Positions 1-64,000 of a stretch of DNA of 64,000 nucleotides are shown one piece after another; position 1 is the stretch's first letter; every line of letters starts with the position of its first letter. The notes beneath the pieces are model-generated. The model did not search any database. It had not been told where the DNA came from and saw nothing but the letters and a program-made list of their open reading frames with translations. A program made the position numbers and the translations under genes. Source of the DNA: an uncultured Verrucomicrobiota bacterium (lineage in GTDB: Bacteria; Verrucomicrobiota; Verrucomicrobiia; Opitutales; Seribacteraceae); the NCBI GenBank assembly GCA_902569115.1, contig CACFTI010000009.1, positions 1 to 64,000 of the forward strand. The letters run 5' to 3'.

Positions 1-1
1 A

Positions 2-1699
2 CTTACGATCAAAGTAAGCGACGGGTATTTATCTGATTATCTAAACCTTTATGTGCAAACACTGGATGTAGAAGAGAATAGGGCACCCAGTTTTCACACA
101 TATGGTATGATTGAAGTACTTGAAAATGAATCTTTAGTCCTTGAACTTAACGCTTCTGACTTGGATGCGGATTTTCTGACCTATTCCATTGCATACGGAG
201 ATGATGCATACAGTTTTGAAATAAACAATATTACCGGAATACTAGTTTCCAAGTATCCATTTGATTTCGAGTCTCCGGCCGATCTGAATCAGGATAATAT
301 TTATGAACTAACCGTGAGTGTCAGTGATGGAGAATTCCAGTCATTTCTTGACCTCGAAGTAAGAGTGCTTGATGATCAGGATGACCATGTTACGGAACCA
401 GGTGATGGGAATGATTCGAATGATTCCTTTACTGATGGTCATCCCGTTTTTCAATTAACCGAATCAGATCTGCAGGTTTTGACAGGTCAAGTATTGCTTC
501 CCGGCACTTATGCGATTGTTGAAATGAATCAAACCTTTGTGGATTTGGAGCCAGTTTACATTGAATTCAACGAGACATGGAAGACCACTCCGGAGAGTGA
601 TTATTTTAACTTGGTACCGCAGGTTTATGGTGATGTTGATTCCGTGTGGGAAAGGGTGTCCATGCTCTTGATTGAACCGGTTGGTTTCCTTGAAGAATTT
701 GACCATGACAACAACGAAACCTTACCACATGATGGTAATGAAACGGCTTTGGTTGGATTTGAAATCATCTTGTCCAATCACTGGGTTTTTGAAAACGCCG
801 ATTTAGGTTCATTGGTTGGTGAGGTTTATCCTATCTCCTTGCATGATCATAATCAGACTCACGACACACCCTTTGACTTATTTTCAAATTTGAATTTTGA
901 AATCCTGAGTGGTGATGAGTTTTTCCGTCTCGAAGGCAGGGAACTTGTAACCGATGGATTTATTGATTTCGAAGATTCATCCGAGCATGTCATTTTAATC
1001 GGAGCATTTGGTCCAGACGGTTTTATTTTGGAGCAAGAGTTTGTGATCCAAGTGGAAGATCGCTTTCAACCTATCGTTCGCACCATGCAACCCGGCACCT
1101 TGGATATGGATACGGCCTGGCTTGGTGGTTACTTATTGGATGATGGGGGAGATCCCATGTTTTTGGAAACAGGTGTGCTCGTTTCAATGCATCCAAATCC
1201 GGACTTTGATGATAATCGATCCATGGTTTTCTTCTCAGATACAAATATGTCCGGTGAATTTTTTGAAACTTTTGTCTATGGTTTGTTATCAGAGCAAAAA
1301 TATTACTACCGTGCATTTGCCATGAATGAAGAGGGTATAGGTTATGGTGCTATCTATGATTTTGAAACCGAGGCACTGCTCATATCCCCCGAATGGGCAG
1401 ATGCAATTCCAATACCGGATGCAGATGGATGGTGGAGTAGTACTTGGTTTGGTTCCTTTTTTCTTAGTGAAGATGAGGGTTGGATACTTCACGAAGGTTT
1501 GGGATGGTTGTTTATTCTGCCTCAGGATGAAGGTATTTGGATGTGGCATGAACAACTCGGTTGGTTATGGACAGAAAAATCTATTTACTCCTATTTCTAT
1601 TCACTGGATAAAGGTTGGATCTTTTACCACGGATCCAGTGAAAGAAGTTCTTTATTCTATGCATTCAGGGATGAATTGTGGTGGGCTATTACCAAATGA
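2..1699 (+). CDS. C-terminal part of a cadherin-repeat surface protein with a GW-type domain at its end (5' truncated by the window)
   Basis: The reading frame is open from base 2, so the gene starts upstream of the window; the GTG at 53 is internal. Seen: the end of one cadherin-like repeat (VSDG...), a complete one with VLENES and DLDAD calcium-type motifs, an Asp/Asn-rich linker, two less regular beta-rich stretches, and an Fn3-like segment near residues 360-450 (QKYYYRAFAMNEEG). The last ~100 residues (about 1390-1696) are rich in Trp and aromatic residues, with spaced motifs HEGLGWLF, HEQLGWLW and DKGWIFYHG. A very similar domain lies near the end of the giant protein at 6296-15733 and in an orphan fragment at 5925-6155. 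Inference: a secreted or surface-attached adhesin whose terminal domain may serve sorting or anchoring. The function of the GW domain is not known to me. Confidence 0.85.
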   Translation, partial: LTIKVSDGYLSDYLNLYVQTLDVEENRAPSFHTYGMIEVLENESLVLELNASDLDADFLTYSIAYGDDAYSFEINNITGILVSKYPFDFESPADLNQDNIYELTVSVSDGEFQSFLDLEVRVLDDQDDHVTEPGDGNDSNDSFTDGHPVFQLTESDLQVLTGQVLLPGTYAIVEMNQTFVDLEPVYIEFNETWKTTPESDYFNLVPQVYGDVDSVWERVSMLLIEPVGFLEEFDHDNNETLPHDGNETALVGFEIILSNHWVFENADLGSLVGEVYPISLHDHNQTHDTPFDLFSNLNFEILSGDEFFRLEGRELVTDGFIDFEDSSEHVILIGAFGPDGFILEQEFVIQVEDRFQPIVRTMQPGTLDMDTAWLGGYLLDDGGDPMFLETGVLVSMHPNPDFDDNRSMVFFSDTNMSGEFFETFVYGLLSEQKYYYRAFAMNEEGIGYGAIYDFETEALLISPEWADAIPIPDADGWWSSTWFGSFFLSEDEGWILHEGLGWLFILPQDEGIWMWHEQLGWLWTEKSIYSYFYSLDKGWIFYHGSSERSSLFYAFRDELWWAITK

Positions 1700-1808
1700 G
1701 AGTCATTGTAGAAAAATTTACCTCTTTATCATGTGCCAACCCGCTTAATGATTGTCTTGACCTCGACCCCTAGAGTTTTGCACGATATATCTATGTGACC
1801 ATATTATC

Positions 1809-4691
1809 ATGAAGAAGAATACCATATCATTGTTATCGATTTTCTTTCTATTTGCTTTTGCATTATCCGGTCAGCCTGCTCAAGATAGCAATGTCGGGGC
1901 AGTCATAGTTGCTGCCTTGGAGGGGAAAGTATCGGTTCTCAAAAATAATGACGATCAGCAAGGTGCCGAAGTCAAACCCGGAGATGTGATTCCACTCGGC
2001 AAATTGATCGTCACTGGTTCCGGGTCAAAACTAACCCTTCTTTTATCGAATGGTACGCTGGTAACCTTAGTCGAGAATACGAGAATGACGGTGGGTAAAT
2101 TTGAGCAAACCCCTTTCGAATCAGACGGTAAAAAGGTATCCGATCTACAGGGTGAACCGAGTAATTCCAAAGTTGATCTGGACTTGGACATGGGCTCAGT
2201 GATCCTAAAGACCAAAAAACTAAATAAACAATCAAGTTTCAATATTCAGTCTCCAGTCGGAACTGCAGGTATTCGTGGTACTGAATTTCAAATGGGTTTT
2301 GATCCGAGCTCCGGTGTTCAGCTCGATGTTACAGAATCCACAGTTGATTTTACTCCACCCGGTGGACAACCCGTGCCCGTTACTCAGGGGCAGGGTCTTG
2401 ATGTGTCTCCAAGTGGACAAGTAGCTCCAAGACCCGTCAACCCTACGGTTGCCCAAAATATTTCCACCACAAACCAAGCGGCCACCGAAGTATCCGCAGA
2501 TATTTCCATGGATTCTGTCTCTGAAGCCGTCACGGAATCAACTGAATTATCCAAGGAAGCTGAAGCGGAGAACCAGGAAGATTCCGAAACACAGGACGAA
2601 TCCAAAGAGGAATCTCAGGAAGAACCAGCTGAAGACTCACAGGAAGAAGCGATGGAAGAATCGGATGAAGCAGGCGATGAAGCTGCCAGTGAGCCCGAAG
2701 AGACTTCGGAAGAACCATCCAGTGAAACAGAAGAACCCTCTGCGGAGTCGGAAGAGCCCTCTACTGAAACAGAAGAACCAACCGCTGACTCAAAAGAGCC
2801 TGCAACTGATCCTGAAGACACTCCTTCTGAGCCACAAGATGATTCTTTGGTTGCGGAATCGACAGAGCCATCCACTGATGCCGGGGAGGCTACCGTGAGC
2901 GAGGAAACAATGGCTGCTCCGGTGGACCAACCTGCGGAAAAGGAGACAACCATTCAGGAAACTGCAACCGTGGATTTAGCGCCCGAAGATACCGCAGTAA
3001 GTGAACCAACTGCCTCTACTCCTCAGCCCGAAGTCAGTTTGCAGGAAACTCTTCCATCTGTGGAATTAACTCCAGAACCTATGGATACGCCGGATATTGC
3101 TGCACCTCCATCACTCGCAATAGAAGACTTTGGTTTACAGGCTCCCCAGGTGGAAGTGGAAATAAAAATCGAGGAGATTATCGAACGCAACCCGGATGCC
3201 AAACAAGTCCAGGAAACCGGAAAGATGGGAGCACCTGCCGCTGAACTCGCTAAACTTCCACTTAATGATTCTATGCTCGATCAATATCGTGATCTTCCTG
3301 AAGATACACAAAATGAACTTTTAAAAGTCGGTGCAAACCTGGTAGAGAAAATATTATCCGTTGAGGAGGTTGACCCTGTCATAGCGGTTGAATTTGTGAA
3401 TCTATCACCCAACGCACAGGAATTGGCGGTCAATCTTGACGAAAAGTCATTTGTTACTCTTCTTTCCTATGAAGATGATGTACGAAGAGGGTTTGCTGAG
3501 TTGGAAGTATCCGATGCCGAAAGACTTTTAAGCATGGAAGAATTCGAGCCTGAACTTGCGGCCAAGTTTGTTGACTTCAGCCCGGAAGCACAGGATCTTA
3601 CTCTGGGTCTTGAAGATATTGCTCTGGTTACGCTGCTTGAGCAGGATATTGATGAAGAACTTATTCTTTCGGCACTCACGCCCGAGAGTATCGAGCAATC
3701 CTCCTCCGAGAATATTCCCACGGAAAACAAGGCAGTCGCAACCAGTGAAGAAGTTCTAAGCCTTGGAGACAATATGAGAGAGTCCGGGAATGCAGACCTA
3801 TACGATGAAGTTTATGAAATGGCAGATGGAGAAATCACCGAAGAATGGGTGCAAGTGGCAGAGGTTGCTGAGGCCCTTTCCGGAGATGTGGAGCTTAATG
3901 AAGGCAGCCTCCCCGCGAGTAGTGCTGTTTCAGGTATGGATGCCCTGGGTAATCCATTCTTTCAGGAAATTTCAAGCCTTTACGATGTTCTGCTCGATGA
4001 TGGACTACTAGCCGGAAATGACCCCTCTGTGATCGGGGGAGATATCATCACCATGGGCACCGGTAGTTATGATCTTTCTGAATCCCTTGGCGATGCAAGC
4101 ACCCTGCTTTTGGGAGCGAGTGACTCCTTTAACATTTCCGGAGATTTACGATTCTTTTCATCCGAGGAATCAGATCCACAGGTGATCATAATGAGTGGGA
4201 ATGATTTCTCTCCTGCCGCCGGTTCCTCGATCACCAATGAACTGAGTGATCTTGTGATTGCCACCCGTGGCAATGTTCTTTTGAACGATGCTCAATTGGA
4301 GTCAGTCCGCGAAATCGCCATTCGTGCCCTCGCCGATGTGGAGCTTCAAAATGTGGATATTCGTTCCGATTCCATGGTTCGCATAGCCGCGGCCCAGGAC
4401 TTGAATGTGGATGGGTTCCAACTCAGTCAATCACTCCCCAGCCTGATCATGGAAGCCACCACCATCAGGCTAAGCAATATCGACTTCCCCGCTGCCACCC
4501 AGGTACAGCTTAATAGCCTGAAAGGACCAATCGATATGAAGTATCCAAATTTTGGGACTGCGATCCCACAGAGTCAGCAAATCGGACGGGTGAACTTTCT
4601 GGATAATGTAAAATCCGGAGGTAGCTTAATCATGGACCGGGCTGCCTTTGATCAATTCGGTGGAAATATCAATATTGGCAAGCTCCCCTGA
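1809..4691 (+). CDS. FecR-domain exported protein with acidic Ser/Glu/Pro linker and beta-helix-like C-terminus
   Basis: 960 aa, starting with a clear signal peptide (MKKNTISLLSIFFLFAFALS). Residues ~30-205 form a FecR-type domain: a LPGD-like segment (VKPGDVIPLGKLIVTGSGS), LLLSNGTLVTL, and the hallmark SPVGTAGIRGTEF. Residues ~230-400 are a low-complexity acidic linker of EEP/SETEEP repeats. Two 58-aa tandem repeats follow (LSVEEVDP.../LSMEEFEP...). The last ~260 residues have short hydrophobic beta strands with ATRGNVLLNDAQL-like periodicity, resembling filamentous-haemagglutinin or beta-helix folds. No ECF sigma factor or TonB receptor lies nearby, so classical iron-type FecR signalling is unlikely. 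It lies 40 bp before a beta-barrel gene and is probably co-transcribed with it. I infer a periplasmic or surface structural role. Confidence 0.85.
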   Translation: MKKNTISLLSIFFLFAFALSGQPAQDSNVGAVIVAALEGKVSVLKNNDDQQGAEVKPGDVIPLGKLIVTGSGSKLTLLLSNGTLVTLVENTRMTVGKFEQTPFESDGKKVSDLQGEPSNSKVDLDLDMGSVILKTKKLNKQSSFNIQSPVGTAGIRGTEFQMGFDPSSGVQLDVTESTVDFTPPGGQPVPVTQGQGLDVSPSGQVAPRPVNPTVAQNISTTNQAATEVSADISMDSVSEAVTESTELSKEAEAENQEDSETQDESKEESQEEPAEDSQEEAMEESDEAGDEAASEPEETSEEPSSETEEPSAESEEPSTETEEPTADSKEPATDPEDTPSEPQDDSLVAESTEPSTDAGEATVSEETMAAPVDQPAEKETTIQETATVDLAPEDTAVSEPTASTPQPEVSLQETLPSVELTPEPMDTPDIAAPPSLAIEDFGLQAPQVEVEIKIEEIIERNPDAKQVQETGKMGAPAAELAKLPLNDSMLDQYRDLPEDTQNELLKVGANLVEKILSVEEVDPVIAVEFVNLSPNAQELAVNLDEKSFVTLLSYEDDVRRGFAELEVSDAERLLSMEEFEPELAAKFVDFSPEAQDLTLGLEDIALVTLLEQDIDEELILSALTPESIEQSSSENIPTENKAVATSEEVLSLGDNMRESGNADLYDEVYEMADGEITEEWVQVAEVAEALSGDVELNEGSLPASSAVSGMDALGNPFFQEISSLYDVLLDDGLLAGNDPSVIGGDIITMGTGSYDLSESLGDASTLLLGASDSFNISGDLRFFSSEESDPQVIIMSGNDFSPAAGSSITNELSDLVIATRGNVLLNDAQLESVREIAIRALADVELQNVDIRSDSMVRIAAAQDLNVDGFQLSQSLPSLIMEATTIRLSNIDFPAATQVQLNSLKGPIDMKYPNFGTAIPQSQQIGRVNFLDNVKSGGSLIMDRAAFDQFGGNINIGKLP
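3354..3650 (+). repeat. Two-copy 174-bp coding repeat inside the FecR protein
   Basis: The codons for LSVEEVDPVIAVEFVNLSP (from 3354) and LSMEEFEPELAAKFVDFSP (from 3528) begin exactly 174 bp (58 codons) apart. The copies have diverged clearly at the DNA level, so this is an old duplication of a small, probably helical unit. The second copy is incomplete and fades out after VTLLEQD. Confidence 0.75.
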
Positions 4692-4731
4692 TTTCTGAAA
4701 CTCCGCATTTTGCGATAATTTTCAATCCCTT

Positions 4732-5766
4732 ATGATTCGCTCGTTATTCTTTCTGCACTTTCTCGTATCCGTCGTCCTTACCGGACATGGTCAAAGCACG
4801 GCACAGCCCAGGGCCAATCCATCGCTTCCCGGTTATTCCGGTTTTCACTCCAACCTGGGTATTCAGGAAATTATCGAAGTGGGAATTCCTCTTCAGGAAT
4901 CTGACTCGCTTCCCAAAACTGAAGTGAAGAAAGGATCAACCGCTCTTTCATCTTCCCAAACCGTTTCGCCACCATCCCAGGAATCCACTTCCCTCAAACT
5001 TTCTTCTCAGGCGGGAATACGGGCTTATTCGACTTCCAATGTGCTCAGGCAGGATAGCTCCCTTGCCCAGAGTTCCGGAGTTTTTGAAAGCAGTTTGGGT
5101 GTGGGCCTGAGCCAGGATGCCTATAAAGTGACGGATTACATGACCATGCTTCCCCGCCTGGACCTGATGATGCAATTGGCATGGTACGACAAAAGCTCTG
5201 AGCTCCTCAATTATCGATTCGGTCTGGTGAAGGGTGGCATTGCTTTTGGTTTTCCGGATAATTGGAGCGTTGGCACATCCATCGATTACAACACTCTCAA
5301 CAACTTGGAGACCGGAGATAAATCCTTTGATTCCATCTCCCCCTCGGTTTCCCTGCAAAAGATTTTTCCCACCTCGGAAACTTCCTTCTTCATGTTCGAC
5401 ACCATGGTGCGCTGGTCAAATATGGATACCACGGTATCCTTTCCTGCGGCGGGTATCTTTCCTGATAGTACGGATAACCATCAGGTCTCTCTATCGGTCA
5501 CTTATATCAAAATACTTGGGGCTGAACAGGAATGGACAATCATGCCCCGCGTATCGATTAACCGCACTAATTACACCAAGGATCCAAACACGGGACGCCT
5601 CGATTATTTATTCAACGGCGGGCTCAGTGCGATTTACAACCTGAATGACTGGTTCAGCGTGCAGGGCTTTGGCACTTACAATAAAATGAACTCAGACGAT
5701 GATACAGTTCCTGATTTTAAGGCTTTCGATACTGGTATGTCGATGAACGCCAACTTTCGCTTTTGA
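4732..5766 (+). CDS. Outer-membrane beta-barrel protein downstream of FecR protein
   Basis: 344 aa with a signal peptide (MIRSLFFLHFLVSVVLTGHGQS), then a Ser/Pro-rich ~80-residue segment and alternating amphipathic beta strands to the end (for example YRFGLVKGGIAFGF, WSVGTSIDY, WFSVQGFGTYNKM). The final residues NANFRF fit a C-terminal beta-signal with terminal Phe, as used for BAM-dependent insertion. It follows the FecR gene by 40 bp, so an operon is likely. I cannot assign a transported substrate. By position it could be a porin, an anchor for the neighbouring large surface proteins, or part of their export apparatus. The barrel assignment rests on strand pattern and C-terminus only. Confidence 0.75.
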   Translation: MIRSLFFLHFLVSVVLTGHGQSTAQPRANPSLPGYSGFHSNLGIQEIIEVGIPLQESDSLPKTEVKKGSTALSSSQTVSPPSQESTSLKLSSQAGIRAYSTSNVLRQDSSLAQSSGVFESSLGVGLSQDAYKVTDYMTMLPRLDLMMQLAWYDKSSELLNYRFGLVKGGIAFGFPDNWSVGTSIDYNTLNNLETGDKSFDSISPSVSLQKIFPTSETSFFMFDTMVRWSNMDTTVSFPAAGIFPDSTDNHQVSLSVTYIKILGAEQEWTIMPRVSINRTNYTKDPNTGRLDYLFNGGLSAIYNLNDWFSVQGFGTYNKMNSDDDTVPDFKAFDTGMSMNANFRF

Positions 5767-6295
5767 TCTGCTTTACCCTGCCAGATTTTTTTGGGTAGGT
5801 TTTATTAAATACAGTGATATTTTCATCTGAATCACTAGCCATTAAGTAAGCAGTGGTAAATGATCTGATTGTATAATTTTCTAGTTTTAAATCATTCGCA
5901 AAAGACATTGACTTAAAAGCCTGAATTTTTTGGATAATAAAATATCTGGGATGGGTTTACCTCGTTACTAAGAACAAAGCTGGAGGAGTTTGGCTTTGGC
6001 AAGAGACTCTCGGCTGGGTTTGGACAAATTCGAATCTTTATCCCTTTTTGTATTCCGGCTCATCCAATCGTTGGATTTTCTTTCATTGTCAATCCAGGGG
6101 TCAATTGATTCTATATGACTATGAGGCTTCGAATTGGGTTACTGTCGAGATTTGAGGAGACTTGAATTTTATTTATCCTGTTGATTTGATTTACATTTCA
6201 CGGTTCTGCTTGCTTAGACTACAAGATGTAAACTGAATCCTTGCAATGGATCAAATGATGGTGTGGAGTAACCATTGTCCCTTCTTGCTCCATCT
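5767..6295. other. 529-bp intergenic stretch containing a gene remnant
   Basis: No intact gene was found between the barrel gene and the giant protein. The part from 5767 to 5924 is AT-rich and carries stops in all frames; I see no convincing hairpin terminator in it. The middle (5925-6155) holds the open, start-less GW-domain fragment listed separately. The last 140 bp presumably carries the promoter and leader of the giant gene, but no good -35/-10 pair stood out. Confidence 0.6.
5925..6155 (+). pseudogene. Orphan GW-domain gene fragment
   Basis: The frame opening after a TGA at 5922-5924 and closing with TGA at 6153-6155 encodes about 76 residues with no ATG, GTG or TTG at its beginning. 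It contains YLGWVYLV, VWLWQETLGWVWTNSNLY, FLYSGSSNRWIFFH and LILYDYEASNWV. These align by eye with the C-terminal domain of the giant protein at 15118-15402 (NLGWVYIE, WLYREGLGWGWTNHEFF) and with the end of the protein at 1390-1696 (HEQLGWLWTEKSIYSYFYS). The level of conservation and lack of a start suggest the 3' end of a deleted surface-protein gene. Alternatively it is a cassette that recombines with its neighbours. Confidence 0.75.
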
Positions 6296-9200
6296 ATGAA
6301 AAATTTCCCTGAAATAAAGTTTTTACAGAGGGTTTCCTCTTGTTGTCTTTGTTTCTCAAAACTTAAGATTATAAAATTATACCATTTCCTTTTTCTTTGT
6401 TTATTTTTCTCCGGAATCAGGGGTGAGCATGCGTTTGCAAATGAGGTGGAGTCTCTCCTTAACTCTGAACGTTTAAGCCGAGTTTTATCAATTGACCTTC
6501 CAGAAGTTGGCGAAATTTCTGCTTCCCGTATCTTTTCCAAAGATCTGGGTGAAGGGGATTTTTCATGGAATGGACGAGTCTTGGGAGCCGGGAATGGCTA
6601 TCTGACTTTTTCATATGTGAAGGGAAGGATAAGTGGAAGTTTAACCAGGATAGGCGAGCCAAGTTATCGATTTACTGGTTCTACAGCTGGTTTGAATTTT
6701 GAGAAAGTGAAGGTGGAAGGCCAATGCGGGGGATGCATTGTGGATAATAATTTGCCTCCAGACCCACGATACAATGCGGTGCCTGCCAAAAGCTGGCGCA
6801 ATGGGGAAGCGCATCTGATTGATCTTTTGATAGTCTACCCGGCGGCGGTGAGATCAGAAGCCGGTAGCACGGCAGATGTGGAGGCGGCGATTGCGAGTGC
6901 CGTGGCAGACTCCAATCTTTGCTATCGTAAAAGTCTGGTTCCTATCCAATTGCGGGTAGTGCATATGGCCGAGGTGAGTTATACTCCAACGGGTACGCTC
7001 AATATCGATTTGGACCGGTTGAAAGCAAAAAGTGATGGGTATATGGATGATGCACATACCCTGCGTGATCAATATGGAGCTGACCTGGTCTGCTTGCTCA
7101 CCACGGACAGTGACTATGGAGGGCTGGCGAGTACAATGACCCGACCGAGCCTTAGTTTTGAAAGCAGTGGATTTAATGTAAATGTGTGGGACCAGCTGGG
7201 TGCGCCTAATTACACATTGGCTCATGAAATTGGTCACAATATGGGGTGTCTGCACAACCGCGAAGATGCGACTTGGACAAGTGAATATGATTATGGGGAA
7301 TTCTGTTTCGGTAAAAGGTGGTTGGTCGGTGCCGAGGGGTATCGAACCGTCATGTCGTACAATAATGCGAGCCAATACAATAACAGGATCCCACACTTCT
7401 CCAATCCGGGTGTTAGTTATGAGGGTGTGGCGACTGGAAATGTGGGGACAGAAAATAATGCAAAAGTGCTGGCCTTGTCCGCTCCTTACACTGCCAATTT
7501 TCGCAGTGCTGTCGTTCAGGGAATTGTAACCTCCATTTTTGACCTGGGCCTGGCTGAAGAATCCACAGGCTCGTTTAAGGTGAGGTTGGCCACAGAACCT
7601 GCCAGTTCGGTGACTGTAATTGCCTCGATTTCCGGTGATGCAAATTTAATTCTTGGAGGTTCTACCAGTCTTACTTTTGATTCTTCAAATTGGAATATTT
7701 TTCAAACTGTGTCGGTGACTGCCTTGGCTGATAATGATTCGGCAAACGGAACGGCAACGGTCACCTTTTCCTCCACTGAAATTAACTCAGCCCAAGTGCA
7801 GGTTACTGAGAATGATACAGGTGCGAATTCAACCGCCGGTTACATGTTTGGTGGTGTTGTGAGTAATGAGTTAGGTATGGGGATTCCTGATGTGACCTTA
7901 ACTTTTTCAGACGGGAGTGGAGCTTTAACAACCGACGAAAATGGAAGTTTCTACAGAGAGTTAAGTAACGGATGGAGTGGAACGATAACGCCAAGTAAGG
8001 ATGGCTATTCTTTCTCTCCGTCTAACATAGCAATTTCTTCCCATTCTTCTCATTCAGTAAGTCATGTGTTCGTTGGTTCCAGACCCTCTGTGCTGTATGT
8101 GGATTGTGATGCAACAGGTACTGGGGATGGTTCCACCTGGGCAAATGCATACACTGATTTATCGGAAGCTCTTTCTTCTGAGCGAGTATTCACGGAAGTA
8201 TGGGTGGCGGAGGGTACTTATTTACCAGGGGAGATTAGATCTTCCTTCTTTTTGTTGCCTCCAAATATTGCCGTCTACGGGGGATTTGCCGGGACAGAGA
8301 CAAGTCGGGATCAACGGGATACTGTCGCCAACTTAACCATCCTGTCCGGTGATATCGGCACCTTGAATGACAATACCGACAATTGTTTCCATGTGGTTGT
8401 GCCTTCCAGTGGTTCGTCTTTGGATGGATTTAGGATAATGGGTGGATATGCCAATAAAAACTACTCGGATGATGACCGGGGGAAGGGAGCCGGGTTGTGG
8501 GCAGATGAAGTAAATTTCTCGGTAAATGACTGTAATTTCACTAATAACAGTACGTACCAAGGTGGGTCCGGCGTATACCTTTATGACTCCAACGCCACCT
8601 TTGAAAATTGCGTATTTACACAAAACTCGACTCTATCGACGGGAAGCGGAGGAGCAGCTTATTTTCAGGATTCCAACATTTCCATCACCAATTCAATTTT
8701 CAAATCTAATAGTGCTTATTATTGGGGAGGGGCCATTAGAAGCGAAAATTCTACACTTAGTATTTCTGGATCTCAATTTTTAGAGAACCAAAGCCTAAGT
8801 TCCAATGGGGCTGGAGCGGTCATGATCAATGACGGAAATTTCTCGATTAATTTTACAAGTTTTACATCTAATCAGGCAACCCATGATGGTGGAGCACTTC
8901 TTATTGTGAATGCAGGTGGGTCGATTATCGATAGTAATTTTACCAGTAATTTGAACACACAATGGAATGGGGGTGGTGCATTGAAGCTAGAATCTTCTTC
9001 GCCTACCATTCAAAATTGTAATTTTTCATATAACCGTACGCAGGCAAACCATTATGGTGGTGCGATCAATTTAGAATCATCTTCTCCAACTATAGAGAAT
9101 TGTACTTTCACCAGAAACAGGTGTGAATCGAATTCAGCGGGTGCTCTTTATATTGATTCCTCTTCGGACCCAGTCCTGAGAAATAATAATTTTTATTTTA

Positions 9201-12200
9201 ATTATGCATCATCCTGGGGTGGGGCAATTTTTGCAGTAAATCCAAGTTTTTCGGTTGAAGGAGGCGTTTTTCACGGAAACTGGGCAAATCTTGGAGGCGG
9301 TGTGGCCACTGACGGATCGGTTCAGAGCGTTTTTAATAGTATTCGAATGTTAGGAAATGAGGCGAATTCAAGCTCCACTTCAAATGGTGGCTTTGCTTTT
9401 TTTAATACGGGGTCAACTGGTTCCACTTTCATTAATTGTGAAATAATTGGAAACAAAGCCAATAACCGGCACGGTGTTTTCGCTCCCAAAGGAAATACCA
9501 AGTTTCTGAACTGTTCGATTGTTCGAAACGAAGCTGGTGCACTTGGGGGTGTTGCTTTGCTATTTACCGGCGATTCAATCACTCTTGAGAATTCGATTAT
9601 GTGGGAGAATAGCTCTCCACAGGGGAATGATATTTATGTCAACCAAGGAACGGCATCCGCTAATTACTCTTTGTTTGATTCATCCCAATCTATCGGTTCA
9701 ATTTCCGGATCAAACAATGTCAGTGGTGATCCTCTCTTTGTTGATGCGGATGGGGCAGATAACTCCTATGGAACATTGGATGATGATTTAACTATACAAT
9801 TGAGCAGCCCTGCCATTGATGCGGGTTCCTCTTCCTTTGGTAGCTACCCAAGCTCTGATATTAATGGTTTGGTAAGGTCAGGGAATCCGGACATTGGAGC
9901 AAATGAATATTGGTTGTCACCCATTTCATTTTCTTTTAACGGCGTGAATTATGAAATTATTAAAGTGGGTGCCACATGGACGGGGGCTGCCGAGATTGCA
10001 GTTTCAAGAAATGGTAAACTGGTCGAGATTGAGTCGGTCGAGGAACAGAATGCTATTTTCTCAGCTATTGGCAGTGCTGGAATAAATGCTTCGGATACAG
10101 TTGCTGCCGATGGAGGGGGAGGGGCATACTTGTGGATTGGGGGTAATGATATTGCAGTAGAAGGAAGCTGGGTATGGGATGGTGATAATGATTTGAGCAC
10201 CGAGTCTTTTTGGAGTGGTACATATGAGGGGACTGCCATTGCTAATTCATATGTAAACTGGGGAACCACTTTTTCAGTGCAAAATGAGCCGGATGATTAT
10301 CAGAATCAACAGGATGGTCTTGCCATTTCATTGGATGGGTGGCCATTGGGCAGTGCAGGTCAGTGGAATGATGTTGATCAAGCCAATTTGCTGTATTCGA
10401 TCGTAGAGTATAATGTCGCTCCAACCTTTACTTCGGGAAGCACATTTTCCGTTCAGGAGAATCAAACCATAGTTGGACAAATAGTAGCGGTTGACCCGAA
10501 TGGAGAAGCGGTGATTTACGGCATTCAAGGTGGTGAAGATCAGAACTTGTTTTCCATCCATTCAGTAACCGGAGAATTGAGTTTTCTTCAAGCACCCGAT
10601 TATGAAAATGCGGTAGATAATGGAGGCGATAATATTTATAACCTGACAATCCAGGTATCCGACGGATCACTCACTGCAACGCAGAATCTAACCATCACGG
10701 TGACCGATGTGAATGAGACTCCTGCGAACAGTGCCCCGGTATTCAGTTCGGTAACCAGTTTTAGTGCGGCGGAAAACCAGACCGGGGTAGGCACGGTAAC
10801 GGCAACGGATGCCAACGGGGATGCGTTGACTTTCTCAATAAGTGGAGGATTGGATCAGTTGTTATTTACCATTAATGCAACGACTGGCGTATTGGTTTTC
10901 AATAGTGCTCCTGATTACGAGAATGCGGGAGATAATGGAGGCGATAATATTTACAACCTGACGATCCAGGTATCCGACGGATCACTCACTGCAACCCAGA
11001 ATCTAACCATCACGGTAACCGATGTGAATGAGACTCCTGCGAATAGTGCCCCGAGCGGATTGAGCACATCCGGAAGCTTGGTGATGCAGGAGAATGAAGC
11101 AGTGGGAACGATAGTGGGAACTTTTACTGCCCAGGATCCGGATGGAGATTCATTATATTACTACTTGGCCAGCGGAATGGGAGATGGAAATAATAGTATG
11201 TTTACCATGGATACGAATGGTACATTGCGAACTGCAATGTCGTTTGATTATGAATCGTATCAAAGCCTTAATATAAGTGTCGTGGTTTTGGATGATAGTA
11301 ATGCTTCCGAGGTGGGATCTTTTTCAGTAGCGGTTACGAATGCAAATGAGACACCGACTGCACTGGGTCATTCGAATGCTCTTTCGGTATTGGAAAATCA
11401 AGCGAGCGGAACGATAGTGGGAACTTTTACTGCTCAGGATCCGGATGGGGATTCATTAACTTACCACTTGGTCAGTGGAACGGGTGATGGAAATAACAGC
11501 ATGTTTACCATGGATGCGAATGGCACATTACGGACAGCGGTGTCATTTGATTATGAATCATATCAAAGCCTAAATATCCGGGTGAAGGCGATGGATGGAA
11601 ACAGTTCATCGGTGGAGGGAACTTTCACGGTAATAGTTGCCAATGAGAACGAGGCACCTAATGCGTTAGATCATTTGAGTGGTCTTACGGTGTTGGAAAA
11701 TCAGGCGAGTGGAACGGTTGTGGGAACTTTTACTGCCCAGGATCCGGATGGGGATGATATTAGTTACCAACTAGTCAGCGGTGCGGGAGATGGAAATAAC
11801 AGCATGTTTACCATGGATACGAATGGTACATTGCGAACGGCGGTGTCATTTGATTATGAATCATATCAAAGCCTAAATATTCGGGTAAAGGCGATGGATG
11901 GAAACAATTCCTCGGTGGAGGGAACTTACACGGTAGTAGTTACCAATGAGAACGAGACACCGAATGGGTTAGACCATTTAAGTGGTCTCTCGGTATTGGA
12001 AAATCAGGCGAGCGGAACCATTGTGGGAACTCTTCAGGCACAGGACCCGGATGGGGATGATCTTAGTTACCAACTAGTCAGCGGTGCGGGTGATGGAAAC
12101 AACAGTATGTTTACCATGGATACAAATGGCACATTACGGACGGCGGTGTCATTTGATTATGAATCATATCAAAGTCTAAATATTCGGGTAAGGGCAATGG

Positions 12201-15200
12201 ATGGAAACAGTTCCTTGGTGGAAGGAGCTTTCACGGTAGTTATTTTGAATGATTTAGGTTCAGTATTTTCGGTTTCAGGCGGAAGCTTTAGCTATCCTTT
12301 TTATCAGTTTGTTGATGGGAATGGATTGGCTATTGATTTTAGCTCCCGTCACTTAAGTAGAGGAGAAATTTATGAGTTCAAGGCTGATGGAGTCTTAACT
12401 AGCCATCCATTTATGATCGGAGAAAGTAATGGGGATTTAAGTTCATCTTTGGTTTCTGGTGGTCCATTAACTGGAAGTGTGGGAAGTATATTTTTAACGA
12501 TACCATCTGATTTCTCGGGCAGTCTCTACTATTTTTGTACAGCACACACTTCAATGGTGGCACCAATAGGGTTTAATACGGGTAATCAAGCTCCAACGAA
12601 TCTGACCCATTTGAGTGCTCTTGCAGTTTTAGAAAATCAGGCGAGCGGAGCCATTGTGGGAACTTTTCAGGCACAGGACCCGGATGGAGATAACTTAAGT
12701 TACTACTTGGTCAGTGGAACGGGAGATGGAAACAACAGTTTATTTACCATGGATGCGAATGGCACATTGCGAACGGCGATGTCATTTGATTATGAATCAT
12801 ATCAAAGCCTAAATATAAGGGTAAAGGCGATGGATGGAAACAGTTCCTCGGTGGAGGGAGCTTTTACGGTTTCTATTTTGGATGTTAATGAATCACTACC
12901 TAATTCACCCCCGGAGAATCTTTCTGCTGTTGGGAATTTAGAGGTTTTAGAAAACCAGACAATTGGAACATTAGTTGGTGTTTTTTCTGCACAGGATCCA
13001 GATGGGGACTCCCTGACTTACCAATTGATCAGTGGATCTGGAGGTATAAATAATGAGATGTTTACCTTGGATCAAAATGGTACATTACGAACAAACCAAA
13101 TCTTTGATTATGAATCGAATGTAGTATTATCAATACGGGTGCAAGTTTCTGATAACAAATCAGGAACAATTTCTGAAAACTTTATTATAAAAATATTGAA
13201 TGAAGATGATCTAACTACAAATGAACCTCCTCGTGATCTAAATTCAACTGAAGAGCTTATTGTAGAAGAAAATCGACCTGTGGGTACCATTGTAGGACAG
13301 TTTCAGGCACTTGACCCAGAGGGTACAACCCTTACTTATTTTCTAACGGATGATGCAGGAATTTATGATAATGATTTCTTTGTTTTGGAAACTAATGGTA
13401 CCTTGAAGACAGCTGTTGAATTTGATTTTGAAAATCAAAATACATTAGCGATTCGGGTCGCAGTTCAGGACTTGTCCAATTCTTTCATGACAGAGGTTTT
13501 CAATGTGGAGATACTCGATGTTAATGAAACAACGCCTAATGAAGCCCCTGTGGATTTAAGGGCTTTGGATAACCTTGAAGTCGAAGAGAATCTACCGATA
13601 GGTTCAATCGTTGGTGAGTTTAATGCCTCGGATCCAGAGGGTGGGGAAGTGTTCTTTTTCCTGACCTCGGGAGAAGGTGATGACCATAATACTTTGTTTT
13701 ATATTTTGGGTAATCAGTTAAGAACGAATTCTGTTTTTGATTATGCTCAATTTTCTTCCCTTACAATCCGGGTAGGAGCAATGGATGAGTCTAATGTAAT
13801 TACGGATTCTAATTTTACGGTAACAATAATTGAATCTACCGTAGAACCAGTGAATCTGCCTCCTACCAATTTATTGGCGATTATTGAATTGGGATTTAGT
13901 AACTACTCTGAGGAAGGTGCGGTGATTGGCGAATTTAATGCTACGGACCCAGAGGGAGGGTCGCTTTTCTTTTCGTTAATGGAAGAGAATGAAAATAATG
14001 ATAATGAATATTTTTCAATTACTGAAAACGGAATTTTAAAGCTCGTAAATAAACTATCTTTTGATTCAAACCGATCTTTTGATGTTGATGTCAGGGTGGT
14101 CGATGACGCGGATCAAATTACATCAAAAACCTTCTTGATCCCTTACACTTTCATTGAAGACAATTCCTCCGAATTACCGTTCTATTTTACATCCACTATC
14201 TTGGAGATAGAGGAAAATCGACCTACAGGAAGCATGATTGGTTCTTTTTACGCCGTGAGTGGCATCGGTGTGGATGAAACGGTTGAGTACAGTTTTACAA
14301 CAGAAGACTCTCGGTTTTTGTTAGATAAAAACGGCAGTTTGAAATCAGGAGTCATATTTGATTTTGAAGAAATGAACCAGAGCACCATTGCAATCGAAGT
14401 TGTCGGGGTGACTGCTGAAAAGCAAATGACGATCAGGCAATTTCAGGTCGAGATTATTGATCAAAATGAAACTTTACCTGGGCTTGAACTATTCGATTTT
14501 AATCTAAGTTCGCTATCCATTTCTGAAGATGCAATTATTGGCAGTCTGGTGGGTACTTTCATTCCGGACTTTGATGATACTTCTTTGCAAGTAGAGTACT
14601 TCCTCAATGATCCTAATTCCTTATTTGAAATAGTGGATGAAAGATTAGTAACCCGGGTTGAACTGGATTACGATAAACTATCTTACTACAATTTATCCGT
14701 TGATGTTTTGGCGATGGTCAATTCTCAAGAAGTAAAATTTCGCTCTTTTACAATTAATTTGGAGAATGTGAATTACGCACCGGAAGAAATTTCGATCAAT
14801 GATGAATTGCACATTATTGGCGGTGAACCAGAAACTCACCAACTTGGTCCTTTCACAGTCATTGATAAAGATGAATCCGATGAGCATACCTTCCAATTGG
14901 TTGATGGAGCGGAAACAAATGATAATCATCTTTTTTCGCTTGATGAAAATGGAACCCTACACTTCCAAAATGAAGGTTCTTTCGGTACGAAAAGAGATTT
15001 TACTATCAACTTGAGAGCGTCCGATAATGCGGGTGCTTACATTGATCAAGTATTTACAATTAAATATGAAGAAACTGCCGGGGATGCTGCAGTGCTTCTT
15101 ACAGATGGAGTAGAGGTACGAGGTGGATGGAAACGAGCAGGATGGTTTGGCTACTTTTATGGGGAATTTTATCCTTGGGTTCATCATGAAAATCTTGGTT

Positions 15201-15733
15201 GGGTCTACATCGAGCAAAATGACGACAATACTTGGCTTTATCGAGAAGGTCTTGGTTGGGGATGGACCAATCATGAATTTTTCCCATTCATCTATCTCGT
15301 GGATCGAAATTACTGGGTATATTTGGATCGTAATTATTTTCCTGCAACCCTTTTTGATTACGGCTATCAGGAATGGTTTCAACCCGATCGTTTATATCGC
15401 GTTTCTACTACCGTGAGTCGTTCGGTTGGAGGGGAAGTAACCGGAAGTGGAACTTACAGAAGATGGGACAAGGTGAAGATTTTTGCCAATCCCAAAGTTG
15501 GGTTTAAATTTTCTGGTTGGACTGGTGATATCCAGGGCGTTAATCATGAATTGGAGATTGAGGTTCACCGTGATATTCAAGCAGAAGCGGTCTTTTTGCC
15601 TGATGTCAGTGGTGGAATATCGACTGATTCATCGCTTAGATCTTTTATTGAATATGTTGACGCCTTAGATGATCTTACGGATGAAGAAAAGCAACAAGCA
15701 GTAACTGATCTCTTTCTTTATGGAGAGTTTTAA
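6296..15733 (+). CDS. Giant secreted multidomain protein: metalloprotease, beta-helix, C-type lectin, cadherin repeats, cupredoxin, GW domain
   Basis: 3145 aa from the ATG at 6296, which is followed by a signal sequence ending near HAFA; a TTG at 6275 would add seven residues without improving it. Domains by eye: M12-like metalloprotease ~174-406 with zinc motif HEIGHNMGCLH (310-320) and Met-turn VMSYNN; beta-sandwich ~407-512; carboxypeptidase-regulatory-like ~516-592; right-handed beta-helix/Pmp-like ~600-1208 with repeated NCxF-xxN turns; C-type-lectin-like ~1210-1374 (YLWIGGND...GQWNDV); six cadherin-like repeats ~1375-1985; cupredoxin-like ~1986-2097; eight further cadherin-like repeats ~2102-2932; GW domain ~2942-3036; InlB-B-repeat-like ~3037-3101 (GYKFSGWTG type); short tail ending LYGEF. 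Probably a secreted or surface adhesin/protease acting on polymers or other cells; the substrate is unknown. Many DxNxD/DPDGD loops imply calcium binding. Confidence 0.85.
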   Translation: MKNFPEIKFLQRVSSCCLCFSKLKIIKLYHFLFLCLFFSGIRGEHAFANEVESLLNSERLSRVLSIDLPEVGEISASRIFSKDLGEGDFSWNGRVLGAGNGYLTFSYVKGRISGSLTRIGEPSYRFTGSTAGLNFEKVKVEGQCGGCIVDNNLPPDPRYNAVPAKSWRNGEAHLIDLLIVYPAAVRSEAGSTADVEAAIASAVADSNLCYRKSLVPIQLRVVHMAEVSYTPTGTLNIDLDRLKAKSDGYMDDAHTLRDQYGADLVCLLTTDSDYGGLASTMTRPSLSFESSGFNVNVWDQLGAPNYTLAHEIGHNMGCLHNREDATWTSEYDYGEFCFGKRWLVGAEGYRTVMSYNNASQYNNRIPHFSNPGVSYEGVATGNVGTENNAKVLALSAPYTANFRSAVVQGIVTSIFDLGLAEESTGSFKVRLATEPASSVTVIASISGDANLILGGSTSLTFDSSNWNIFQTVSVTALADNDSANGTATVTFSSTEINSAQVQVTENDTGANSTAGYMFGGVVSNELGMGIPDVTLTFSDGSGALTTDENGSFYRELSNGWSGTITPSKDGYSFSPSNIAISSHSSHSVSHVFVGSRPSVLYVDCDATGTGDGSTWANAYTDLSEALSSERVFTEVWVAEGTYLPGEIRSSFFLLPPNIAVYGGFAGTETSRDQRDTVANLTILSGDIGTLNDNTDNCFHVVVPSSGSSLDGFRIMGGYANKNYSDDDRGKGAGLWADEVNFSVNDCNFTNNSTYQGGSGVYLYDSNATFENCVFTQNSTLSTGSGGAAYFQDSNISITNSIFKSNSAYYWGGAIRSENSTLSISGSQFLENQSLSSNGAGAVMINDGNFSINFTSFTSNQATHDGGALLIVNAGGSIIDSNFTSNLNTQWNGGGALKLESSSPTIQNCNFSYNRTQANHYGGAINLESSSPTIENCTFTRNRCESNSAGALYIDSSSDPVLRNNNFYFNYASSWGGAIFAVNPSFSVEGGVFHGNWANLGGGVATDGSVQSVFNSIRMLGNEANSSSTSNGGFAFFNTGSTGSTFINCEIIGNKANNRHGVFAPKGNTKFLNCSIVRNEAGALGGVALLFTGDSITLENSIMWENSSPQGNDIYVNQGTASANYSLFDSSQSIGSISGSNNVSGDPLFVDADGADNSYGTLDDDLTIQLSSPAIDAGSSSFGSYPSSDINGLVRSGNPDIGANEYWLSPISFSFNGVNYEIIKVGATWTGAAEIAVSRNGKLVEIESVEEQNAIFSAIGSAGINASDTVAADGGGGAYLWIGGNDIAVEGSWVWDGDNDLSTESFWSGTYEGTAIANSYVNWGTTFSVQNEPDDYQNQQDGLAISLDGWPLGSAGQWNDVDQANLLYSIVEYNVAPTFTSGSTFSVQENQTIVGQIVAVDPNGEAVIYGIQGGEDQNLFSIHSVTGELSFLQAPDYENAVDNGGDNIYNLTIQVSDGSLTATQNLTITVTDVNETPANSAPVFSSVTSFSAAENQTGVGTVTATDANGDALTFSISGGLDQLLFTINATTGVLVFNSAPDYENAGDNGGDNIYNLTIQVSDGSLTATQNLTITVTDVNETPANSAPSGLSTSGSLVMQENEAVGTIVGTFTAQDPDGDSLYYYLASGMGDGNNSMFTMDTNGTLRTAMSFDYESYQSLNISVVVLDDSNASEVGSFSVAVTNANETPTALGHSNALSVLENQASGTIVGTFTAQDPDGDSLTYHLVSGTGDGNNSMFTMDANGTLRTAVSFDYESYQSLNIRVKAMDGNSSSVEGTFTVIVANENEAPNALDHLSGLTVLENQASGTVVGTFTAQDPDGDDISYQLVSGAGDGNNSMFTMDTNGTLRTAVSFDYESYQSLNIRVKAMDGNNSSVEGTYTVVVTNENETPNGLDHLSGLSVLENQASGTIVGTLQAQDPDGDDLSYQLVSGAGDGNNSMFTMDTNGTLRTAVSFDYESYQSLNIRVRAMDGNSSLVEGAFTVVILNDLGSVFSVSGGSFSYPFYQFVDGNGLAIDFSSRHLSRGEIYEFKADGVLTSHPFMIGESNGDLSSSLVSGGPLTGSVGSIFLTIPSDFSGSLYYFCTAHTSMVAPIGFNTGNQAPTNLTHLSALAVLENQASGAIVGTFQAQDPDGDNLSYYLVSGTGDGNNSLFTMDANGTLRTAMSFDYESYQSLNIRVKAMDGNSSSVEGAFTVSILDVNESLPNSPPENLSAVGNLEVLENQTIGTLVGVFSAQDPDGDSLTYQLISGSGGINNEMFTLDQNGTLRTNQIFDYESNVVLSIRVQVSDNKSGTISENFIIKILNEDDLTTNEPPRDLNSTEELIVEENRPVGTIVGQFQALDPEGTTLTYFLTDDAGIYDNDFFVLETNGTLKTAVEFDFENQNTLAIRVAVQDLSNSFMTEVFNVEILDVNETTPNEAPVDLRALDNLEVEENLPIGSIVGEFNASDPEGGEVFFFLTSGEGDDHNTLFYILGNQLRTNSVFDYAQFSSLTIRVGAMDESNVITDSNFTVTIIESTVEPVNLPPTNLLAIIELGFSNYSEEGAVIGEFNATDPEGGSLFFSLMEENENNDNEYFSITENGILKLVNKLSFDSNRSFDVDVRVVDDADQITSKTFLIPYTFIEDNSSELPFYFTSTILEIEENRPTGSMIGSFYAVSGIGVDETVEYSFTTEDSRFLLDKNGSLKSGVIFDFEEMNQSTIAIEVVGVTAEKQMTIRQFQVEIIDQNETLPGLELFDFNLSSLSISEDAIIGSLVGTFIPDFDDTSLQVEYFLNDPNSLFEIVDERLVTRVELDYDKLSYYNLSVDVLAMVNSQEVKFRSFTINLENVNYAPEEISINDELHIIGGEPETHQLGPFTVIDKDESDEHTFQLVDGAETNDNHLFSLDENGTLHFQNEGSFGTKRDFTINLRASDNAGAYIDQVFTIKYEETAGDAAVLLTDGVEVRGGWKRAGWFGYFYGEFYPWVHHENLGWVYIEQNDDNTWLYREGLGWGWTNHEFFPFIYLVDRNYWVYLDRNYFPATLFDYGYQEWFQPDRLYRVSTTVSRSVGGEVTGSGTYRRWDKVKIFANPKVGFKFSGWTGDIQGVNHELEIEVHRDIQAEAVFLPDVSGGISTDSSLRSFIEYVDALDDLTDEEKQQAVTDLFLYGEF
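10616..11046 (+). repeat. Near-identical 315-bp cadherin-coding duplication
   Basis: The stretch encoding DNGGDNIYNLTIQVSDGSLT recurs 315 bp (105 codons) later, from 10616 and from 10931. About 125 bp of the two copies differ at only a handful of bases, mainly silent ones. This implies recent duplication or gene conversion within the cadherin array. Confidence 0.85.
11057..12895 (+). repeat. Tandem 303-bp cadherin-coding repeats, interrupted by a cupredoxin-like insert
   Basis: Units begin at 11057, 11360, 11663 and 11966 at exact 303-bp (101-codon) spacing, with another copy at 12599 after an insert of about 340 bp. Each encodes a cadherin-like domain with VLENQASGTIVGTF, DPDGD and FDYESYQSLNIRV motifs. 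The copies are close to identical over long stretches of DNA, so array length is likely to vary between strains and short-read assembly here could collapse or expand the repeats. Confidence 0.9.
15118..15402 (+). other. GW (Trp/aromatic-rich) domain coding segment in the giant protein
   Basis: About 95 codons just upstream of the InlB-like segment encode a module with GGWKRAGWFGYFYGEFYPW, HENLGWVYIE, YREGLGWGWTNHEFFPF and RNYWVYLDR. The same order of motifs (first GW strand, H/Y-E-x-LGW, then LGW-x-WT, aromatic pair, W-I/V-F/Y-Y) occurs at 1390-1696 and 5925-6155. The repeated 'LGW' strands about 20 residues apart suggest small beta-hairpin repeats, loosely like choline-binding or cell-wall-binding repeats, but that comparison is inference from pattern only. 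Confidence 0.75.
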
Positions 15734-15770
15734 ATAAAAGAAACATGCCTCCCACAGGAATGCTTACAGA

Positions 15771-16703
15771 ATGAATCCGACTTTTAATTTTTTTCTAACT
15801 TTATCCTTTTGTATCTTTTATTGCACTACTGGTGCACAGGTAGAAAAAAACTATATGGTTAGAAGTTCATCGGGTGAATTAAAAGATCTAAGGCAAATTA
15901 CTTTTGAAATAGAGGATAGTCTTGCTAAGTATCGCGAAAAGATGCGAACAACTCGAAATGAAATTATTCGGTTGAACGCATTAGATCTAAATGTATCAAA
16001 GACGGTTCCTCAGAAGTCTAAAGTTGAACGAATTTCAATTCCAGAACAGAAAATAGAAAACGAATCTCTCTTAAAGATTGGAGTAAATGAAAGATCTTTT
16101 GAACCGGTAGGAAACAAAAGAACCGAAGAAAAAATTTCTTTGACTAGAGGCAATGAAAAGGTCGGATTTTATTTACTGCCGTTTATAGGAATGAATTTTG
16201 CTGAAGATTTTGCTTGGACTCCGTCCGCTTCGGCAAGTACTAAAATGATGCAGCAGTCTACCGGCCTTTCTTATGGGTTTATATCGGGTAAGTCCTGGGA
16301 AGATTTTTTTGTAGAGTTTGATTTGGGCTACCTCCAGAATGAGATCAATGGCTTTAAGGGAGAAGTTGTAACTCCTTTCAGTATGTTCAAAGATGGGCAT
16401 ACTAGATTATTGAAAATGCACATCAATACTGGGCTAAGCATTGATCTTGGGGAAATGGCACAATTACATCTTGGAGGAGGATTGGGACTCTCTCACCAAA
16501 AAGTTTTAATGGATTGGATTGGCAGTACTGTGAAGGAAGAAGACTCTGCTTTAGGTCATCAGTTTTTTTCTGAAATTCATTTTAACCCCACGAAAGATTT
16601 TAAATTGGGACTTAAGTATGAGTGGAACTCTGTTCCTGAAATAAACACCATTTCTTCGAGACAAATTCATCAGATCAGTCTTTTAGCTGGTTATGTTTTT
16701 TAA
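15771..16703 (+). CDS. Exported protein with coiled-coil N-terminus and small outer-membrane beta-barrel
   Basis: 310 aa. Signal peptide at the start (FFLTLSFCIFYCTTGAQ), then a charged, probably helical segment (~25-120; SLAKYREKMRTTRNEIIRLNAL). From ~125 there are alternating amphipathic strands (KVGFYLLPFIGMNF, LHLGGGLGLSH, FKLGLKYEW) and a terminal strand HQISLLAGYVF ending in Phe, which fits a BAM beta-signal and an OmpA-size barrel of about eight strands. It starts 37 bp after the giant protein, so co-transcription is likely. Inferred role: outer-membrane partner of the giant protein or of the FecR protein that follows. It is not similar by eye to the other barrel at 4732-5766 in sequence, only in type. 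Confidence 0.75.
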   Translation: MNPTFNFFLTLSFCIFYCTTGAQVEKNYMVRSSSGELKDLRQITFEIEDSLAKYREKMRTTRNEIIRLNALDLNVSKTVPQKSKVERISIPEQKIENESLLKIGVNERSFEPVGNKRTEEKISLTRGNEKVGFYLLPFIGMNFAEDFAWTPSASASTKMMQQSTGLSYGFISGKSWEDFFVEFDLGYLQNEINGFKGEVVTPFSMFKDGHTRLLKMHINTGLSIDLGEMAQLHLGGGLGLSHQKVLMDWIGSTVKEEDSALGHQFFSEIHFNPTKDFKLGLKYEWNSVPEINTISSRQIHQISLLAGYVF

Positions 16704-16810
16704 ATAATGTGAGCTATTCAAAATAATTGGTGAAAAAATTGTTTTGATACATTATTGATCCATGAATTTGTGTGTTTGACCTATAAAAGCGTTTTCTTTT
16801 TTATAAAAAC

Positions 16811-17701
16811 ATGCGTTATCTCTGTATAATTGTTATTCCATTGTTGATTAATTCTTTTGTCGGCTTTGGCCAAACAAAGCAGTTGGTGATTTCAAGTATT
16901 GGTGATGGAGCAACTTATTTGAAGTCTAGTCCCGGCTCTGAACGAGTGGAAGATGCCTCCTTTCTTGCTCCAAATTCAATTATTTCTGTTCGTCCGCGAA
17001 GTGGATTGGAGACTATTGCAACTGGGTTTCGTTTTCGTTACGGGGCCTCGACTAGGTTTGCTTGCGATCCCCAGAAAATAAACCTTTATGAAGGCGGTTT
17101 AATGATTCACTCTCGGAAAATCGAAAGTTTGCTGTGTTTGGAGTCACCTGAGGCATCTGCAATGCTAAGTGGGGTTGGTTGTTTGCTTACAGAAGCAGAA
17201 ACAAATGGAGGGATGAAAATGATAGGTATTTTAGGCAGTATTCGAATTACTTGTACACAAGGCGGTCAGGAAATGTCACTATTGCCCGGAGAATTAACTT
17301 TTATTAAGCCTGGAGGCAGAGGCTTTGGGCCAAAAGTACAAATTAACCTTAGTAAACTTGTATCATCTTCTTTTTTGCTTTCAGGGTTCCAAAATTCATC
17401 GACTTTTGCTTCTTCTTTGAAAAATACTTCCAATGCTCAAAAGATTTCTACAGGTAGAATCTTTGCTGCAGAAGTCGGAGATGCCCTAGATCCAGATTCT
17501 TTTCAGATTGTTAAGAATTCAAATGCTACAAGTCAGGCAGGGGGGGACTTGAAAAAAGCATCCATTTTTCCGAATCATTCGGGCGATCCTTTGACGGAAC
17601 TTTTGGGGCGAACTCCTTACAGAAGCTCTCCCTCTTCTAAGAAGGAAAATTATGAACCCAACAGTCGACCATTTCCTTCAAGGCTACTACGAACAAAATA
17701 A
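16811..17701 (+). CDS. FecR-like exported protein, short form
   Basis: 296 aa with a signal peptide (MRYLCIIVIPLLINSFVGFGQ). The middle region resembles the FecR fold: threshold-like SIISVRPRSGLETIATGFRF, an YEGGLMIHSRK strand matching the usual 'L..G.v.v..rk' element, and an SGVGCLLTEAE stretch in the place of the SPVGTAGIRGTEF motif, followed by an GSIRITCTQGGQEMSLLPG strand pair. The C-terminal 130 residues are Ser/Lys-rich and probably disordered. It lacks the acidic linker and beta-helix seen in the 960-aa FecR protein at 1809. It lies 107 bp after a barrel gene and 12 bp before the antiporter gene, so it could be transcribed with the latter. FecR assignment is moderate. Confidence 0.65.
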   Translation: MRYLCIIVIPLLINSFVGFGQTKQLVISSIGDGATYLKSSPGSERVEDASFLAPNSIISVRPRSGLETIATGFRFRYGASTRFACDPQKINLYEGGLMIHSRKIESLLCLESPEASAMLSGVGCLLTEAETNGGMKMIGILGSIRITCTQGGQEMSLLPGELTFIKPGGRGFGPKVQINLSKLVSSSFLLSGFQNSSTFASSLKNTSNAQKISTGRIFAAEVGDALDPDSFQIVKNSNATSQAGGDLKKASIFPNHSGDPLTELLGRTPYRSSPSSKKENYEPNSRPFPSRLLRTK

Positions 17702-17713
17702 CCTACTTTAAAA

Positions 17714-20700
17714 ATGCTTACCTTCGCGACACCTTCTATTCAAGTCCTTGCTTCCAGTTCGGGGGGACACGATTACCTTTATGGCTTATTTTTTCTTATT
17801 GTTGCATTGGTTATAGGGGCAGCGACTAGACACTTTCTTCAAAAGATTCCACTTCCATTCACTGTTTTGCTTTTAATATTTGGCCTGGCTATGGGGGCAC
17901 TTAACCGTGCTTACGGTCCCCACGGCGGGCAAGGCCACGATACGCATGTCACTCATGATGAGGTTGGCTTCTTCTCAGAACTTTATGCGAAGTTTATTGA
18001 CACACTAAGTGGAGCGATCACTTGGGGTGGGAATTTGGACGGTCATCTCATTCTGTATGTCTTTCTGCCAATCTTGATTTTTGAGGCTGGGTTTGCTTTG
18101 GATGTGCATACCTTCAAGAAATCTTTTCTAAATGCTTTCTACCTTGCTGGGCCTGGTATTGTGACCGCAACGGTAATGTCGGGTATGGCATTCTATGGAT
18201 TAGTGGTCATTTTTGGAGGAGAGGGTGGCGTACTTACCGAATGGAATGTGGAGGCTGGGGCTTTCGTTTTTCTGGCATCCATGCTATTCGGGGCGGTGGT
18301 GAGTGCCACTGACCCGGTTGCGGTTGTTGCACTCCTAAAAGAATTAGGTGCAAGTAAGAAACTTGGAACATTGATCGAGGGTGAATCTTTGTTGAATGAC
18401 GGGACGGCAATTGTTGCTTTTGTATTACTCTTTGGTGTTGTTACTGCAGCTGAACCTTTTTTAGGAACCGGAAGTTTTATTGGAAGTGCTGCTTTGGGCT
18501 TCGGACAAATCGGTGCTGCAGGTGGTTTGCTAGGAGTTTTACTCGGCTTGGTGGCAATCCTGTGGGTGCGAAAAGTGTTTAACGACCCAATGATTGAAAT
18601 AACGGTTGTACTTGTTACCTCCTACGCGGTATTTTTTATCTGTGAGCACTTTTTCCATGTTTCAGGTGTTCTGGGATTGGTCGCGTTGGGTATTGTCATG
18701 GCAGGTATTGGCAGGACTCGGATCAGTCCTGAGGTGGAGCATTTTATGCACGAGTTTTGGGAGTTAGTCGCCTTTGTTGCAAATGTCATTATTTTTATCG
18801 TGGTTGGAGTTGTCATTGCTCAAAATGCAAATCCAACAGGTATGGATTTTGTTATCCTGGGCTTGGTTTATTTAGCCATTCATCTTGTTCGTGCTATCAA
18901 CATGGGAATCTTTTATCCATTGATGAAGAAAGCCGGTTATGGTCTCCCTGAAAAAGATGCCGTCGTCGTTTGGTGGGGGGCTTTGCGTGGGGCGATCGGG
19001 CTGGCATTGGCACTTGTTGTATATTCCGAACATCTAAGATATGATTTCACTATTTCTGATGGAGGTAAAGGCTACCGCGAGGAAACGACTTCCGTTTTAA
19101 TTTTAGACAAAGGAAAAGCTTCCCTATTGGAATCAAAGGGAAATGTGAACTTGTACGAAGGCAAATCCCTCACTCATGCCACAGCTGATATTAAAGAAGG
19201 AAAAATAGTCGGAATTTCCCAGGATGCTGTCCTTGCGAATAAGAAATTAGGAGCAAAAACATCACAAGATGCCGCCTCACTTCGCGATGAACTTGCAAGT
19301 GGAGACAAGGTTGTTGTTATTTTGGGAGAGGGGCAAAATGCAGTGGCTCAGGCATCCTTGATCGGCATTTCTTCAAGGGTTCGGGATCAATTCTTGTTTC
19401 TTATTTCAGGAATTGTGCTTTTGACCCTTCTGGTCAATGCTACTACGATAAAATCCATGGTCAATGCACTGGGATTGACTGAATTACCCGCTGTCAAAAA
19501 GCTGATGTTTTCTAACGCCTCTGGCAATGTTGCGGAGGGTTGTGAAAACGAAATGGATCTACTCAAGGAAGACCGTTTCCTAAGTGGTGCCAACTGGGGT
19601 TTGGTTCGTAAATATCTTCCTGAGCCTGTCGCATATCCTCTTACTTCAGATGAGCTTGAGCAAATGGATACTCTGGCAGAAACCAGACGACGTCTGCTCG
19701 AAAAAGAAAGAAGTAGTTACTGGGCACAATTTAAATCAGGATTACTCAGTGCAACCGCGGTTGCACAATTGGACAACAATCTTAGCGAGTTTCTCGATCT
19801 GCAGGGAAAAGTTCCCCTTAATGAAAGAGAATATTTAGATAAAGTTTGTGGAGTTAGTAAGTTAACTGAGGCTATTAAGGATTTGCCTCTCCCTTTTGTA
19901 GGAGGCTATTTCTCAGACAAAATTACTGTCAGCTATGATGCTTCCAAAGCATTTGTTGTATCACAACAGGAAATTGCCAAAATGGTTGATTCTCTGACCA
20001 GAGAACTTGATGAAAGTGGAGATACTGAAAGGATTTTAAAAACATCAAGGTTGTTGAAAGACGAGATACGGCAAAACCGCTTGAAAGGCTTGGAGTATAT
20101 TCGAAATATGCATGAGAATTACCCAGAAGCCACTGTAGGGATAGAGACGAAGGATGCCATTCGTTCTGTATTAAATCACGAGCGTAACTCAATTAAAAAA
20201 CTGAGGTCGGATGGAATGCTCGAGGCAGATGAGGCGGAACGAATGATTGTCGCGGTAGAGGAAAGAATGAAGGAGGTAATGGAAAGCTCGTTGGAGCTTA
20301 GACTCCCAGAACCCGAGGAAGTGTTACGGGAGGTCAATTGGTTGAAAGGGCTGCCTGAAGAGTTGATTACCCGGATTATTGAAGTTTCTGAAACCAAAAA
20401 ATATAACATCGGAGACACTCTCATGAATCAGGGAGATGAGGGCGATGGGATGATCGTAATTACTCGAGGAAGTGTAAAAGTTTCGATCGGTGATCTAGTT
20501 GTGGATATTATGGGGAGAGGTGCTGTGATTGGCGAAATGGCAGTATTGGGTGGAGTTCCAAGAACTGCTACTGTGGTGGCGGATTCGACTGTTACTTCTC
20601 TATGGCTAAGCACTGCCTCCATGCAGCAAATTATGGAGGACTCACAGGAACTAAGTTCCAGTTTATGGAAAACTGCCGCGATGCGTTTTGCAGAAAACCT

Positions 20701-20944
20701 TCTAGGAGCTAAGGATCCATACAACTCATGGAATCAGATGCAATTCCGTCGATGGCTAAATGATGGTGAAGTCATATCGCCGCCTAATGGGGAGAAGTTG
20801 AATTTATACGGAAAAGTTGCTGTTCTTGTTGCTGGTCAGTGTTCTACTCCCGGTTCAGAGGAAATGGTTTCTGCACCATCACAGTTGGATGTTGCGGAAG
20901 CTACATTTCAAGGCGACGCCAAGGTTTTTGTGCGTAGTGCTTAA
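17714..20944 (+). CDS. CPA1-type Na+/H+ antiporter with C-terminal cyclic-nucleotide-binding domain
   Basis: 1076 aa. Residues ~20-440 hold the NhaP/NHE-type membrane domain, with the family's signature ATDPVAVVALLKELGASKKL followed by LIEGESLLNDGTAIV, and a late helix with LRGAIGLALALVV. Ahead of the last helix (RDQFLFLISGIVLLTLLV, ~557-574) lies an extra soluble stretch of about 115 residues (~440-555). A long charged helical region (~600-870) leads to a cyclic-nucleotide-binding domain (~880-1010) with a phosphate-cassette-like motif GEMAVLGGVPRTATV. The layout recalls plant SOS1 and sperm-type NHEs. Inference: sodium or pH homeostasis gated by cAMP, c-di-AMP-like or another nucleotide. 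The N-terminal region before helix 1 is short, and the gene begins 12 bp after a FecR-like gene. Confidence 0.9.
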   Translation: MLTFATPSIQVLASSSGGHDYLYGLFFLIVALVIGAATRHFLQKIPLPFTVLLLIFGLAMGALNRAYGPHGGQGHDTHVTHDEVGFFSELYAKFIDTLSGAITWGGNLDGHLILYVFLPILIFEAGFALDVHTFKKSFLNAFYLAGPGIVTATVMSGMAFYGLVVIFGGEGGVLTEWNVEAGAFVFLASMLFGAVVSATDPVAVVALLKELGASKKLGTLIEGESLLNDGTAIVAFVLLFGVVTAAEPFLGTGSFIGSAALGFGQIGAAGGLLGVLLGLVAILWVRKVFNDPMIEITVVLVTSYAVFFICEHFFHVSGVLGLVALGIVMAGIGRTRISPEVEHFMHEFWELVAFVANVIIFIVVGVVIAQNANPTGMDFVILGLVYLAIHLVRAINMGIFYPLMKKAGYGLPEKDAVVVWWGALRGAIGLALALVVYSEHLRYDFTISDGGKGYREETTSVLILDKGKASLLESKGNVNLYEGKSLTHATADIKEGKIVGISQDAVLANKKLGAKTSQDAASLRDELASGDKVVVILGEGQNAVAQASLIGISSRVRDQFLFLISGIVLLTLLVNATTIKSMVNALGLTELPAVKKLMFSNASGNVAEGCENEMDLLKEDRFLSGANWGLVRKYLPEPVAYPLTSDELEQMDTLAETRRRLLEKERSSYWAQFKSGLLSATAVAQLDNNLSEFLDLQGKVPLNEREYLDKVCGVSKLTEAIKDLPLPFVGGYFSDKITVSYDASKAFVVSQQEIAKMVDSLTRELDESGDTERILKTSRLLKDEIRQNRLKGLEYIRNMHENYPEATVGIETKDAIRSVLNHERNSIKKLRSDGMLEADEAERMIVAVEERMKEVMESSLELRLPEPEEVLREVNWLKGLPEELITRIIEVSETKKYNIGDTLMNQGDEGDGMIVITRGSVKVSIGDLVVDIMGRGAVIGEMAVLGGVPRTATVVADSTVTSLWLSTASMQQIMEDSQELSSSLWKTAAMRFAENLLGAKDPYNSWNQMQFRRWLNDGEVISPPNGEKLNLYGKVAVLVAGQCSTPGSEEMVSAPSQLDVAEATFQGDAKVFVRSA

Positions 20945-20951
20945 CGGATAA

Positions 20952-21039
<88 letters not shown>

Positions 21040-21186
21040 GAAAAGTTGATTTATTGCACGCTAAGTCCTCTTTCGTCAACGATCAAAACAATGTGTCATT
21101 CGTGTCAAAGGGCGAAATACTCAATTTTTTCCATCACTTTACTTTTGGTGTTTGCCTGATCAAAGGATTAGGTTAGAAAGACCTTT

Positions 21187-21705
21187 ATGACAACAAATGA
21201 GGTTGCATATAACGGAAAAGTCGAGGGTGATGTAATAGTTACCAAGGCCGATGCGGTTATCAATTGGATAAGAAAGCATTCGGTTTGGCCTATGCCAATG
21301 GGATTAGCATGTTGTGCTATTGAATTAATGGCTGCTGCGGCATCAAGGTATGACATTTCCAGATTTGGAATGGAAGTGATGAGATTTTCTCCTCGTCAGT
21401 CTGACTGCATGATTGTAGCCGGAACCGTAACTTACAAAATGGCAGAGGTGGTCAGGAGAATTTATGACCAGATGGGTGATCCCAAATGGGTGGTTGCTAT
21501 GGGAGCATGCGCTTCCACTGGTGGTATGTACCGTTCGTACGCAGTTATGCAAGGAGTAGACACAATTGTCCCTGTTGATGTGTATGTGAGCGGATGTCCA
21601 CCTCGTCCGGAGGCATTACTTGATGCGATGATTAAGCTTCAGGACAAGATTGGTGCAGAATCTTCTGTAAAGAATTTGAAAAGCTCGAATAAAATCGCTT
21701 GTTGA
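21187..21705 (+). CDS. nuoB: NADH-quinone oxidoreductase subunit B
   Basis: 172 aa, close to the normal length. This is the peripheral-arm subunit that carries the terminal cluster N2 and hands electrons to quinone. The four cysteine ligands are visible: adjacent Cys42-Cys43 in [10 protein letters not shown], Cys108 in GACAST and Cys137 in [10 protein letters not shown]. It is the first gene of a 13-gene operon; no nuoA precedes it, as upstream lie 146 bp without a gene and then a tRNA on the other strand. The ATG is followed closely by nuoC with overlap or near overlap. No clear promoter was recognised in the upstream gap. Confidence 0.97.
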
Positions 21706-21710
21706 TCAAA

Positions 21711-22331
21711 ATGATAGATCAGGATTTCACCGATTCTATTCTTGGTAAGTTTTCTTCGGTCACAAAGAGGCATCATGAAGATTGCCTCACTCTTGATTGT
21801 GCTTCATTTTCCGTCAAAGATGTTCTTATACATCTAAGAGACGAGGAAACCTTTGATTTGCTTGTTGATCTTACAGCAATTGACCATGGTGAACATGCTG
21901 ACAGCCGCTTTTCCGTAGTTGTTCATTTATATTCTAGAATCCATCACGACTACCTTCGTGTACATTCAATTTGTGAAAATAATGAACAGCCTTCTTTTCC
22001 TTCGGTTTCTGATCTTTATCCTGCAGCAAATTGGCATGAAAGGGAAGCCTTTGACATGTTTGGGATTCACTTTAATGATCATCCAAACCTTAAGAGAATC
22101 TTAATGTGGGATGATTATCCTTATTACCCCTTGAGAAAAGATTTCCCTCTCGCTGGAATTGAAACTCCCTTGCCTGCAGATGATGTTGCTGAAGTGACTC
22201 AAGCTAGTGTAGATCCTGCACCCATGATGGGAGGACCTTTTGTCTCAGGAACCGGTGATAATATGAGTGAGGCGGAGCCACGGGCTAAAGATGAAAGTTG
22301 GACAGAGGATACGGAGAAGCCAGTTTTATGA
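21711..22331 (+). CDS. nuoC: NADH-quinone oxidoreductase subunit C
   Basis: 206 aa from the ATG at 21711; a TTG at 21699 overlapping the nuoB stop could add four residues. This is the 30-kDa hydrophilic subunit of complex I that helps form the quinone-site module. The family signature is plain: NWHEREAFDMFGIHFNDHP followed by LKRILMWDDYPYYPLRKDFP. A C-terminal extension of ~40 acidic residues follows. C and D are separate genes here, unlike the fused nuoCD of E. coli. The stop overlaps the nuoD start in an ATGA arrangement, which suggests translational coupling. Confidence 0.97.
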   Translation: MIDQDFTDSILGKFSSVTKRHHEDCLTLDCASFSVKDVLIHLRDEETFDLLVDLTAIDHGEHADSRFSVVVHLYSRIHHDYLRVHSICENNEQPSFPSVSDLYPAANWHEREAFDMFGIHFNDHPNLKRILMWDDYPYYPLRKDFPLAGIETPLPADDVAEVTQASVDPAPMMGGPFVSGTGDNMSEAEPRAKDESWTEDTEKPVL

Positions 22332-23569
22332 GTACTGAAACCATAGAAGTAAATGTGGGAGATGCAGTCTCAAGAGGTGCAGACGCTACAGCCAAAGCTG
22401 AAAGCGGTAAAATGGCTCTCAATGTCGGTCCATCTCACCCCACGACACACGGAGTGCTGCGTCTTATGATGGATTTGGACGGGGATGTGATTACTCGATG
22501 TGAACCTGTGTTGGGCTATCTTCATAGAGGTGATGAAAAAATTGCAGAAAATATGACCTACAATCAATTCGTGCCTTACACGGATCGTTTGGATTATCTT
22601 TCCCCTTTGGCCAACAATGTCGCCTATGCAATTGCGGTTGAAAAACTTACTGGATTGGAATTACCAGAACGCTGCGAAGCGATTCGAGTTTTGGTTTGTG
22701 AACTTGCCAGAGTTTCCAGCCATCTTCTGGGTATGGGTGTCTTTGGTATGGATGCCGGTGCTTGGACTCCTTTCATGTATACATTTACAGAGCGAGAAAA
22801 GCTGTACACTCTTTTCGAAGAGTTAACTGGTGCTCGCTTTACCACTTCCTACACCCGAATAGGCGGAGTGGCACGAGACATTCCCGATGGATGGTTGGAT
22901 CGCGTTTCACACTTTTGTGACAACTTGCCAAAGGCGATTGATGAAGTAGAGAAATTACTTACTCGAAACCGTATATTCATTGATAGAACTGAGGGAATAG
23001 GTCAGGTATCTCAGGAAGATGCAATCGCCTATGGTTTCACTGGTCCTAATCTTCGAGCTTCAGGCGTCGATCTAGATTTAAGAAAAGATAAGCCTTATTC
23101 TGGCTATGAAAAATATGACTTTGATGTGCCAATAGGGACACGCGGAGATTGTTATGATCGCTATTTGGTAAGAATCGAAGAAGTTCGTCAAAGCCTTCGA
23201 ATAATCAAACAAGTTATATCTGATTTTCCAAGCGGTCTTTGGTATGCAGAAGATGCTAAAAAAATCTTTGCTCCGCCAAAAGAAAAAATTCTCACCAGCA
23301 TGGAAGAGTTAATACAAAACTTCATGATTGTCACTGAGGGTCCACAAATCCCTGCGGGAGAAGTATATTTTGAAGCGGAGAATCCGAAAGGTGCCCTCGG
23401 TTTTTACATTGTGTCCAAAGGCGGTGGCGTACCTTACAGACTTAAAATTCGAGCTCCGAGTTTTTGTAACCTAAGTATTCTGGAAAAAATGGTTCCTGGA
23501 CATATGCTCAGTGATATTACGGTGATTTTGGGGAGTTTGGATTTTGTAATGGGAGAATGTGACCGCTGA
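22328..23569 (+). CDS. nuoD: NADH-quinone oxidoreductase subunit D
   Basis: 413 aa from the ATG at 22328, which overlaps the nuoC stop by four bases; an upstream in-frame TTG at 22298 was not preferred. This is the 49-kDa subunit that lines the quinone pocket with NuoB. The quinone-binding loop GPSHPTTHGVLR and the motif PIGTRGDCYDRYLVR are present, as is the C-terminal DITVILGSLDFVMGECDR ending. The first ~35 residues form a poorly conserved extension. Its length is typical of stand-alone NuoD proteins. Confidence 0.97.
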   Translation: MSTETIEVNVGDAVSRGADATAKAESGKMALNVGPSHPTTHGVLRLMMDLDGDVITRCEPVLGYLHRGDEKIAENMTYNQFVPYTDRLDYLSPLANNVAYAIAVEKLTGLELPERCEAIRVLVCELARVSSHLLGMGVFGMDAGAWTPFMYTFTEREKLYTLFEELTGARFTTSYTRIGGVARDIPDGWLDRVSHFCDNLPKAIDEVEKLLTRNRIFIDRTEGIGQVSQEDAIAYGFTGPNLRASGVDLDLRKDKPYSGYEKYDFDVPIGTRGDCYDRYLVRIEEVRQSLRIIKQVISDFPSGLWYAEDAKKIFAPPKEKILTSMEELIQNFMIVTEGPQIPAGEVYFEAENPKGALGFYIVSKGGGVPYRLKIRAPSFCNLSILEKMVPGHMLSDITVILGSLDFVMGECDR

Positions 23570-23574
23570 TTCCT

Positions 23575-24102
23575 ATGAAGTTGACTGAAGACACACTCCA
23601 AAAGATAGACGAGGTAATATCCCGATACCCAGACAAAAGAAGTGCTTCGTTAATGGTTATTCACCTTGTACAGGAAGAACTTGGTGCGGTAGACCTAGAA
23701 GCGTCTGAATGGATTGCAGATACTTTAGATTTACAACCCATAAACATTCGCGAATTAATTACTTTTTATCCAATGCTTCGTGAAAAACCATGGGGCGAGA
23801 CTCATGTTCGCGTTTGCCGCACCCTCCCTTGTGCTCTTCGAGGAAGTTATGCAACATGTAAGAAACTTGAGGAAAAACTGAATGTCAAAGAAGGGTGCGT
23901 TTCGAGCGATGGGAAACATTCAATCGAGTTCATGGAATGTTTGGCCGATTGTGGAGAGGGACCCGTTGTTATGGTTGGCGATCAAACCTTTGAAAACATT
24001 GATGAAGGAAAAGCAGCAAAACTAGCCCAACTTATTCTCGATGATAAACTAGGGGATACCAATGAATTTATTAGTTATGAGAAAGCTGTTGAGTCTATTT
24101 AA
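23575..24102 (+). CDS. nuoE: NADH-quinone oxidoreductase subunit E
   Basis: 175 aa. This is the 24-kDa subunit carrying the [2Fe-2S] cluster N1a next to the NADH module. Ligands are seen as CRTLPC (C-x4-C) and, about 40 residues later, CLADC (C-x3-C), followed by GEGPVVMV, the usual arrangement for the family. A helical N-terminal domain with YPDKRSASLMVIHLVQEELG precedes the thioredoxin-like fold. It starts 5 bp after nuoD. The ~20-residue tail after the core is not conserved. Confidence 0.97.
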   Translation: MKLTEDTLQKIDEVISRYPDKRSASLMVIHLVQEELGAVDLEASEWIADTLDLQPINIRELITFYPMLREKPWGETHVRVCRTLPCALRGSYATCKKLEEKLNVKEGCVSSDGKHSIEFMECLADCGEGPVVMVGDQTFENIDEGKAAKLAQLILDDKLGDTNEFISYEKAVESI

Positions 24103-24123
24103 TCTTCGAAAACTTAGTCCTAA

Positions 24124-25479
24124 ATGATCAGTAAGAAAATTCCCAAAGAAAGAAGAGTCATTTTAAAGAATGCCGATGCTCCTTCATATTCAAACAAGAT
24201 TTCCTGCTATATTAAAGAAGGTGGGTACAATGTTCTGAAAAAATCGTTAAAGAAAAAACCAGAGGAGATAGGAGAAGAGGTTCTTAAATCTGGTGTTCGG
24301 GGTCGTGGTGGTGCAGGTTTTCCCACGGGAATGAAATGGAAGTTTTTGGACCGGAAGTCCGGTAAACCAATTTATCTCATTTGTAATGCAGATGAATCCG
24401 AACCCGGTACTTTTAAAGACAGGCAGATAATTCACAAGGACCCTCATCAGTTGATAGAGGGTATGATGATCTCTGCCTATGCTATTCAAGCAAAACAAGC
24501 TTTCATTTATATACGTGCTGAATTTTTTGAAGGGGCGAAAATACTGAATCGAGCGATAACCGAAGCCAAGGCTAAAGGTTTTTGTGGTGAAAATATCCTT
24601 GGAAGTGGATACTCATGTGACTTGGTTGTTCATCGAGGAGCTGGAGCATATATCTGTGGAGAGGAAACTGGATTGATCGAATCTCTCGAAGGTAAACGCC
24701 CTAATCCTAGGATCAAACCTCCTTATTTTCCAGCTGTTTTAGGCCTCTACCAATGTCCAACAATAGTCAATAATGTGGAAACCCTTTGCAATGTTAAGCA
24801 TATCATGGAGATGGGAGGGGAGACTTTTTCAAAAATTGGAAAGCCCAATAATACGGGTACCCGCATTTGGTGCGTTTCCGGTCAGGTCAAAAATCCTGGA
24901 TACTTTGAGTTTGAGTGCGGTGCGTTGACTTTAGGTGAAATGATTTACGATGTTTGTGGAGGATTGCTTCCTGGCAGAACATTGCAAGCAGTCATTCCGG
25001 GGGGATCATCAGCAAAGATCTTGCGAGCGGATGAACGATTCAAAGGTACTCATAAAGATGGCACTGATTTTGATTGGGGGATTGAAGACATACCTTTGGA
25101 TTTTGATGGACCAATGGCAGCCGGTACCATGTCAGGTTCCGGTGGAATTGTAGTAATGGATAATACAGTGGATATGGTCGAGGCGATGGCCAACATAAAC
25201 GCTTTCTATGCTCATGAGTCATGCGGTCAATGTACTCCGTGTCGGGAGGGATCGCTTTGGATGAAAAAGATTTCCTCAAGGATGTGCTCAGGAGATGCAA
25301 GAGAAGAAGATGCAGACCTTCTTCTAAGTGTTGCCAATCAAATCGAGGGTCGTACTATTTGTGCTTTTGGTGAAGCTGCAGCCTGGCCTACCCAAAGTTT
25401 CGTGAAAAAGTTCCGCAAAGACTTTCTGAAAAAAGCAAAAACTCAAAAACGAAAAAAAGATTCTCTGCAACTGATTTGA
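24124..25479 (+). CDS. nuoF: NADH-quinone oxidoreductase subunit F (NADH- and FMN-binding)
   Basis: 451 aa. It oxidises NADH through FMN and passes electrons to cluster N3. Seen: the FMN/NADH-binding Gly-rich motif GRGGAGFPTGMKW, NADESEPGTFKDR, GAGAYICGEETGLIESLEGK, and the [4Fe-4S] ligands in ESCGQCTPCREG plus the later TICAFGEAAAWP cysteine. Length and order match the family. The tail is Lys-rich. It sits 21 bp after nuoE and 4 bp before nuoG. Confidence 0.97.
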   Translation: MISKKIPKERRVILKNADAPSYSNKISCYIKEGGYNVLKKSLKKKPEEIGEEVLKSGVRGRGGAGFPTGMKWKFLDRKSGKPIYLICNADESEPGTFKDRQIIHKDPHQLIEGMMISAYAIQAKQAFIYIRAEFFEGAKILNRAITEAKAKGFCGENILGSGYSCDLVVHRGAGAYICGEETGLIESLEGKRPNPRIKPPYFPAVLGLYQCPTIVNNVETLCNVKHIMEMGGETFSKIGKPNNTGTRIWCVSGQVKNPGYFEFECGALTLGEMIYDVCGGLLPGRTLQAVIPGGSSAKILRADERFKGTHKDGTDFDWGIEDIPLDFDGPMAAGTMSGSGGIVVMDNTVDMVEAMANINAFYAHESCGQCTPCREGSLWMKKISSRMCSGDAREEDADLLLSVANQIEGRTICAFGEAAAWPTQSFVKKFRKDFLKKAKTQKRKKDSLQLI

Positions 25480-25483
25480 TCCA

Positions 25484-27163
25484 ATGATTTCGACGCAAAA
25501 AACAGAGTCAGTTTCAATCGTTCTGGACGGAGAAGAAGTTGCGGTACCTGCCGGTATGAACTTGGTGGATGCAGCCGCGCTGTTCCAAAAAGAAATACCT
25601 CATTATTGTTATCATCCTCAACTTAGCGTTGCAGGTAACTGCCGAATGTGTCTCATAGAAATGGGTACTCCAATGCGTGATCGTGGCACTGGGGAAGCAA
25701 TTTTAAATGAGGATGGAAGCCCGAAAATAGGTTGGGTTCCTAAGCCTGTTATTGGCTGTGCAACTACGGTTTCTCCGGGTATGCATGTAAAAACTATTTC
25801 AGAAAAGGTAACGGATTGCCGTGAGGGGATTATGGAGTTTTTGTTGGTTAATCATCCGTTGGATTGTCCGATTTGCGATCAAGCGGGTGAATGTAGGTTG
25901 CAGGAATTTGCAACTGACTATGGCCGAGGATACAGCCGCTATACAGAACGCAAAAATGTAAAACCAAAGAGAACCCGTCTTGGTCCAAGGGTCACGCTCG
26001 ATGATGAACGCTGCATTCTTTGTTCGAGATGTATCAGGTTCACGCAAGAAGTGGCCAAGGATGACGTTCTTGGATTTGTGGATAGGGGGAGTTATTCGAC
26101 CTTAACTTGTTTTCCCGGCAAAGAACTTGAAAATAATTACTCTCTAAATACCGTAGATCTTTGTCCAGTGGGTGCACTTACCAGCACTGACTTTCGTTTC
26201 AAAATGAGAGTGTGGTTTCTTAAAGAGTCTCCCAGCATTTGTACCGAAAGTAGTGCAGGATGTAACATATTAGTTTCCAGTCGGGAAGGTGAAATCTATC
26301 GTATTACTCCGAGAAGAAACGACGATGTCAACGATAGTTGGATGACGGATAGTGGGCGTAGTCTATTTAAAAAGGTTCGAGCTGAAGACAGGCTTGCCGT
26401 TCCATCCATAAAGCAGGAAAAATCCTCACTTGATCAAAGTATTCAGGCCGCAGCAGAATCGCTGAAAGATAAAAGAGTGGCAATTGTTGGCTCATGCCAT
26501 GCAACTTTGGAGGAACTGTATTTATTGAATCGCCTAAGCAAAGCTACCAAATCAAAGAAATATCTTCGGGGACATTTTGGGAAAGATGACGGCATTCTTC
26601 TTTCAGCAGACCGTACCCCCAATTTACGGGGTGCCCTAGCTTCAGGTTTCGCCAATGCCTACCCTCGCGATAATTTATCTAAATTAAATTCTGATCTTAA
26701 AAAAGGGGTTGTTGATGCTGTATTGGTAGTAAATGAGGATCTGCTTAGTTCTGGTGTTGAAGCTGAATATTTACTCGGGAAATCAATTGTTTATCTTGGC
26801 ACTCATGCAAACGACACAACCAATCTGGCTGAGGTTATTATCCCCACGCTTACTAGCTTTGAAAAGAAGGGGACTTTTATCAACCGCTCTTTTTTTGCTC
26901 AAGGATTTGAGCAATCCATCCCTGGCTTACCCGGCTTGCTTCCCGATGTTCATATTTTAAGCAAGTTGTTGGATGAGCTTGATGATGAAAATAAGGTTAC
27001 TTCTGACTTTAGTCTAATATGGAAAAATTTGTCGTCCCCACCCAATTCGCCTTTTAAGGGTATGTCGTTCAGTGATTCATTGCGGGGATCTTTGAAAGTT
27101 GATGGAGCTAAATGGAAAGATTTGCCATTTGTTGAATCGAATGCGCTTCATTACAAGAAGTAA
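25484..27163 (+). CDS. nuoG: NADH-quinone oxidoreductase subunit G, short form
   Basis: 559 aa, clearly shorter than the ~700-900 aa of many NuoG proteins. The N-terminal Fe-S part is intact: a [2Fe-2S] domain with HYCYHPQLSVAGNCRMC and a later Cys in VIGCATT, a His-Cys segment (NHPLDCPICDQAGEC), and a CILCSRC plus DLCPVGAL [4Fe-4S] set. The molybdopterin-type fold begins (CTESSAGCNILVS; TPRRNDDVND), but the C-terminal domain is much reduced. The shortening is in frame and the gene has a normal neighbour spacing, so it is likely a lineage form and not a broken gene. It acts as the electron wire from NuoF to NuoI. Confidence 0.95.
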   Translation: MISTQKTESVSIVLDGEEVAVPAGMNLVDAAALFQKEIPHYCYHPQLSVAGNCRMCLIEMGTPMRDRGTGEAILNEDGSPKIGWVPKPVIGCATTVSPGMHVKTISEKVTDCREGIMEFLLVNHPLDCPICDQAGECRLQEFATDYGRGYSRYTERKNVKPKRTRLGPRVTLDDERCILCSRCIRFTQEVAKDDVLGFVDRGSYSTLTCFPGKELENNYSLNTVDLCPVGALTSTDFRFKMRVWFLKESPSICTESSAGCNILVSSREGEIYRITPRRNDDVNDSWMTDSGRSLFKKVRAEDRLAVPSIKQEKSSLDQSIQAAAESLKDKRVAIVGSCHATLEELYLLNRLSKATKSKKYLRGHFGKDDGILLSADRTPNLRGALASGFANAYPRDNLSKLNSDLKKGVVDAVLVVNEDLLSSGVEAEYLLGKSIVYLGTHANDTTNLAEVIIPTLTSFEKKGTFINRSFFAQGFEQSIPGLPGLLPDVHILSKLLDELDDENKVTSDFSLIWKNLSSPPNSPFKGMSFSDSLRGSLKVDGAKWKDLPFVESNALHYKK

Positions 27164-27181
27164 TTTCATGACTTCCGAAGC

Positions 27182-28309
27182 ATGATTGATTACGAACTTA
27201 TTCAACTTATTGTAATAAAGGTAATATTTGCTTTTCTTATGGTGGGGGCAATAATGACAATGGCAGGTTACTCAGTCCTAGCCGAAAGAAAGGTCAGTGC
27301 ATGGATGCAGGGAAGGGTGGGCCCAAACCGGACTGTTTTACCGCTAGTTGGGTATGTACCTGTCGTAGGATCTCTCCTTAAAGGTCTGGGGATGTTCCAG
27401 CCATTGGCAGACGGCTTAAAGTTTCTATTTAAAGAAGAAATTGTCCCAGGGCATGTGAATAAATTTTATTATTACCTTGCTCCAATTGTCGCCCTGGTTC
27501 CCGCATTGACAACGATGACTGTTCTTCCCTTTGGTGAGTTCGTTAATGCTGAAGGAGTCACCATACCTTTAATTCTGGCTGATCTTGATATCGGGATCCT
27601 TTTTGTTTTGGCGGTCTCTTCTTTAGGAGTTTACGGCATTGTGCTAGCTGGTTGGTCATCCAACAGTAAATACCCTTTTCTTGGTGGTATTCGCTCATCT
27701 GCTCAAATGATATCCTACGAGTTGGCTATGGGGCTATCTTTGCTGCCCGTGTTTCTGTGGGTTAGCGAACCAAATTCTGCTGTATCATCATTAAGCTTGG
27801 TTGAGATTGTCCGGTCACAGCAAGGTTCCACATGGTTACTTATTGTTCAACCAATTTCGGCCCTAATTTTTTTAATTGCTCTTTTTGCTGAAACTAATCG
27901 GCTTCCTTTTGATATGCCAGAGTCGGAAACTGATCTAGTTGGAGGTTTCCATACCGAGTATGGCAGTTTTAAGTTTGGTATTTTCTTTGTGGCTGAGTAT
28001 GCCCACATAGTAATCGGTTCTGCTATTTTCACTCTTCTATTCTTGGGTGGTTGGAACTTCTTACCATGGATGGACAATCCTTGGGGTGCTGATTGGATGG
28101 GTGCACTTATTGGGACTGGATGGTTTATCATCAAAACCATTTCCCTGATTTTCTTTTTTATTTGGATAAGATGGACCCTTCCAAGGTTTCGGTACGATCA
28201 GGTAATGAATCTTGGTTGGACTAAATTATTACCCTTAGCTTTGGCCAATTTGATTTTTTACATTTTTGTTGTGACTTGGCTGGATCAATCGAATTTAAAT
28301 TTACCTTAA
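27182..28309 (+). CDS. nuoH: NADH-quinone oxidoreductase subunit H
   Basis: 375 aa with about eight to nine membrane helices. It joins the peripheral arm to the proton-pumping arm and forms the quinone entrance. Family signatures: LAERKVSAWMQGRVGPNR, ADGLKFLFKE, ISYELAMGLSLLPV and ETNRLPFDMPESETDLVGGFHTEY, with TLPRFRYDQVMNLGWTKLLPL close to the end. It starts 18 bp after nuoG. Confidence 0.97.
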   Translation: MIDYELIQLIVIKVIFAFLMVGAIMTMAGYSVLAERKVSAWMQGRVGPNRTVLPLVGYVPVVGSLLKGLGMFQPLADGLKFLFKEEIVPGHVNKFYYYLAPIVALVPALTTMTVLPFGEFVNAEGVTIPLILADLDIGILFVLAVSSLGVYGIVLAGWSSNSKYPFLGGIRSSAQMISYELAMGLSLLPVFLWVSEPNSAVSSLSLVEIVRSQQGSTWLLIVQPISALIFLIALFAETNRLPFDMPESETDLVGGFHTEYGSFKFGIFFVAEYAHIVIGSAIFTLLFLGGWNFLPWMDNPWGADWMGALIGTGWFIIKTISLIFFFIWIRWTLPRFRYDQVMNLGWTKLLPLALANLIFYIFVVTWLDQSNLNLP

Positions 28310-28319
28310 ACATATAGAC

Positions 28320-28865
28320 ATGGCTAAAACTGTAGTACTCGACCGCAAACCTCTTTCACTTTCAGAACGAACTTACCTTCCGCAGATAGCTACTGGTTTG
28401 AAAACAACATTTTCCAACATGTTCAAGCCAAAAGTCACACTCCAGTATCCTGAGGAAAAGCCAAAAATACCTCAAAATTACAGAGGAGTTCCCACCTTAG
28501 TTAAAGACCCAAATGGTAGAGAGAAATGTGTGTCCTGTCAGCTGTGTGAATTCGTTTGTCCCCCCAAAGCAATTCGGATTACACCGGGGGCTGTCCCTGA
28601 AGGTGAAGAAGATCGCGAACATGTGGAAAAAGCCCCTGAAGAGTTTGAAATTAATATGCTAAGATGCATCTACTGTGGTTATTGTCAGGAAGTTTGCCCC
28701 GAAGAAGCAATTTTTCTCCAGGATGAGTATTCATCCTCGGGCTACAGTCGCGAGGAAATGATTAACAATAAAGCCAAACTTTATGAGTTGGGGGGCACTT
28801 TACCTGACCAACATTACAAATGGGATAAGAAAAAAAAGGCAGAATGGCAGGGTAACTCCCACTAA
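28320..28865 (+). CDS. nuoI: NADH-quinone oxidoreductase subunit I
   Basis: 181 aa. This is the TYKY subunit that carries two [4Fe-4S] clusters (N6a and N6b) between NuoG and NuoB. Two ferredoxin motifs are seen: CVSCQLCEFVCPPKAI and CIYCGYCQEVCPEEAI. The N-terminal amphipathic part and YRGVPTL are as expected, and the charged Lys-rich tail is short. It begins 10 bp after nuoH and is followed by the largest gap in the operon (86 bp). Confidence 0.97.
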   Translation: MAKTVVLDRKPLSLSERTYLPQIATGLKTTFSNMFKPKVTLQYPEEKPKIPQNYRGVPTLVKDPNGREKCVSCQLCEFVCPPKAIRITPGAVPEGEEDREHVEKAPEEFEINMLRCIYCGYCQEVCPEEAIFLQDEYSSSGYSREEMINNKAKLYELGGTLPDQHYKWDKKKKAEWQGNSH

Positions 28866-28951
28866 ATTGTTTTTTTGGTTGAGGAATTGTTCCGAATTTC
28901 ATCTAAAGGGATGAGTGATTTATTCTCCTTCCCAGTCAATTTGTCTGCTAA

Positions 28952-29512
28952 GTGAACACGGTTGACATTCTTTTTTATTTTTTTGCAACCCTATCTATAG
29001 GGGGAGGCTTATCCATGGTCTGCTCAAAGCATCCTGTTTCCGCAGCGATGTTTATGATTATCTCTCTCGTTGGAGTTGCTGCTTTGTTTGTTTTACTTGA
29101 AGCATTTTTCTTGGCGGTTTTACAAATTCTTGTTTATGCCGGTGCAGTGATGGTTCTTTTTCTTTTCATAATTATGCTCCTTGATGTAGGACCTGATGCA
29201 GGAAAAGCCTCCAAGATGAAGTTGGTTTCCGGACTTGCTGCTGCCTTTTCCATTTCATTACTTATTGTTATTTTTCTTATAATAGTGCAAGACTCAGGGT
29301 GGTTGCCTGAGGGTGCAAGTTGGAGAGCAGTGCCTGAATCTTCGATGCTAACTCAAGGAGGGAATTTTGTATTCTCCACAGCGGTTAAGAATTTCGGTTA
29401 TGGTTTGATGACGAAGTATATGCTTCCTTTGCAAATTTCAGGGTTTTTACTTCTTGCTGCGATGGTTGGAGTTATTGTTCTAAGCAAAAAAGATGAGAAG
29501 GAGGTTGGCTAA
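28952..29512 (+). CDS. nuoJ: NADH-quinone oxidoreductase subunit J
   Basis: 186 aa, a membrane subunit of about five helices. The start is a GTG at 28952, set immediately after an in-frame TAA, so no longer start is possible; the next Met (residue 23) would remove helix 1. The conserved VLLEAFFLAVLQILVYAGAV segment, which includes the pi-bulge helix region involved in the conformational coupling of complex I, is present, followed by MVLFLFIIMLLD. An 86-bp gap separates it from nuoI and 2 bp from nuoK. Confidence 0.95.
   Translation: MNTVDILFYFFATLSIGGGLSMVCSKHPVSAAMFMIISLVGVAALFVLLEAFFLAVLQILVYAGAVMVLFLFIIMLLDVGPDAGKASKMKLVSGLAAAFSISLLIVIFLIIVQDSGWLPEGASWRAVPESSMLTQGGNFVFSTAVKNFGYGLMTKYMLPLQISGFLLLAAMVGVIVLSKKDEKEVG
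29498..29504 (+). promoter_or_regulatory. Strong Shine-Dalgarno site deciding the TTG start of nuoK
   Basis: The heptamer AAGGAGG lies inside the last codons of nuoJ and stands 10 bases upstream of the TTG at 29515. It is the best ribosome-binding site seen in the operon and explains why the uncommon TTG start is used. Confidence 0.75.
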
Positions 29513-29514
29513 AA

Positions 29515-29823
29515 TTGGAATCAATAACTCCCACACATTATCTAGTTCTTTCATTAATTTTGTTTTCGATTGGCTTTTTTGGAGTTCTTCTCCGGAGAAA
29601 CCTTTTACTAGTTTTGATGTCTTTGGAATTGATGTTGAATGGCATAAATCTCGCCCTGGTTAATTTTTCGCGTACGGCCTTAAATTTGGATGGAAGTATT
29701 TTTGTATTCTTTATTATGACTGTTGCAGCAGCTGAGGTAGCAGTGGGCTTAGCCTTGTTGGTGGCTCTATACAAAAAACGAAAGAGTGTCTTCACCGATG
29801 ACATGAATTTAATAGCCAACTAA
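29515..29823 (+). CDS. nuoK: NADH-quinone oxidoreductase subunit K
   Basis: 102 aa with three membrane helices, matching the family length. It starts with TTG at 29515, supported by the AAGGAGG site at 29498-29504. The conserved glutamates of the antiporter-like channel are visible in LMSLELMLNGINLALV and in AAAEVAVGLALLVALY, which line the proton path. It lies 2 bp downstream of nuoJ and is followed by nuoL after 10 bp. Confidence 0.96.
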   Translation: MESITPTHYLVLSLILFSIGFFGVLLRRNLLLVLMSLELMLNGINLALVNFSRTALNLDGSIFVFFIMTVAAAEVAVGLALLVALYKKRKSVFTDDMNLIAN

Positions 29824-29833
29824 GATTTAAATC

Positions 29834-31678
29834 ATGATACAGGTCGCACTTAGTTTACTATTTCTACCCTTTATTTCTGCTGCAGTCACACTATGCTTTC
29901 TGCGTAAGCATGGAAATATTGCTGCTTTATTATCTGTTGCTACAGCGGGGGGTATTCTTGCTTTCTCGTCCCTTTTGATCTTCGGAGGAGAAGAGGGCTC
30001 AATATTTACCTGGAGTACTACCTGGTTCGCGCTTTCAGACATGCATTTGGAGTTTGGCTTTCTTGTTGATAGCCCTGCAAAGACTTTACTTTTTGTTGTC
30101 TCATTTATTGGATTATTGATTCATATTTTCAGCCTTGGTTATATGGCTGATGATGAAGCCAAATCCCGATATTTTGGCGGGCTTTCCATTTTCATGTTTT
30201 CAATGATAGGGATAACATTGGCAGATAATCTGATCATGATTTTTGTCTTCTGGGAATTAGTCGGGTTTAGTTCTTATCTCCTCATTGCTCATTATTTCAA
30301 AACTGACGATGCAGCCAAGGCTTCGAGGAAAGCTTTTATAGTCAATCGGGTGGGGGACTTTGGTTTCCTATTGGGGATCATTTTTACATACTGGATTTTT
30401 GGCACGGTTAATTTGCAGGAGTTGGAAGCGGCAAGTTTAGATCCGACTCTCACATCTACATTGCTTTGCCTGTTACTAGCCTGCGGTTTTATTGGTAAGT
30501 CAGCTCAATTTCCTTTACATGTCTGGCTGCCCGATGCCATGGCTGGACCGACTCCGGTCTCTGCATTAATTCATGCCGCAACTATGGTCGCAGCTGGTGT
30601 TTTTCTACTGATCAGGATCGATTTTCTTTTCACTGCTGAAGCACTCAAGTTGGTTGGCTTGCTGGGGGCAGTAATGGGTCTCTATGCTGGGTTTTGTGCC
30701 CTCTCACAAAGAGATATAAAGAAAGTATTAGCATATTCCACACTCTCTCAGCTTGGATATATGGCGGCCGCCTTTGGGCTTGGTCTCCCAGGTATAGCTC
30801 TTTTTCACCTTATGACCCATGCTTTCTTTAAGGCATTAATGTTTCTTGGGTCCGGTTCAGTAATTCATGCCTGTCATCATGAACAAGATATTTTTGCTTA
30901 TGGTGGTTTGCGAAAAAAAATGCCTATCACTGCTTACACCTTCCTCGTTGGTGTGTTGGCAATTTCCGGTGTCCACTTCCTTTCAGGATACTTTAGTAAG
31001 GATGCGATTTTACTTGGTGCTTACAATCTGGATTTTGTTATCTTTTTAATTCTTTATGTGGGTGCCATACTTACCTCTGTCTATATGTTCAGGCTCTACT
31101 TTTTAACTTTTTGCGGAGAAGCCCGTTCGAAATCCTCATCTGCGGCCTATGAATCGACCATTTTCATGACGGCTCCATTATTAGTTTTAGGTTTTCTATC
31201 AGTGGTAGGTGGATTTGTGGCTCTGTACCCCATTCAAATTGTCGAGTTTCTGCTGCCAGATATCGAGCGCGTCGCAAATATGCCCAATCATTTATGGATG
31301 AATATTTTAGGCTTATTTGCATGGGTCGGCGGATTATCGATTGCATGGAAAATTTACGGTAATATTACATCTACCGAAGATCCACTCTCCGAGAAATCCC
31401 CAACCCTATTTAATCTTTCTCGGAGTAAATTATTTTTTGATGAGATTTATTCTTTCTATATTCAACGTATACAGGATCCATTTTTTCGTTTTCTTGAAAT
31501 TATGGAATTACTCTTTATTTCAGGATTAATGGTTCGAGGCTCCGCTGGGGTTGCTGCTTTATTCGCACTTCTTGGCAAATCTTTCTATTCGGGGAAAATT
31601 CACAGCTACTCTTTTTGGTTTGTAATTGGTACTATCGGCTTTCTCACCTACTCAATTCTTTTCGGGGCTAACAGCTAA
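29834..31678 (+). CDS. nuoL: NADH-quinone oxidoreductase subunit L
   Basis: 614 aa, the distal antiporter-like proton-pumping subunit with many helices. Family motifs: FVFWELVGFSSYLLIAHY, RKAFIVNRVGDFGFLLG, HVWLPDAMAGPTPVSALIHA and the key-residue stretch MVAAGVFLLIR, then AYSTLSQLGYM and HAFFKALMFLGSGSVIHA. The long C-terminal helix region appears to be present (SLSIAWKIYG... to the end). It comes 10 bp after nuoK and 3 bp before nuoM. Confidence 0.97.
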   Translation: MIQVALSLLFLPFISAAVTLCFLRKHGNIAALLSVATAGGILAFSSLLIFGGEEGSIFTWSTTWFALSDMHLEFGFLVDSPAKTLLFVVSFIGLLIHIFSLGYMADDEAKSRYFGGLSIFMFSMIGITLADNLIMIFVFWELVGFSSYLLIAHYFKTDDAAKASRKAFIVNRVGDFGFLLGIIFTYWIFGTVNLQELEAASLDPTLTSTLLCLLLACGFIGKSAQFPLHVWLPDAMAGPTPVSALIHAATMVAAGVFLLIRIDFLFTAEALKLVGLLGAVMGLYAGFCALSQRDIKKVLAYSTLSQLGYMAAAFGLGLPGIALFHLMTHAFFKALMFLGSGSVIHACHHEQDIFAYGGLRKKMPITAYTFLVGVLAISGVHFLSGYFSKDAILLGAYNLDFVIFLILYVGAILTSVYMFRLYFLTFCGEARSKSSSAAYESTIFMTAPLLVLGFLSVVGGFVALYPIQIVEFLLPDIERVANMPNHLWMNILGLFAWVGGLSIAWKIYGNITSTEDPLSEKSPTLFNLSRSKLFFDEIYSFYIQRIQDPFFRFLEIMELLFISGLMVRGSAGVAALFALLGKSFYSGKIHSYSFWFVIGTIGFLTYSILFGANS

Positions 31679-31681
31679 GAG

Positions 31682-33328
31682 ATGGATACATTTCAAACAT
31701 TACTTTTAGGTTCTGTACTTGTTCCGAGTATTGCATCTTTGGGCATACTATTCTTTTTGCTGAATGATAAACACATGGCGAAGAAAGTTGCTTATTTGGC
31801 TTTCGGATTTCCCTGTATAGCGGGTATTATCCTCTTCTTAAATTTTGATCCAAATCATACGGGCTACGCCTACGAAATCTTGTATGATCGAATGGGGCTT
31901 CAATCTTTGGGGATTACTTTTCATCTTGGACTGAACGGGGTCTCCGCCCCGCTGTTTGCCATGGCAGGGTTTGTTGGTTTAGCTGCTGCCTTGGTAGCTA
32001 TTCAGTCAGATACTGACCGACTCCCTTTGTATTTGAGTATGCTTGCTTTTATGCAGTCTGGATTGATGGGTCTTTTTGCCAGTATAGACCTTCTCTTCTA
32101 TTACTTATTTCATGAATTTGCACTTATTCCAACATTCCTAATGATAGGTTTATGGGGTGGGCGTGACCGTAGAACCATTGCTCTTGAAATAACAATTTAT
32201 CTAACATTGGGTGCTCTGATTTCCTTAGGTGGATTGGTGGCACTTAATGTTATGTTGGATGCACCTAAATTTGATTTTCCTAGTCTAAGTGCAGCAATAT
32301 TAGCTGACGGCCTTGGCATTGAAACACAGAAAAAGATTTTCGGCTTACTTCTTTTTGGTTTTGGTATTTTGGTAGCACTCTTCCCTTTTCATTCTTGGGC
32401 ACCTCGTGGTTATGAGGCAGCCCCGACTTCCGTATCGATGCTTCATGCAGGTGTTTTGAAAAAGTTTGGGCTATACGGTTTAGTTCAACTTGCTCTACCA
32501 TTGCTACCAGCGGGTGGTTTAAGTTGGGGGCCTTACATCCTGTGGCTTGCACTTGGAAATATTCTGATTGTGGGAGCTATCACCGTGGCTCAAAATAACC
32601 TTAAATCCATGATCGGAAATGGTTCAGTAATGCATATGGGCTATTGCTTTTTAGGGTTGGGGGTTTGTTCATCATTAGGGGCCAGTGCCACGATTATGCT
32701 GATGTGTGCACATGGTCTTTCCGTATCCCTCATGTTTCTCTTGGCCAACAGCATCAATCAGCGTACAAATACGCTCGAGATGAATGAAATGGGAGGGTTG
32801 GCCGCAAAGACTCCACTACTCGCATGTTTTTTTGCTGCCGCGACTTTTGCTACCATAGGATTGCCCGGTTTTGGTAATTTCTGGGGTGAATTTGCAATTT
32901 TCCTTTCACTAGGAGGATATGGATTAGATGGCTCAGGAGAAGTTACAGAAAAGCATTTATTTTTAGTTTTGGCTGCACTGGGCATTATTATTTCTGCAAT
33001 TTTTGGTTTGCGGGCTATGGCTAGAATTTTCTTTGGTGAGCAGTCAGAGGAATTATCTGCCCACGAAAAGAAAAGCAAAATTAATGATCTCTCATTCGCA
33101 GAGTCTATTCCAGCCGTTTTAATCCTTCTTCCCTTAGTGTTCATTGGTCTTTGGCCAAAGGGGATTTCGGAGGGTATTGATATAAGTATTACTAAAAGGT
33201 ATGAACTTCTTGAAAAAGGGGGCAGCAATTATGGACTGCCTTCATGCTGTCCAGTCGATCAGGTTTTTAAAAAGTCTGTAACTAACCAAAGCCAATCTGA
33301 CGCTAAGAATGTGGAGGAAAGAAAATAG
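31682..33328 (+). CDS. nuoM: NADH-quinone oxidoreductase subunit M
   Basis: 548 aa, antiporter-like proton-pumping subunit with about 14 helices. Signatures: GLNGVSAPLFAMAGF, LLFYYLFHEFALIPTFLMIG (with the essential Glu in the FHEFALIP motif) and SWAPRGYEAAPTSVSMLHAGVLKKFGLYGL. It ends with an extra polar tail of about 45 residues after the last helix (SITKRYELLEKGGSNYG...). The stop codon overlaps the upstream GTG alternative start of nuoN by one base. Confidence 0.97.
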   Translation: MDTFQTLLLGSVLVPSIASLGILFFLLNDKHMAKKVAYLAFGFPCIAGIILFLNFDPNHTGYAYEILYDRMGLQSLGITFHLGLNGVSAPLFAMAGFVGLAAALVAIQSDTDRLPLYLSMLAFMQSGLMGLFASIDLLFYYLFHEFALIPTFLMIGLWGGRDRRTIALEITIYLTLGALISLGGLVALNVMLDAPKFDFPSLSAAILADGLGIETQKKIFGLLLFGFGILVALFPFHSWAPRGYEAAPTSVSMLHAGVLKKFGLYGLVQLALPLLPAGGLSWGPYILWLALGNILIVGAITVAQNNLKSMIGNGSVMHMGYCFLGLGVCSSLGASATIMLMCAHGLSVSLMFLLANSINQRTNTLEMNEMGGLAAKTPLLACFFAAATFATIGLPGFGNFWGEFAIFLSLGGYGLDGSGEVTEKHLFLVLAALGIIISAIFGLRAMARIFFGEQSEELSAHEKKSKINDLSFAESIPAVLILLPLVFIGLWPKGISEGIDISITKRYELLEKGGSNYGLPSCCPVDQVFKKSVTNQSQSDAKNVEERK

Positions 33329-33330
33329 TG

Positions 33331-34878
33331 ATGGAAGAATTAATAGGCTTTTCACAAGAGAATCTATGGATGGAGATCTGGCCAGAATTAACTCTGGCGA
33401 TGGGTGCAATTTTAATCCTGCTATTTGATCTATTTTTATCGAAAGAAAAAAAAGGTAATAATATTTGCGGTGCGTTTGCTGTCTTTTTTCAGCTTTGTTT
33501 GTTGGTCTATCATTTGTTCGATTACTTGTTAATTAATCATACCTTTGATCGTTCATCTTTTTCAGGTATGCTGAGGCATGGTTTTCAAGGAGATTTAATA
33601 AGAACCTTTTTTCTTCTCTCTTCGCTATGCGTTTCAATCTTGGGAAATCGGTTCCTCCAAATGCAAAAGCTTAGATTTGGTGAATTTCACCACCTAACGA
33701 TGCTGGCTACTGCAGGACTGATGCTTCTTTGCCAAAGCAGTAATTTTATAGTCCTTTTTGTGGCACTGGAGATGGTTGCTCTAGCCTTTTACCCGCTAGT
33801 TGCCTTTAATCGAAATTCAACCAAATCTCTCGAAGCAGGCATTAAATACTTGGTTTTTGGCGCGTTAAGCTCCGCTCTACTTTTACTAGGAATTGTTCTC
33901 ATCTATGGGGTGGGTGCAAACCCTTCTGCCTGGAGTGCTGTGTCGCCAGGTCCTCATGGCATGGATTTTCTTTCATTCGATTATGTAGCCTTATTACTGG
34001 AAGAAAATCAGGGGCATCTTCTTCTTCGTGCCGGTATTGTTTTGGTTCTTTCTGGAATTGCGTTCAAAGTAGGTGCTGCACCCTTTCAAATTTGGGTTGC
34101 TGATGTATATCATGGTTCTCCAATGCCAATAACTGCATTTCTGGCAGTCTCTTCCAAGGCTGCGGGTTTTTTCCTCCTTCTAAATTTGGTTAATGGTCCT
34201 TTTGAGGGAATGTCTGAATTTTTACTCCCTTTAATTGGTTTTGTTGCCACTTTTACAATTTTGTTTGGAAACCTCGCAGCTTGTGCTCAGGCAAAATTGA
34301 AAAGAATGCTTGGACTCTCCGGGGTTGCTCATGCTGGGTATCTTCTTGTGGCCGTTATGGCTTCGATGCACCTCGCTGGAGACAGTGATCGCGCGGTTTG
34401 GGTGGTCTACTTTTACTTGTACGTATATCTGTTTGCTTCCTTTGTTGTCTTTGGTGTAATGAGTCTGGCCAACCTTTCTGATGATTCAACACACGAGACT
34501 GAGCATTACGCAGGTTTACTCAAAGAGCATCCATGGGCAGCGATTAGTTTATTGGTTGGTATAGCTTCTCTTGCTGGAATACCTCCGTTTGGTGGCTTTA
34601 TTGCAAAACTTATGCTCTTTAATGTCGCCTTTGAAGCAAAGCTTTATGTTTCATTGGTTGCAATGGTTGTTGGAGTGGTAATTTCGATATACTATTACTT
34701 TGGCTGGATTCGTGAAATTTGTTTTGAGCCAAAACTTCGTTTTGATGACGATATACCTCTGGAGAATCCTTGGTCCAAGCTAGGTAATATTGGCTTTCTT
34801 AAATGGACGGTGCTAGTTTGTGCCCTTGTTTCCTTTGTTTTAGGTCTATGGCAAGGACCCTTCGGCGATGCCTTCTAG
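33331..34878 (+). CDS. nuoN: NADH-quinone oxidoreductase subunit N
   Basis: 515 aa from the ATG at 33331; a GTG directly before it at 33328 is an equally close alternative, and both are served by a GAGGAAAG ribosome site. It is the third antiporter-like pump subunit and closes the operon. Motifs: FIVLFVALEMVALAFYPLVAF, GIKYLVFGALSSALLL, GVGAAPFQIWVADVYHGSPMP-type channel segment and KRMLGLSGVAHAGYLLVAV. A tRNA-Leu gene follows 42 bp later. Confidence 0.97.
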   Translation: MEELIGFSQENLWMEIWPELTLAMGAILILLFDLFLSKEKKGNNICGAFAVFFQLCLLVYHLFDYLLINHTFDRSSFSGMLRHGFQGDLIRTFFLLSSLCVSILGNRFLQMQKLRFGEFHHLTMLATAGLMLLCQSSNFIVLFVALEMVALAFYPLVAFNRNSTKSLEAGIKYLVFGALSSALLLLGIVLIYGVGANPSAWSAVSPGPHGMDFLSFDYVALLLEENQGHLLLRAGIVLVLSGIAFKVGAAPFQIWVADVYHGSPMPITAFLAVSSKAAGFFLLLNLVNGPFEGMSEFLLPLIGFVATFTILFGNLAACAQAKLKRMLGLSGVAHAGYLLVAVMASMHLAGDSDRAVWVVYFYLYVYLFASFVVFGVMSLANLSDDSTHETEHYAGLLKEHPWAAISLLVGIASLAGIPPFGGFIAKLMLFNVAFEAKLYVSLVAMVVGVVISIYYYFGWIREICFEPKLRFDDDIPLENPWSKLGNIGFLKWTVLVCALVSFVLGLWQGPFGDAF

Positions 34879-34919
34879 CATTGCTTTTTATCTCTTTTTT
34901 AACTAATAGGTAAGATGAT

Positions 34920-35005
34920 GCCCGGGTGGCGGAATTGGTAGACGCGCCAGATTTAGGATCTGGTATCCTATGGATGTGAGGGTTCGACCCCCTCCTCGGG
35001 CACCA
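34920..35005 (+). tRNA. tRNA-Leu(TAG)
   Basis: An 86-nt class II tRNA with acceptor GCCCGGG pairing with the 3' CTCGGGC-type strand, discriminator A and encoded CCA. The anticodon stem CCAGA/TCTGG holds the loop TTTAGGA (anticodon TAG). A variable arm and a T arm GGGTTCGACCCC are visible. It lies just downstream of nuoN and ends 3 bp before a gene on the other strand. Confidence 0.96.
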
Positions 35006-35008
35006 TCT

Positions 35009-35626
35009 CTAAAAACCTTTTATACTTTGAGGTAAGGCATCCATTTGGCTTTGTTTGTAACCTTCAGCCAAAAAGATATCAAATTGACTTGAGAACACAA
35101 GGAGCTGGCTCGAACCAACTTTTCTCGCCCTTATTAATTTATCATTCCTTTCATAGTCGAAACTGAATGCGGAAACTATTGGAGGATCGCCTTCTTTTAC
35201 TTGTTCTTTTTTTTCCCAGAATGAATTTCCCGCTTGGAGTTTGAGAAGAGCTGTAAATTCAAGGTCGTTCATATTTGAGCTTCTACGATAAAGTTCCAGT
35301 ACGGACTTTCCGCCTACGAAAACGACATGAACATCCCATCCTTCCAACATTTTGTTGGGTTGAATGTCCTTGGCGAGTGGTTTTCTTCCGTCCAAAGTTT
35401 TGTAGTATATTCGAATTTCAGATTGAGCGGGCAAAAAATCCAAAAATTTATTGTACGGCATGCCTCGCTTTCGATTGGAAAGAACATTTTCGGAACGATA
35501 TTGATATCCACCAGAGATATTTAGTCGTTTCTCAAAAGTTAATCTTTCTTCACCAATTCTAGCTTGGAGGGAGGTGGAACTGATTATCAATATTAATTTA
35601 ATAATTATTTGTCGATGAAAGTGCAT
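35009..35626 (-). CDS. Hypothetical exported protein
   Basis: 205 aa with a plausible signal peptide (IIIKLILIISSTSLQA). The mature part is mixed alpha/beta with a central segment RIYYKTLDGRKPLAKDI, WDVHVVFVGGKSVLELYRRS and a hydrophobic end LLVFSSQFDIFLAEGY. I do not recognise a family. It ends against tRNA-Leu and is transcribed away from the coiled-coil gene at 35721, leaving a 94-bp divergent region. The mention of a conserved 'VFVGGKSVLELYRR' strand suggests a folded domain and not random coding. Confidence 0.7.
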   Translation of the reverse strand: MHFHRQIIIKLILIISSTSLQARIGEERLTFEKRLNISGGYQYRSENVLSNRKRGMPYNKFLDFLPAQSEIRIYYKTLDGRKPLAKDIQPNKMLEGWDVHVVFVGGKSVLELYRRSSNMNDLEFTALLKLQAGNSFWEKKEQVKEGDPPIVSAFSFDYERNDKLIRARKVGSSQLLVFSSQFDIFLAEGYKQSQMDALPQSIKGF

Positions 35627-35720
35627 GACCTCATCTTCTTTCGATCATCGAATTCCTACAAGCTTTTTGTCGCTGAAATCGAGTCTTGCGTTTAAAATAT
35701 CAAAACTTCATCATAATCGG

Positions 35721-38700
35721 ATGAAAAATCCTTGTTTTTCTATTAACCGAAACAAGTTAATTTCGGCTGTTATCATTGCCTTTGGTATTGGGACTCTAGC
35801 GTATAGTCAGTTACAGACATCGGAAGTTGATTTGCCCAACAAACCAGAGGAGGCAATGGATTTGCTGAGCGAGTTTAATACCGATCTTGAGACCCGAATT
35901 AAGTCAGTTCTCGATCAATCCAGTTTATTGAAGTTTGAGGATTTGTCTGTTCAAGAGAGATGGAATACCCGATCCAGTGAGATAGTTGAAAGTGTGAAAT
36001 CTATTGCTAGTGAAATCCTTGAAACCAAAGAAATTTTTCACGATCTGCGTGACTCATCTGGTGGTAATCTTGATGACGCGATGCCTGCCTTTAAATCAGT
36101 ATACAAAAAAATGCGTCAATTGGATTCAGAACTTGTTGCAAATGAAAAGTTGCTTGAAGTTGCCTTGGAAGACTATGCGGATTTCGGAAAGAAGATCAAT
36201 CCACCTACGCAACAGAACGACTTTGCACAATTACCCAAATCGTCGGCGCCGCAAAGTCGCATTGCAGATGTTATTAACGCAACGGAAGCCATAGCATTGA
36301 CTCCATCATCAAAATACTCTCCCGCCACTCAAAAACTTCAGGGTGATATGCAACGTGCTCGGTCTAATATCCAAGGTCTTGCGAAAAACTTGAATGAAAC
36401 TGAATCTCTGACAGATAACTTGGAGCGTGATAACCAATTCTTAACAGAGTCTATCAATGCAGGTGATTCAGGGGTTGAAGTAGTTCGTTCCGCCTTCTCG
36501 CGTTTAAGGAGTGATTTAAGGAAGTCCCGTAGTGAATTAAGCGATACAAAGAGAAAGATGGTTGAGGAGCAGGGGAAATCAACTGCTTTGATCAATAGTA
36601 TCACCCAGGAATTGGAAAGATCTCGCAATGAATTGCAGAGCACACAAGACCTTGCCCAAAAGGCACAGGAGGATCGAAAGAAATTAGATTCTATTGAATC
36701 TAGATTGAAGCTAATGCAAAACAAAATTAACGCTGTAGATTCTTCTAAAGGACAAATTTCTGATGGCTCGGTTTTGTCTGACTTGCCCGTCTCCATGGAT
36801 GCAGTGCTTGCGGATCTTCAGGATCTAAAAGCTGGTGCACCCCTAGGTACAACTGCTGCAAGAGAGGTTTCTTCAGAAACAAGCGAAGTTCCCAGTGGTA
36901 AGGGAAATAATGAGTTGGTTAACAAATTACTTGTTGATTTAAGCAAAGCCCAGAAAGAAGCAGATGCAGCGAAATCCAAAAATATTGAACAAAGGAATTC
37001 GCTTAATACTAAAATTGCTCTTCTAGAGGATAAGCTTAAGGCAACCAATCTAGAGTTATCAACTGCGAGTAAAAACTTCCAAGATTTGAATGAAGAAATG
37101 GCAAAAAGAGAATTTGATTTTGCCTCCACAATTAGACAGTTAGAAGAAGAAGCTCAAGTAGCACAAAAAGCTTTAGAGGATGCTTCAAGAGGAAAATTGC
37201 CTGCTGTTCCTTTCATAGAAGAAATGGAAAGAAATCTAGCTGATTCGGAGAAAAGAGTGTTGGATTTGTCGAAAAAGTTTGATGCCGAAAAGGCACAAGC
37301 CACAGATGTCATTGCGAGCTTACAAGTTGAACTTGAAAATGCATTGATACGACAGAGGAGATCTATGGATCAGTTGGCTCGTAGAGAAGTTGAGTTGAAA
37401 GGTAAAAACGAAGAACTAAAGCAATTAAATGATGATAAAAAACTTCTAGAAGAAGAGCTTGAGGTAGTAAAAGTTCTATCCAGTCAATTACAGGATTTGA
37501 ATTCAGTTCTTGAGCAAACTAAAGAAGCACAGAATCTCCAGACCGTTAACACTGACCAGGTCGTTCTTTCACTACGTGATGAACTAAACAAAGCTAAAAT
37601 TGAACTTACTTTTGAAAAGGAGGAAAATGAAAGTCTATTGCGTCAATCGGGTGATAAAATTCAATCGCTAGAAGCCCAACTGCAACTTTTAAGAGATAAG
37701 CTTATTGAAGAGCAAGAAAACCTTTCTCGACAGTCTTTAGAGAGCAAAGATTTGATTGTAGATTTGAAATCAGAGCTAGATCGTGCAAGGGATGAAATTT
37801 CGAGAATGCAATCAATTGGAGCGACTGATTCTATAGAAACTAAACAGGCAGTCTCCCAACTACAAGAGGCTTTAGGCACAATTAGAATTCTTAAAGAAAG
37901 TTTAGAAGAATCAGAAAAGGCTAATTTAGAAATCGACTCTCTAAGAGCTGAGGTTGCTGACTCTATGACTCGACAAATTGCTCAAATGAAGGTTCATGAA
38001 GAAGACCGAGGTAAACTTAAAGATAAGATTACAGACCTAGAAACCGAAATTTTAATCTACAGAGACAAAGATGCATCCGGTAGTCTTGAATCTCGGAATC
38101 TGATTACTTCCTTAAATCAGAATCTTAGTGCTTCGAACCTTGAAATTGCTCGATTGAAAGATGCTCTTGGAAACGCTGAGGCACTAGGTATCACCAACTT
38201 GTTGGATTTACAAGAGGAGTTAGCTTTAGAGGAGTCAAGCAATCAAGAATTGAGAGGTAGAATCGACCAGTTGGAATCTGAGCTTTTACAAGCCAACGAG
38301 AAGACCAACGAATTACAAAATATTCTTAGATCAGAAATTGGTAGGCAAAATATTGAAGACTCAGAATTTGTATCTGATTTAAAAAATCGGTTAAAAGATT
38401 CAAATCTTGAAGTGCAAAGGCTCAAATCCGAGATCGTTAACGGGGATAAGTCTGGTATTGCAAATTTAATCGATCTACAAGACGAGTTGGCTTCCGAGGA
38501 ACTAATGAATCAAGAACTTAGGGATAGGATCGAAAAGCTTGAATTAGACCTTTATATTGCCAACGAAAAGACAAACGAGTTGGAAAATGCCCTTGAATCA
38601 GAAATGAGTAAGGAAGACTCAGATCGTTCTGAGCTTGTGAATCAGCTTAATCAACAATTGGAAGATTCAAACTTAGAGGTTGAGCGGCTTAAAGCTGCAG

Positions 38701-41700
38701 TTGAAGAGGGTGAGAGGTTAGGTCTAAGTAATTTGTTGGAATTACAGGAGGAGTTGGCTTTCGAGGAGTCTAATAATCAAAATTTCAGCGAAAAGATCGA
38801 ACAGCTTGAATTAGAGTTGCTTGCAGCCAATGAAAAAACCCATGAATTGGAAAAGATTCTCGAAGATGAAATGAGTGAGGATCAAATAAAAAATTCGGAA
38901 ATTATTTCTGATCTAAAGCAGCAATTGGAAACTTCGAATCTAGAAGTTGAGAGGTTGCAGGCTGAGATTAAAGATGGGCAGGAGAAAGGGAACATAAATG
39001 TATTGGATCTACAGGAAAAATTGGCGAATGAAGAATCTTTAAACCAAGAATTAAATTTGCAGATCCAGAAACTAGAAAATGAAATGGTTGAATTAAAAGA
39101 CTTGCTTTCAAGTAAAGAGAAATCGCAAAAGAGTAGCGAATTAACGGCTTCAATCATTAATGATCTCGAAGACTCACTAGTCTCGGCAGAGAATACGATT
39201 GCTAATTTAGTAGATGAGCTCAATCAAACGAAAAGCAGGCACTCCCAGAGCGAAGAGCAGGCTCAATTGGTTATTCAAGGTTTACAAGACTCTTTAGCCG
39301 AAGCTGGGAATAAAGTTGTAAGTTTAGAAAAGGAACTTGGCCGGCTTATTGAAGGGAATATGGCCGAGAATGACCGGGATATTGAGCTTTCAGATTCGAT
39401 CACAAGTGATTTAGAGAATGCTTTAGCAAACGCTGAAAAAACAATCGCAGAATTGCAAGATCAGTTGGCATCTAGAGACTCAACAGCTAAGCCTGCAGAA
39501 TCTCCTGATGATCAAACAGTAATAACTGGCAATAAATTACTTGGCTATGATGCAGAAGGCATCAAAAATCTTGAAGAAGAGTTGATGGAAGCTCAATTGA
39601 ATCTAGAACTTTTGGAAAACAAAAGCATTGAGGAAAGGGATGCTCGATTGCTTATTCAATCGAAGCTTGAGGATGCAATTGCAAATGCTGAGACAAATAC
39701 GAACGATGATGAGGACAACAATGGCTCGAGTTTAGCTGGATACAAAATGCAACTGCAGGAGAAAGACCAGAATATCAATGAATTGGAAACCCAGCTTGCC
39801 GAATCTGTGGCGGCTCTTGCAGAGAAAGAGGCTGAATTAGAATTAGCTAGTGCTATGAATGAAGTTTCTAATCTTGATTATAACGAATCAAAAATGATTG
39901 AAGGTCTGAAAGCAGAACTTGCGGAGCTAAGGAAAGAGTTGTTGAATACGAGCTCTGTCCCATCACCAGAATTAGCTTCGAATAATGATGATATGCGTTC
40001 GAAGCTGGAGGAAGCTATTGCCGAAAGTTTTGAATTACAGGCCCAGCTTGATGAAACTCAAAGGCGTCTATCTACTCTTGAAAACAGTCGAAACCCAAAT
40101 GACGAAATTATATCAGAGTATATTTCTATTATTGATAAGGCACAGCTAAATGAGAAAAAAGCAATTGATGAAATAAATGCTTTGACTACAGCCTTAGAGA
40201 ACTCTGAACAACTTCGCCAAGAATTGGAATCTCTATTAGATGAATTCCAAAGTAATGGGATTCAGCAGGAGGAAATTGCGAATGATCCGAAAGTATTAGA
40301 ACTACAAAAGGACCTACTTCTTTTACAAGAGGGATTGCGAGCAGCAAGGAAATTTAAAGATCCGAAAGTGGCCGAGCTAGAAGATGAACTTGCGAATTCA
40401 AAAGAAGAGACCGCAGCTCTAAAAGATGATTTTAAAAACGCAATGAGAGATTTTGTTCGGTTACGAAACGAAGTGGAATTAATTGAACAAGATAATCAAA
40501 GATTAAAGGATCAAAATCTTGCGGGTGCAAAATCAGAAGCTGACCGTCAAATCATTGATCTAAAAAATCAAGTTGCTGGTTTAGCTGATCAAAATTCTCT
40601 ATTGAAGCTTGATTTAGACGGACGAGACAGGCGGATTGAAGATTTAAAAAATCAAATGATTGCCAATAACCAAAACCCTTCAATTGTTGCTAACTTAGGC
40701 ACCTCGGATAGCGGTCAATTGAGATCACGCGTTATTGGTTTAGAAAGTTCCCTGCAGGCAGCCCGTGATGCACAGAATAGGGCCAAGATGGATGCTGATC
40801 GCTTGAGCATGGAATTGCAACAATCGAGACAGCGTGAAGCTACACTTGAGTCAAGTTTAAGAAATGCTTTGGCAAATGGCAGTTCTGTGCCCGCACCATC
40901 TCAAAACAATTTGGGTAGTGTTATAAATGCGGGACTATCGAACGCTCAAATTATTGAACTGGAGAACCTCAAACAGCAAAACAAAAGGCTGCAAGATCAA
41001 CTTGCTAGTGCTTCAGCGAATGCAGATCGGGATATTCTTGAAAAAAGAATAAGAGACTTAAATCAAAGAAACTTAACAGCTCAAGTGCAACTTGACCAAG
41101 AGAGGAAACGATCCAAGGACCTTGAGCGAGAGCTCGAAGATGCGAAGAATATAAAGCGTGGAATAATCGAAAAGGGTGAGTCAGCGAGTCTCAAAGCTGA
41201 TTTGCTTAACGAGGAGCTTGCTAACGCAAGAAACAGAGTAGATTCTTTGGAAAAAGCATTGATAGCCGCCAGGGAAGCCATCCGTGTGCTGAGAAGTGGA
41301 GGTAACAACAGATCGATGATTAATGTTTCGATGAACAATCCTGCTCCTCGTGTGTCTTCCCTTCCAAGTAGTCTGACTCGTAGGTCATCCGTCTCATCTG
41401 TGCTGCCAGCATCCAGTAGTTCTTACACACCAAGATACCAACCATCTTCTTTGCGCGGGCTTACAAATTTGAATGCAAATAGTACACCCCAGGTAACCCA
41501 AGTTCCCACGGGGAATGCATCCTTGGATTTAAAAGTCGAAGTGCAATTTCTAAATAATAGAAACCGCCCGTCCAGCTTTACTGAATTCTTTCTTGTAGAG
41601 AGCGACCTGAATAAAATTTTGGAGGATGCCAGAATTAGAATTCCGATTAATCAAGGAGTTCAATCGTATGGAGAATTATGGGCAAGGTCAGTTCAGCGTG

Positions 41701-41942
41701 GCTACAGATTCCCAGGTGTTGCCGCAAACATAAGAAACGCTTTGGCAACTACCAGTCTTTTACGCCTAAAAACCAATTCAGTCGGAGAGGCAAAGCTCCA
41801 GAATATAAAACCGGGCAGCTACTACCTGATTGGTGCGTCTACTCTTGGGCAAGTCGGTGTTGTTTGGTCAAAGCCAATCCGAGTGCAAAGCGGTACAAAT
41901 AAATTTGCATTGGGCTTGGGTGATGCGCTGTGGGCCGAATAG
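35721..41942 (+). CDS. Giant exported coiled-coil protein with C-terminal globular domain
   Basis: 2073 aa from the ATG at 35721, which gives a signal-type start (NKLISAVIIAFGIGTLAYSQ); an ATG at 35625 would add 32 residues and bury this segment. Residues ~40-1840 are almost wholly charged heptad-like helix (SLRDELNKAKIELTFEKEE type), with an exact 89-aa tandem repeat near 823-1130. A Ser/Pro/Asn linker (~1870-1930) leads to a globular domain of ~150 residues (SLDLKVEVQFLNNRNRP, YGELWARSVQRGYRFPG, LRLKTNSVGEAKLQNIKPG, GSYYLIGAS), whose last part resembles a beta-sandwich of the carboxypeptidase-regulatory type. Inference: a long periplasmic or envelope-spanning rod, possibly linking membranes or a stalk. 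SMC/Rad50 function is excluded because Walker motifs are missing. Confidence 0.85.
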   Translation: MKNPCFSINRNKLISAVIIAFGIGTLAYSQLQTSEVDLPNKPEEAMDLLSEFNTDLETRIKSVLDQSSLLKFEDLSVQERWNTRSSEIVESVKSIASEILETKEIFHDLRDSSGGNLDDAMPAFKSVYKKMRQLDSELVANEKLLEVALEDYADFGKKINPPTQQNDFAQLPKSSAPQSRIADVINATEAIALTPSSKYSPATQKLQGDMQRARSNIQGLAKNLNETESLTDNLERDNQFLTESINAGDSGVEVVRSAFSRLRSDLRKSRSELSDTKRKMVEEQGKSTALINSITQELERSRNELQSTQDLAQKAQEDRKKLDSIESRLKLMQNKINAVDSSKGQISDGSVLSDLPVSMDAVLADLQDLKAGAPLGTTAAREVSSETSEVPSGKGNNELVNKLLVDLSKAQKEADAAKSKNIEQRNSLNTKIALLEDKLKATNLELSTASKNFQDLNEEMAKREFDFASTIRQLEEEAQVAQKALEDASRGKLPAVPFIEEMERNLADSEKRVLDLSKKFDAEKAQATDVIASLQVELENALIRQRRSMDQLARREVELKGKNEELKQLNDDKKLLEEELEVVKVLSSQLQDLNSVLEQTKEAQNLQTVNTDQVVLSLRDELNKAKIELTFEKEENESLLRQSGDKIQSLEAQLQLLRDKLIEEQENLSRQSLESKDLIVDLKSELDRARDEISRMQSIGATDSIETKQAVSQLQEALGTIRILKESLEESEKANLEIDSLRAEVADSMTRQIAQMKVHEEDRGKLKDKITDLETEILIYRDKDASGSLESRNLITSLNQNLSASNLEIARLKDALGNAEALGITNLLDLQEELALEESSNQELRGRIDQLESELLQANEKTNELQNILRSEIGRQNIEDSEFVSDLKNRLKDSNLEVQRLKSEIVNGDKSGIANLIDLQDELASEELMNQELRDRIEKLELDLYIANEKTNELENALESEMSKEDSDRSELVNQLNQQLEDSNLEVERLKAAVEEGERLGLSNLLELQEELAFEESNNQNFSEKIEQLELELLAANEKTHELEKILEDEMSEDQIKNSEIISDLKQQLETSNLEVERLQAEIKDGQEKGNINVLDLQEKLANEESLNQELNLQIQKLENEMVELKDLLSSKEKSQKSSELTASIINDLEDSLVSAENTIANLVDELNQTKSRHSQSEEQAQLVIQGLQDSLAEAGNKVVSLEKELGRLIEGNMAENDRDIELSDSITSDLENALANAEKTIAELQDQLASRDSTAKPAESPDDQTVITGNKLLGYDAEGIKNLEEELMEAQLNLELLENKSIEERDARLLIQSKLEDAIANAETNTNDDEDNNGSSLAGYKMQLQEKDQNINELETQLAESVAALAEKEAELELASAMNEVSNLDYNESKMIEGLKAELAELRKELLNTSSVPSPELASNNDDMRSKLEEAIAESFELQAQLDETQRRLSTLENSRNPNDEIISEYISIIDKAQLNEKKAIDEINALTTALENSEQLRQELESLLDEFQSNGIQQEEIANDPKVLELQKDLLLLQEGLRAARKFKDPKVAELEDELANSKEETAALKDDFKNAMRDFVRLRNEVELIEQDNQRLKDQNLAGAKSEADRQIIDLKNQVAGLADQNSLLKLDLDGRDRRIEDLKNQMIANNQNPSIVANLGTSDSGQLRSRVIGLESSLQAARDAQNRAKMDADRLSMELQQSRQREATLESSLRNALANGSSVPAPSQNNLGSVINAGLSNAQIIELENLKQQNKRLQDQLASASANADRDILEKRIRDLNQRNLTAQVQLDQERKRSKDLERELEDAKNIKRGIIEKGESASLKADLLNEELANARNRVDSLEKALIAAREAIRVLRSGGNNRSMINVSMNNPAPRVSSLPSSLTRRSSVSSVLPASSSSYTPRYQPSSLRGLTNLNANSTPQVTQVPTGNASLDLKVEVQFLNNRNRPSSFTEFFLVESDLNKILEDARIRIPINQGVQSYGELWARSVQRGYRFPGVAANIRNALATTSLLRLKTNSVGEAKLQNIKPGSYYLIGASTLGQVGVVWSKPIRVQSGTNKFALGLGDALWAE
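38187..39087 (+). repeat. 89-codon coiled-coil repeats (three full copies and a part)
   Basis: Units begin at 38187, 38454, 38721 and 38988, spaced exactly 267 bp. Each encodes NL-LDLQEELA-EESxNQEL, an IxxLExELxxANEKTNEL segment and DLKxxLEDSNLEVERLK. The DNA has diverged more than the cadherin repeats, so duplication is older. Because 89 is not a multiple of 7, each repeat must include a phase skip in the heptad. Confidence 0.85.
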
Positions 41943-41951
41943 CTCGATAAA

Positions 41952-42347
41952 TTAATTGTTTTTTATTCTTGGGGTGAATGGTGCTTCGAACGCGTCATTA
42001 AATGTGTAACCTCCCTCAAAATCAGAGATGGAGTCACTATCAGTTCTTCCAAGAATTCCATGGTCGATTAATTTAAAAACAATCTCTCCGAAATCTTTGC
42101 ATTGCTTAATATTCCAATGGTTCATAAGCGTCATCGTCATTGGACCAAATCGATCTAAAGCGTACAAGCGAATGCCTTCGAGCAACTCTTCTCCAGATAC
42201 ATGTCCGTTCTTTGGATTACTTGAACTATTTCGCGATTTGAGAGTATGGTCAAGTGCCTCTCTGACGAAAAAGTAGGCACCTTTTCCGAATTTATTGTCA
42301 TCAGCGTGGATGTCCTTAACGATGTCTGGGAAATTTTTTTCAGTCAT
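41952..42347 (-). CDS. Minf_1886 (TIGR04138)-type conserved protein
   Basis: 131 aa. Sequence elements YFFVREALDHTLK, HVSGEELLEGIRLYALDRFG, MTLMNHWNIKQCKDFGEIVFKLIDHG and GYTFNDAFEAPF match what I know of a small conserved protein family restricted to Planctomycetes, Verrucomicrobia and relatives (Minf_1886, TIGR04138). The biochemical function is unknown. It reads away from the gene at 42396, leaving a 48-bp shared upstream region, and ends 9 bp from the end of the coiled-coil gene, convergently. Confidence 0.8.
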   Translation of the reverse strand: MTEKNFPDIVKDIHADDNKFGKGAYFFVREALDHTLKSRNSSSNPKNGHVSGEELLEGIRLYALDRFGPMTMTLMNHWNIKQCKDFGEIVFKLIDHGILGRTDSDSISDFEGGYTFNDAFEAPFTPRIKNN

Positions 42348-42395
42348 TGTCTTTATCTACAATTTTAATTTAGTTTCAATCAAACTCCAAATCAA

Positions 42396-42881
42396 ATGAA
42401 AGTATCATATTCAATGGCTAAAGGCAGGTTGTCTGCACACTGTATTTCCTGGGTTTATAGAAAAAAAAGACATAGGAGATATTTTAAAAGCAGACTTGAT
42501 GCTTTGAGGTTTCAAAACGAAAAAGAAGTTGAGTTAGGTATTCCACAAAGAGCGGCCATTGGTAATGAGGTCCTCTTTTGGTTGTTAAGTGACATCAATG
42601 ACAAGCTTAGAAAAATGGAGCAGGAAATTGAAGTATTGAAAAATGATGTTGCCCAGCAAGAGGGGCATTTAAGTGAATTAAAAAAGCCTCCTGCACCCAA
42701 AATTCTAAGGATATCGGAGGCAGCAAAAGTTCTTCGAGTATCTAGTCGAAAACTTTATTACCTATTAGAAAAGGGAGTATTTAAAAGGTATAAGCTTCCA
42801 CATACACGCACGACTTTCATCAAATTGGATGAAGTCGAGAAGGCTTTGGGTGCAGAAAATATTGAGGATTTGTTATGTTGA
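42396..42881 (+). CDS. Putative DNA-binding protein: integrase-arm-like N-terminus, coiled coil, excisionase-type helix-turn-helix
   Basis: 161 aa. The N-terminal ~45 residues (AHCISWVYRKKRHRRYFKS, then RLDALRFQNEKEVEL) resemble the arm-type DNA-binding region of phage integrases. Residues ~65-95 form a short coiled coil (DKLRKMEQEIEVLKNDVAQQ). Residues ~105-155 hold a MerR/excisionase-like HTH_17 domain (ILRISEAAKVLRVSSRKLYYLL, a wing with YKLPHTRTTFIKLDEVEKALG). No integrase or phage gene lies near it. An alternative start is the Met at residue 7. Inference: a local regulator or nucleoid-type protein built from mobile-element domains. Confidence 0.65.
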   Translation: MKVSYSMAKGRLSAHCISWVYRKKRHRRYFKSRLDALRFQNEKEVELGIPQRAAIGNEVLFWLLSDINDKLRKMEQEIEVLKNDVAQQEGHLSELKKPPAPKILRISEAAKVLRVSSRKLYYLLEKGVFKRYKLPHTRTTFIKLDEVEKALGAENIEDLLC

Positions 42882-42944
42882 TTTTAAATACCATTTACAA
42901 GTTTAGTTTTGCCACACCAAGATCTTAACTTTAAGAAAAATCAT

Positions 42945-44012
42945 ATGAGTAAAAAATTTCCAAGTGGAGTAATAACTGGTGATGGTGTTCAAGCCATCTT
43001 CAATGATGCACAAGAGCAAGAATATGCTCTCCCTGCCGTAAATGTTGTTGGTACGAATTCCGTTAATGCTGTCCTCGAGACTGCTGCCTTGGTCAATTCT
43101 CCTGTTATGATTCAGTTTTCTAATGGTGGAGGGAGTTTTTATGCAGGAAAATCACTTGATAACACGGATCAGAAATCAGCGGTGGCAGGTTCCGTTTCTG
43201 GAGCTATGCATGTACATCAACTAGCTGAGTCTTATGGTGTTCCCGTTATCCTGCACACGGACCATGCGGCTAGAAAACTGTTACCTTGGGTTGATGGTAT
43301 GTTAGATGCTGGAGAAAAGTTTTATGAGAAGGAGGGGAAACCTCTCTACAGTTCCCACATGATTGATCTATCAGAGGAACCAATTGCTGATAATTTATCC
43401 ACTTGTAAAGATTACTTCAATAGGATGAACCAAATGGGGATGACGATTGAAATCGAGCTTGGAGTCACGGGTGGCGAAGAGGATGGAGTAGATAACACGG
43501 ACATTGATACCGCTAGGTTATACACTCAACCAGAGGAAGTGAATCAAGCTTATGAAACCTTAATAGATGTAAGTCCGCGTTTCACTGTTGCCGCTGCTTT
43601 TGGGAATGTGCATGGAGTATATAAACCTGGCAATGTTGAGTTGACCCCAAAGATTTTACTTAATTCTCAGGAGTATTTACGGGAAAAGCACGGTCTTTCT
43701 GGTAAACCTGTCCATTTTGTTTTTCACGGTGGTTCGGGTTCATCCCGTGAACAAATTCGTGAAGCAATTGGATATGGAGTGGTAAAAATGAATCTCGATA
43801 CAGATATGCAGTGGGCTTATTGGGATGGAGTTCATGAATATTACAACAGTAATAAAGATTATCTACAAAGCCAGTTGGGTAATCCTGAGGGAGATGATAA
43901 ACCCAATAAAAAGTTTTATGATCCACGCGCTTGGCTTAGGTCGGGAGAGAATGCTTTTGTTGAAAGGCTTAAAAGATCATTTGAAGATTTGAATTGTATC
44001 AACAGGAATTAA
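42945..44012 (+). CDS. fbaA: Class II fructose-1,6-bisphosphate aldolase
   Basis: 355 aa from the ATG at 42945; an upstream TTG at 42909 would add 12 poorly conserved residues. It cleaves fructose-1,6-bisphosphate into glyceraldehyde-3-phosphate and dihydroxyacetone phosphate using zinc. Seen: LPAVNVVGTNSVNAVLETAA, zinc/active-site VPVILHTDHAARKLLPW, IEIELGVTGGEEDGVDN, FGNVHGVYKPGNVELTP and FVFHGGSGSS. It closely resembles the class IIA enzymes of E. coli type in order and motif. It stands alone, with no other glycolysis gene beside it, though glycogen phosphorylase and pyruvate carboxylase are elsewhere in the window. Confidence 0.97.
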   Translation: MSKKFPSGVITGDGVQAIFNDAQEQEYALPAVNVVGTNSVNAVLETAALVNSPVMIQFSNGGGSFYAGKSLDNTDQKSAVAGSVSGAMHVHQLAESYGVPVILHTDHAARKLLPWVDGMLDAGEKFYEKEGKPLYSSHMIDLSEEPIADNLSTCKDYFNRMNQMGMTIEIELGVTGGEEDGVDNTDIDTARLYTQPEEVNQAYETLIDVSPRFTVAAAFGNVHGVYKPGNVELTPKILLNSQEYLREKHGLSGKPVHFVFHGGSGSSREQIREAIGYGVVKMNLDTDMQWAYWDGVHEYYNSNKDYLQSQLGNPEGDDKPNKKFYDPRAWLRSGENAFVERLKRSFEDLNCINRN

Positions 44013-44086
44013 TGAGAGCTTTCTGTTGTTTTTTTAGATTGAGAATGTTCTTGGCTAGTTAATACATATTATGTTTTAACGGATTT

Positions 44087-44359
44087 ATGGAAGATAAGGA
44101 AATTCAAGCAAAGAGAATTGTACGGACGATAACATTGACTAGCGATGATTTGGCTTTACTCGATGATATAGAAAGAACGATGTCTAGAACTGGACAGAGA
44201 ATAAAGACTGATTCCAAACTTATTCGAGCGGCTATACAAATAGCCTCCAAATCTTTGAACAACGAACAGCTAGACTTGGTGGAAATTGCAGAAAAAGTGG
44301 TCAGGGAAGATGGGAGAACATTGAGTAAACTTCTCGAAAAAGAAAAAAAAGAAAACTAA
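44087..44359 (+). CDS. Small hypothetical protein, possibly ribbon-helix-helix
   Basis: 90 aa. The sequence IVRTITLTSDDLALLDDIER followed by a helix (DSKLIRAAIQIASKSLN) has the shape of a ribbon-helix-helix DNA-binding domain: a short beta strand and two helices. The tail is charged and Lys-rich. It lies between the aldolase and a YyaL gene; its stop overlaps the convergent YyaL stop by four bases. No toxin gene or other partner is adjacent. The DNA-binding role is inference. Confidence 0.6.
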   Translation: MEDKEIQAKRIVRTITLTSDDLALLDDIERTMSRTGQRIKTDSKLIRAAIQIASKSLNNEQLDLVEIAEKVVREDGRTLSKLLEKEKKEN

Positions 44360-46350
44360 TTCTTTAAAAACTTCAACAGGTCATCCAATTCCTCAAATTT
44401 CCAAACCTTTTCTGAATCTCCAATTCGTAACTCATAATTTAAAATCTTATGAGTGTGGGGTCTGAGAAAGAAAGGACGAATAGGAAATTCACTTAGCTTT
44501 TCTGCAAGAAAAGTTTCACTACCCACCGGAAAATAAACACTCAGCAGACCAATAGCCTCTTCAGTTAATGATCTAAGTGCATGAGCTGTTCCATCTGGTG
44601 CGTTTTGAGTGATCATTGCATAAGTGGAAGTCTCTTGGAAGAACTCGTGTTTTGACTTTTCTTCTCCGCGAAGATGGTTGAGCCATGAAAGTACATTGAT
44701 CAGAATGGAATTTCCTGCTGGGGTATCCTTATCATGCCAAACTTTTTTTCGTGCAGGAGGCGCTGGAGTTAGTTTTCTATCTGAAAAATAATAACCCGCA
44801 GAGTCCACATCCTTAAAAAGTTCAAAGGCTTTTTGGATAATTTGAGAGGATTTTTTAATTAAGTTTTCAGAAGAACCTTGCTCAACTAATTCGCAAACTG
44901 AAGCAAGTGAAAGAAGAGCTTTTGCATAATAAACATAATCATCCAGGGTACCGAAAGATTCTACGTTGCTGTGCCCCGGGTAATGAACGCCTTGAAGGGA
45001 AAAATCATCGTCTATCATATTTTCTGAAATCCAATTCTCAAGCAAGTACGCATCCTTAATAAGATTTGGCTCCCCTAGCGAAATCGCAGCTTCAACTAGT
45101 CCAGTAATAGTCAGTGCATTTGTCGAAAGAATTCTTTTTTCGTCCAAGATGGGCTTTTTTGTACTACTAAGGCTGGTGTTTAATTTTTCAAAATTAGATA
45201 ATTGGTCCTGTTCATTTACTAATTTGTTTGGAATGAATTGAGGAAGTTTGAGGTTTTTAACATTAACTGGTAGAGAATCGTAAAAAAGTTTCCCCGTCTC
45301 ATTGCCGAGTACGCTTTTGAGTGTAGCCTGATCCCAAAGATAATACCCACCTTCGACACCATCTGTATCAGCACTAACTGATGACCCGAAGCCAGTAGTA
45401 GGGCTTCCCATTTCACGGTTGAGCCACATTAGTATCTTTCGTGCTACAATTGCATGATTTTCGTCTCTGAATTCTCTGTATGCTCTGGAAAAGGTTGAAA
45501 GAAGAAGTGCATTGTCCGATAGCATTTTTTCAAAATGGGGAAGAGTCCATTCTTTATCTCTACTATATCGAAAGAATCCACCCCCAACATGATCAAAAAT
45601 ACCTTTATGCCCGAGAGAACTAAGTGTTTTTTTAAGACAATTTTTTATTTGTTTTAATAAGCCAGTGTTTTCTCTAATGGTCTGCGACTCCACTAGTGAT
45701 AGTAAAAAGTCTAATTTCATAGGAGAGGGGAATTTAGGTGCTGGACCGAATCCTCCGTGCTCTTCGTCGTGTTGAGAGCATAATCTTTGAGCTGAAGAGA
45801 TAAAAAGTTTTGGACTGATAGAGGCTTCTTTACTGCTTGTCGCGTTATTAGAATGCTTCAGGTTAGCAATCACATTGTTGGCATTTTCGATCAATTCGCC
45901 TTGCTCATTTCGATAGTGTTCGGCAACCCGAACTAACACATGGGGCCAAGGAGCCATGTCATTACCTACATCTTCCTTGGGGAAATAGGTACCCCCCCAA
46001 AAGGGGCGACCATTGGGCAGACAAAAAACATTTAGTGGCCACCCGGCTGATTGATTAAACATCATTACTGCCTCCATGTACGCATGGTCTAAGTCAGGAC
46101 GCTCTTCCCGATCTATGAGAATGCATACAAAATGACGATTCATCAATTTTGCTATGTAAGGGTCATCAAAACAATTTCGAGACATTTCCTGGCACCAATG
46201 ACAGGCTGAATAACCTATCGATATGAGTAAGGGCTTGTCTTGTCTTTCTGCTTTGTTAAAAGCTTCCTCCGACCAAGTCATCCATTCTACAGTTTGATTC
46301 GCATGCTGTTGCAGGTACAAGCTTGGTTCGGATGCTAGTTGGTTTGACAT
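44356..46350 (-). CDS. YyaL/DUF255 (SSP411) thioredoxin-domain protein
   Basis: 664 aa. The N-terminus opens with the family pattern EPSLYLQQHANQTVEW, then a thioredoxin-like fold with the CHWC motif in SIGYSACHWCQEMSRNCF and DREERPDLDHAYM. The remainder has the alpha/alpha six-barrel character of the DUF255/spermatogenesis-associated protein 20 family (PKFPSPMKLDFLL, YSRDKEWTLPHFEKMLSDNA, DADGVEGGYYLW-like). The function of this family is not settled; thiol redox or sugar-binding roles have been proposed. It is divergent from mutL, with a 100-bp intergenic region. Confidence 0.9.
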   Translation of the reverse strand: MSNQLASEPSLYLQQHANQTVEWMTWSEEAFNKAERQDKPLLISIGYSACHWCQEMSRNCFDDPYIAKLMNRHFVCILIDREERPDLDHAYMEAVMMFNQSAGWPLNVFCLPNGRPFWGGTYFPKEDVGNDMAPWPHVLVRVAEHYRNEQGELIENANNVIANLKHSNNATSSKEASISPKLFISSAQRLCSQHDEEHGGFGPAPKFPSPMKLDFLLSLVESQTIRENTGLLKQIKNCLKKTLSSLGHKGIFDHVGGGFFRYSRDKEWTLPHFEKMLSDNALLLSTFSRAYREFRDENHAIVARKILMWLNREMGSPTTGFGSSVSADTDGVEGGYYLWDQATLKSVLGNETGKLFYDSLPVNVKNLKLPQFIPNKLVNEQDQLSNFEKLNTSLSSTKKPILDEKRILSTNALTITGLVEAAISLGEPNLIKDAYLLENWISENMIDDDFSLQGVHYPGHSNVESFGTLDDYVYYAKALLSLASVCELVEQGSSENLIKKSSQIIQKAFELFKDVDSAGYYFSDRKLTPAPPARKKVWHDKDTPAGNSILINVLSWLNHLRGEEKSKHEFFQETSTYAMITQNAPDGTAHALRSLTEEAIGLLSVYFPVGSETFLAEKLSEFPIRPFFLRPHTHKILNYELRIGDSEKVWKFEELDDLLKFLKN

Positions 46351-46450
46351 GCTAGGTATATTTCAAACTTTTTGGATATACCCAAGCTATAAAGGATCTG
46401 TGAGCAATTTCACATTGTCCCTTTTTATTCTGCAGAGTAGCAATTGATAG

Positions 46451-48295
46451 ATGAGCGAAATTCGAATTTTGGCTGACAGGGTAGCCAACCAAATTGCTGC
46501 TGGTGAAGTGGTAGAAAGACCTGCTTCTGTGGTAAAGGAGTTGCTTGAAAATAGTGTAGACGCAAAGGCTACAAAAATTGAAATTGAGTTTAGAGACGGA
46601 GGGAAGTCTTACATCAGAGTTGAAGATAATGGTCATGGAATGACGCAGGACCAGGCACTGCTGAGTCTCGAGAGGCATGCAACAAGTAAAATTCGAGAAG
46701 CAAGAGACTTAAATAAAATTCGAAGTTTTGGCTTTAGGGGAGAGGCTCTTCCTTCGATCTCAAGTGTGAGCCGTTTTACTATGAGAACTCGTCCGGAATC
46801 TGAAGACGAAGGATGTGAAATTTTTGTTAACGGAGGAAAATTGATTCATGTCAAGGATTGTGGAATGCCCAAAGGTACAAGAATCGAAGTCTCTCACCTG
46901 TTTAATTCCGTACCAGGTCGCAGAAAATTTCTGAAAACCGTTGTCACAGAGTCTACGCACTTAATGCATTTAGCTAAGTTGTATGCATTAGCTCACCCAA
47001 ATATTGATTTCGCGCTTAAAGAGGGCGGGCGGACGATTTTTAAATCTCCAGCTTGTGATAGTATGCAAGATCGAGTGAGCGAGATTTTCGGGAAAAATTT
47101 TTCTGAGGCTCTTGTTGCTATACATAACGACAAGGATGGCATGATGCTAAAAGGTTTAATCGGGAAACCCGGGCAAAGCCGCTCAACAAGAAAGGAAATG
47201 ATTTTCTTCGTAAATCAAAGACCGGTTGACAGCAAAACTCTGTCTTATGCAACTATTGAAGCTTTTCACACATTTGTTCCGAAGGGAAGGTTTCCCATTG
47301 CTATATTATTTCTCGAGATTGATCCGGAGTCAATTGATGTGAATGTACATCCATCCAAAAAAGAGATCCGTTTCCGGCAGGATTTTAAAATAAGAAATTT
47401 TTTATTAGAAAGTGTGCTGCTGAAAAATCAAGATCACGAGACAAGGAATAACTCAATAAATGTGCCTGCAGTAAATTATGAATACGATAAGGACGCCCAA
47501 AAAAGTGTTCCGCAGATTGATCCTGCGGCCCTCAGTTTTCATGGACTCCGGGAAAAGAAAGACCCTCAGCATTTTAATCCTGAATTAAGCAAAGTTTCAG
47601 GGACTGAAAAATTGTTATTTTCAGATGAAAAAAGCGACGAAGTTCAACAGGGAGGACATTATCAACAAAGTGAATTGATCGAAGAAATTCTCGTGGGTAC
47701 TCGAAGTGATGCATTTGCCTGCTGGAGACTTATAGACCGGCCTCAAGGGGATTTAGCATTGTTCTCCACTAAAGAAGGGTTGGTGGCTTTTCATGGAAGG
47801 GCCGCTTACGAGAGGGTGACATTTGAAAAGTTCGAGAACTCTTTGCTGAATGAAAATTGCCACCCATCCCAGAACCTTCTGATGCCAGAAAGCTTAGAAT
47901 TAGACGCAATTGATTCGAAGAGATTGCTTGATGATATGAAGGAGTTGGCAAAAATTGGTTTTCAAATTGAGGAGTTTGGTCGAAATTATTTCCGCGTTCA
48001 AGGGTGTCCAGAGTGGCTAGACCAAGAGAGTTCTTCAAGTTTTTTGATAGACTATCTTGAGGTTTCAAGAGATCGTGGTAAAAGTATTCAAATAATTGAG
48101 ATTTTACGGGAAGTTATGATACGGAAATCCAAGGTAAAAAAAGGTCAGAGTAGAGATTTTTCGGATAACGAAATGATTGCTTTGGCAAAGCAATTACACC
48201 AGTGCAAAAATCCATTTTCTTGCCCTGGAGGAAATCCTACCTACTTCGAAATTCCCACAAGGGATTTTGAGAGCCGATTTAGAAGGAAACTGTAA
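46451..48295 (+). CDS. mutL: DNA mismatch repair protein MutL
   Basis: 614 aa. It is the ATPase that couples mismatch recognition by MutS to strand incision. The GHKL ATPase domain is intact: QIAAGEVVERPASVVKELLEN, VEDNGHGM, ERHATSKI and SFGFRGEALPSIS, followed by the transducer motif NVHPSKKEIRF. The C-terminal domain is present, but the DQHAxxE endonuclease motif reads HGRAAYE (448-454) and the CPHGRP motif reads CPGGNP (~591). This suggests a form without the usual metal-dependent nicking activity, as in MutH-containing bacteria. Divergent from YyaL. Confidence 0.95.
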   Translation: MSEIRILADRVANQIAAGEVVERPASVVKELLENSVDAKATKIEIEFRDGGKSYIRVEDNGHGMTQDQALLSLERHATSKIREARDLNKIRSFGFRGEALPSISSVSRFTMRTRPESEDEGCEIFVNGGKLIHVKDCGMPKGTRIEVSHLFNSVPGRRKFLKTVVTESTHLMHLAKLYALAHPNIDFALKEGGRTIFKSPACDSMQDRVSEIFGKNFSEALVAIHNDKDGMMLKGLIGKPGQSRSTRKEMIFFVNQRPVDSKTLSYATIEAFHTFVPKGRFPIAILFLEIDPESIDVNVHPSKKEIRFRQDFKIRNFLLESVLLKNQDHETRNNSINVPAVNYEYDKDAQKSVPQIDPAALSFHGLREKKDPQHFNPELSKVSGTEKLLFSDEKSDEVQQGGHYQQSELIEEILVGTRSDAFACWRLIDRPQGDLALFSTKEGLVAFHGRAAYERVTFEKFENSLLNENCHPSQNLLMPESLELDAIDSKRLLDDMKELAKIGFQIEEFGRNYFRVQGCPEWLDQESSSSFLIDYLEVSRDRGKSIQIIEILREVMIRKSKVKKGQSRDFSDNEMIALAKQLHQCKNPFSCPGGNPTYFEIPTRDFESRFRRKL

Positions 48296-48356
48296 GAATA
48301 GTTAATTAATGAAATATTTGCTTCCACTGATGCTCAATCCATGGAATAGAGGACTA

Positions 48357-49634
48357 ATGATAATTAAACTAATGAAAACATCTATTTCTCTCTTTTCGTT
48401 TGCTCTCATCCTTTTTGCTTCGGGGTGCGTTATTTCAGAGTATGGGGCTAAGACGAAAGATACTTTAATCAAGGGCACTCATTATATTGGAGAAAAAAGT
48501 AAATCCATTTACACATCTGGGAAGCAAAGCCTTGGGTTTGAAAAAAAGAAACAAATATCCGTAAAGCCAATGACAGTTTCAAAAAGTAACTTTGGAAAGT
48601 TGCCTGACGGCACCGAAATCAGCAAGTATACCTTATCCAATGCCAATGGGATGCGGGTCGGTATTTTAGACTATGGTGGTACGGTGAAGGAAATATATGC
48701 ACCGGATCGGAATGGGAAATTCAGTAATGTCTCGCTTGGCTTTTCTTCACTTGAAGATTACTTGGAGAAAAGCCCTTACTTCGGTTGTATTACTGGTCGA
48801 TACGCTAACCGAATTGCGAAAGGCAAATTCAGCTTGGACGGTAAGGAATTTCAACTTGCCGTGAATAATGGTTCGAATCATTTGCACGGAGGAGATAAAG
48901 GTTTTGATAAATACTTTTGGAAGACAAAAGTGCTCGAAACAGATACAGGAATTGAATTTTCGAGAACCAGTCCAGATGGTGAGGAAGGATATCCTGGTAG
49001 TTTAAAGTGTAAAGTAACCTACATATTGAATAACGAAAATGAGTTGGTTATCGAATATGAAGCAACCACTGATAAACCAACGGTTATTAATTTGACCAAT
49101 CATACTTATTTTAACTTAGCAGGAGAGGGAGCAGAAACAATTTTAGATCACGATCTTCTGCTACCAGGTAGTCAGTTTGTAGCTACGGACGAAACCAATA
49201 TTCCAACTGCAATTCAGAGTGTTGTAGGCACTCCCTTTGATTTTCGGAAATATACTAGAATTGGTAAACGAATCGAAATGGATCACGAACAATTAAAGTT
49301 CGGAAAAGGGTATGATCATACATGGCTGGTAGGTCCTGAGAAGAATGAGGAAGGGCTGAGTCACGCGGCCACTCTCCGCCACCAGGGGTCTGGTCGTGTA
49401 ATGAAGATTTTTACGGACCAACCAGGTATTCAGTTCTATTCAGGTAATTATTTGGATGGGACGCTTATTGGGCATGGCGGTAAGCCCTATGCCTTGCGTT
49501 CAGGTATGTGCCTTGAGACACAAGTATTTCCAGACAGTCCAAATAGACAGGGCCAAGATGGTTGGAAATCATGTATCTTACTTCCAAACCAAGTCTACAC
49601 TCACAAGACAATCCATCGTTTTTCAGCTGAATAA
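48357..49634 (+). CDS. Aldose 1-epimerase (galactose mutarotase) with lipoprotein signal
   Basis: 425 aa from the ATG at 48357, chosen because an AGAGGA site precedes it; ATGs at 48309 and 48372 are alternatives. The N-terminus has a lipobox (ILFASGC), so the protein is likely anchored to a membrane. A ~60-residue charged spacer follows. The catalytic domain interconverts alpha and beta anomers of hexoses; signatures are YGGTVKEIYAPDR, GCITGRYANRIAKGKF, NHLHGGDKGFDK, NLTNHTYFNLAGEG with the catalytic His, and YSGNYLDGT. The enzyme is often cytoplasmic; the lipoprotein form suggests action on periplasmic sugars. It precedes the glycogen phosphorylase gene by 112 bp. Confidence 0.9.
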   Translation: MIIKLMKTSISLFSFALILFASGCVISEYGAKTKDTLIKGTHYIGEKSKSIYTSGKQSLGFEKKKQISVKPMTVSKSNFGKLPDGTEISKYTLSNANGMRVGILDYGGTVKEIYAPDRNGKFSNVSLGFSSLEDYLEKSPYFGCITGRYANRIAKGKFSLDGKEFQLAVNNGSNHLHGGDKGFDKYFWKTKVLETDTGIEFSRTSPDGEEGYPGSLKCKVTYILNNENELVIEYEATTDKPTVINLTNHTYFNLAGEGAETILDHDLLLPGSQFVATDETNIPTAIQSVVGTPFDFRKYTRIGKRIEMDHEQLKFGKGYDHTWLVGPEKNEEGLSHAATLRHQGSGRVMKIFTDQPGIQFYSGNYLDGTLIGHGGKPYALRSGMCLETQVFPDSPNRQGQDGWKSCILLPNQVYTHKTIHRFSAE

Positions 49635-49746
49635 AGAAGCTAAATATTAGCCAACCTTTGATATTCCCTGCTGTTGGCATGATCATTGCCAACGACATGT
49701 CTTAGAATCAATTTATCATTCTCAGTATAACCTGCACTAATTCAAA

Positions 49747-52179
49747 ATGGTAGAACACTCATCAGTCAAAGAACTAAAGGAGTCCATTGTAAGGCATCTT
49801 CGAATTACCCTTGCGAGGGATTTGAAAAGTGCTTCTAAAAAGGAAATATGGATGGCTACTTGTTATGCTGTGCGAGATCGAATTGTGAATCGTTTTATCC
49901 AAACCCAAGAAAGGCATGGAGAAGTAAAATCTCGCAGGGTATATTATCTCAGTCTGGAGTATTTAATGGGAAGGCTATTGAATTCTAATCTCTATAACTC
50001 TGGAGTTATTGAACCAGTTTCCGAGGCAGTAAAAGAGTTGGGTTTTGAACTAGATGATCTTTTTGAGGAAGAACACGACATGGGCTTAGGCAATGGGGGT
50101 TTGGGCCGTTTAGCTGCATGCTTTTTGGACTCCATGGCTACAATGGATCTTCCGGCAATTGGTTATGGTATACATTATCAGTTTGGGTTGTTCCGGCAGA
50201 GCTTCGCAAATGGACGACAAGTTGAAAAACCTGATGACTGGCTCAGGAATGGTAATCCTTGGGAAATTGTTCGCCCTCAATACATGCAAAAAGTCAAACT
50301 CTACGGGCATGTCGAGCATGAGTATGATGATGTGGGTAATTATAGACCACGCTGGACTGGCTTTAAGGAAGTCGAGGGAATGCCATATGATCTTGCAATT
50401 GTTGGCTTTGAGACCGAAACCGTTAACTTTCTCAGACTTTGGGAATCTAAATCTTCACAAGAACTCGATTTTGAAGTCTTCAATCAAGGTGGGTATGTCG
50501 AGGCCGTTCGTGAAAAAGCAATGGGGGAAAGTATCTCTAAAATTCTTTACCCTAATGATGAAACAGAGAGTGGGAAGGAGTTACGACTCGTTCAGCAATA
50601 TTTTTTCGTTTCTTGTTCTCTTCAGGATATGATTCGTCGATTTATTCGCGAACATGGCAAAAATTGGAACCAATTTCCCAAAAAGGTTGTTGTACAGCTC
50701 AATGATACTCATCCTGCTGTTGCTGTATTGGAACTACTTCGTTTTTTCCTGGATGAGGAGGGAATGGGTTGGGAAGAGTCTTGGCTGTTAGTAAGAAACA
50801 CATTTGCTTATACGAACCATACGCTTTTACCTGAAGCTCTTGAAACTTGGAGCGAGGATTTATTTGCAAGGGTCCTACCGCGACATCTGCAATTAGTCCG
50901 AGAAATTAATCGCAGATTTCAAGAGGAAGTAAGAACCAGTTTTCCAGCAGATGAGGAGAGGGTTTCGCGAATGTCCATTGTTGCAGATGGACAGGTTCGT
51001 ATGGCTTTTCTTTCTGTTGTTGCGAGCCGATCAGTCAACGGAGTTGCAGCTTTGCATACGAAACTCCTTAAAGAGCGACTGCTTCGTGATTTCGCTGAGC
51101 TCTATCCTGATCGATTTAACAACAAGACCAATGGGATTACTCCAAGGAGATGGTTGCTTGGTTGTAATCCGGATTTAGCTGATTTAATCGATCAACAGAT
51201 TCCAGCAGGATGGAAAACGGACTTAGCCAAGTTGCGGGACTTAGGGAAGCTTGCATCCGATCAGTCCTTTCAACAGGAAATAATGGCAATTAAGTTTAGA
51301 AATAAAGTTACTTTTGCCGAAATGGTCATGAACAAAATGGGAGTTGAGCTTGACCCTGAAGCTATCTTCGACTCCCAAATCAAAAGATTGCACGAATACA
51401 AAAGACAACATTTGAATCTTCTGCATATTCTTACCTTGTACCGTAGACTTTTGCAAAATCCTGACTCACAAATTAATAAAAGAGTGTTTATTTTTGGAGC
51501 CAAAGCAGCACCTGGTTATCACTTGGCGAAAATAATTATTCATGCAATCAATCTTGTCGCACAAAGAATTAATGATGATGAGAGAATAAAAGATAGATTA
51601 AAAGTGATTTTTTGGCCAAACTATGGAGTTTCCATAGCAGAGAGGATAATACCGGCAAGTGATCTATCCGAGCAGATCTCAACCGCAGGTAAGGAGGCCT
51701 CTGGCACCGGTAATATGAAGTTTGCACTCAATGGCGCATTAACCATAGGCACTTTGGATGGTGCTAATGTTGAGATTAGAGAAGAAGTGGGTGAGGATAA
51801 TATCTTTATCTTTGGAAAAACAGTCGAAGAGATTGAAGAACTTCGCTCGAGCGGCTACGAGCCTTATTCCATTTACGAAAAAGATGACGAGTTAAAAGCT
51901 GTAATTGATTGGCTTGCTTCTGACTACTTTTCACCTAATGAGGGCAAAGTCCTATCTGATCTATCAAAAAGTCTCCTTGAATGGGGGGATCCATATTTTG
52001 TTCTTGCTGATTACCGTGCATACATAGAGGCACAAGAAAAAGTAGATCAAGCTTTTGGAGATAAAAGCCACTGGGCCCAAATGGTCATAAATAATGTGGC
52101 TGGTTCCGGTAAGTTTTCTTCGGATAGAACTATTGCGGAGTATGCAGAGGATATATGGAAGTTAGAAAAAGTTACTTAG
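49747..52179 (+). CDS. glgP: Glycogen/starch phosphorylase
   Basis: 810 aa, normal family length. It releases glucose-1-phosphate from alpha-1,4-glucans with phosphate and pyridoxal phosphate. Signatures: [83 protein letters not shown] and the PLP-lysine segment [19 protein letters not shown], with the lysine at residue 658. The gene is followed after 1 bp by a DUF3108 gene. Confidence 0.98.
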
Positions 52180-52180
52180 T

Positions 52181-52930
52181 ATGAAAGTGAGATCTGGTTT
52201 TTTTGTAAGCCTGATTTTTGTTTGCTTCGCCTTATCCTTATCTTCCAAGGATTTACCTGACTTCCCATTCAAGGCAGGAGAAAAGTTAGAATATGACATA
52301 AGTTGGGGATTTATACCCGTGGGCAGGGCAACTCTTGAAATTAATTTAATTAAAGAGGCTCCGCTGAAATACTGGCAAATAAATTTTTCTGTTTCCACAA
52401 ATGATTTTGCTGATGCTTTTTATAAAGTTCGTACGAGAGTTCGTAGCGAAGTTGATTATTCTTTTACCAGGAGTTTGTATTACAGCAAGAATCAGCAGGA
52501 GGGGAAGACGGTTAAGTCAGTTGATGTAAAATTCGATTATGAACAAAAACTTTGTTTTTATTCTGAAAATAGTAGAAAAAATAAACCTCTGTCGATAGAT
52601 GGAAATGTCTTTGACCCACTTTCTATTGTCTATGCTTTTCGGTTACATCCTCACAAAAAAGGTGAGCGGAAAGTAATCTCAACCTGTGACGGTAAAAAAA
52701 CCTTAGCCATTTCAATTAAAGTCGGAGAGAAGGAGCAAGTCCGAGTTCCTTTGGGTAGATTTACAACATATTCGGCAACCCCAGAAATGAAAAATTTAAG
52801 TGGTGTTTTTAAGAAAAGCCCAAAGGGCATTTTGAGGGTCTGGTATTCTGTTGATGATAATAGGATACCAATACTTATAAAAAGTAAGGTTGTGGTAGGA
52901 AGTTTTACCGCAAAACTTAGAAAAGCCTAA
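52181..52930 (+). CDS. DUF3108 domain protein, exported
   Basis: 249 aa with a hydrophobic signal segment (SGFFVSLIFVCFALSLSS). The core matches DUF3108: FPFKAGEKLEYDISWGFIPV and GRATLEINL followed by the middle YSFTRSLYYSKNQQEGK, then a strand with KVDVKFDYE-like repetition and IPILIKSKVVVGSF near the end. Members are predicted periplasmic beta-rich proteins of uncertain function. It starts just after the glgP stop, so it probably shares that transcript. Confidence 0.85.
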   Translation: MKVRSGFFVSLIFVCFALSLSSKDLPDFPFKAGEKLEYDISWGFIPVGRATLEINLIKEAPLKYWQINFSVSTNDFADAFYKVRTRVRSEVDYSFTRSLYYSKNQQEGKTVKSVDVKFDYEQKLCFYSENSRKNKPLSIDGNVFDPLSIVYAFRLHPHKKGERKVISTCDGKKTLAISIKVGEKEQVRVPLGRFTTYSATPEMKNLSGVFKKSPKGILRVWYSVDDNRIPILIKSKVVVGSFTAKLRKA

Positions 52931-52953
52931 GGAACTGTTTAAAAATAAGTGTT

Positions 52954-53841
52954 TTACTCAGATGGCTTGTTTTTCATCAGTTCAACAAATGATCGGAGGG
53001 CGGGCGTCAAAATCCTATTTTTTTTATGAATGATTGCCAAAGGTCTATTATGCATGCCTCCTTCTAACTTATAAGTGACAAGTTGTTTTCTTTCCGACTC
53101 AGTAACAACGGTGCTTGCAGGTAAAATAGCAATTCCTGCATTAATCTCAATTGCTCTCTTTACAGTTTCTACATTGTCAAATTCCATGGCAATGGAAACT
53201 TGAACGCCTGCTTTATTCAAAATCTGATCAGTCGCTTTGCGGGTAGGTATGTCTCTTTCGAAAGCAATAAAATCCATTCCTGCAAGGTCATCTATAGAAA
53301 TAGCTCTTTTCCTCGTCAATTTGTGCAAAGGACTCATGGCAATGATTAATTCGTCGTTGGCGAATGGCGTAACAGTAAGTTCCTTATGTTGTGATGGGAA
53401 GGCAACAAGACCCAAGTCTGCTGTGCCATGAAGAACATCCTCATAAACAAGATTAGCTCTTCTGTACTCGACTCGCGTATTAACAGAAGGAAATTTTTTG
53501 ATAAAAGCTTTCAGGTAAGGAGGCAGTTCGTGTAAACCAATACTATTAACTGTCGAGATTTGAATAGTTCCGCTTACTATATTACTCATTTCCTGTATGT
53601 CACAGTTGAGCTTTTCGTAAAGTCCAAGGATTTCTTTGTATGTGCCATATAGAACCGAACCTTGCGGTGTAAGTCTGAATTTCTTTTGGTTGCGGTCGAT
53701 TATAAGCATGTCGTAGTGTGCCTCCATTGCCTTCAGTTGCTGGCTGACCGCTGATTGGGTAACTTCGTTTAAACGAGCAGCTTTAGAGAAGCTTTTAGTC
53801 TCAACTAAATCGCAAAAGGTTTTGAAGTTTTGTATATGCAT
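52954..53841 (-). CDS. LysR-family transcriptional regulator
   Basis: 295 aa, typical length. N-terminal winged helix-turn-helix with FSKAARLNEVTQSAVSQQLKAME, followed by a periplasmic-binding-protein-like effector domain (GTIQISTVNSIGLHELPPYL; TADLGLVAFPSQHKELT; VKRAIEINAGIAILPASTV). It is divergent from the YggS gene with only 55 bp between start codons, where a LysR operator would be expected. The effector and target genes cannot be told from sequence alone. Confidence 0.93.
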   Translation of the reverse strand: MHIQNFKTFCDLVETKSFSKAARLNEVTQSAVSQQLKAMEAHYDMLIIDRNQKKFRLTPQGSVLYGTYKEILGLYEKLNCDIQEMSNIVSGTIQISTVNSIGLHELPPYLKAFIKKFPSVNTRVEYRRANLVYEDVLHGTADLGLVAFPSQHKELTVTPFANDELIIAMSPLHKLTRKRAISIDDLAGMDFIAFERDIPTRKATDQILNKAGVQVSIAMEFDNVETVKRAIEINAGIAILPASTVVTESERKQLVTYKLEGGMHNRPLAIIHKKNRILTPALRSFVELMKNKPSE

Positions 53842-53896
53842 AGTAATATACTATTAACTAAACTAATCTCAGGCAAATTTTATATTCATTCATCTA

Positions 53897-54592
53897 ATGA
53901 TCACCCAAGAAGAATTCTTCCAAAATCTATCCGATCTCAATAGCCGTATTGAAGATGCATGTGAAAAATCAGGCCGACCCAGGAGTAGTTTGACTCTTTT
54001 ACCTGTCACAAAGAATTGGCCCAGCGAAGTCGTTAAATATTGCAAAAATGCTGGTCTTAAAACTGTTGGAGAAAATCGTGTACAGGAAGCAATCGAGAAA
54101 ATGAGCGATGTCCCCAACTTTGATTTTGAATTAATTGGTCATCTCCAAAGTAATAAAGTCAACATGGCCACGGGAAACTTTGCTCGAATACAAACAGTTG
54201 ATTCCATGAAATTATTGGAAAGAATTGGGGCAGCCTCTGAGAAAAAATCTAAATGTCAAAAAATTCTCATTCAAGTTAATGCCGGAGATGATCCTGCAAA
54301 GTTTGGGATTACTGTAGATGAAGCCGAGCTCTTGGTAGAACGTGCTCTTGAAATAAATTCAATTCAGCTAAATGGATTAATGACAATAGCACCATTCATC
54401 GAAGGAGATACCAAGGTTGCTTCTAAATGCTTTGCGAAACTTAGAGTATTAAAAGAGCGTTTGGAATTAAAAACAGGTGCAGAATTGCCCGAACTATCAA
54501 TGGGAATGTCTGGAGATTTAAAGGAAGCGATTGCGGAGGGTGCCACTATTGTAAGGGTGGGTTCTGCTTTATTTGGTAAAAGAGATACTTGA
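53897..54592 (+). CDS. YggS-family pyridoxal-phosphate homeostasis protein
   Basis: 231 aa, one-domain alanine-racemase-fold protein. Signatures: LLPVTKNWPSEVV with the PLP-binding lysine, GENRVQEAIEKM, FELIGHLQSNKVN, ILIQVNAGDDPAKFG, NGLMTIAPF, LSMGMSGDLKEAIAEGATIVRVGSALFG. These proteins bind PLP and influence vitamin B6 and amino-acid balance without being catalytic racemases. It is divergent from the LysR gene, and the next gene starts 58 bp downstream. Confidence 0.95.
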   Translation: MITQEEFFQNLSDLNSRIEDACEKSGRPRSSLTLLPVTKNWPSEVVKYCKNAGLKTVGENRVQEAIEKMSDVPNFDFELIGHLQSNKVNMATGNFARIQTVDSMKLLERIGAASEKKSKCQKILIQVNAGDDPAKFGITVDEAELLVERALEINSIQLNGLMTIAPFIEGDTKVASKCFAKLRVLKERLELKTGAELPELSMGMSGDLKEAIAEGATIVRVGSALFGKRDT

Positions 54593-54650
54593 TAAATAAT
54601 TTTGGCAAGATTGCTTGCCTCGGAATGCTTAGAATGCAATTTTTGAGAAA

Positions 54651-55529
54651 ATGAAATGTCTTCTCCCGAGTAAAGAATCATGGCCCAATGAAGAATATTT
54701 GATTCGATTGCTCGATGATGAGTCAGAAGTTGTCAAAGAGGCTTTATTAAAATTATTCAAAGAGAACTCAGACAACGCTCAACTTTTTTTGTGCAAAGTT
54801 TCTAAGCATAATTCACTAGCTGGTAAGCATGCTAGGGCTATACAAGAAAAATTAGGTTGGACGGATGGTAGAGAAATTTTCTTACAATTTATACAATCGC
54901 AACGATATGAATTAGAAAGTGGTTGGTTCCTTTTGGATAAAACTGTCTTTCCCACCATGGACGCTTCAGTTGTAAGTTTGACTTTGGATGCTCTGGCTGA
55001 TCGTGCCAGGGAACTAATGGTTCCTCCCATGGAAGTTAAGCATCAATGTGCAATAATAAATCGAGTTCTTTTCCACGAGAATAGTTTCCGCGGAGCTGGA
55101 AAAAACTTTGAGAACCCCAATAATAGCTTCATTCATAAGGTCCTAGAAACAAAAACAGGCCTACCCATTACTCTTTCTTTAATTTACATATTAATTGCAA
55201 GAAGGCTTGGCTTGGAATTAGAGCCGATAGGTCTGCCAGGCAGATTCATGGTCGGGTGCTTTTCTGAAAGAGTTCCTTTTTACATCGATGTTTGGGCTGG
55301 TGGAAGATTTATAGAATTGGAAGAAATGAGTTCTTACTTGGGATTATCGAGTGATGAGTGTTCGGGCTCAGTTCTTTTACCTGTGACAATCGGAGAAACA
55401 CTAGCCCGGGCATGCAGAAATCTTGCTCATCATTATGCTCTTTGGGGAAAGAAAAAAGAAGCGGAAATGTTCCAGGATTTTGTTGTCGAATTTGAGAAAA
55501 CCCTCAAGATCGAACCCCATGCTCCCTGA
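54651..55529 (+). CDS. SirB1/transglutaminase-like family protein
   Basis: 292 aa. The N-terminal ~90 residues are helical (HEAT-like: DESEVVKEALLKLF). The rest matches the SirB1 N-terminal/Transglut_core2 family: NSFIHKVLETKTGLPITLSL, YILIARRLGLELEPIGLPGRF, YIDVWAGGRFIELEEM. The family often sits with diverse housekeeping genes; its role is not established. Its last 11 bases overlap the start of aroE. Confidence 0.85.
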   Translation: MKCLLPSKESWPNEEYLIRLLDDESEVVKEALLKLFKENSDNAQLFLCKVSKHNSLAGKHARAIQEKLGWTDGREIFLQFIQSQRYELESGWFLLDKTVFPTMDASVVSLTLDALADRARELMVPPMEVKHQCAIINRVLFHENSFRGAGKNFENPNNSFIHKVLETKTGLPITLSLIYILIARRLGLELEPIGLPGRFMVGCFSERVPFYIDVWAGGRFIELEEMSSYLGLSSDECSGSVLLPVTIGETLARACRNLAHHYALWGKKKEAEMFQDFVVEFEKTLKIEPHAP

Positions 55530-56442
55530 ACCGCTCTCAATTGACGAAGTTGTTCCATTATCTCCCGGCAATGTTGGTTTGGCAGTCTTGGGTCAACCAA
55601 TAGGCCACTCAATTAGTCCTTTGCTTCATCATGCTGCCCTTAATAAATTAGCAATAAAAGAGTGTGGTTTTTCGTTATGGCATTACGGCCGAATTGATAT
55701 ACATCCAGACCAATTAGGTGATGGATTGGAGAGGTTAAAAGAATGTGGATATACCGGACTAAATTTAACTATTCCCCATAAAGTGAAGGTCTTTGACATT
55801 ATTGAAAATATCGATCAAGAGGCGGTAGCGATGGGCGCAGTAAATACACTTTTTTATAAGTCTCAAAAATGGGTTGGGTACAATACCGATGGTTATGGAG
55901 TAAGCAAAGCGGTTTCCTGTCATCTGGGTTATCAGATCAAAGACTCTTCTGTTTTGATACTTGGTGCAGGAGGTGCAGCAAGGGCAGCGAGTGTTCAATT
56001 CCTTAGGGAAGGATGCAGAGAATTGAAAATTCTCAATCGATCAAAAGAGCGAATGCAGTCTTTGTTGAATCTCTTGAATGATAGGTTTGGTTCCGCTGAA
56101 GTTTCCGGTGAAACATTTGACACAGTTGATGCGAAACACATTTTAGACAGGGATTGGCTTATAGTGAATGCAACGTCAAGTGGCCTCAATAAGAATGACA
56201 TTTCACCTTTCCCGTTTGATTTGTCTCTTCTGGGTAAGGGCAGTGCTGTTTATGACATGATATATAATCCCTCTAAAACTAAACTTTTGGAAGAAGCTGA
56301 ATGTGCGGGTTTACCATTTGCCAACGGCTTGCATATGCTCGTGTATCAGGCTGCTAAAGCTTTAGAAATTTGGACGGGTAGGGAGGTTTGCTCAGAAACG
56401 ATGTTGCAGGCTGCCTTGGGTAGTTTAAGTGATGAACTTTGA
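55519..56442 (+). CDS. aroE: Shikimate 5-dehydrogenase
   Basis: 307 aa from the ATG at 55519; an in-frame start at 55423 would lie deep in the preceding gene. It reduces 3-dehydroshikimate to shikimate with NADPH in aromatic amino-acid synthesis. Seen: LGQPIGHSISPLLHHAAL, GLNLTIPHKVKVFDII with the catalytic Lys, MGAVNTLFYK, GYNTDGYGV, the nucleotide-binding GAGGAARAAS, NATSSGL and a C-terminal LHMLVYQAAKALEIWTG. Its end overlaps the following gene by 11 bases. An N-terminal ~20-residue extension is present. Confidence 0.95.
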   Translation: MLPEPLSIDEVVPLSPGNVGLAVLGQPIGHSISPLLHHAALNKLAIKECGFSLWHYGRIDIHPDQLGDGLERLKECGYTGLNLTIPHKVKVFDIIENIDQEAVAMGAVNTLFYKSQKWVGYNTDGYGVSKAVSCHLGYQIKDSSVLILGAGGAARAASVQFLREGCRELKILNRSKERMQSLLNLLNDRFGSAEVSGETFDTVDAKHILDRDWLIVNATSSGLNKNDISPFPFDLSLLGKGSAVYDMIYNPSKTKLLEEAECAGLPFANGLHMLVYQAAKALEIWTGREVCSETMLQAALGSLSDEL

Positions 56443-57343
56443 TTTTTTGTTAGAGAATCCGATTATTTCAATCAGCCTTGGTTTTATTCTGGGGTCGATT
56501 GTTGGAAGTTTTTTTAATGTATGTGCCACCCGTATCCCATACGGGCTTTCAATTATAAGGCCTCCTTCCTCTTGCCCAAGTTGTAAAAACAAAATCCTAT
56601 GGTTTCAGAATATCCCAATCGTCTCATGGTTGCTGCTTAGAGGTAAGGCAAGCTGTTGCGATTATAAAATTCCCCGTCGATATCTTTTCACGGAGCTAGG
56701 GAGCGGGGTGATTTTTGCATATCTTTTTTACAAGTTTTCTTTCGATGGAGATTTGCCAATTCTTTTTCTGTCCATGATTTTTGCCTCCATAATGATAATT
56801 GTTTCTGTGATTGATTTAGAAACAATGTTAATTCCTGATCGCTTTAGCATAGGAGGTTCCTTCGTAGGATTGAGCTTATCTTTATTTTTTCCCGTTTTGC
56901 ATGGTTTTTCTTTGAATCCACTTCAATCTGAAATGATAGCTGGTCTTTGGACGTCATTTTTGGGGTTGATTATCTCTTCTGCCCTTTTGTTTTGGATAGG
57001 GTCTATCGCTGAAACATTTCTAAAAAAGGAAGCTTTGGGTCAAGGAGACATCAAACTTCTTGGTTGTATAGGTGCATTTTGTGGATGGCAGGGAGGCGTT
57101 TTCTCAATTTTTGGAGGTGCTATTCTTGGTACAGTATTAATGATTCCTGTTCTTGTGGCCCAAAAAATTCGATGTGGCAAAGATCAGCAAGAAAATGAAA
57201 AGTTTGGATGGGGCGTGGAAATTCCTTTCGGGCCTTTTTTGGCAATGACTGCTCTGCTATACTTCATAGTTCTCAAGGAAAGAGTGGATGTTTGGTTCGA
57301 GCAAGTGGAAGGAAATTTCGTATATTTATTTCCTCGATTGTGA
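56432..57343 (+). CDS. Prepilin peptidase (A24 family)
   Basis: 303 aa from the ATG at 56432, with a GTG at 56429 as an alternative. It cleaves and N-methylates type IV pilin-like or type II secretion pseudopilin signals. The N-terminal domain has GSFFNVCATRIPYGLS and a zinc motif SCPSCKNK; the second, usually CxxC, reads ASCCDYKIPRRY and looks degenerate. The catalytic aspartates are visible in VIDLETMLIPDRFSIGG and in LGQGDIKLLGCIGAF. There are about seven membrane helices. No pilus genes are adjacent, so its substrates lie elsewhere. Confidence 0.92.
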   Translation: MNFDFLLENPIISISLGFILGSIVGSFFNVCATRIPYGLSIIRPPSSCPSCKNKILWFQNIPIVSWLLLRGKASCCDYKIPRRYLFTELGSGVIFAYLFYKFSFDGDLPILFLSMIFASIMIIVSVIDLETMLIPDRFSIGGSFVGLSLSLFFPVLHGFSLNPLQSEMIAGLWTSFLGLIISSALLFWIGSIAETFLKKEALGQGDIKLLGCIGAFCGWQGGVFSIFGGAILGTVLMIPVLVAQKIRCGKDQQENEKFGWGVEIPFGPFLAMTALLYFIVLKERVDVWFEQVEGNFVYLFPRL

Positions 57344-57411
57344 TCCTTTTATCATTGAAGAAATATTTCATTCGAGTGATTATGCTGAGTTTCAAATTTT
57401 AAATCAATTAC

Positions 57412-60400
57412 ATGAAAAAACTCCTTGTAGCTAATAGAAGTGAAATCGCAGTTAGAATCTTTCGTTCAGCCAATGAATTGAACCTTAGGACTGTCGCTAT
57501 TTATGCCGAAGAGGACCGTTTTGGTGTCCATCGTTTTAAAGCCGATGAGGCATACTTGGTTGGTCAGGGAAAAGGGCCAGTTGCCGCTTACCTTGATATT
57601 GATTCGATTATATCTATAGCCAAAGCCAAGAAAGTTGACATGATCCACCCGGGATACGGCTTCTTATCCGAGAATGCCAATTTTGCTCGTGCCTGTGAAG
57701 ATGCGGGGATTACTTTTATCGGGCCAAAGCCTGAGTTGCTAGAGAAAATGGGTGATAAAGTCGCTGCCAAAAAAGCTGCTGATATTGCGGGAGTTCCTAC
57801 ATTGCCCGCTACTCCCAATCCGGTTTCCAAGCCCGCGGATGCTCTTAAATGGAGCAAGAAAATAGGATTTCCTTTAATCATCAAAGCCGCGTTTGGAGGA
57901 GGGGGACGGGGAATGCGGGTCGTTTCCAAAGAAGAAGATTTAAAACCGATGCTCGAAGAGGCACAGGGAGAAGCAGAGCGTGCATTTGGAAATTCAGCCG
58001 TTTTTCTGGAGCGCTATGTGGGAAGAGCTAAGCACTTGGAAGTTCAGGTCTTGGGTGATCGTCATGGAAATGTAGTCCATTTACATGAAAGAGACTGTTC
58101 AGTTCAGCGTAGGTATCAGAAAGTTGTTGAGGTGGCACCTTCAATTGGTTTGCCTCAAAATGTCATTGATGATCTGTGTCAGGCTGGAGTCGAGCTTGCG
58201 AGGAAAATTGGTTATGATAACGCGGGAACCGTTGAGTTTCTCTTAGATCAGGACACCAAAGAGTGGTTTTTTATTGAAATGAATCCCCGTATTCAGGTTG
58301 AGCACACTGTTACTGAGCAGATAACAGGTATCGACATTGTTCGATCTCAAATCTTAGTGGCAATGGAGCAAAAATTGCATGATGAGACAATTGGAATCCC
58401 CACCCAAGAAAATATTCCTCGAAACGGTTGCGCGGTGCAGTGCCGGGTTACAACTGAGGATCCCGAAAAGGACTTCAGTCCTGATTATGGTAAAATTCTT
58501 TCTTACCGATCAGCTGCCGGATTTGGGGTGAGACTCGATGGTGCAATGGGAGATACCGGATCAATAATTACTCCCTTTTATGATTCACTTTTAGTCAAAC
58601 TTACCACATCCGGACCGAACCTTTCACAGGCGTTGGATCGTATGCACCGAGCACTTCGTGAAATGCGAATTCGGGGGGTAAAAACAAATATACCATTTCT
58701 TGAAAATGTCATAACTCATCAAGAATTTGTTAGCGGTAATGCTACGACACGAATGATTGATATTACTCCAAGTCTTTTCAAATTTAAGGCAAGGAAAGAC
58801 CGGGCATCCAAACTTTTAAATTACTTGGGTGAAGTGATTGTAAACGGTAATCCACAAGTAAAAGGAAGGCCTCGAATTCAAAACCCTCTCCCCCTTATTG
58901 TTCCTGATTGTAATGATGTTGATACTACCCCCAAGGGTACGCGTGATATTTTACTTTCACAAGGAGCAGAAAAATTCTCCAAATGGTTGAGGCAACAAAA
59001 GCCTCTCATGGTCACTGATACTACGCTTCGGGATGCTCATCAGTCTCTGATGGCGGCGAGGATGCGGACTTTTGATATGCTTGAAGTGTCTGATTTCATC
59101 GCAAAGAAAGTTCCAGGTTTGTTCAGTATGGAAATGTGGGGTGGGGCAACCTACGATACTTGTATGCGATTTCTAGGCGAATGCCCCTATGAGCGATTGC
59201 ATAAATTACGAGAGAGAATCCCAAATATTCTTTTTCAAATGCTACTTCGTGGCTCAAATGCAGTAGGCTACGCAAATTATCCTGATAATGTTGTTCGTGA
59301 ATTCGTAATTCATTCTTCCGAAGCAGGAATGGATGTATTTCGTATTTTTGACTCATTGAATTATCTTCCAAACTTGAAGGTAGCGATGGAGACAGTTGTC
59401 GAAAAGACACCTTCGCTTTGCGAGGCAGCCGTTTGTTTTACCGGAGATTTCACCGACTCCAATGAAGAGAAATATGTTCTTAGTTATTATGTAGACTTGG
59501 CTAAGGAACTGGAGAGAATGGGTGCACATATTCTAGCAATTAAGGATATGGCCGGACTTTGCCATCCCTTAGCCGCAAGCAAGCTAGTTAAAACCCTTCG
59601 TAATGAAGTTGGTATTCCTATCCATTTTCACACGCATGACTCCAGTGGAATATCGTCCTCCTCGATTATTAAAGCTTCTGAGGCAGGGGTAGATGTGGTG
59701 GATTTAGCCATTTCCTCGCTTTCTGGCTGCACAAGTCAGCCGAACCTTAACTCGATTGTACATGCACTCAGAAATTCTCCCCGATCAACTGGGCTGGATG
59801 TTGATGCACTAAATCAGCTTTCGATTTATTGGGAGGCAGTCAGGCAATATTATTCGCCATTTGACACATCTCCTCCATTTGGAAGTGCAGAGGTTTACCA
59901 ACACCAAATGCCCGGAGGTCAATACACTAATTTGCGTGAGCAGGCAGCTGCCCTCGGACTGGGTAAAAGGTGGACTGATGTGGTGACTACTTACCAAAAT
60001 TGTAATCGCTTATTGGGTGATATAGTAAAAGTAACCCCTAGTAGTAAAAGCGTGGGTGATCTTGCGATCTTCCTTATTACTAAAGGCGTTAAACCCGAAG
60101 ATTTGATTAATTTGCCTGAAGAAACTGGTTTTCCACAATCGGTTATCGATTTATTATCAGGAAACTTGGGCCAACCCAAGGGAGGATGGCCCAAAGCTGT
60201 TCAGAAAGTTATTCTAGGTAAACAAAAACCCATGAAGGGGCGCCCTGGAGCAAAAGCTGCTAAAATTGATCTTTCAAGGGAGAAAAAATCCTTAGTGAAA
60301 AAGATTGGCAAGGGTTGTACCGATGACGACTTATTTTGTTCAATCATGTACCCGCAAGTCTTTGCTGACTTTCAGGATTTTAAGAAAATATACGGAGATG

Positions 60401-60849
60401 TATCTGTTTTACCAACTTTATCATATTTTCACGGCTTGGAACCTGGTGAAGAAATTTCTATTACCATCGAAGAAGGGAAAACCTTGTTCATTAAACTTCT
60501 TCATGTGGGAGATCCTGACGAGAAAGGTATCCGGTCGATTACATTTGAGTTAAATGGTAAAGCAAGGACTACTTTAGTTCAGGACAAATCAGTTAAAGGA
60601 GACGCAAAAGCTCGTGAAAAAGCAGACCCAGCCAATGAAAAACATGTAGGTGCTCCAATACCTGCAATTATAAGCAGTATCGCGACCAGTGTTGGAAAAA
60701 GTATTTCAAAGGGAGATAAGATCGCTGTCCTCGAAGCCATGAAAATGCAAACAACAATTTATTCACCCTGCGATGGCATGGTAGACGAGATTCTTGTCCA
60801 AGTTGGTGATTCCGTTGAGTCTAAAGACTTGATTGCTCGGTTGAATTAA
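57412..60849 (+). CDS. pyc: Pyruvate carboxylase
   Basis: 1145 aa, the length of the single-chain form. It carboxylates pyruvate to oxaloacetate with ATP, bicarbonate and biotin. Biotin carboxylase domain ~1-450 (NRSEIAVRIFRSANEL, GGGGRGMRVV, HLHERDCSVQRRYQKVVEVAP, EMNPRIQVEHTVTEQI), carboxyltransferase domain ~530-840 (TDTTLRDAHQSLMAARMRT, GGATYDTCMRFL, HFHTHDSSG), and biotin carrier ~1075-1145 with EAMKMQ, the biotinylated Lys near residue 1111. It may form a unit with the LRR gene 7 bp downstream. Confidence 0.97.
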   Translation: MKKLLVANRSEIAVRIFRSANELNLRTVAIYAEEDRFGVHRFKADEAYLVGQGKGPVAAYLDIDSIISIAKAKKVDMIHPGYGFLSENANFARACEDAGITFIGPKPELLEKMGDKVAAKKAADIAGVPTLPATPNPVSKPADALKWSKKIGFPLIIKAAFGGGGRGMRVVSKEEDLKPMLEEAQGEAERAFGNSAVFLERYVGRAKHLEVQVLGDRHGNVVHLHERDCSVQRRYQKVVEVAPSIGLPQNVIDDLCQAGVELARKIGYDNAGTVEFLLDQDTKEWFFIEMNPRIQVEHTVTEQITGIDIVRSQILVAMEQKLHDETIGIPTQENIPRNGCAVQCRVTTEDPEKDFSPDYGKILSYRSAAGFGVRLDGAMGDTGSIITPFYDSLLVKLTTSGPNLSQALDRMHRALREMRIRGVKTNIPFLENVITHQEFVSGNATTRMIDITPSLFKFKARKDRASKLLNYLGEVIVNGNPQVKGRPRIQNPLPLIVPDCNDVDTTPKGTRDILLSQGAEKFSKWLRQQKPLMVTDTTLRDAHQSLMAARMRTFDMLEVSDFIAKKVPGLFSMEMWGGATYDTCMRFLGECPYERLHKLRERIPNILFQMLLRGSNAVGYANYPDNVVREFVIHSSEAGMDVFRIFDSLNYLPNLKVAMETVVEKTPSLCEAAVCFTGDFTDSNEEKYVLSYYVDLAKELERMGAHILAIKDMAGLCHPLAASKLVKTLRNEVGIPIHFHTHDSSGISSSSIIKASEAGVDVVDLAISSLSGCTSQPNLNSIVHALRNSPRSTGLDVDALNQLSIYWEAVRQYYSPFDTSPPFGSAEVYQHQMPGGQYTNLREQAAALGLGKRWTDVVTTYQNCNRLLGDIVKVTPSSKSVGDLAIFLITKGVKPEDLINLPEETGFPQSVIDLLSGNLGQPKGGWPKAVQKVILGKQKPMKGRPGAKAAKIDLSREKKSLVKKIGKGCTDDDLFCSIMYPQVFADFQDFKKIYGDVSVLPTLSYFHGLEPGEEISITIEEGKTLFIKLLHVGDPDEKGIRSITFELNGKARTTLVQDKSVKGDAKAREKADPANEKHVGAPIPAIISSIATSVGKSISKGDKIAVLEAMKMQTTIYSPCDGMVDEILVQVGDSVESKDLIARLN

Positions 60850-60856
60850 GGATAAC

Positions 60857-62305
60857 TTGTATTTTGAACCAGTGATTGACGCAGTTAAAATATTTATTCT
60901 CGTATTTGGAAGCCTTGTTTGTCTTTCACCTCATGTAGTTGAATCTTCGGAGAAAGTTTTTATTCCGGAGCCCGTTTTGGAATTAGAAATTTCCCGTTCG
61001 TTGGGGGTTTCACCATCAGAAATCACGGAATCTTTGTTAGGTGAAAAGCTAAAAATTCTTGAGTTGAGTGATTCACAACTTCGGGACCTTCGCGGTTTAG
61101 AGCATGCGCTTAATTTAGAGATATTGGTTTTGCGTAATAATCTAATCGAGGATCTATCTCCATTATCTGGTTTAAACAAGCTCAAGAGGCTGGATTTATC
61201 CGGCAATAGAATTGCAGGGCTCAAAAAAAACCTTGTTGATGTCTCCAGTATCAACACAGGAAAATCTTCAGTAAGTGCTCTTACTCATTTAAATTTGTCT
61301 GGAAATAAATTGAGAGGATTATCAGGAATAAATTACTTTTCTAATTTGCTGAATCTGAATGTTTCGAAGAATTCCCTTACAGATTTACAAGGGTTAAGTT
61401 CTCTCAAAAAATTGTTAACCCTAAATGCCAGTGAAAATCAACTTGGTTTCGTCGAATCTTATCAAGATGCCAATAGGAATAAAAAATATGATCTGGGGGA
61501 ACCCTTCAATGATGTTAGTGGAAATGGAATCCGGGACTCTGATCCCTTATCAGAAATACATTCCCTCTCTTCTCTAACTTATCTTCAGTTAAATGGAAAT
61601 TTAATTAGTAAGATTGATTCTATGTTGAGTCTCCCCTCATTGAAAGTACTTCTTCTTTCTGGCAATCAAATAGCTAGAATTGAAGGGCTTTCTTCATTTT
61701 CTGCTTTAGAAAAATTATCTCTAAACGACAACTTCATTTCTGACATCAGTGGGATTGGCAAATTAAAGAATTTAAATTTCCTTTCCATGTCAGAAAACAG
61801 ACTTTGCGATTTGAGGGAATTATCACAACTGACAAAACTGAATGAACTTCATCTCCAATACAATCATGTGAAGAATGTCCAAGTTCTCTCCAGTCTGAAG
61901 AATCTTGTTTCCTTGCACATGAGCAATAATTTGGTGCAGGATTTATCTTTCATAAAAGACTTGGACTCCATACAGCGAATAAACCTAAGAAGAAATTCTA
62001 TGGGGCGTGAAAATGAATTGGGACAAACCATTTATGACTTGGGATTAAGAAATACCTCCATATCTGTAGAGGATCAGAAAGACAAAAACCCAGATTTGGT
62101 TTCCTTGGTCGAGACTTTATATTCTAGCAGTTCCGCAAACTTAAGATTCGGAGATTTCCTTGAACTCAATAACTACCAAAGATTTATTGATTTTATTAAT
62201 ACAACTGCGTTCGAGGAGTCTCTTAAAAATGACTTTTACAGGAAGTGGAATTTCAGTTTGTTAAACAATCGGGATTTAAGTGAAGCGGGTTTCCCCGAAA
62301 AATAA
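60857..62305 (+). CDS. Leucine-rich-repeat exported protein with a calcium-loop insert
   Basis: 482 aa. The start is TTG at 60857, preceded by an AAGGAT site; a GTG at 60872 is an alternative. A hydrophobic segment (AVKIFILVFGSLVCLSPHVV) acts as a signal or membrane anchor. About twelve SDS22-type 22-residue repeats follow (LEILVLRNNLIEDLSPLSGL; LKVLLLSGNQIARIEGL). Between two repeats lies an EF-hand-like loop DANRNKKYDLGE and DVSGNGIRD, expected to bind calcium. The last ~80 residues form a helical cap. Inference: a periplasmic or surface scaffold for protein binding; the partner is unknown. Confidence 0.85.
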   Translation: MYFEPVIDAVKIFILVFGSLVCLSPHVVESSEKVFIPEPVLELEISRSLGVSPSEITESLLGEKLKILELSDSQLRDLRGLEHALNLEILVLRNNLIEDLSPLSGLNKLKRLDLSGNRIAGLKKNLVDVSSINTGKSSVSALTHLNLSGNKLRGLSGINYFSNLLNLNVSKNSLTDLQGLSSLKKLLTLNASENQLGFVESYQDANRNKKYDLGEPFNDVSGNGIRDSDPLSEIHSLSSLTYLQLNGNLISKIDSMLSLPSLKVLLLSGNQIARIEGLSSFSALEKLSLNDNFISDISGIGKLKNLNFLSMSENRLCDLRELSQLTKLNELHLQYNHVKNVQVLSSLKNLVSLHMSNNLVQDLSFIKDLDSIQRINLRRNSMGRENELGQTIYDLGLRNTSISVEDQKDKNPDLVSLVETLYSSSSANLRFGDFLELNNYQRFIDFINTTAFEESLKNDFYRKWNFSLLNNRDLSEAGFPEK

Positions 62306-62322
62306 GCCTTAATAGATTGAAT

Positions 62323-62493
62323 TTATAAATCAAAAAATATGAGTAATCCCAAAATTAAGGATATAATAAAGCTTAAGGCAATAAGAGCTCTTGAAACTAT
62401 CCTTTGGATCGAATTTGAGCGCAGTAATTTTTCAAACAAATAAGAAATTTCCTTACGTGGTTTCTTTTTTCGTTTGTAATCTCTTTCATTCAT
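62323..62493 (-). CDS. Small basic single-pass membrane protein (56 aa)
   Basis: An ATG start at 62493 opens a 56-residue frame ending in TAA at 62323. It begins MNERDYKRKKKPRKE, strongly basic, has an amphipathic middle (ISYLFEKLLRSNSIQR) and ends in a hydrophobic helix ALIALSFIISLILGLLIFF. This basic-inside, one-helix design is typical of a real small membrane protein and unlike random sequence. It lies on the opposite strand from its neighbours and fills the 227-bp gap between the LRR gene and lpxC-fabZ. No family is known to me, and expression is unproven. Confidence 0.55.
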   Translation of the reverse strand: MNERDYKRKKKPRKEISYLFEKLLRSNSIQRIVSRALIALSFIISLILGLLIFFDL

Positions 62494-62532
62494 AAATGAT
62501 TAAAGGGCAAAACACATCTCATTCCAAAGCAC

Positions 62533-63867
62533 ATGACGGTTAAACAAAGATCACTTAATAAGGAAAAATCAGTTAAAGGTAAAGCTTTGCATACCGGAGA
62601 GGATGTTACTCTTACGCTTAAACCTGCACCAGCCTGCTCAGGTTATGTTTTTCGTCGAACTGATCTTTTTGGGAAACCAGAAATCAAGCCCTCATCATCA
62701 AGCGTAACTGAATTAGTTCGTAGTACTACAATTTCTAACGGGAATGCCAAAGTTCATACTATTGAACATGTTTTAAGTGCCTTGTCCGGTTGTGGTATTG
62801 ATAATGCCATTATTGAGATTAATGCTAGCGAACCGCCAATTTTAGATGGTTCAGCAAAACCATATGTTGAATTAATAAAAAGTGCTGAGCCAATTGAACT
62901 TGATGATAATAGGGATTTTTTGAAACTTTCCAGTCCACTTTCTGTAAGTTCAGGAAATCGTTCGATTATTGCATTACCCCACGATGGTTTGCGGATCACT
63001 TGCACTTCCGCTGATGATCGGGGAGTCCATGTGCAACATATGTCTATAGATGTCGACCCTGAGAATTACATTAATCAAATCGCACCAGCACGCACATTTA
63101 CTTTATACGAAGACATTGAAGAACTTTTAAAATTGGGAAAAATACGCGGAGGAAGTTTGGATAGTGCCGTGGTTATAAAAGGCGGACAAATTATGTCTAA
63201 GGAACCCTTGCGGTTTGAGGATGAATTTGTCAGGCACAAAATTTTGGATGTGATCGGAGACCTCTGTCTTTTGGGTAAACCACTTCACGCTCATATTATT
63301 GCAGTAAGACCCGGTCATTCTTTAAACGCCGAACTTACTTCCAAAATCCTAGAGTTTTCAAAGGGTAAAGCTCCTGCTGCATCAAACCATAAGGAGAAGT
63401 CAATAGTTTTGCCTGAAGAGACTGAGTTGGATGTTCGGAGAGTTTTGGATGTTTTGCCTCACAGGTACCCTTTTGTGATGATTGACCGAGTCATCTCCAT
63501 AGATGGAGACAACTCTTTGATTGCTTTAAAGAATGTCACAATTAACGAACCTTTTTTTACGGGACATTTCCCAGGTCATCCAGTTATGCCTGGGGTAATG
63601 CAGTTGGAGGCTATGGCTCAGGCCGCGGGACTTCTTTTATTGAGAAGAGGGAAGTCGGGAGGAAAGGTCGCCTTTTTTATGAGTGCTGATAAGGTAAAGT
63701 TTAGAAAACCTGTGGTTCCAGGAGATCAGTTGAAAATATGTGCTACGCTAGAGAAAGTGAGGGGTGATAAATTAGCCACTGCCAGAGTAATTTGTACGGT
63801 TGGTGAAAAAGAAGTCTCTTCTGCCAACCTAATGTTTACGATCGCCCAAGCTCGGGAAGAGGATTAA
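62533..63867 (+). CDS. Bifunctional LpxC-FabZ: UDP-acyl-GlcNAc deacetylase fused to 3-hydroxyacyl-ACP dehydratase
   Basis: 444 aa. Residues ~1-285 are LpxC, the committed zinc-dependent deacetylase of lipid A synthesis: [11 protein letters not shown] with His75/His79 and [17 protein letters not shown] with His235 and Asp239 as zinc ligands, close to E. coli numbering. Residues ~300-444 are FabZ, the dehydratase of fatty-acid elongation: [33 protein letters not shown] with catalytic His345 and Glu359 fourteen residues apart. Such fusions are known in Bacteroidetes and some related groups. The stop overlaps the lpxA start by one base (TAATG), so coupling to lipid A synthesis is likely. Confidence 0.97.
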
Positions 63868-64000
63868 TGAGTACGAAAATTCATCCAACGGCAATAGTGG
63901 AGGACGGAGCACAACTAGGAGTCAATGTTGATGTGGGAGCATTTTGTTTTGTTGGAAAAGACGCCAAGCTGGGCGACAACACCAGATTACATCATCATGC
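63867..64000 (+). CDS. lpxA: Acyl-[ACP]-UDP-GlcNAc O-acyltransferase, N-terminal start (cut by window)
   Basis: The ATG at 63867 overlaps the lpxC-fabZ stop. The 44 visible codons encode STKIHPTAIVEDGAQLG and further hexapeptide-type segments (VGAFCFVGKDAKLGDN), as expected for the left-handed beta-helix start of LpxA, the first step of lipid A synthesis. The order LpxC/FabZ then LpxA is a common lipid A cluster. The gene continues beyond the window, so the domain layout and length are not known here. Confidence 0.88.
   Translation, partial: MSTKIHPTAIVEDGAQLGVNVDVGAFCFVGKDAKLGDNTRLHHH

Follow-up and report, generated by a model that had tools for sequence, protein, structure and literature searches.

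Why does an uncultured Verrucomicrobiota bacterium encode very large secreted proteins directly beside a FecR-domain protein and outer-membrane-type barrels, and do these genes belong to one system? We analysed a 64,000-nt stretch of its DNA (the window) from the very beginning of a 66.7-kb contig; the genome assembly comprises 2.38 Mb and is 70% complete.

Gene content of the locus

The ORF check of the window located six long ORFs, all on the forward strand, and confirmed the six genes and both gene orders that the first-pass annotation had described for positions 2–5766 and 6296–17701. GW protein A (2–1699; 565 aa), whose 5´ end is cut by the contig start, contains a cadherin repeat and a C-terminal GW domain (about 1427–1681). 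It is followed by the FecR protein (1809–4691; 960 aa), which has a signal peptide and a PF04773 domain, and by barrel A (4732–5766), which comprises a signal peptide, a disordered stretch of ~70 aa and a predicted 12-strand outer-membrane β-barrel. The giant GW protein B (6275–15733; 3152 aa, with the ATG at 6296 a likelier start than the TTG at 6275) consists of a signal peptide, an M12-type metallopeptidase, a β-helix, a lectin-like region, at least 11 cadherin repeats and a GW domain (15125–15376), which is followed by a Flg_new_2 domain and a 40-aa C-terminal tail. Pfam detected cadherin in both GW proteins of the window, and the M12-type peptidase, the β-helix and Flg_new_2 in the giant. 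Barrel B (15771–16703) carries a signal peptide and a C-terminal outer-membrane-barrel-like domain of a family distinct from barrel A. The last gene, fecS (16811–17701), encodes a small secreted FecR-like protein with a conserved C-terminal RPFPSRLLR, and antiporter–nuo genes lie downstream.

The 3´ tail of a decayed third GW gene (5940–6155, forward strand; 71 codons, then TGA), absent from the first-pass annotation, shares ~40% identity with the GW domains of FecR-linked GW proteins. Beyond fecS, positions 17714–20944 encode an NhaP-type antiporter of 1076 aa with an apparent C-terminal cyclic-nucleotide-binding domain, which is conserved beside fecS and the nuo genes. Positions 35625–41942, in otherwise ordinary surroundings, encode a predicted coiled-coil protein of 2105 aa whose N-terminus has a signal or membrane segment.

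The explanation that we favour, with moderate confidence in it as a whole, is that the region is a surface-display island in which a GW protein–FecR–barrel A cassette and a giant GW protein–barrel B cassette stand ahead of a resident fecS.

Two cassettes of different origin

The first-pass annotation read the locus as one FecR–barrel–GW module that occurs twice in tandem, with the gene order differing between the copies. Neither the FecR-like protein nor the barrel of the supposed second copy is detectably related to its counterpart in the first: the best BLASTP match between FecR and fecS has an E-value of 1.3 with a profile–profile probability of 8%, and barrel A and barrel B compare with an E-value of 2.8 and a probability of 0.1%. 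The orthologues of the second FecR-like protein belong to fecS, and those of the second barrel to GW–barrel B pairs. Although relatives such as TMED56 and IN921 carry two FecR genes of this kind on separate contigs, a tandem duplication can hardly be right for this locus, and we reject the two-copy module: the window itself contains one FecR–barrel A cassette.

Gene order in relatives points to another history. fecS is located either behind a FecR–barrel A pair or alone ahead of the antiporter–nuo genes. In TMED56, the place behind barrel A is likewise taken by an orthologue of the giant, with 68% identity over 1481 aa, and another contig of this genome has the order giant–barrel B–GW–FecR–barrel A. 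In the window, barrel A and fecS are separated by the giant–barrel B pair and the 71-codon GW remnant. Gain and loss of cassettes ahead of the resident fecS would be the simplest history, and a second GW–FecR–barrel A cassette has probably been lost from the window.

The GW domain

The GW domain ends no more than 16 aa from the C-terminus in 46 of 54 proteins of the family, with a similar placement in other families, and it is found behind cadherin, Ig, trypsin, TSP3 and M12 peptidase passengers. It is rich in conserved Trp, and its predicted model is all-β with a mean pLDDT of 91. Neither Pfam and NCBIfam nor the PDB sequences gave a match. The model had no significant Foldseek match and VIA-align Z-scores under 5, which is not proof of a new fold. 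As judged from the sequences, the GW domain is thus shown to be a common C-terminal, predicted all-β domain on unrelated secreted passengers. Its position behind such passengers is where a sorting or anchoring domain would sit, which supports a role of this kind.

GW genes are linked to two barrel families

FecR loci were fetched from relatives with the FecR alignment and their neighbours were counted by hand; the genomes are incomplete MAGs or SAGs, and the loci are phylogenetically non-independent. Of 35 full FecR genes with a readable upstream neighbour, 28 are directly preceded by a GW gene, 2 by a gene for a PglB-type oligosaccharyltransferase (PglB) and 5 by another gene. Where a GW gene precedes FecR and the sequence extends far enough (about 24 cases), barrel A is next after FecR in 16. 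For barrel B, a hand count placed it directly behind a GW gene in 17 of the 20 loci that could be read, and FecR is not needed for this pairing. The recurrence that the first-pass annotation asked about, of GW, FecR and barrel genes as a set, thus holds in dozens of genomes and extends to a second GW-linked barrel family.

GW genes make up ~1% of genes (about 25 per 2.4-Mb genome). Each genome of the family has about 3–36 GW domains, most of which have no FecR or barrel neighbour. Two genomes (G037 and G056) have 11–36 GW domains and no FecR or barrel A matches, which indicates that FecR and barrel A cannot be a universal GW export machine. Conversely, FecR–barrel–fecS sets also occur away from any GW gene, beside PglB, superoxide-dismutase or aroC genes. 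The partnership therefore stands as co-occurrence, and the strict version, in which FecR and barrel genes are always near GW genes, is refuted. Taken together, the recurrence and the orphan GW genes indicate that the linkage is real but not exclusive, and that not every GW protein requires it.

In two of these GW-free settings the neighbouring genes were identified by eye. Seven loci (L164, L166–L169 and L178–L179) carry a paralogous FecR C-terminal-region protein together with a barrel A-like, a fecS-like and a small gene, in a fixed place between aroC/dnaX-like and 2-oxoacid-oxidoreductase-like genes and with neither GW nor PglB. In L213, L214, L215 and L217, FecR–barrel–fecS lies immediately behind tRNA-deaminase-like and superoxide-dismutase-like genes.

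The GW-free sets leave room for the triad to have a role of its own. FecR, barrel A and fecS could be a self-contained envelope assembly that has a barrel of its own, such as a signalling complex or a β-solenoid surface fibre, with the GW gene as no more than a frequent passenger of the operon. The triad, with FecR represented by its C-terminal region, does occur without GW in three settings (PglB, MORN/aroC and superoxide dismutase), and fecS is also found alone. A mere passenger is nevertheless hard to reconcile with a GW gene upstream of 28 of 35 FecR genes when GW genes are ~1% of genes, or with an independent barrel B family that is also paired with GW genes and has no FecR. We consider this alternative unlikely.

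The GW domain might also need no partner. Listeria GW modules and choline-binding repeats are anchors that work alone outside the cell, and the GW domain, which is Trp-rich, all-β and C-terminal, could be a stand-alone carbohydrate- or envelope-binding anchor once outside, in which case the barrels would be unrelated porins. Most GW genes lack an adjacent barrel, and GW domains are present in families without FecR or barrel A, as this alternative would have it. However, a Pfam scan of 12 GW proteins, mainly partial ones, gave no match to the GW profile of the Listeria module; choline-binding matches were likewise absent; and the GW-domain model, with a pLDDT of 91, gave no clear structural match from which the SH3-like fold of that module could be read. 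Two unrelated barrel families that are tightly linked to GW genes are also unexpected for porins with no part in the process. A stand-alone anchor is accordingly doubtful.

Barrels and FecR proteins

The barrel A model has 12 strands behind the ~70-residue disordered stretch, with a mean pLDDT of 75 and values of mostly ~90 in the barrel blocks. Its best structural matches are CymA, autotransporter domains (Z-scores of about 14–17), OmpG and FapF (14.4). The model and these matches support the outer-membrane location that the first-pass annotation had assigned, as a prediction, and single out no function. Like autotransporter and FapF-type barrels, barrel A is predicted to place 12 strands behind a periplasmic N-terminal stretch. 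Type V autotransporters, in contrast, combine passenger and barrel in one chain, whereas separate ORFs encode them here. The likeness is also non-specific, with many unrelated barrels (CymA, OmpG, FadL) scoring alike, and is accompanied by no sequence relation. Pfam searches to an E-value of 0.1 gave both barrels weak matches to OMP_b-brl and DUF4627 only.

The FecR protein matches PF04773 with 45.6 bits (cut-off 24). It consists of a signal peptide, a FecR domain (residues ~67–179), an acidic linker and a conserved C-terminal region ending FDQFGGNINIGKLP, and its named relatives come from marine Opitutales/Opitutia MAGs and single cells. In NCBIfam, residues 32–101 matched Leptospira FecR-domain adhesins and lipoproteins and the LapA retention module weakly, below the cut-offs. 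fecS matched no Pfam family down to an E-value of 0.1. The FecR domain PF04773 is shared with the anti-sigma system of iron signalling, from which the window FecR differs by its signal peptide and secreted architecture. No ECF sigma factor or TonB receptor is present in the first 35 kb of the window, which contain only the six genes and the antiporter–nuo genes, upstream being the contig end. In these respects it departs from the usual iron-signalling FecR, as the first-pass annotation had stated. A literature search found no work on FecR domain proteins of Verrucomicrobiota.

A PglB-type oligosaccharyltransferase in the same family

On contig C25 of the same genome, an operon combines a paralogous FecR–barrel–fecS set with genes for two membrane proteins and a PglB-type oligosaccharyltransferase, a layout that is conserved across the family. 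The enzyme matches PF21436 with 79.7 bits (cut-off 23) and PF02516 with 72 bits (cut-off 24.5). Its closest solved relative is C. lari PglB, with an E-value of about 5e-50 against the structures. The motifs WWDYG, YYDTDM (DxD) and GLRFT are conserved, the first two in alignment with C. lari PglB. The counterpart of C. lari R331, the residue that binds the −2 acid, falls outside the aligned stretch. The NCBIfam PglB equivalog is not reached (225.9 bits versus a cut-off of 1300); by its sequence, the enzyme is a distant relative rather than a curated PglB equivalog. It is present in 25 of 31 genomes of the family and in none of 343 other genomes of the order; the 6 genomes that lack it plausibly do so through incomplete assembly.

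The two membrane proteins of the operon (L060: 10627–15596; L100: 1897–5875, contig C25) have 757 and 566 aa. The former has several predicted membrane segments, mostly C-terminal, and the latter has one N-terminal membrane helix containing Asp, followed by a coiled coil. A likeness to an ExbB/MotA-like and MotB-like motor pair, seen by eye, found no support in Pfam, PDB or profile comparisons and is a lead only. Sequence searches for solved relatives gave none convincing for the 757-aa protein, barrel A, FecR, fecS or the GW domain.

PglB-type enzymes have been listed from epsilon- and deltaproteobacteria and Aquificae, and the Campylobacter enzyme targets N-x-S/T with D/E at −2 (PMC4894442). 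The enzyme described here shares with the Campylobacter type the WWDYG and DxD motifs and predicted targets with an acidic residue at −2. It differs in its marine Opitutales host, in an operon that contains two undescribed membrane proteins and FecR–barrel–fecS, and in the nature of its predicted targets, giant surface proteins that have as many as ~40 sites. Our literature search turned up no PglB-type N-glycosylation system described from Verrucomicrobiota.

GW proteins carry the acceptor-site signature

The extended sequon D/E-x-N-x-S/T occurs 10 times in the 565 aa of GW protein A and 40 times in the 3152 aa of the giant. These 50 sites in 3717 aa compare with 9 in all other listed window proteins together and with zero in the window FecR. 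In sets that include partial proteins, 74 GW proteins of the family have 9.1 sites per 1000 aa, whereas 29 GW proteins of PglB-lacking families have 0.56; the latter were drawn from one genome in each of four families, with only two proteins from G038. The density is 2.5 for other signal-bearing proteins of the family, a class assigned, like the membrane class, by a crude hydrophobicity rule, and 0.24 for FecR. D/E is found at −2 in 47–50% of N-x-S/T sites of the family's GW proteins, compared with a background of 13–14%, and only the −2 position is enriched. The GW proteins of G037, G053 and G056 have D/E there in 2–14% and show no enrichment. The probability of S/T at +2 given D/E at −2 is 0.59 in the family's GW proteins versus 0.11 outside the family (Fisher 3.5e-19).

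Sites of this kind might simply follow from what the repeats are made of, for example cadherin or calcium-binding loops, with no bearing on glycosylation; some do lie inside repeated cadherin motifs, e.g. FTMDANGT. Yet 404 of 483 contexts are unique, 371 are not N-G, and −2 alone is enriched. The control motifs are also unenriched, with 52 reversed motifs and 19 with Q for N against 482 sequons, and similarly acidic GW proteins of PglB-lacking families show no such signature. These observations largely refute such a repeat-based origin, which we regard as very improbable.

The sites also appear to be retained. Between the giant and an orthologue at 45% identity, 78% of sequon Asn are kept compared with 40% of other Asn (p 0.007), and a second orthologue shows the same direction (p 0.11). 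N-glycosylation of the family's GW proteins is well supported by these sequence data. The first-pass annotation had taken the barrel for an outer-membrane protein, FecR for a periplasmic one and the giant for their client; that interpretation is partly supported, and the link to N-glycosylation was unforeseen in it.

As a separate observation, the family's FecR proteins seem to avoid the extended sequon, with a probability of S/T at +2 of 0.05 given D/E at −2 and 0.17 otherwise, as if kept unglycosylated.

A model for glycoprotein surface display

The linkage of GW genes to barrels, together with hundreds of sequons, points to an unrecognised glycoprotein surface-display system. The favoured explanation, to which the moderate confidence given above applies as a whole, is that a partner barrel at the outer membrane holds glycosylated GW proteins or exports them; sequence data support its glycosylation part well, and its secretion part is an inference. 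GW proteins would be exported by Sec, N-glycosylated in the periplasm by the family's PglB and then taken across the outer membrane, where binding of the GW domain to the neighbouring barrel would hold them at the surface. In barrel A cassettes only, FecR may serve as a periplasmic partner that joins barrel and cargo, by analogy with the type IX partners below. No outer-membrane translocon for a 3000-aa cargo was found in this analysis. SprA_N (PF14349) matched none of 38 genomes, and the control genomes likewise gave no match.

The closest parallel is with type B cargo of the type IX system, in which SprB is held by SprF, and PG1035 by PorP with PorE (PMC9143113). Both involve Sec-exported proteins of giant size or several domains that share a conserved domain at the C-terminus; in both, an adjoining gene encodes a dedicated outer-membrane barrel, which is the proposed surface anchor and in some cases is joined by a periplasmic partner. 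The principle of a C-terminal domain common to unrelated passengers is represented here by the GW domain, which is not the T9SS domain. Neither window barrel matches Pfam PorP/SprF, and the 12 strands predicted for barrel A contrast with 14 in PorP, whose family is FadL-type. We do not claim membership of the type IX system; the likeness to SprB–SprF is an analogy with no detectable homology.

A wider reading is that Verrucomicrobiota possess an undescribed outer-membrane pathway for both export and display, in which GW is the C-terminal sorting signal, FecR and the two unrelated barrel families are handling partners, and glycosylation by a PglB from an operon of the same type belongs to the same process. 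We offer this reading tentatively, as a possibility that would go further than the favoured explanation.

A display system of this kind would give a role to the uncharacterised FecR-domain proteins of the phylum, and the PglB operon points to new PglB enzymes with possible use in glycoengineering. One marine family has apparently gained a PglB system and packed its largest surface proteins with acceptor sites, whereas sister families have the same C-terminal GW domain and no such filling with acceptor sites. This contrast amounts to a natural experiment, in which glycosylation, display and the partner barrels are directly testable.
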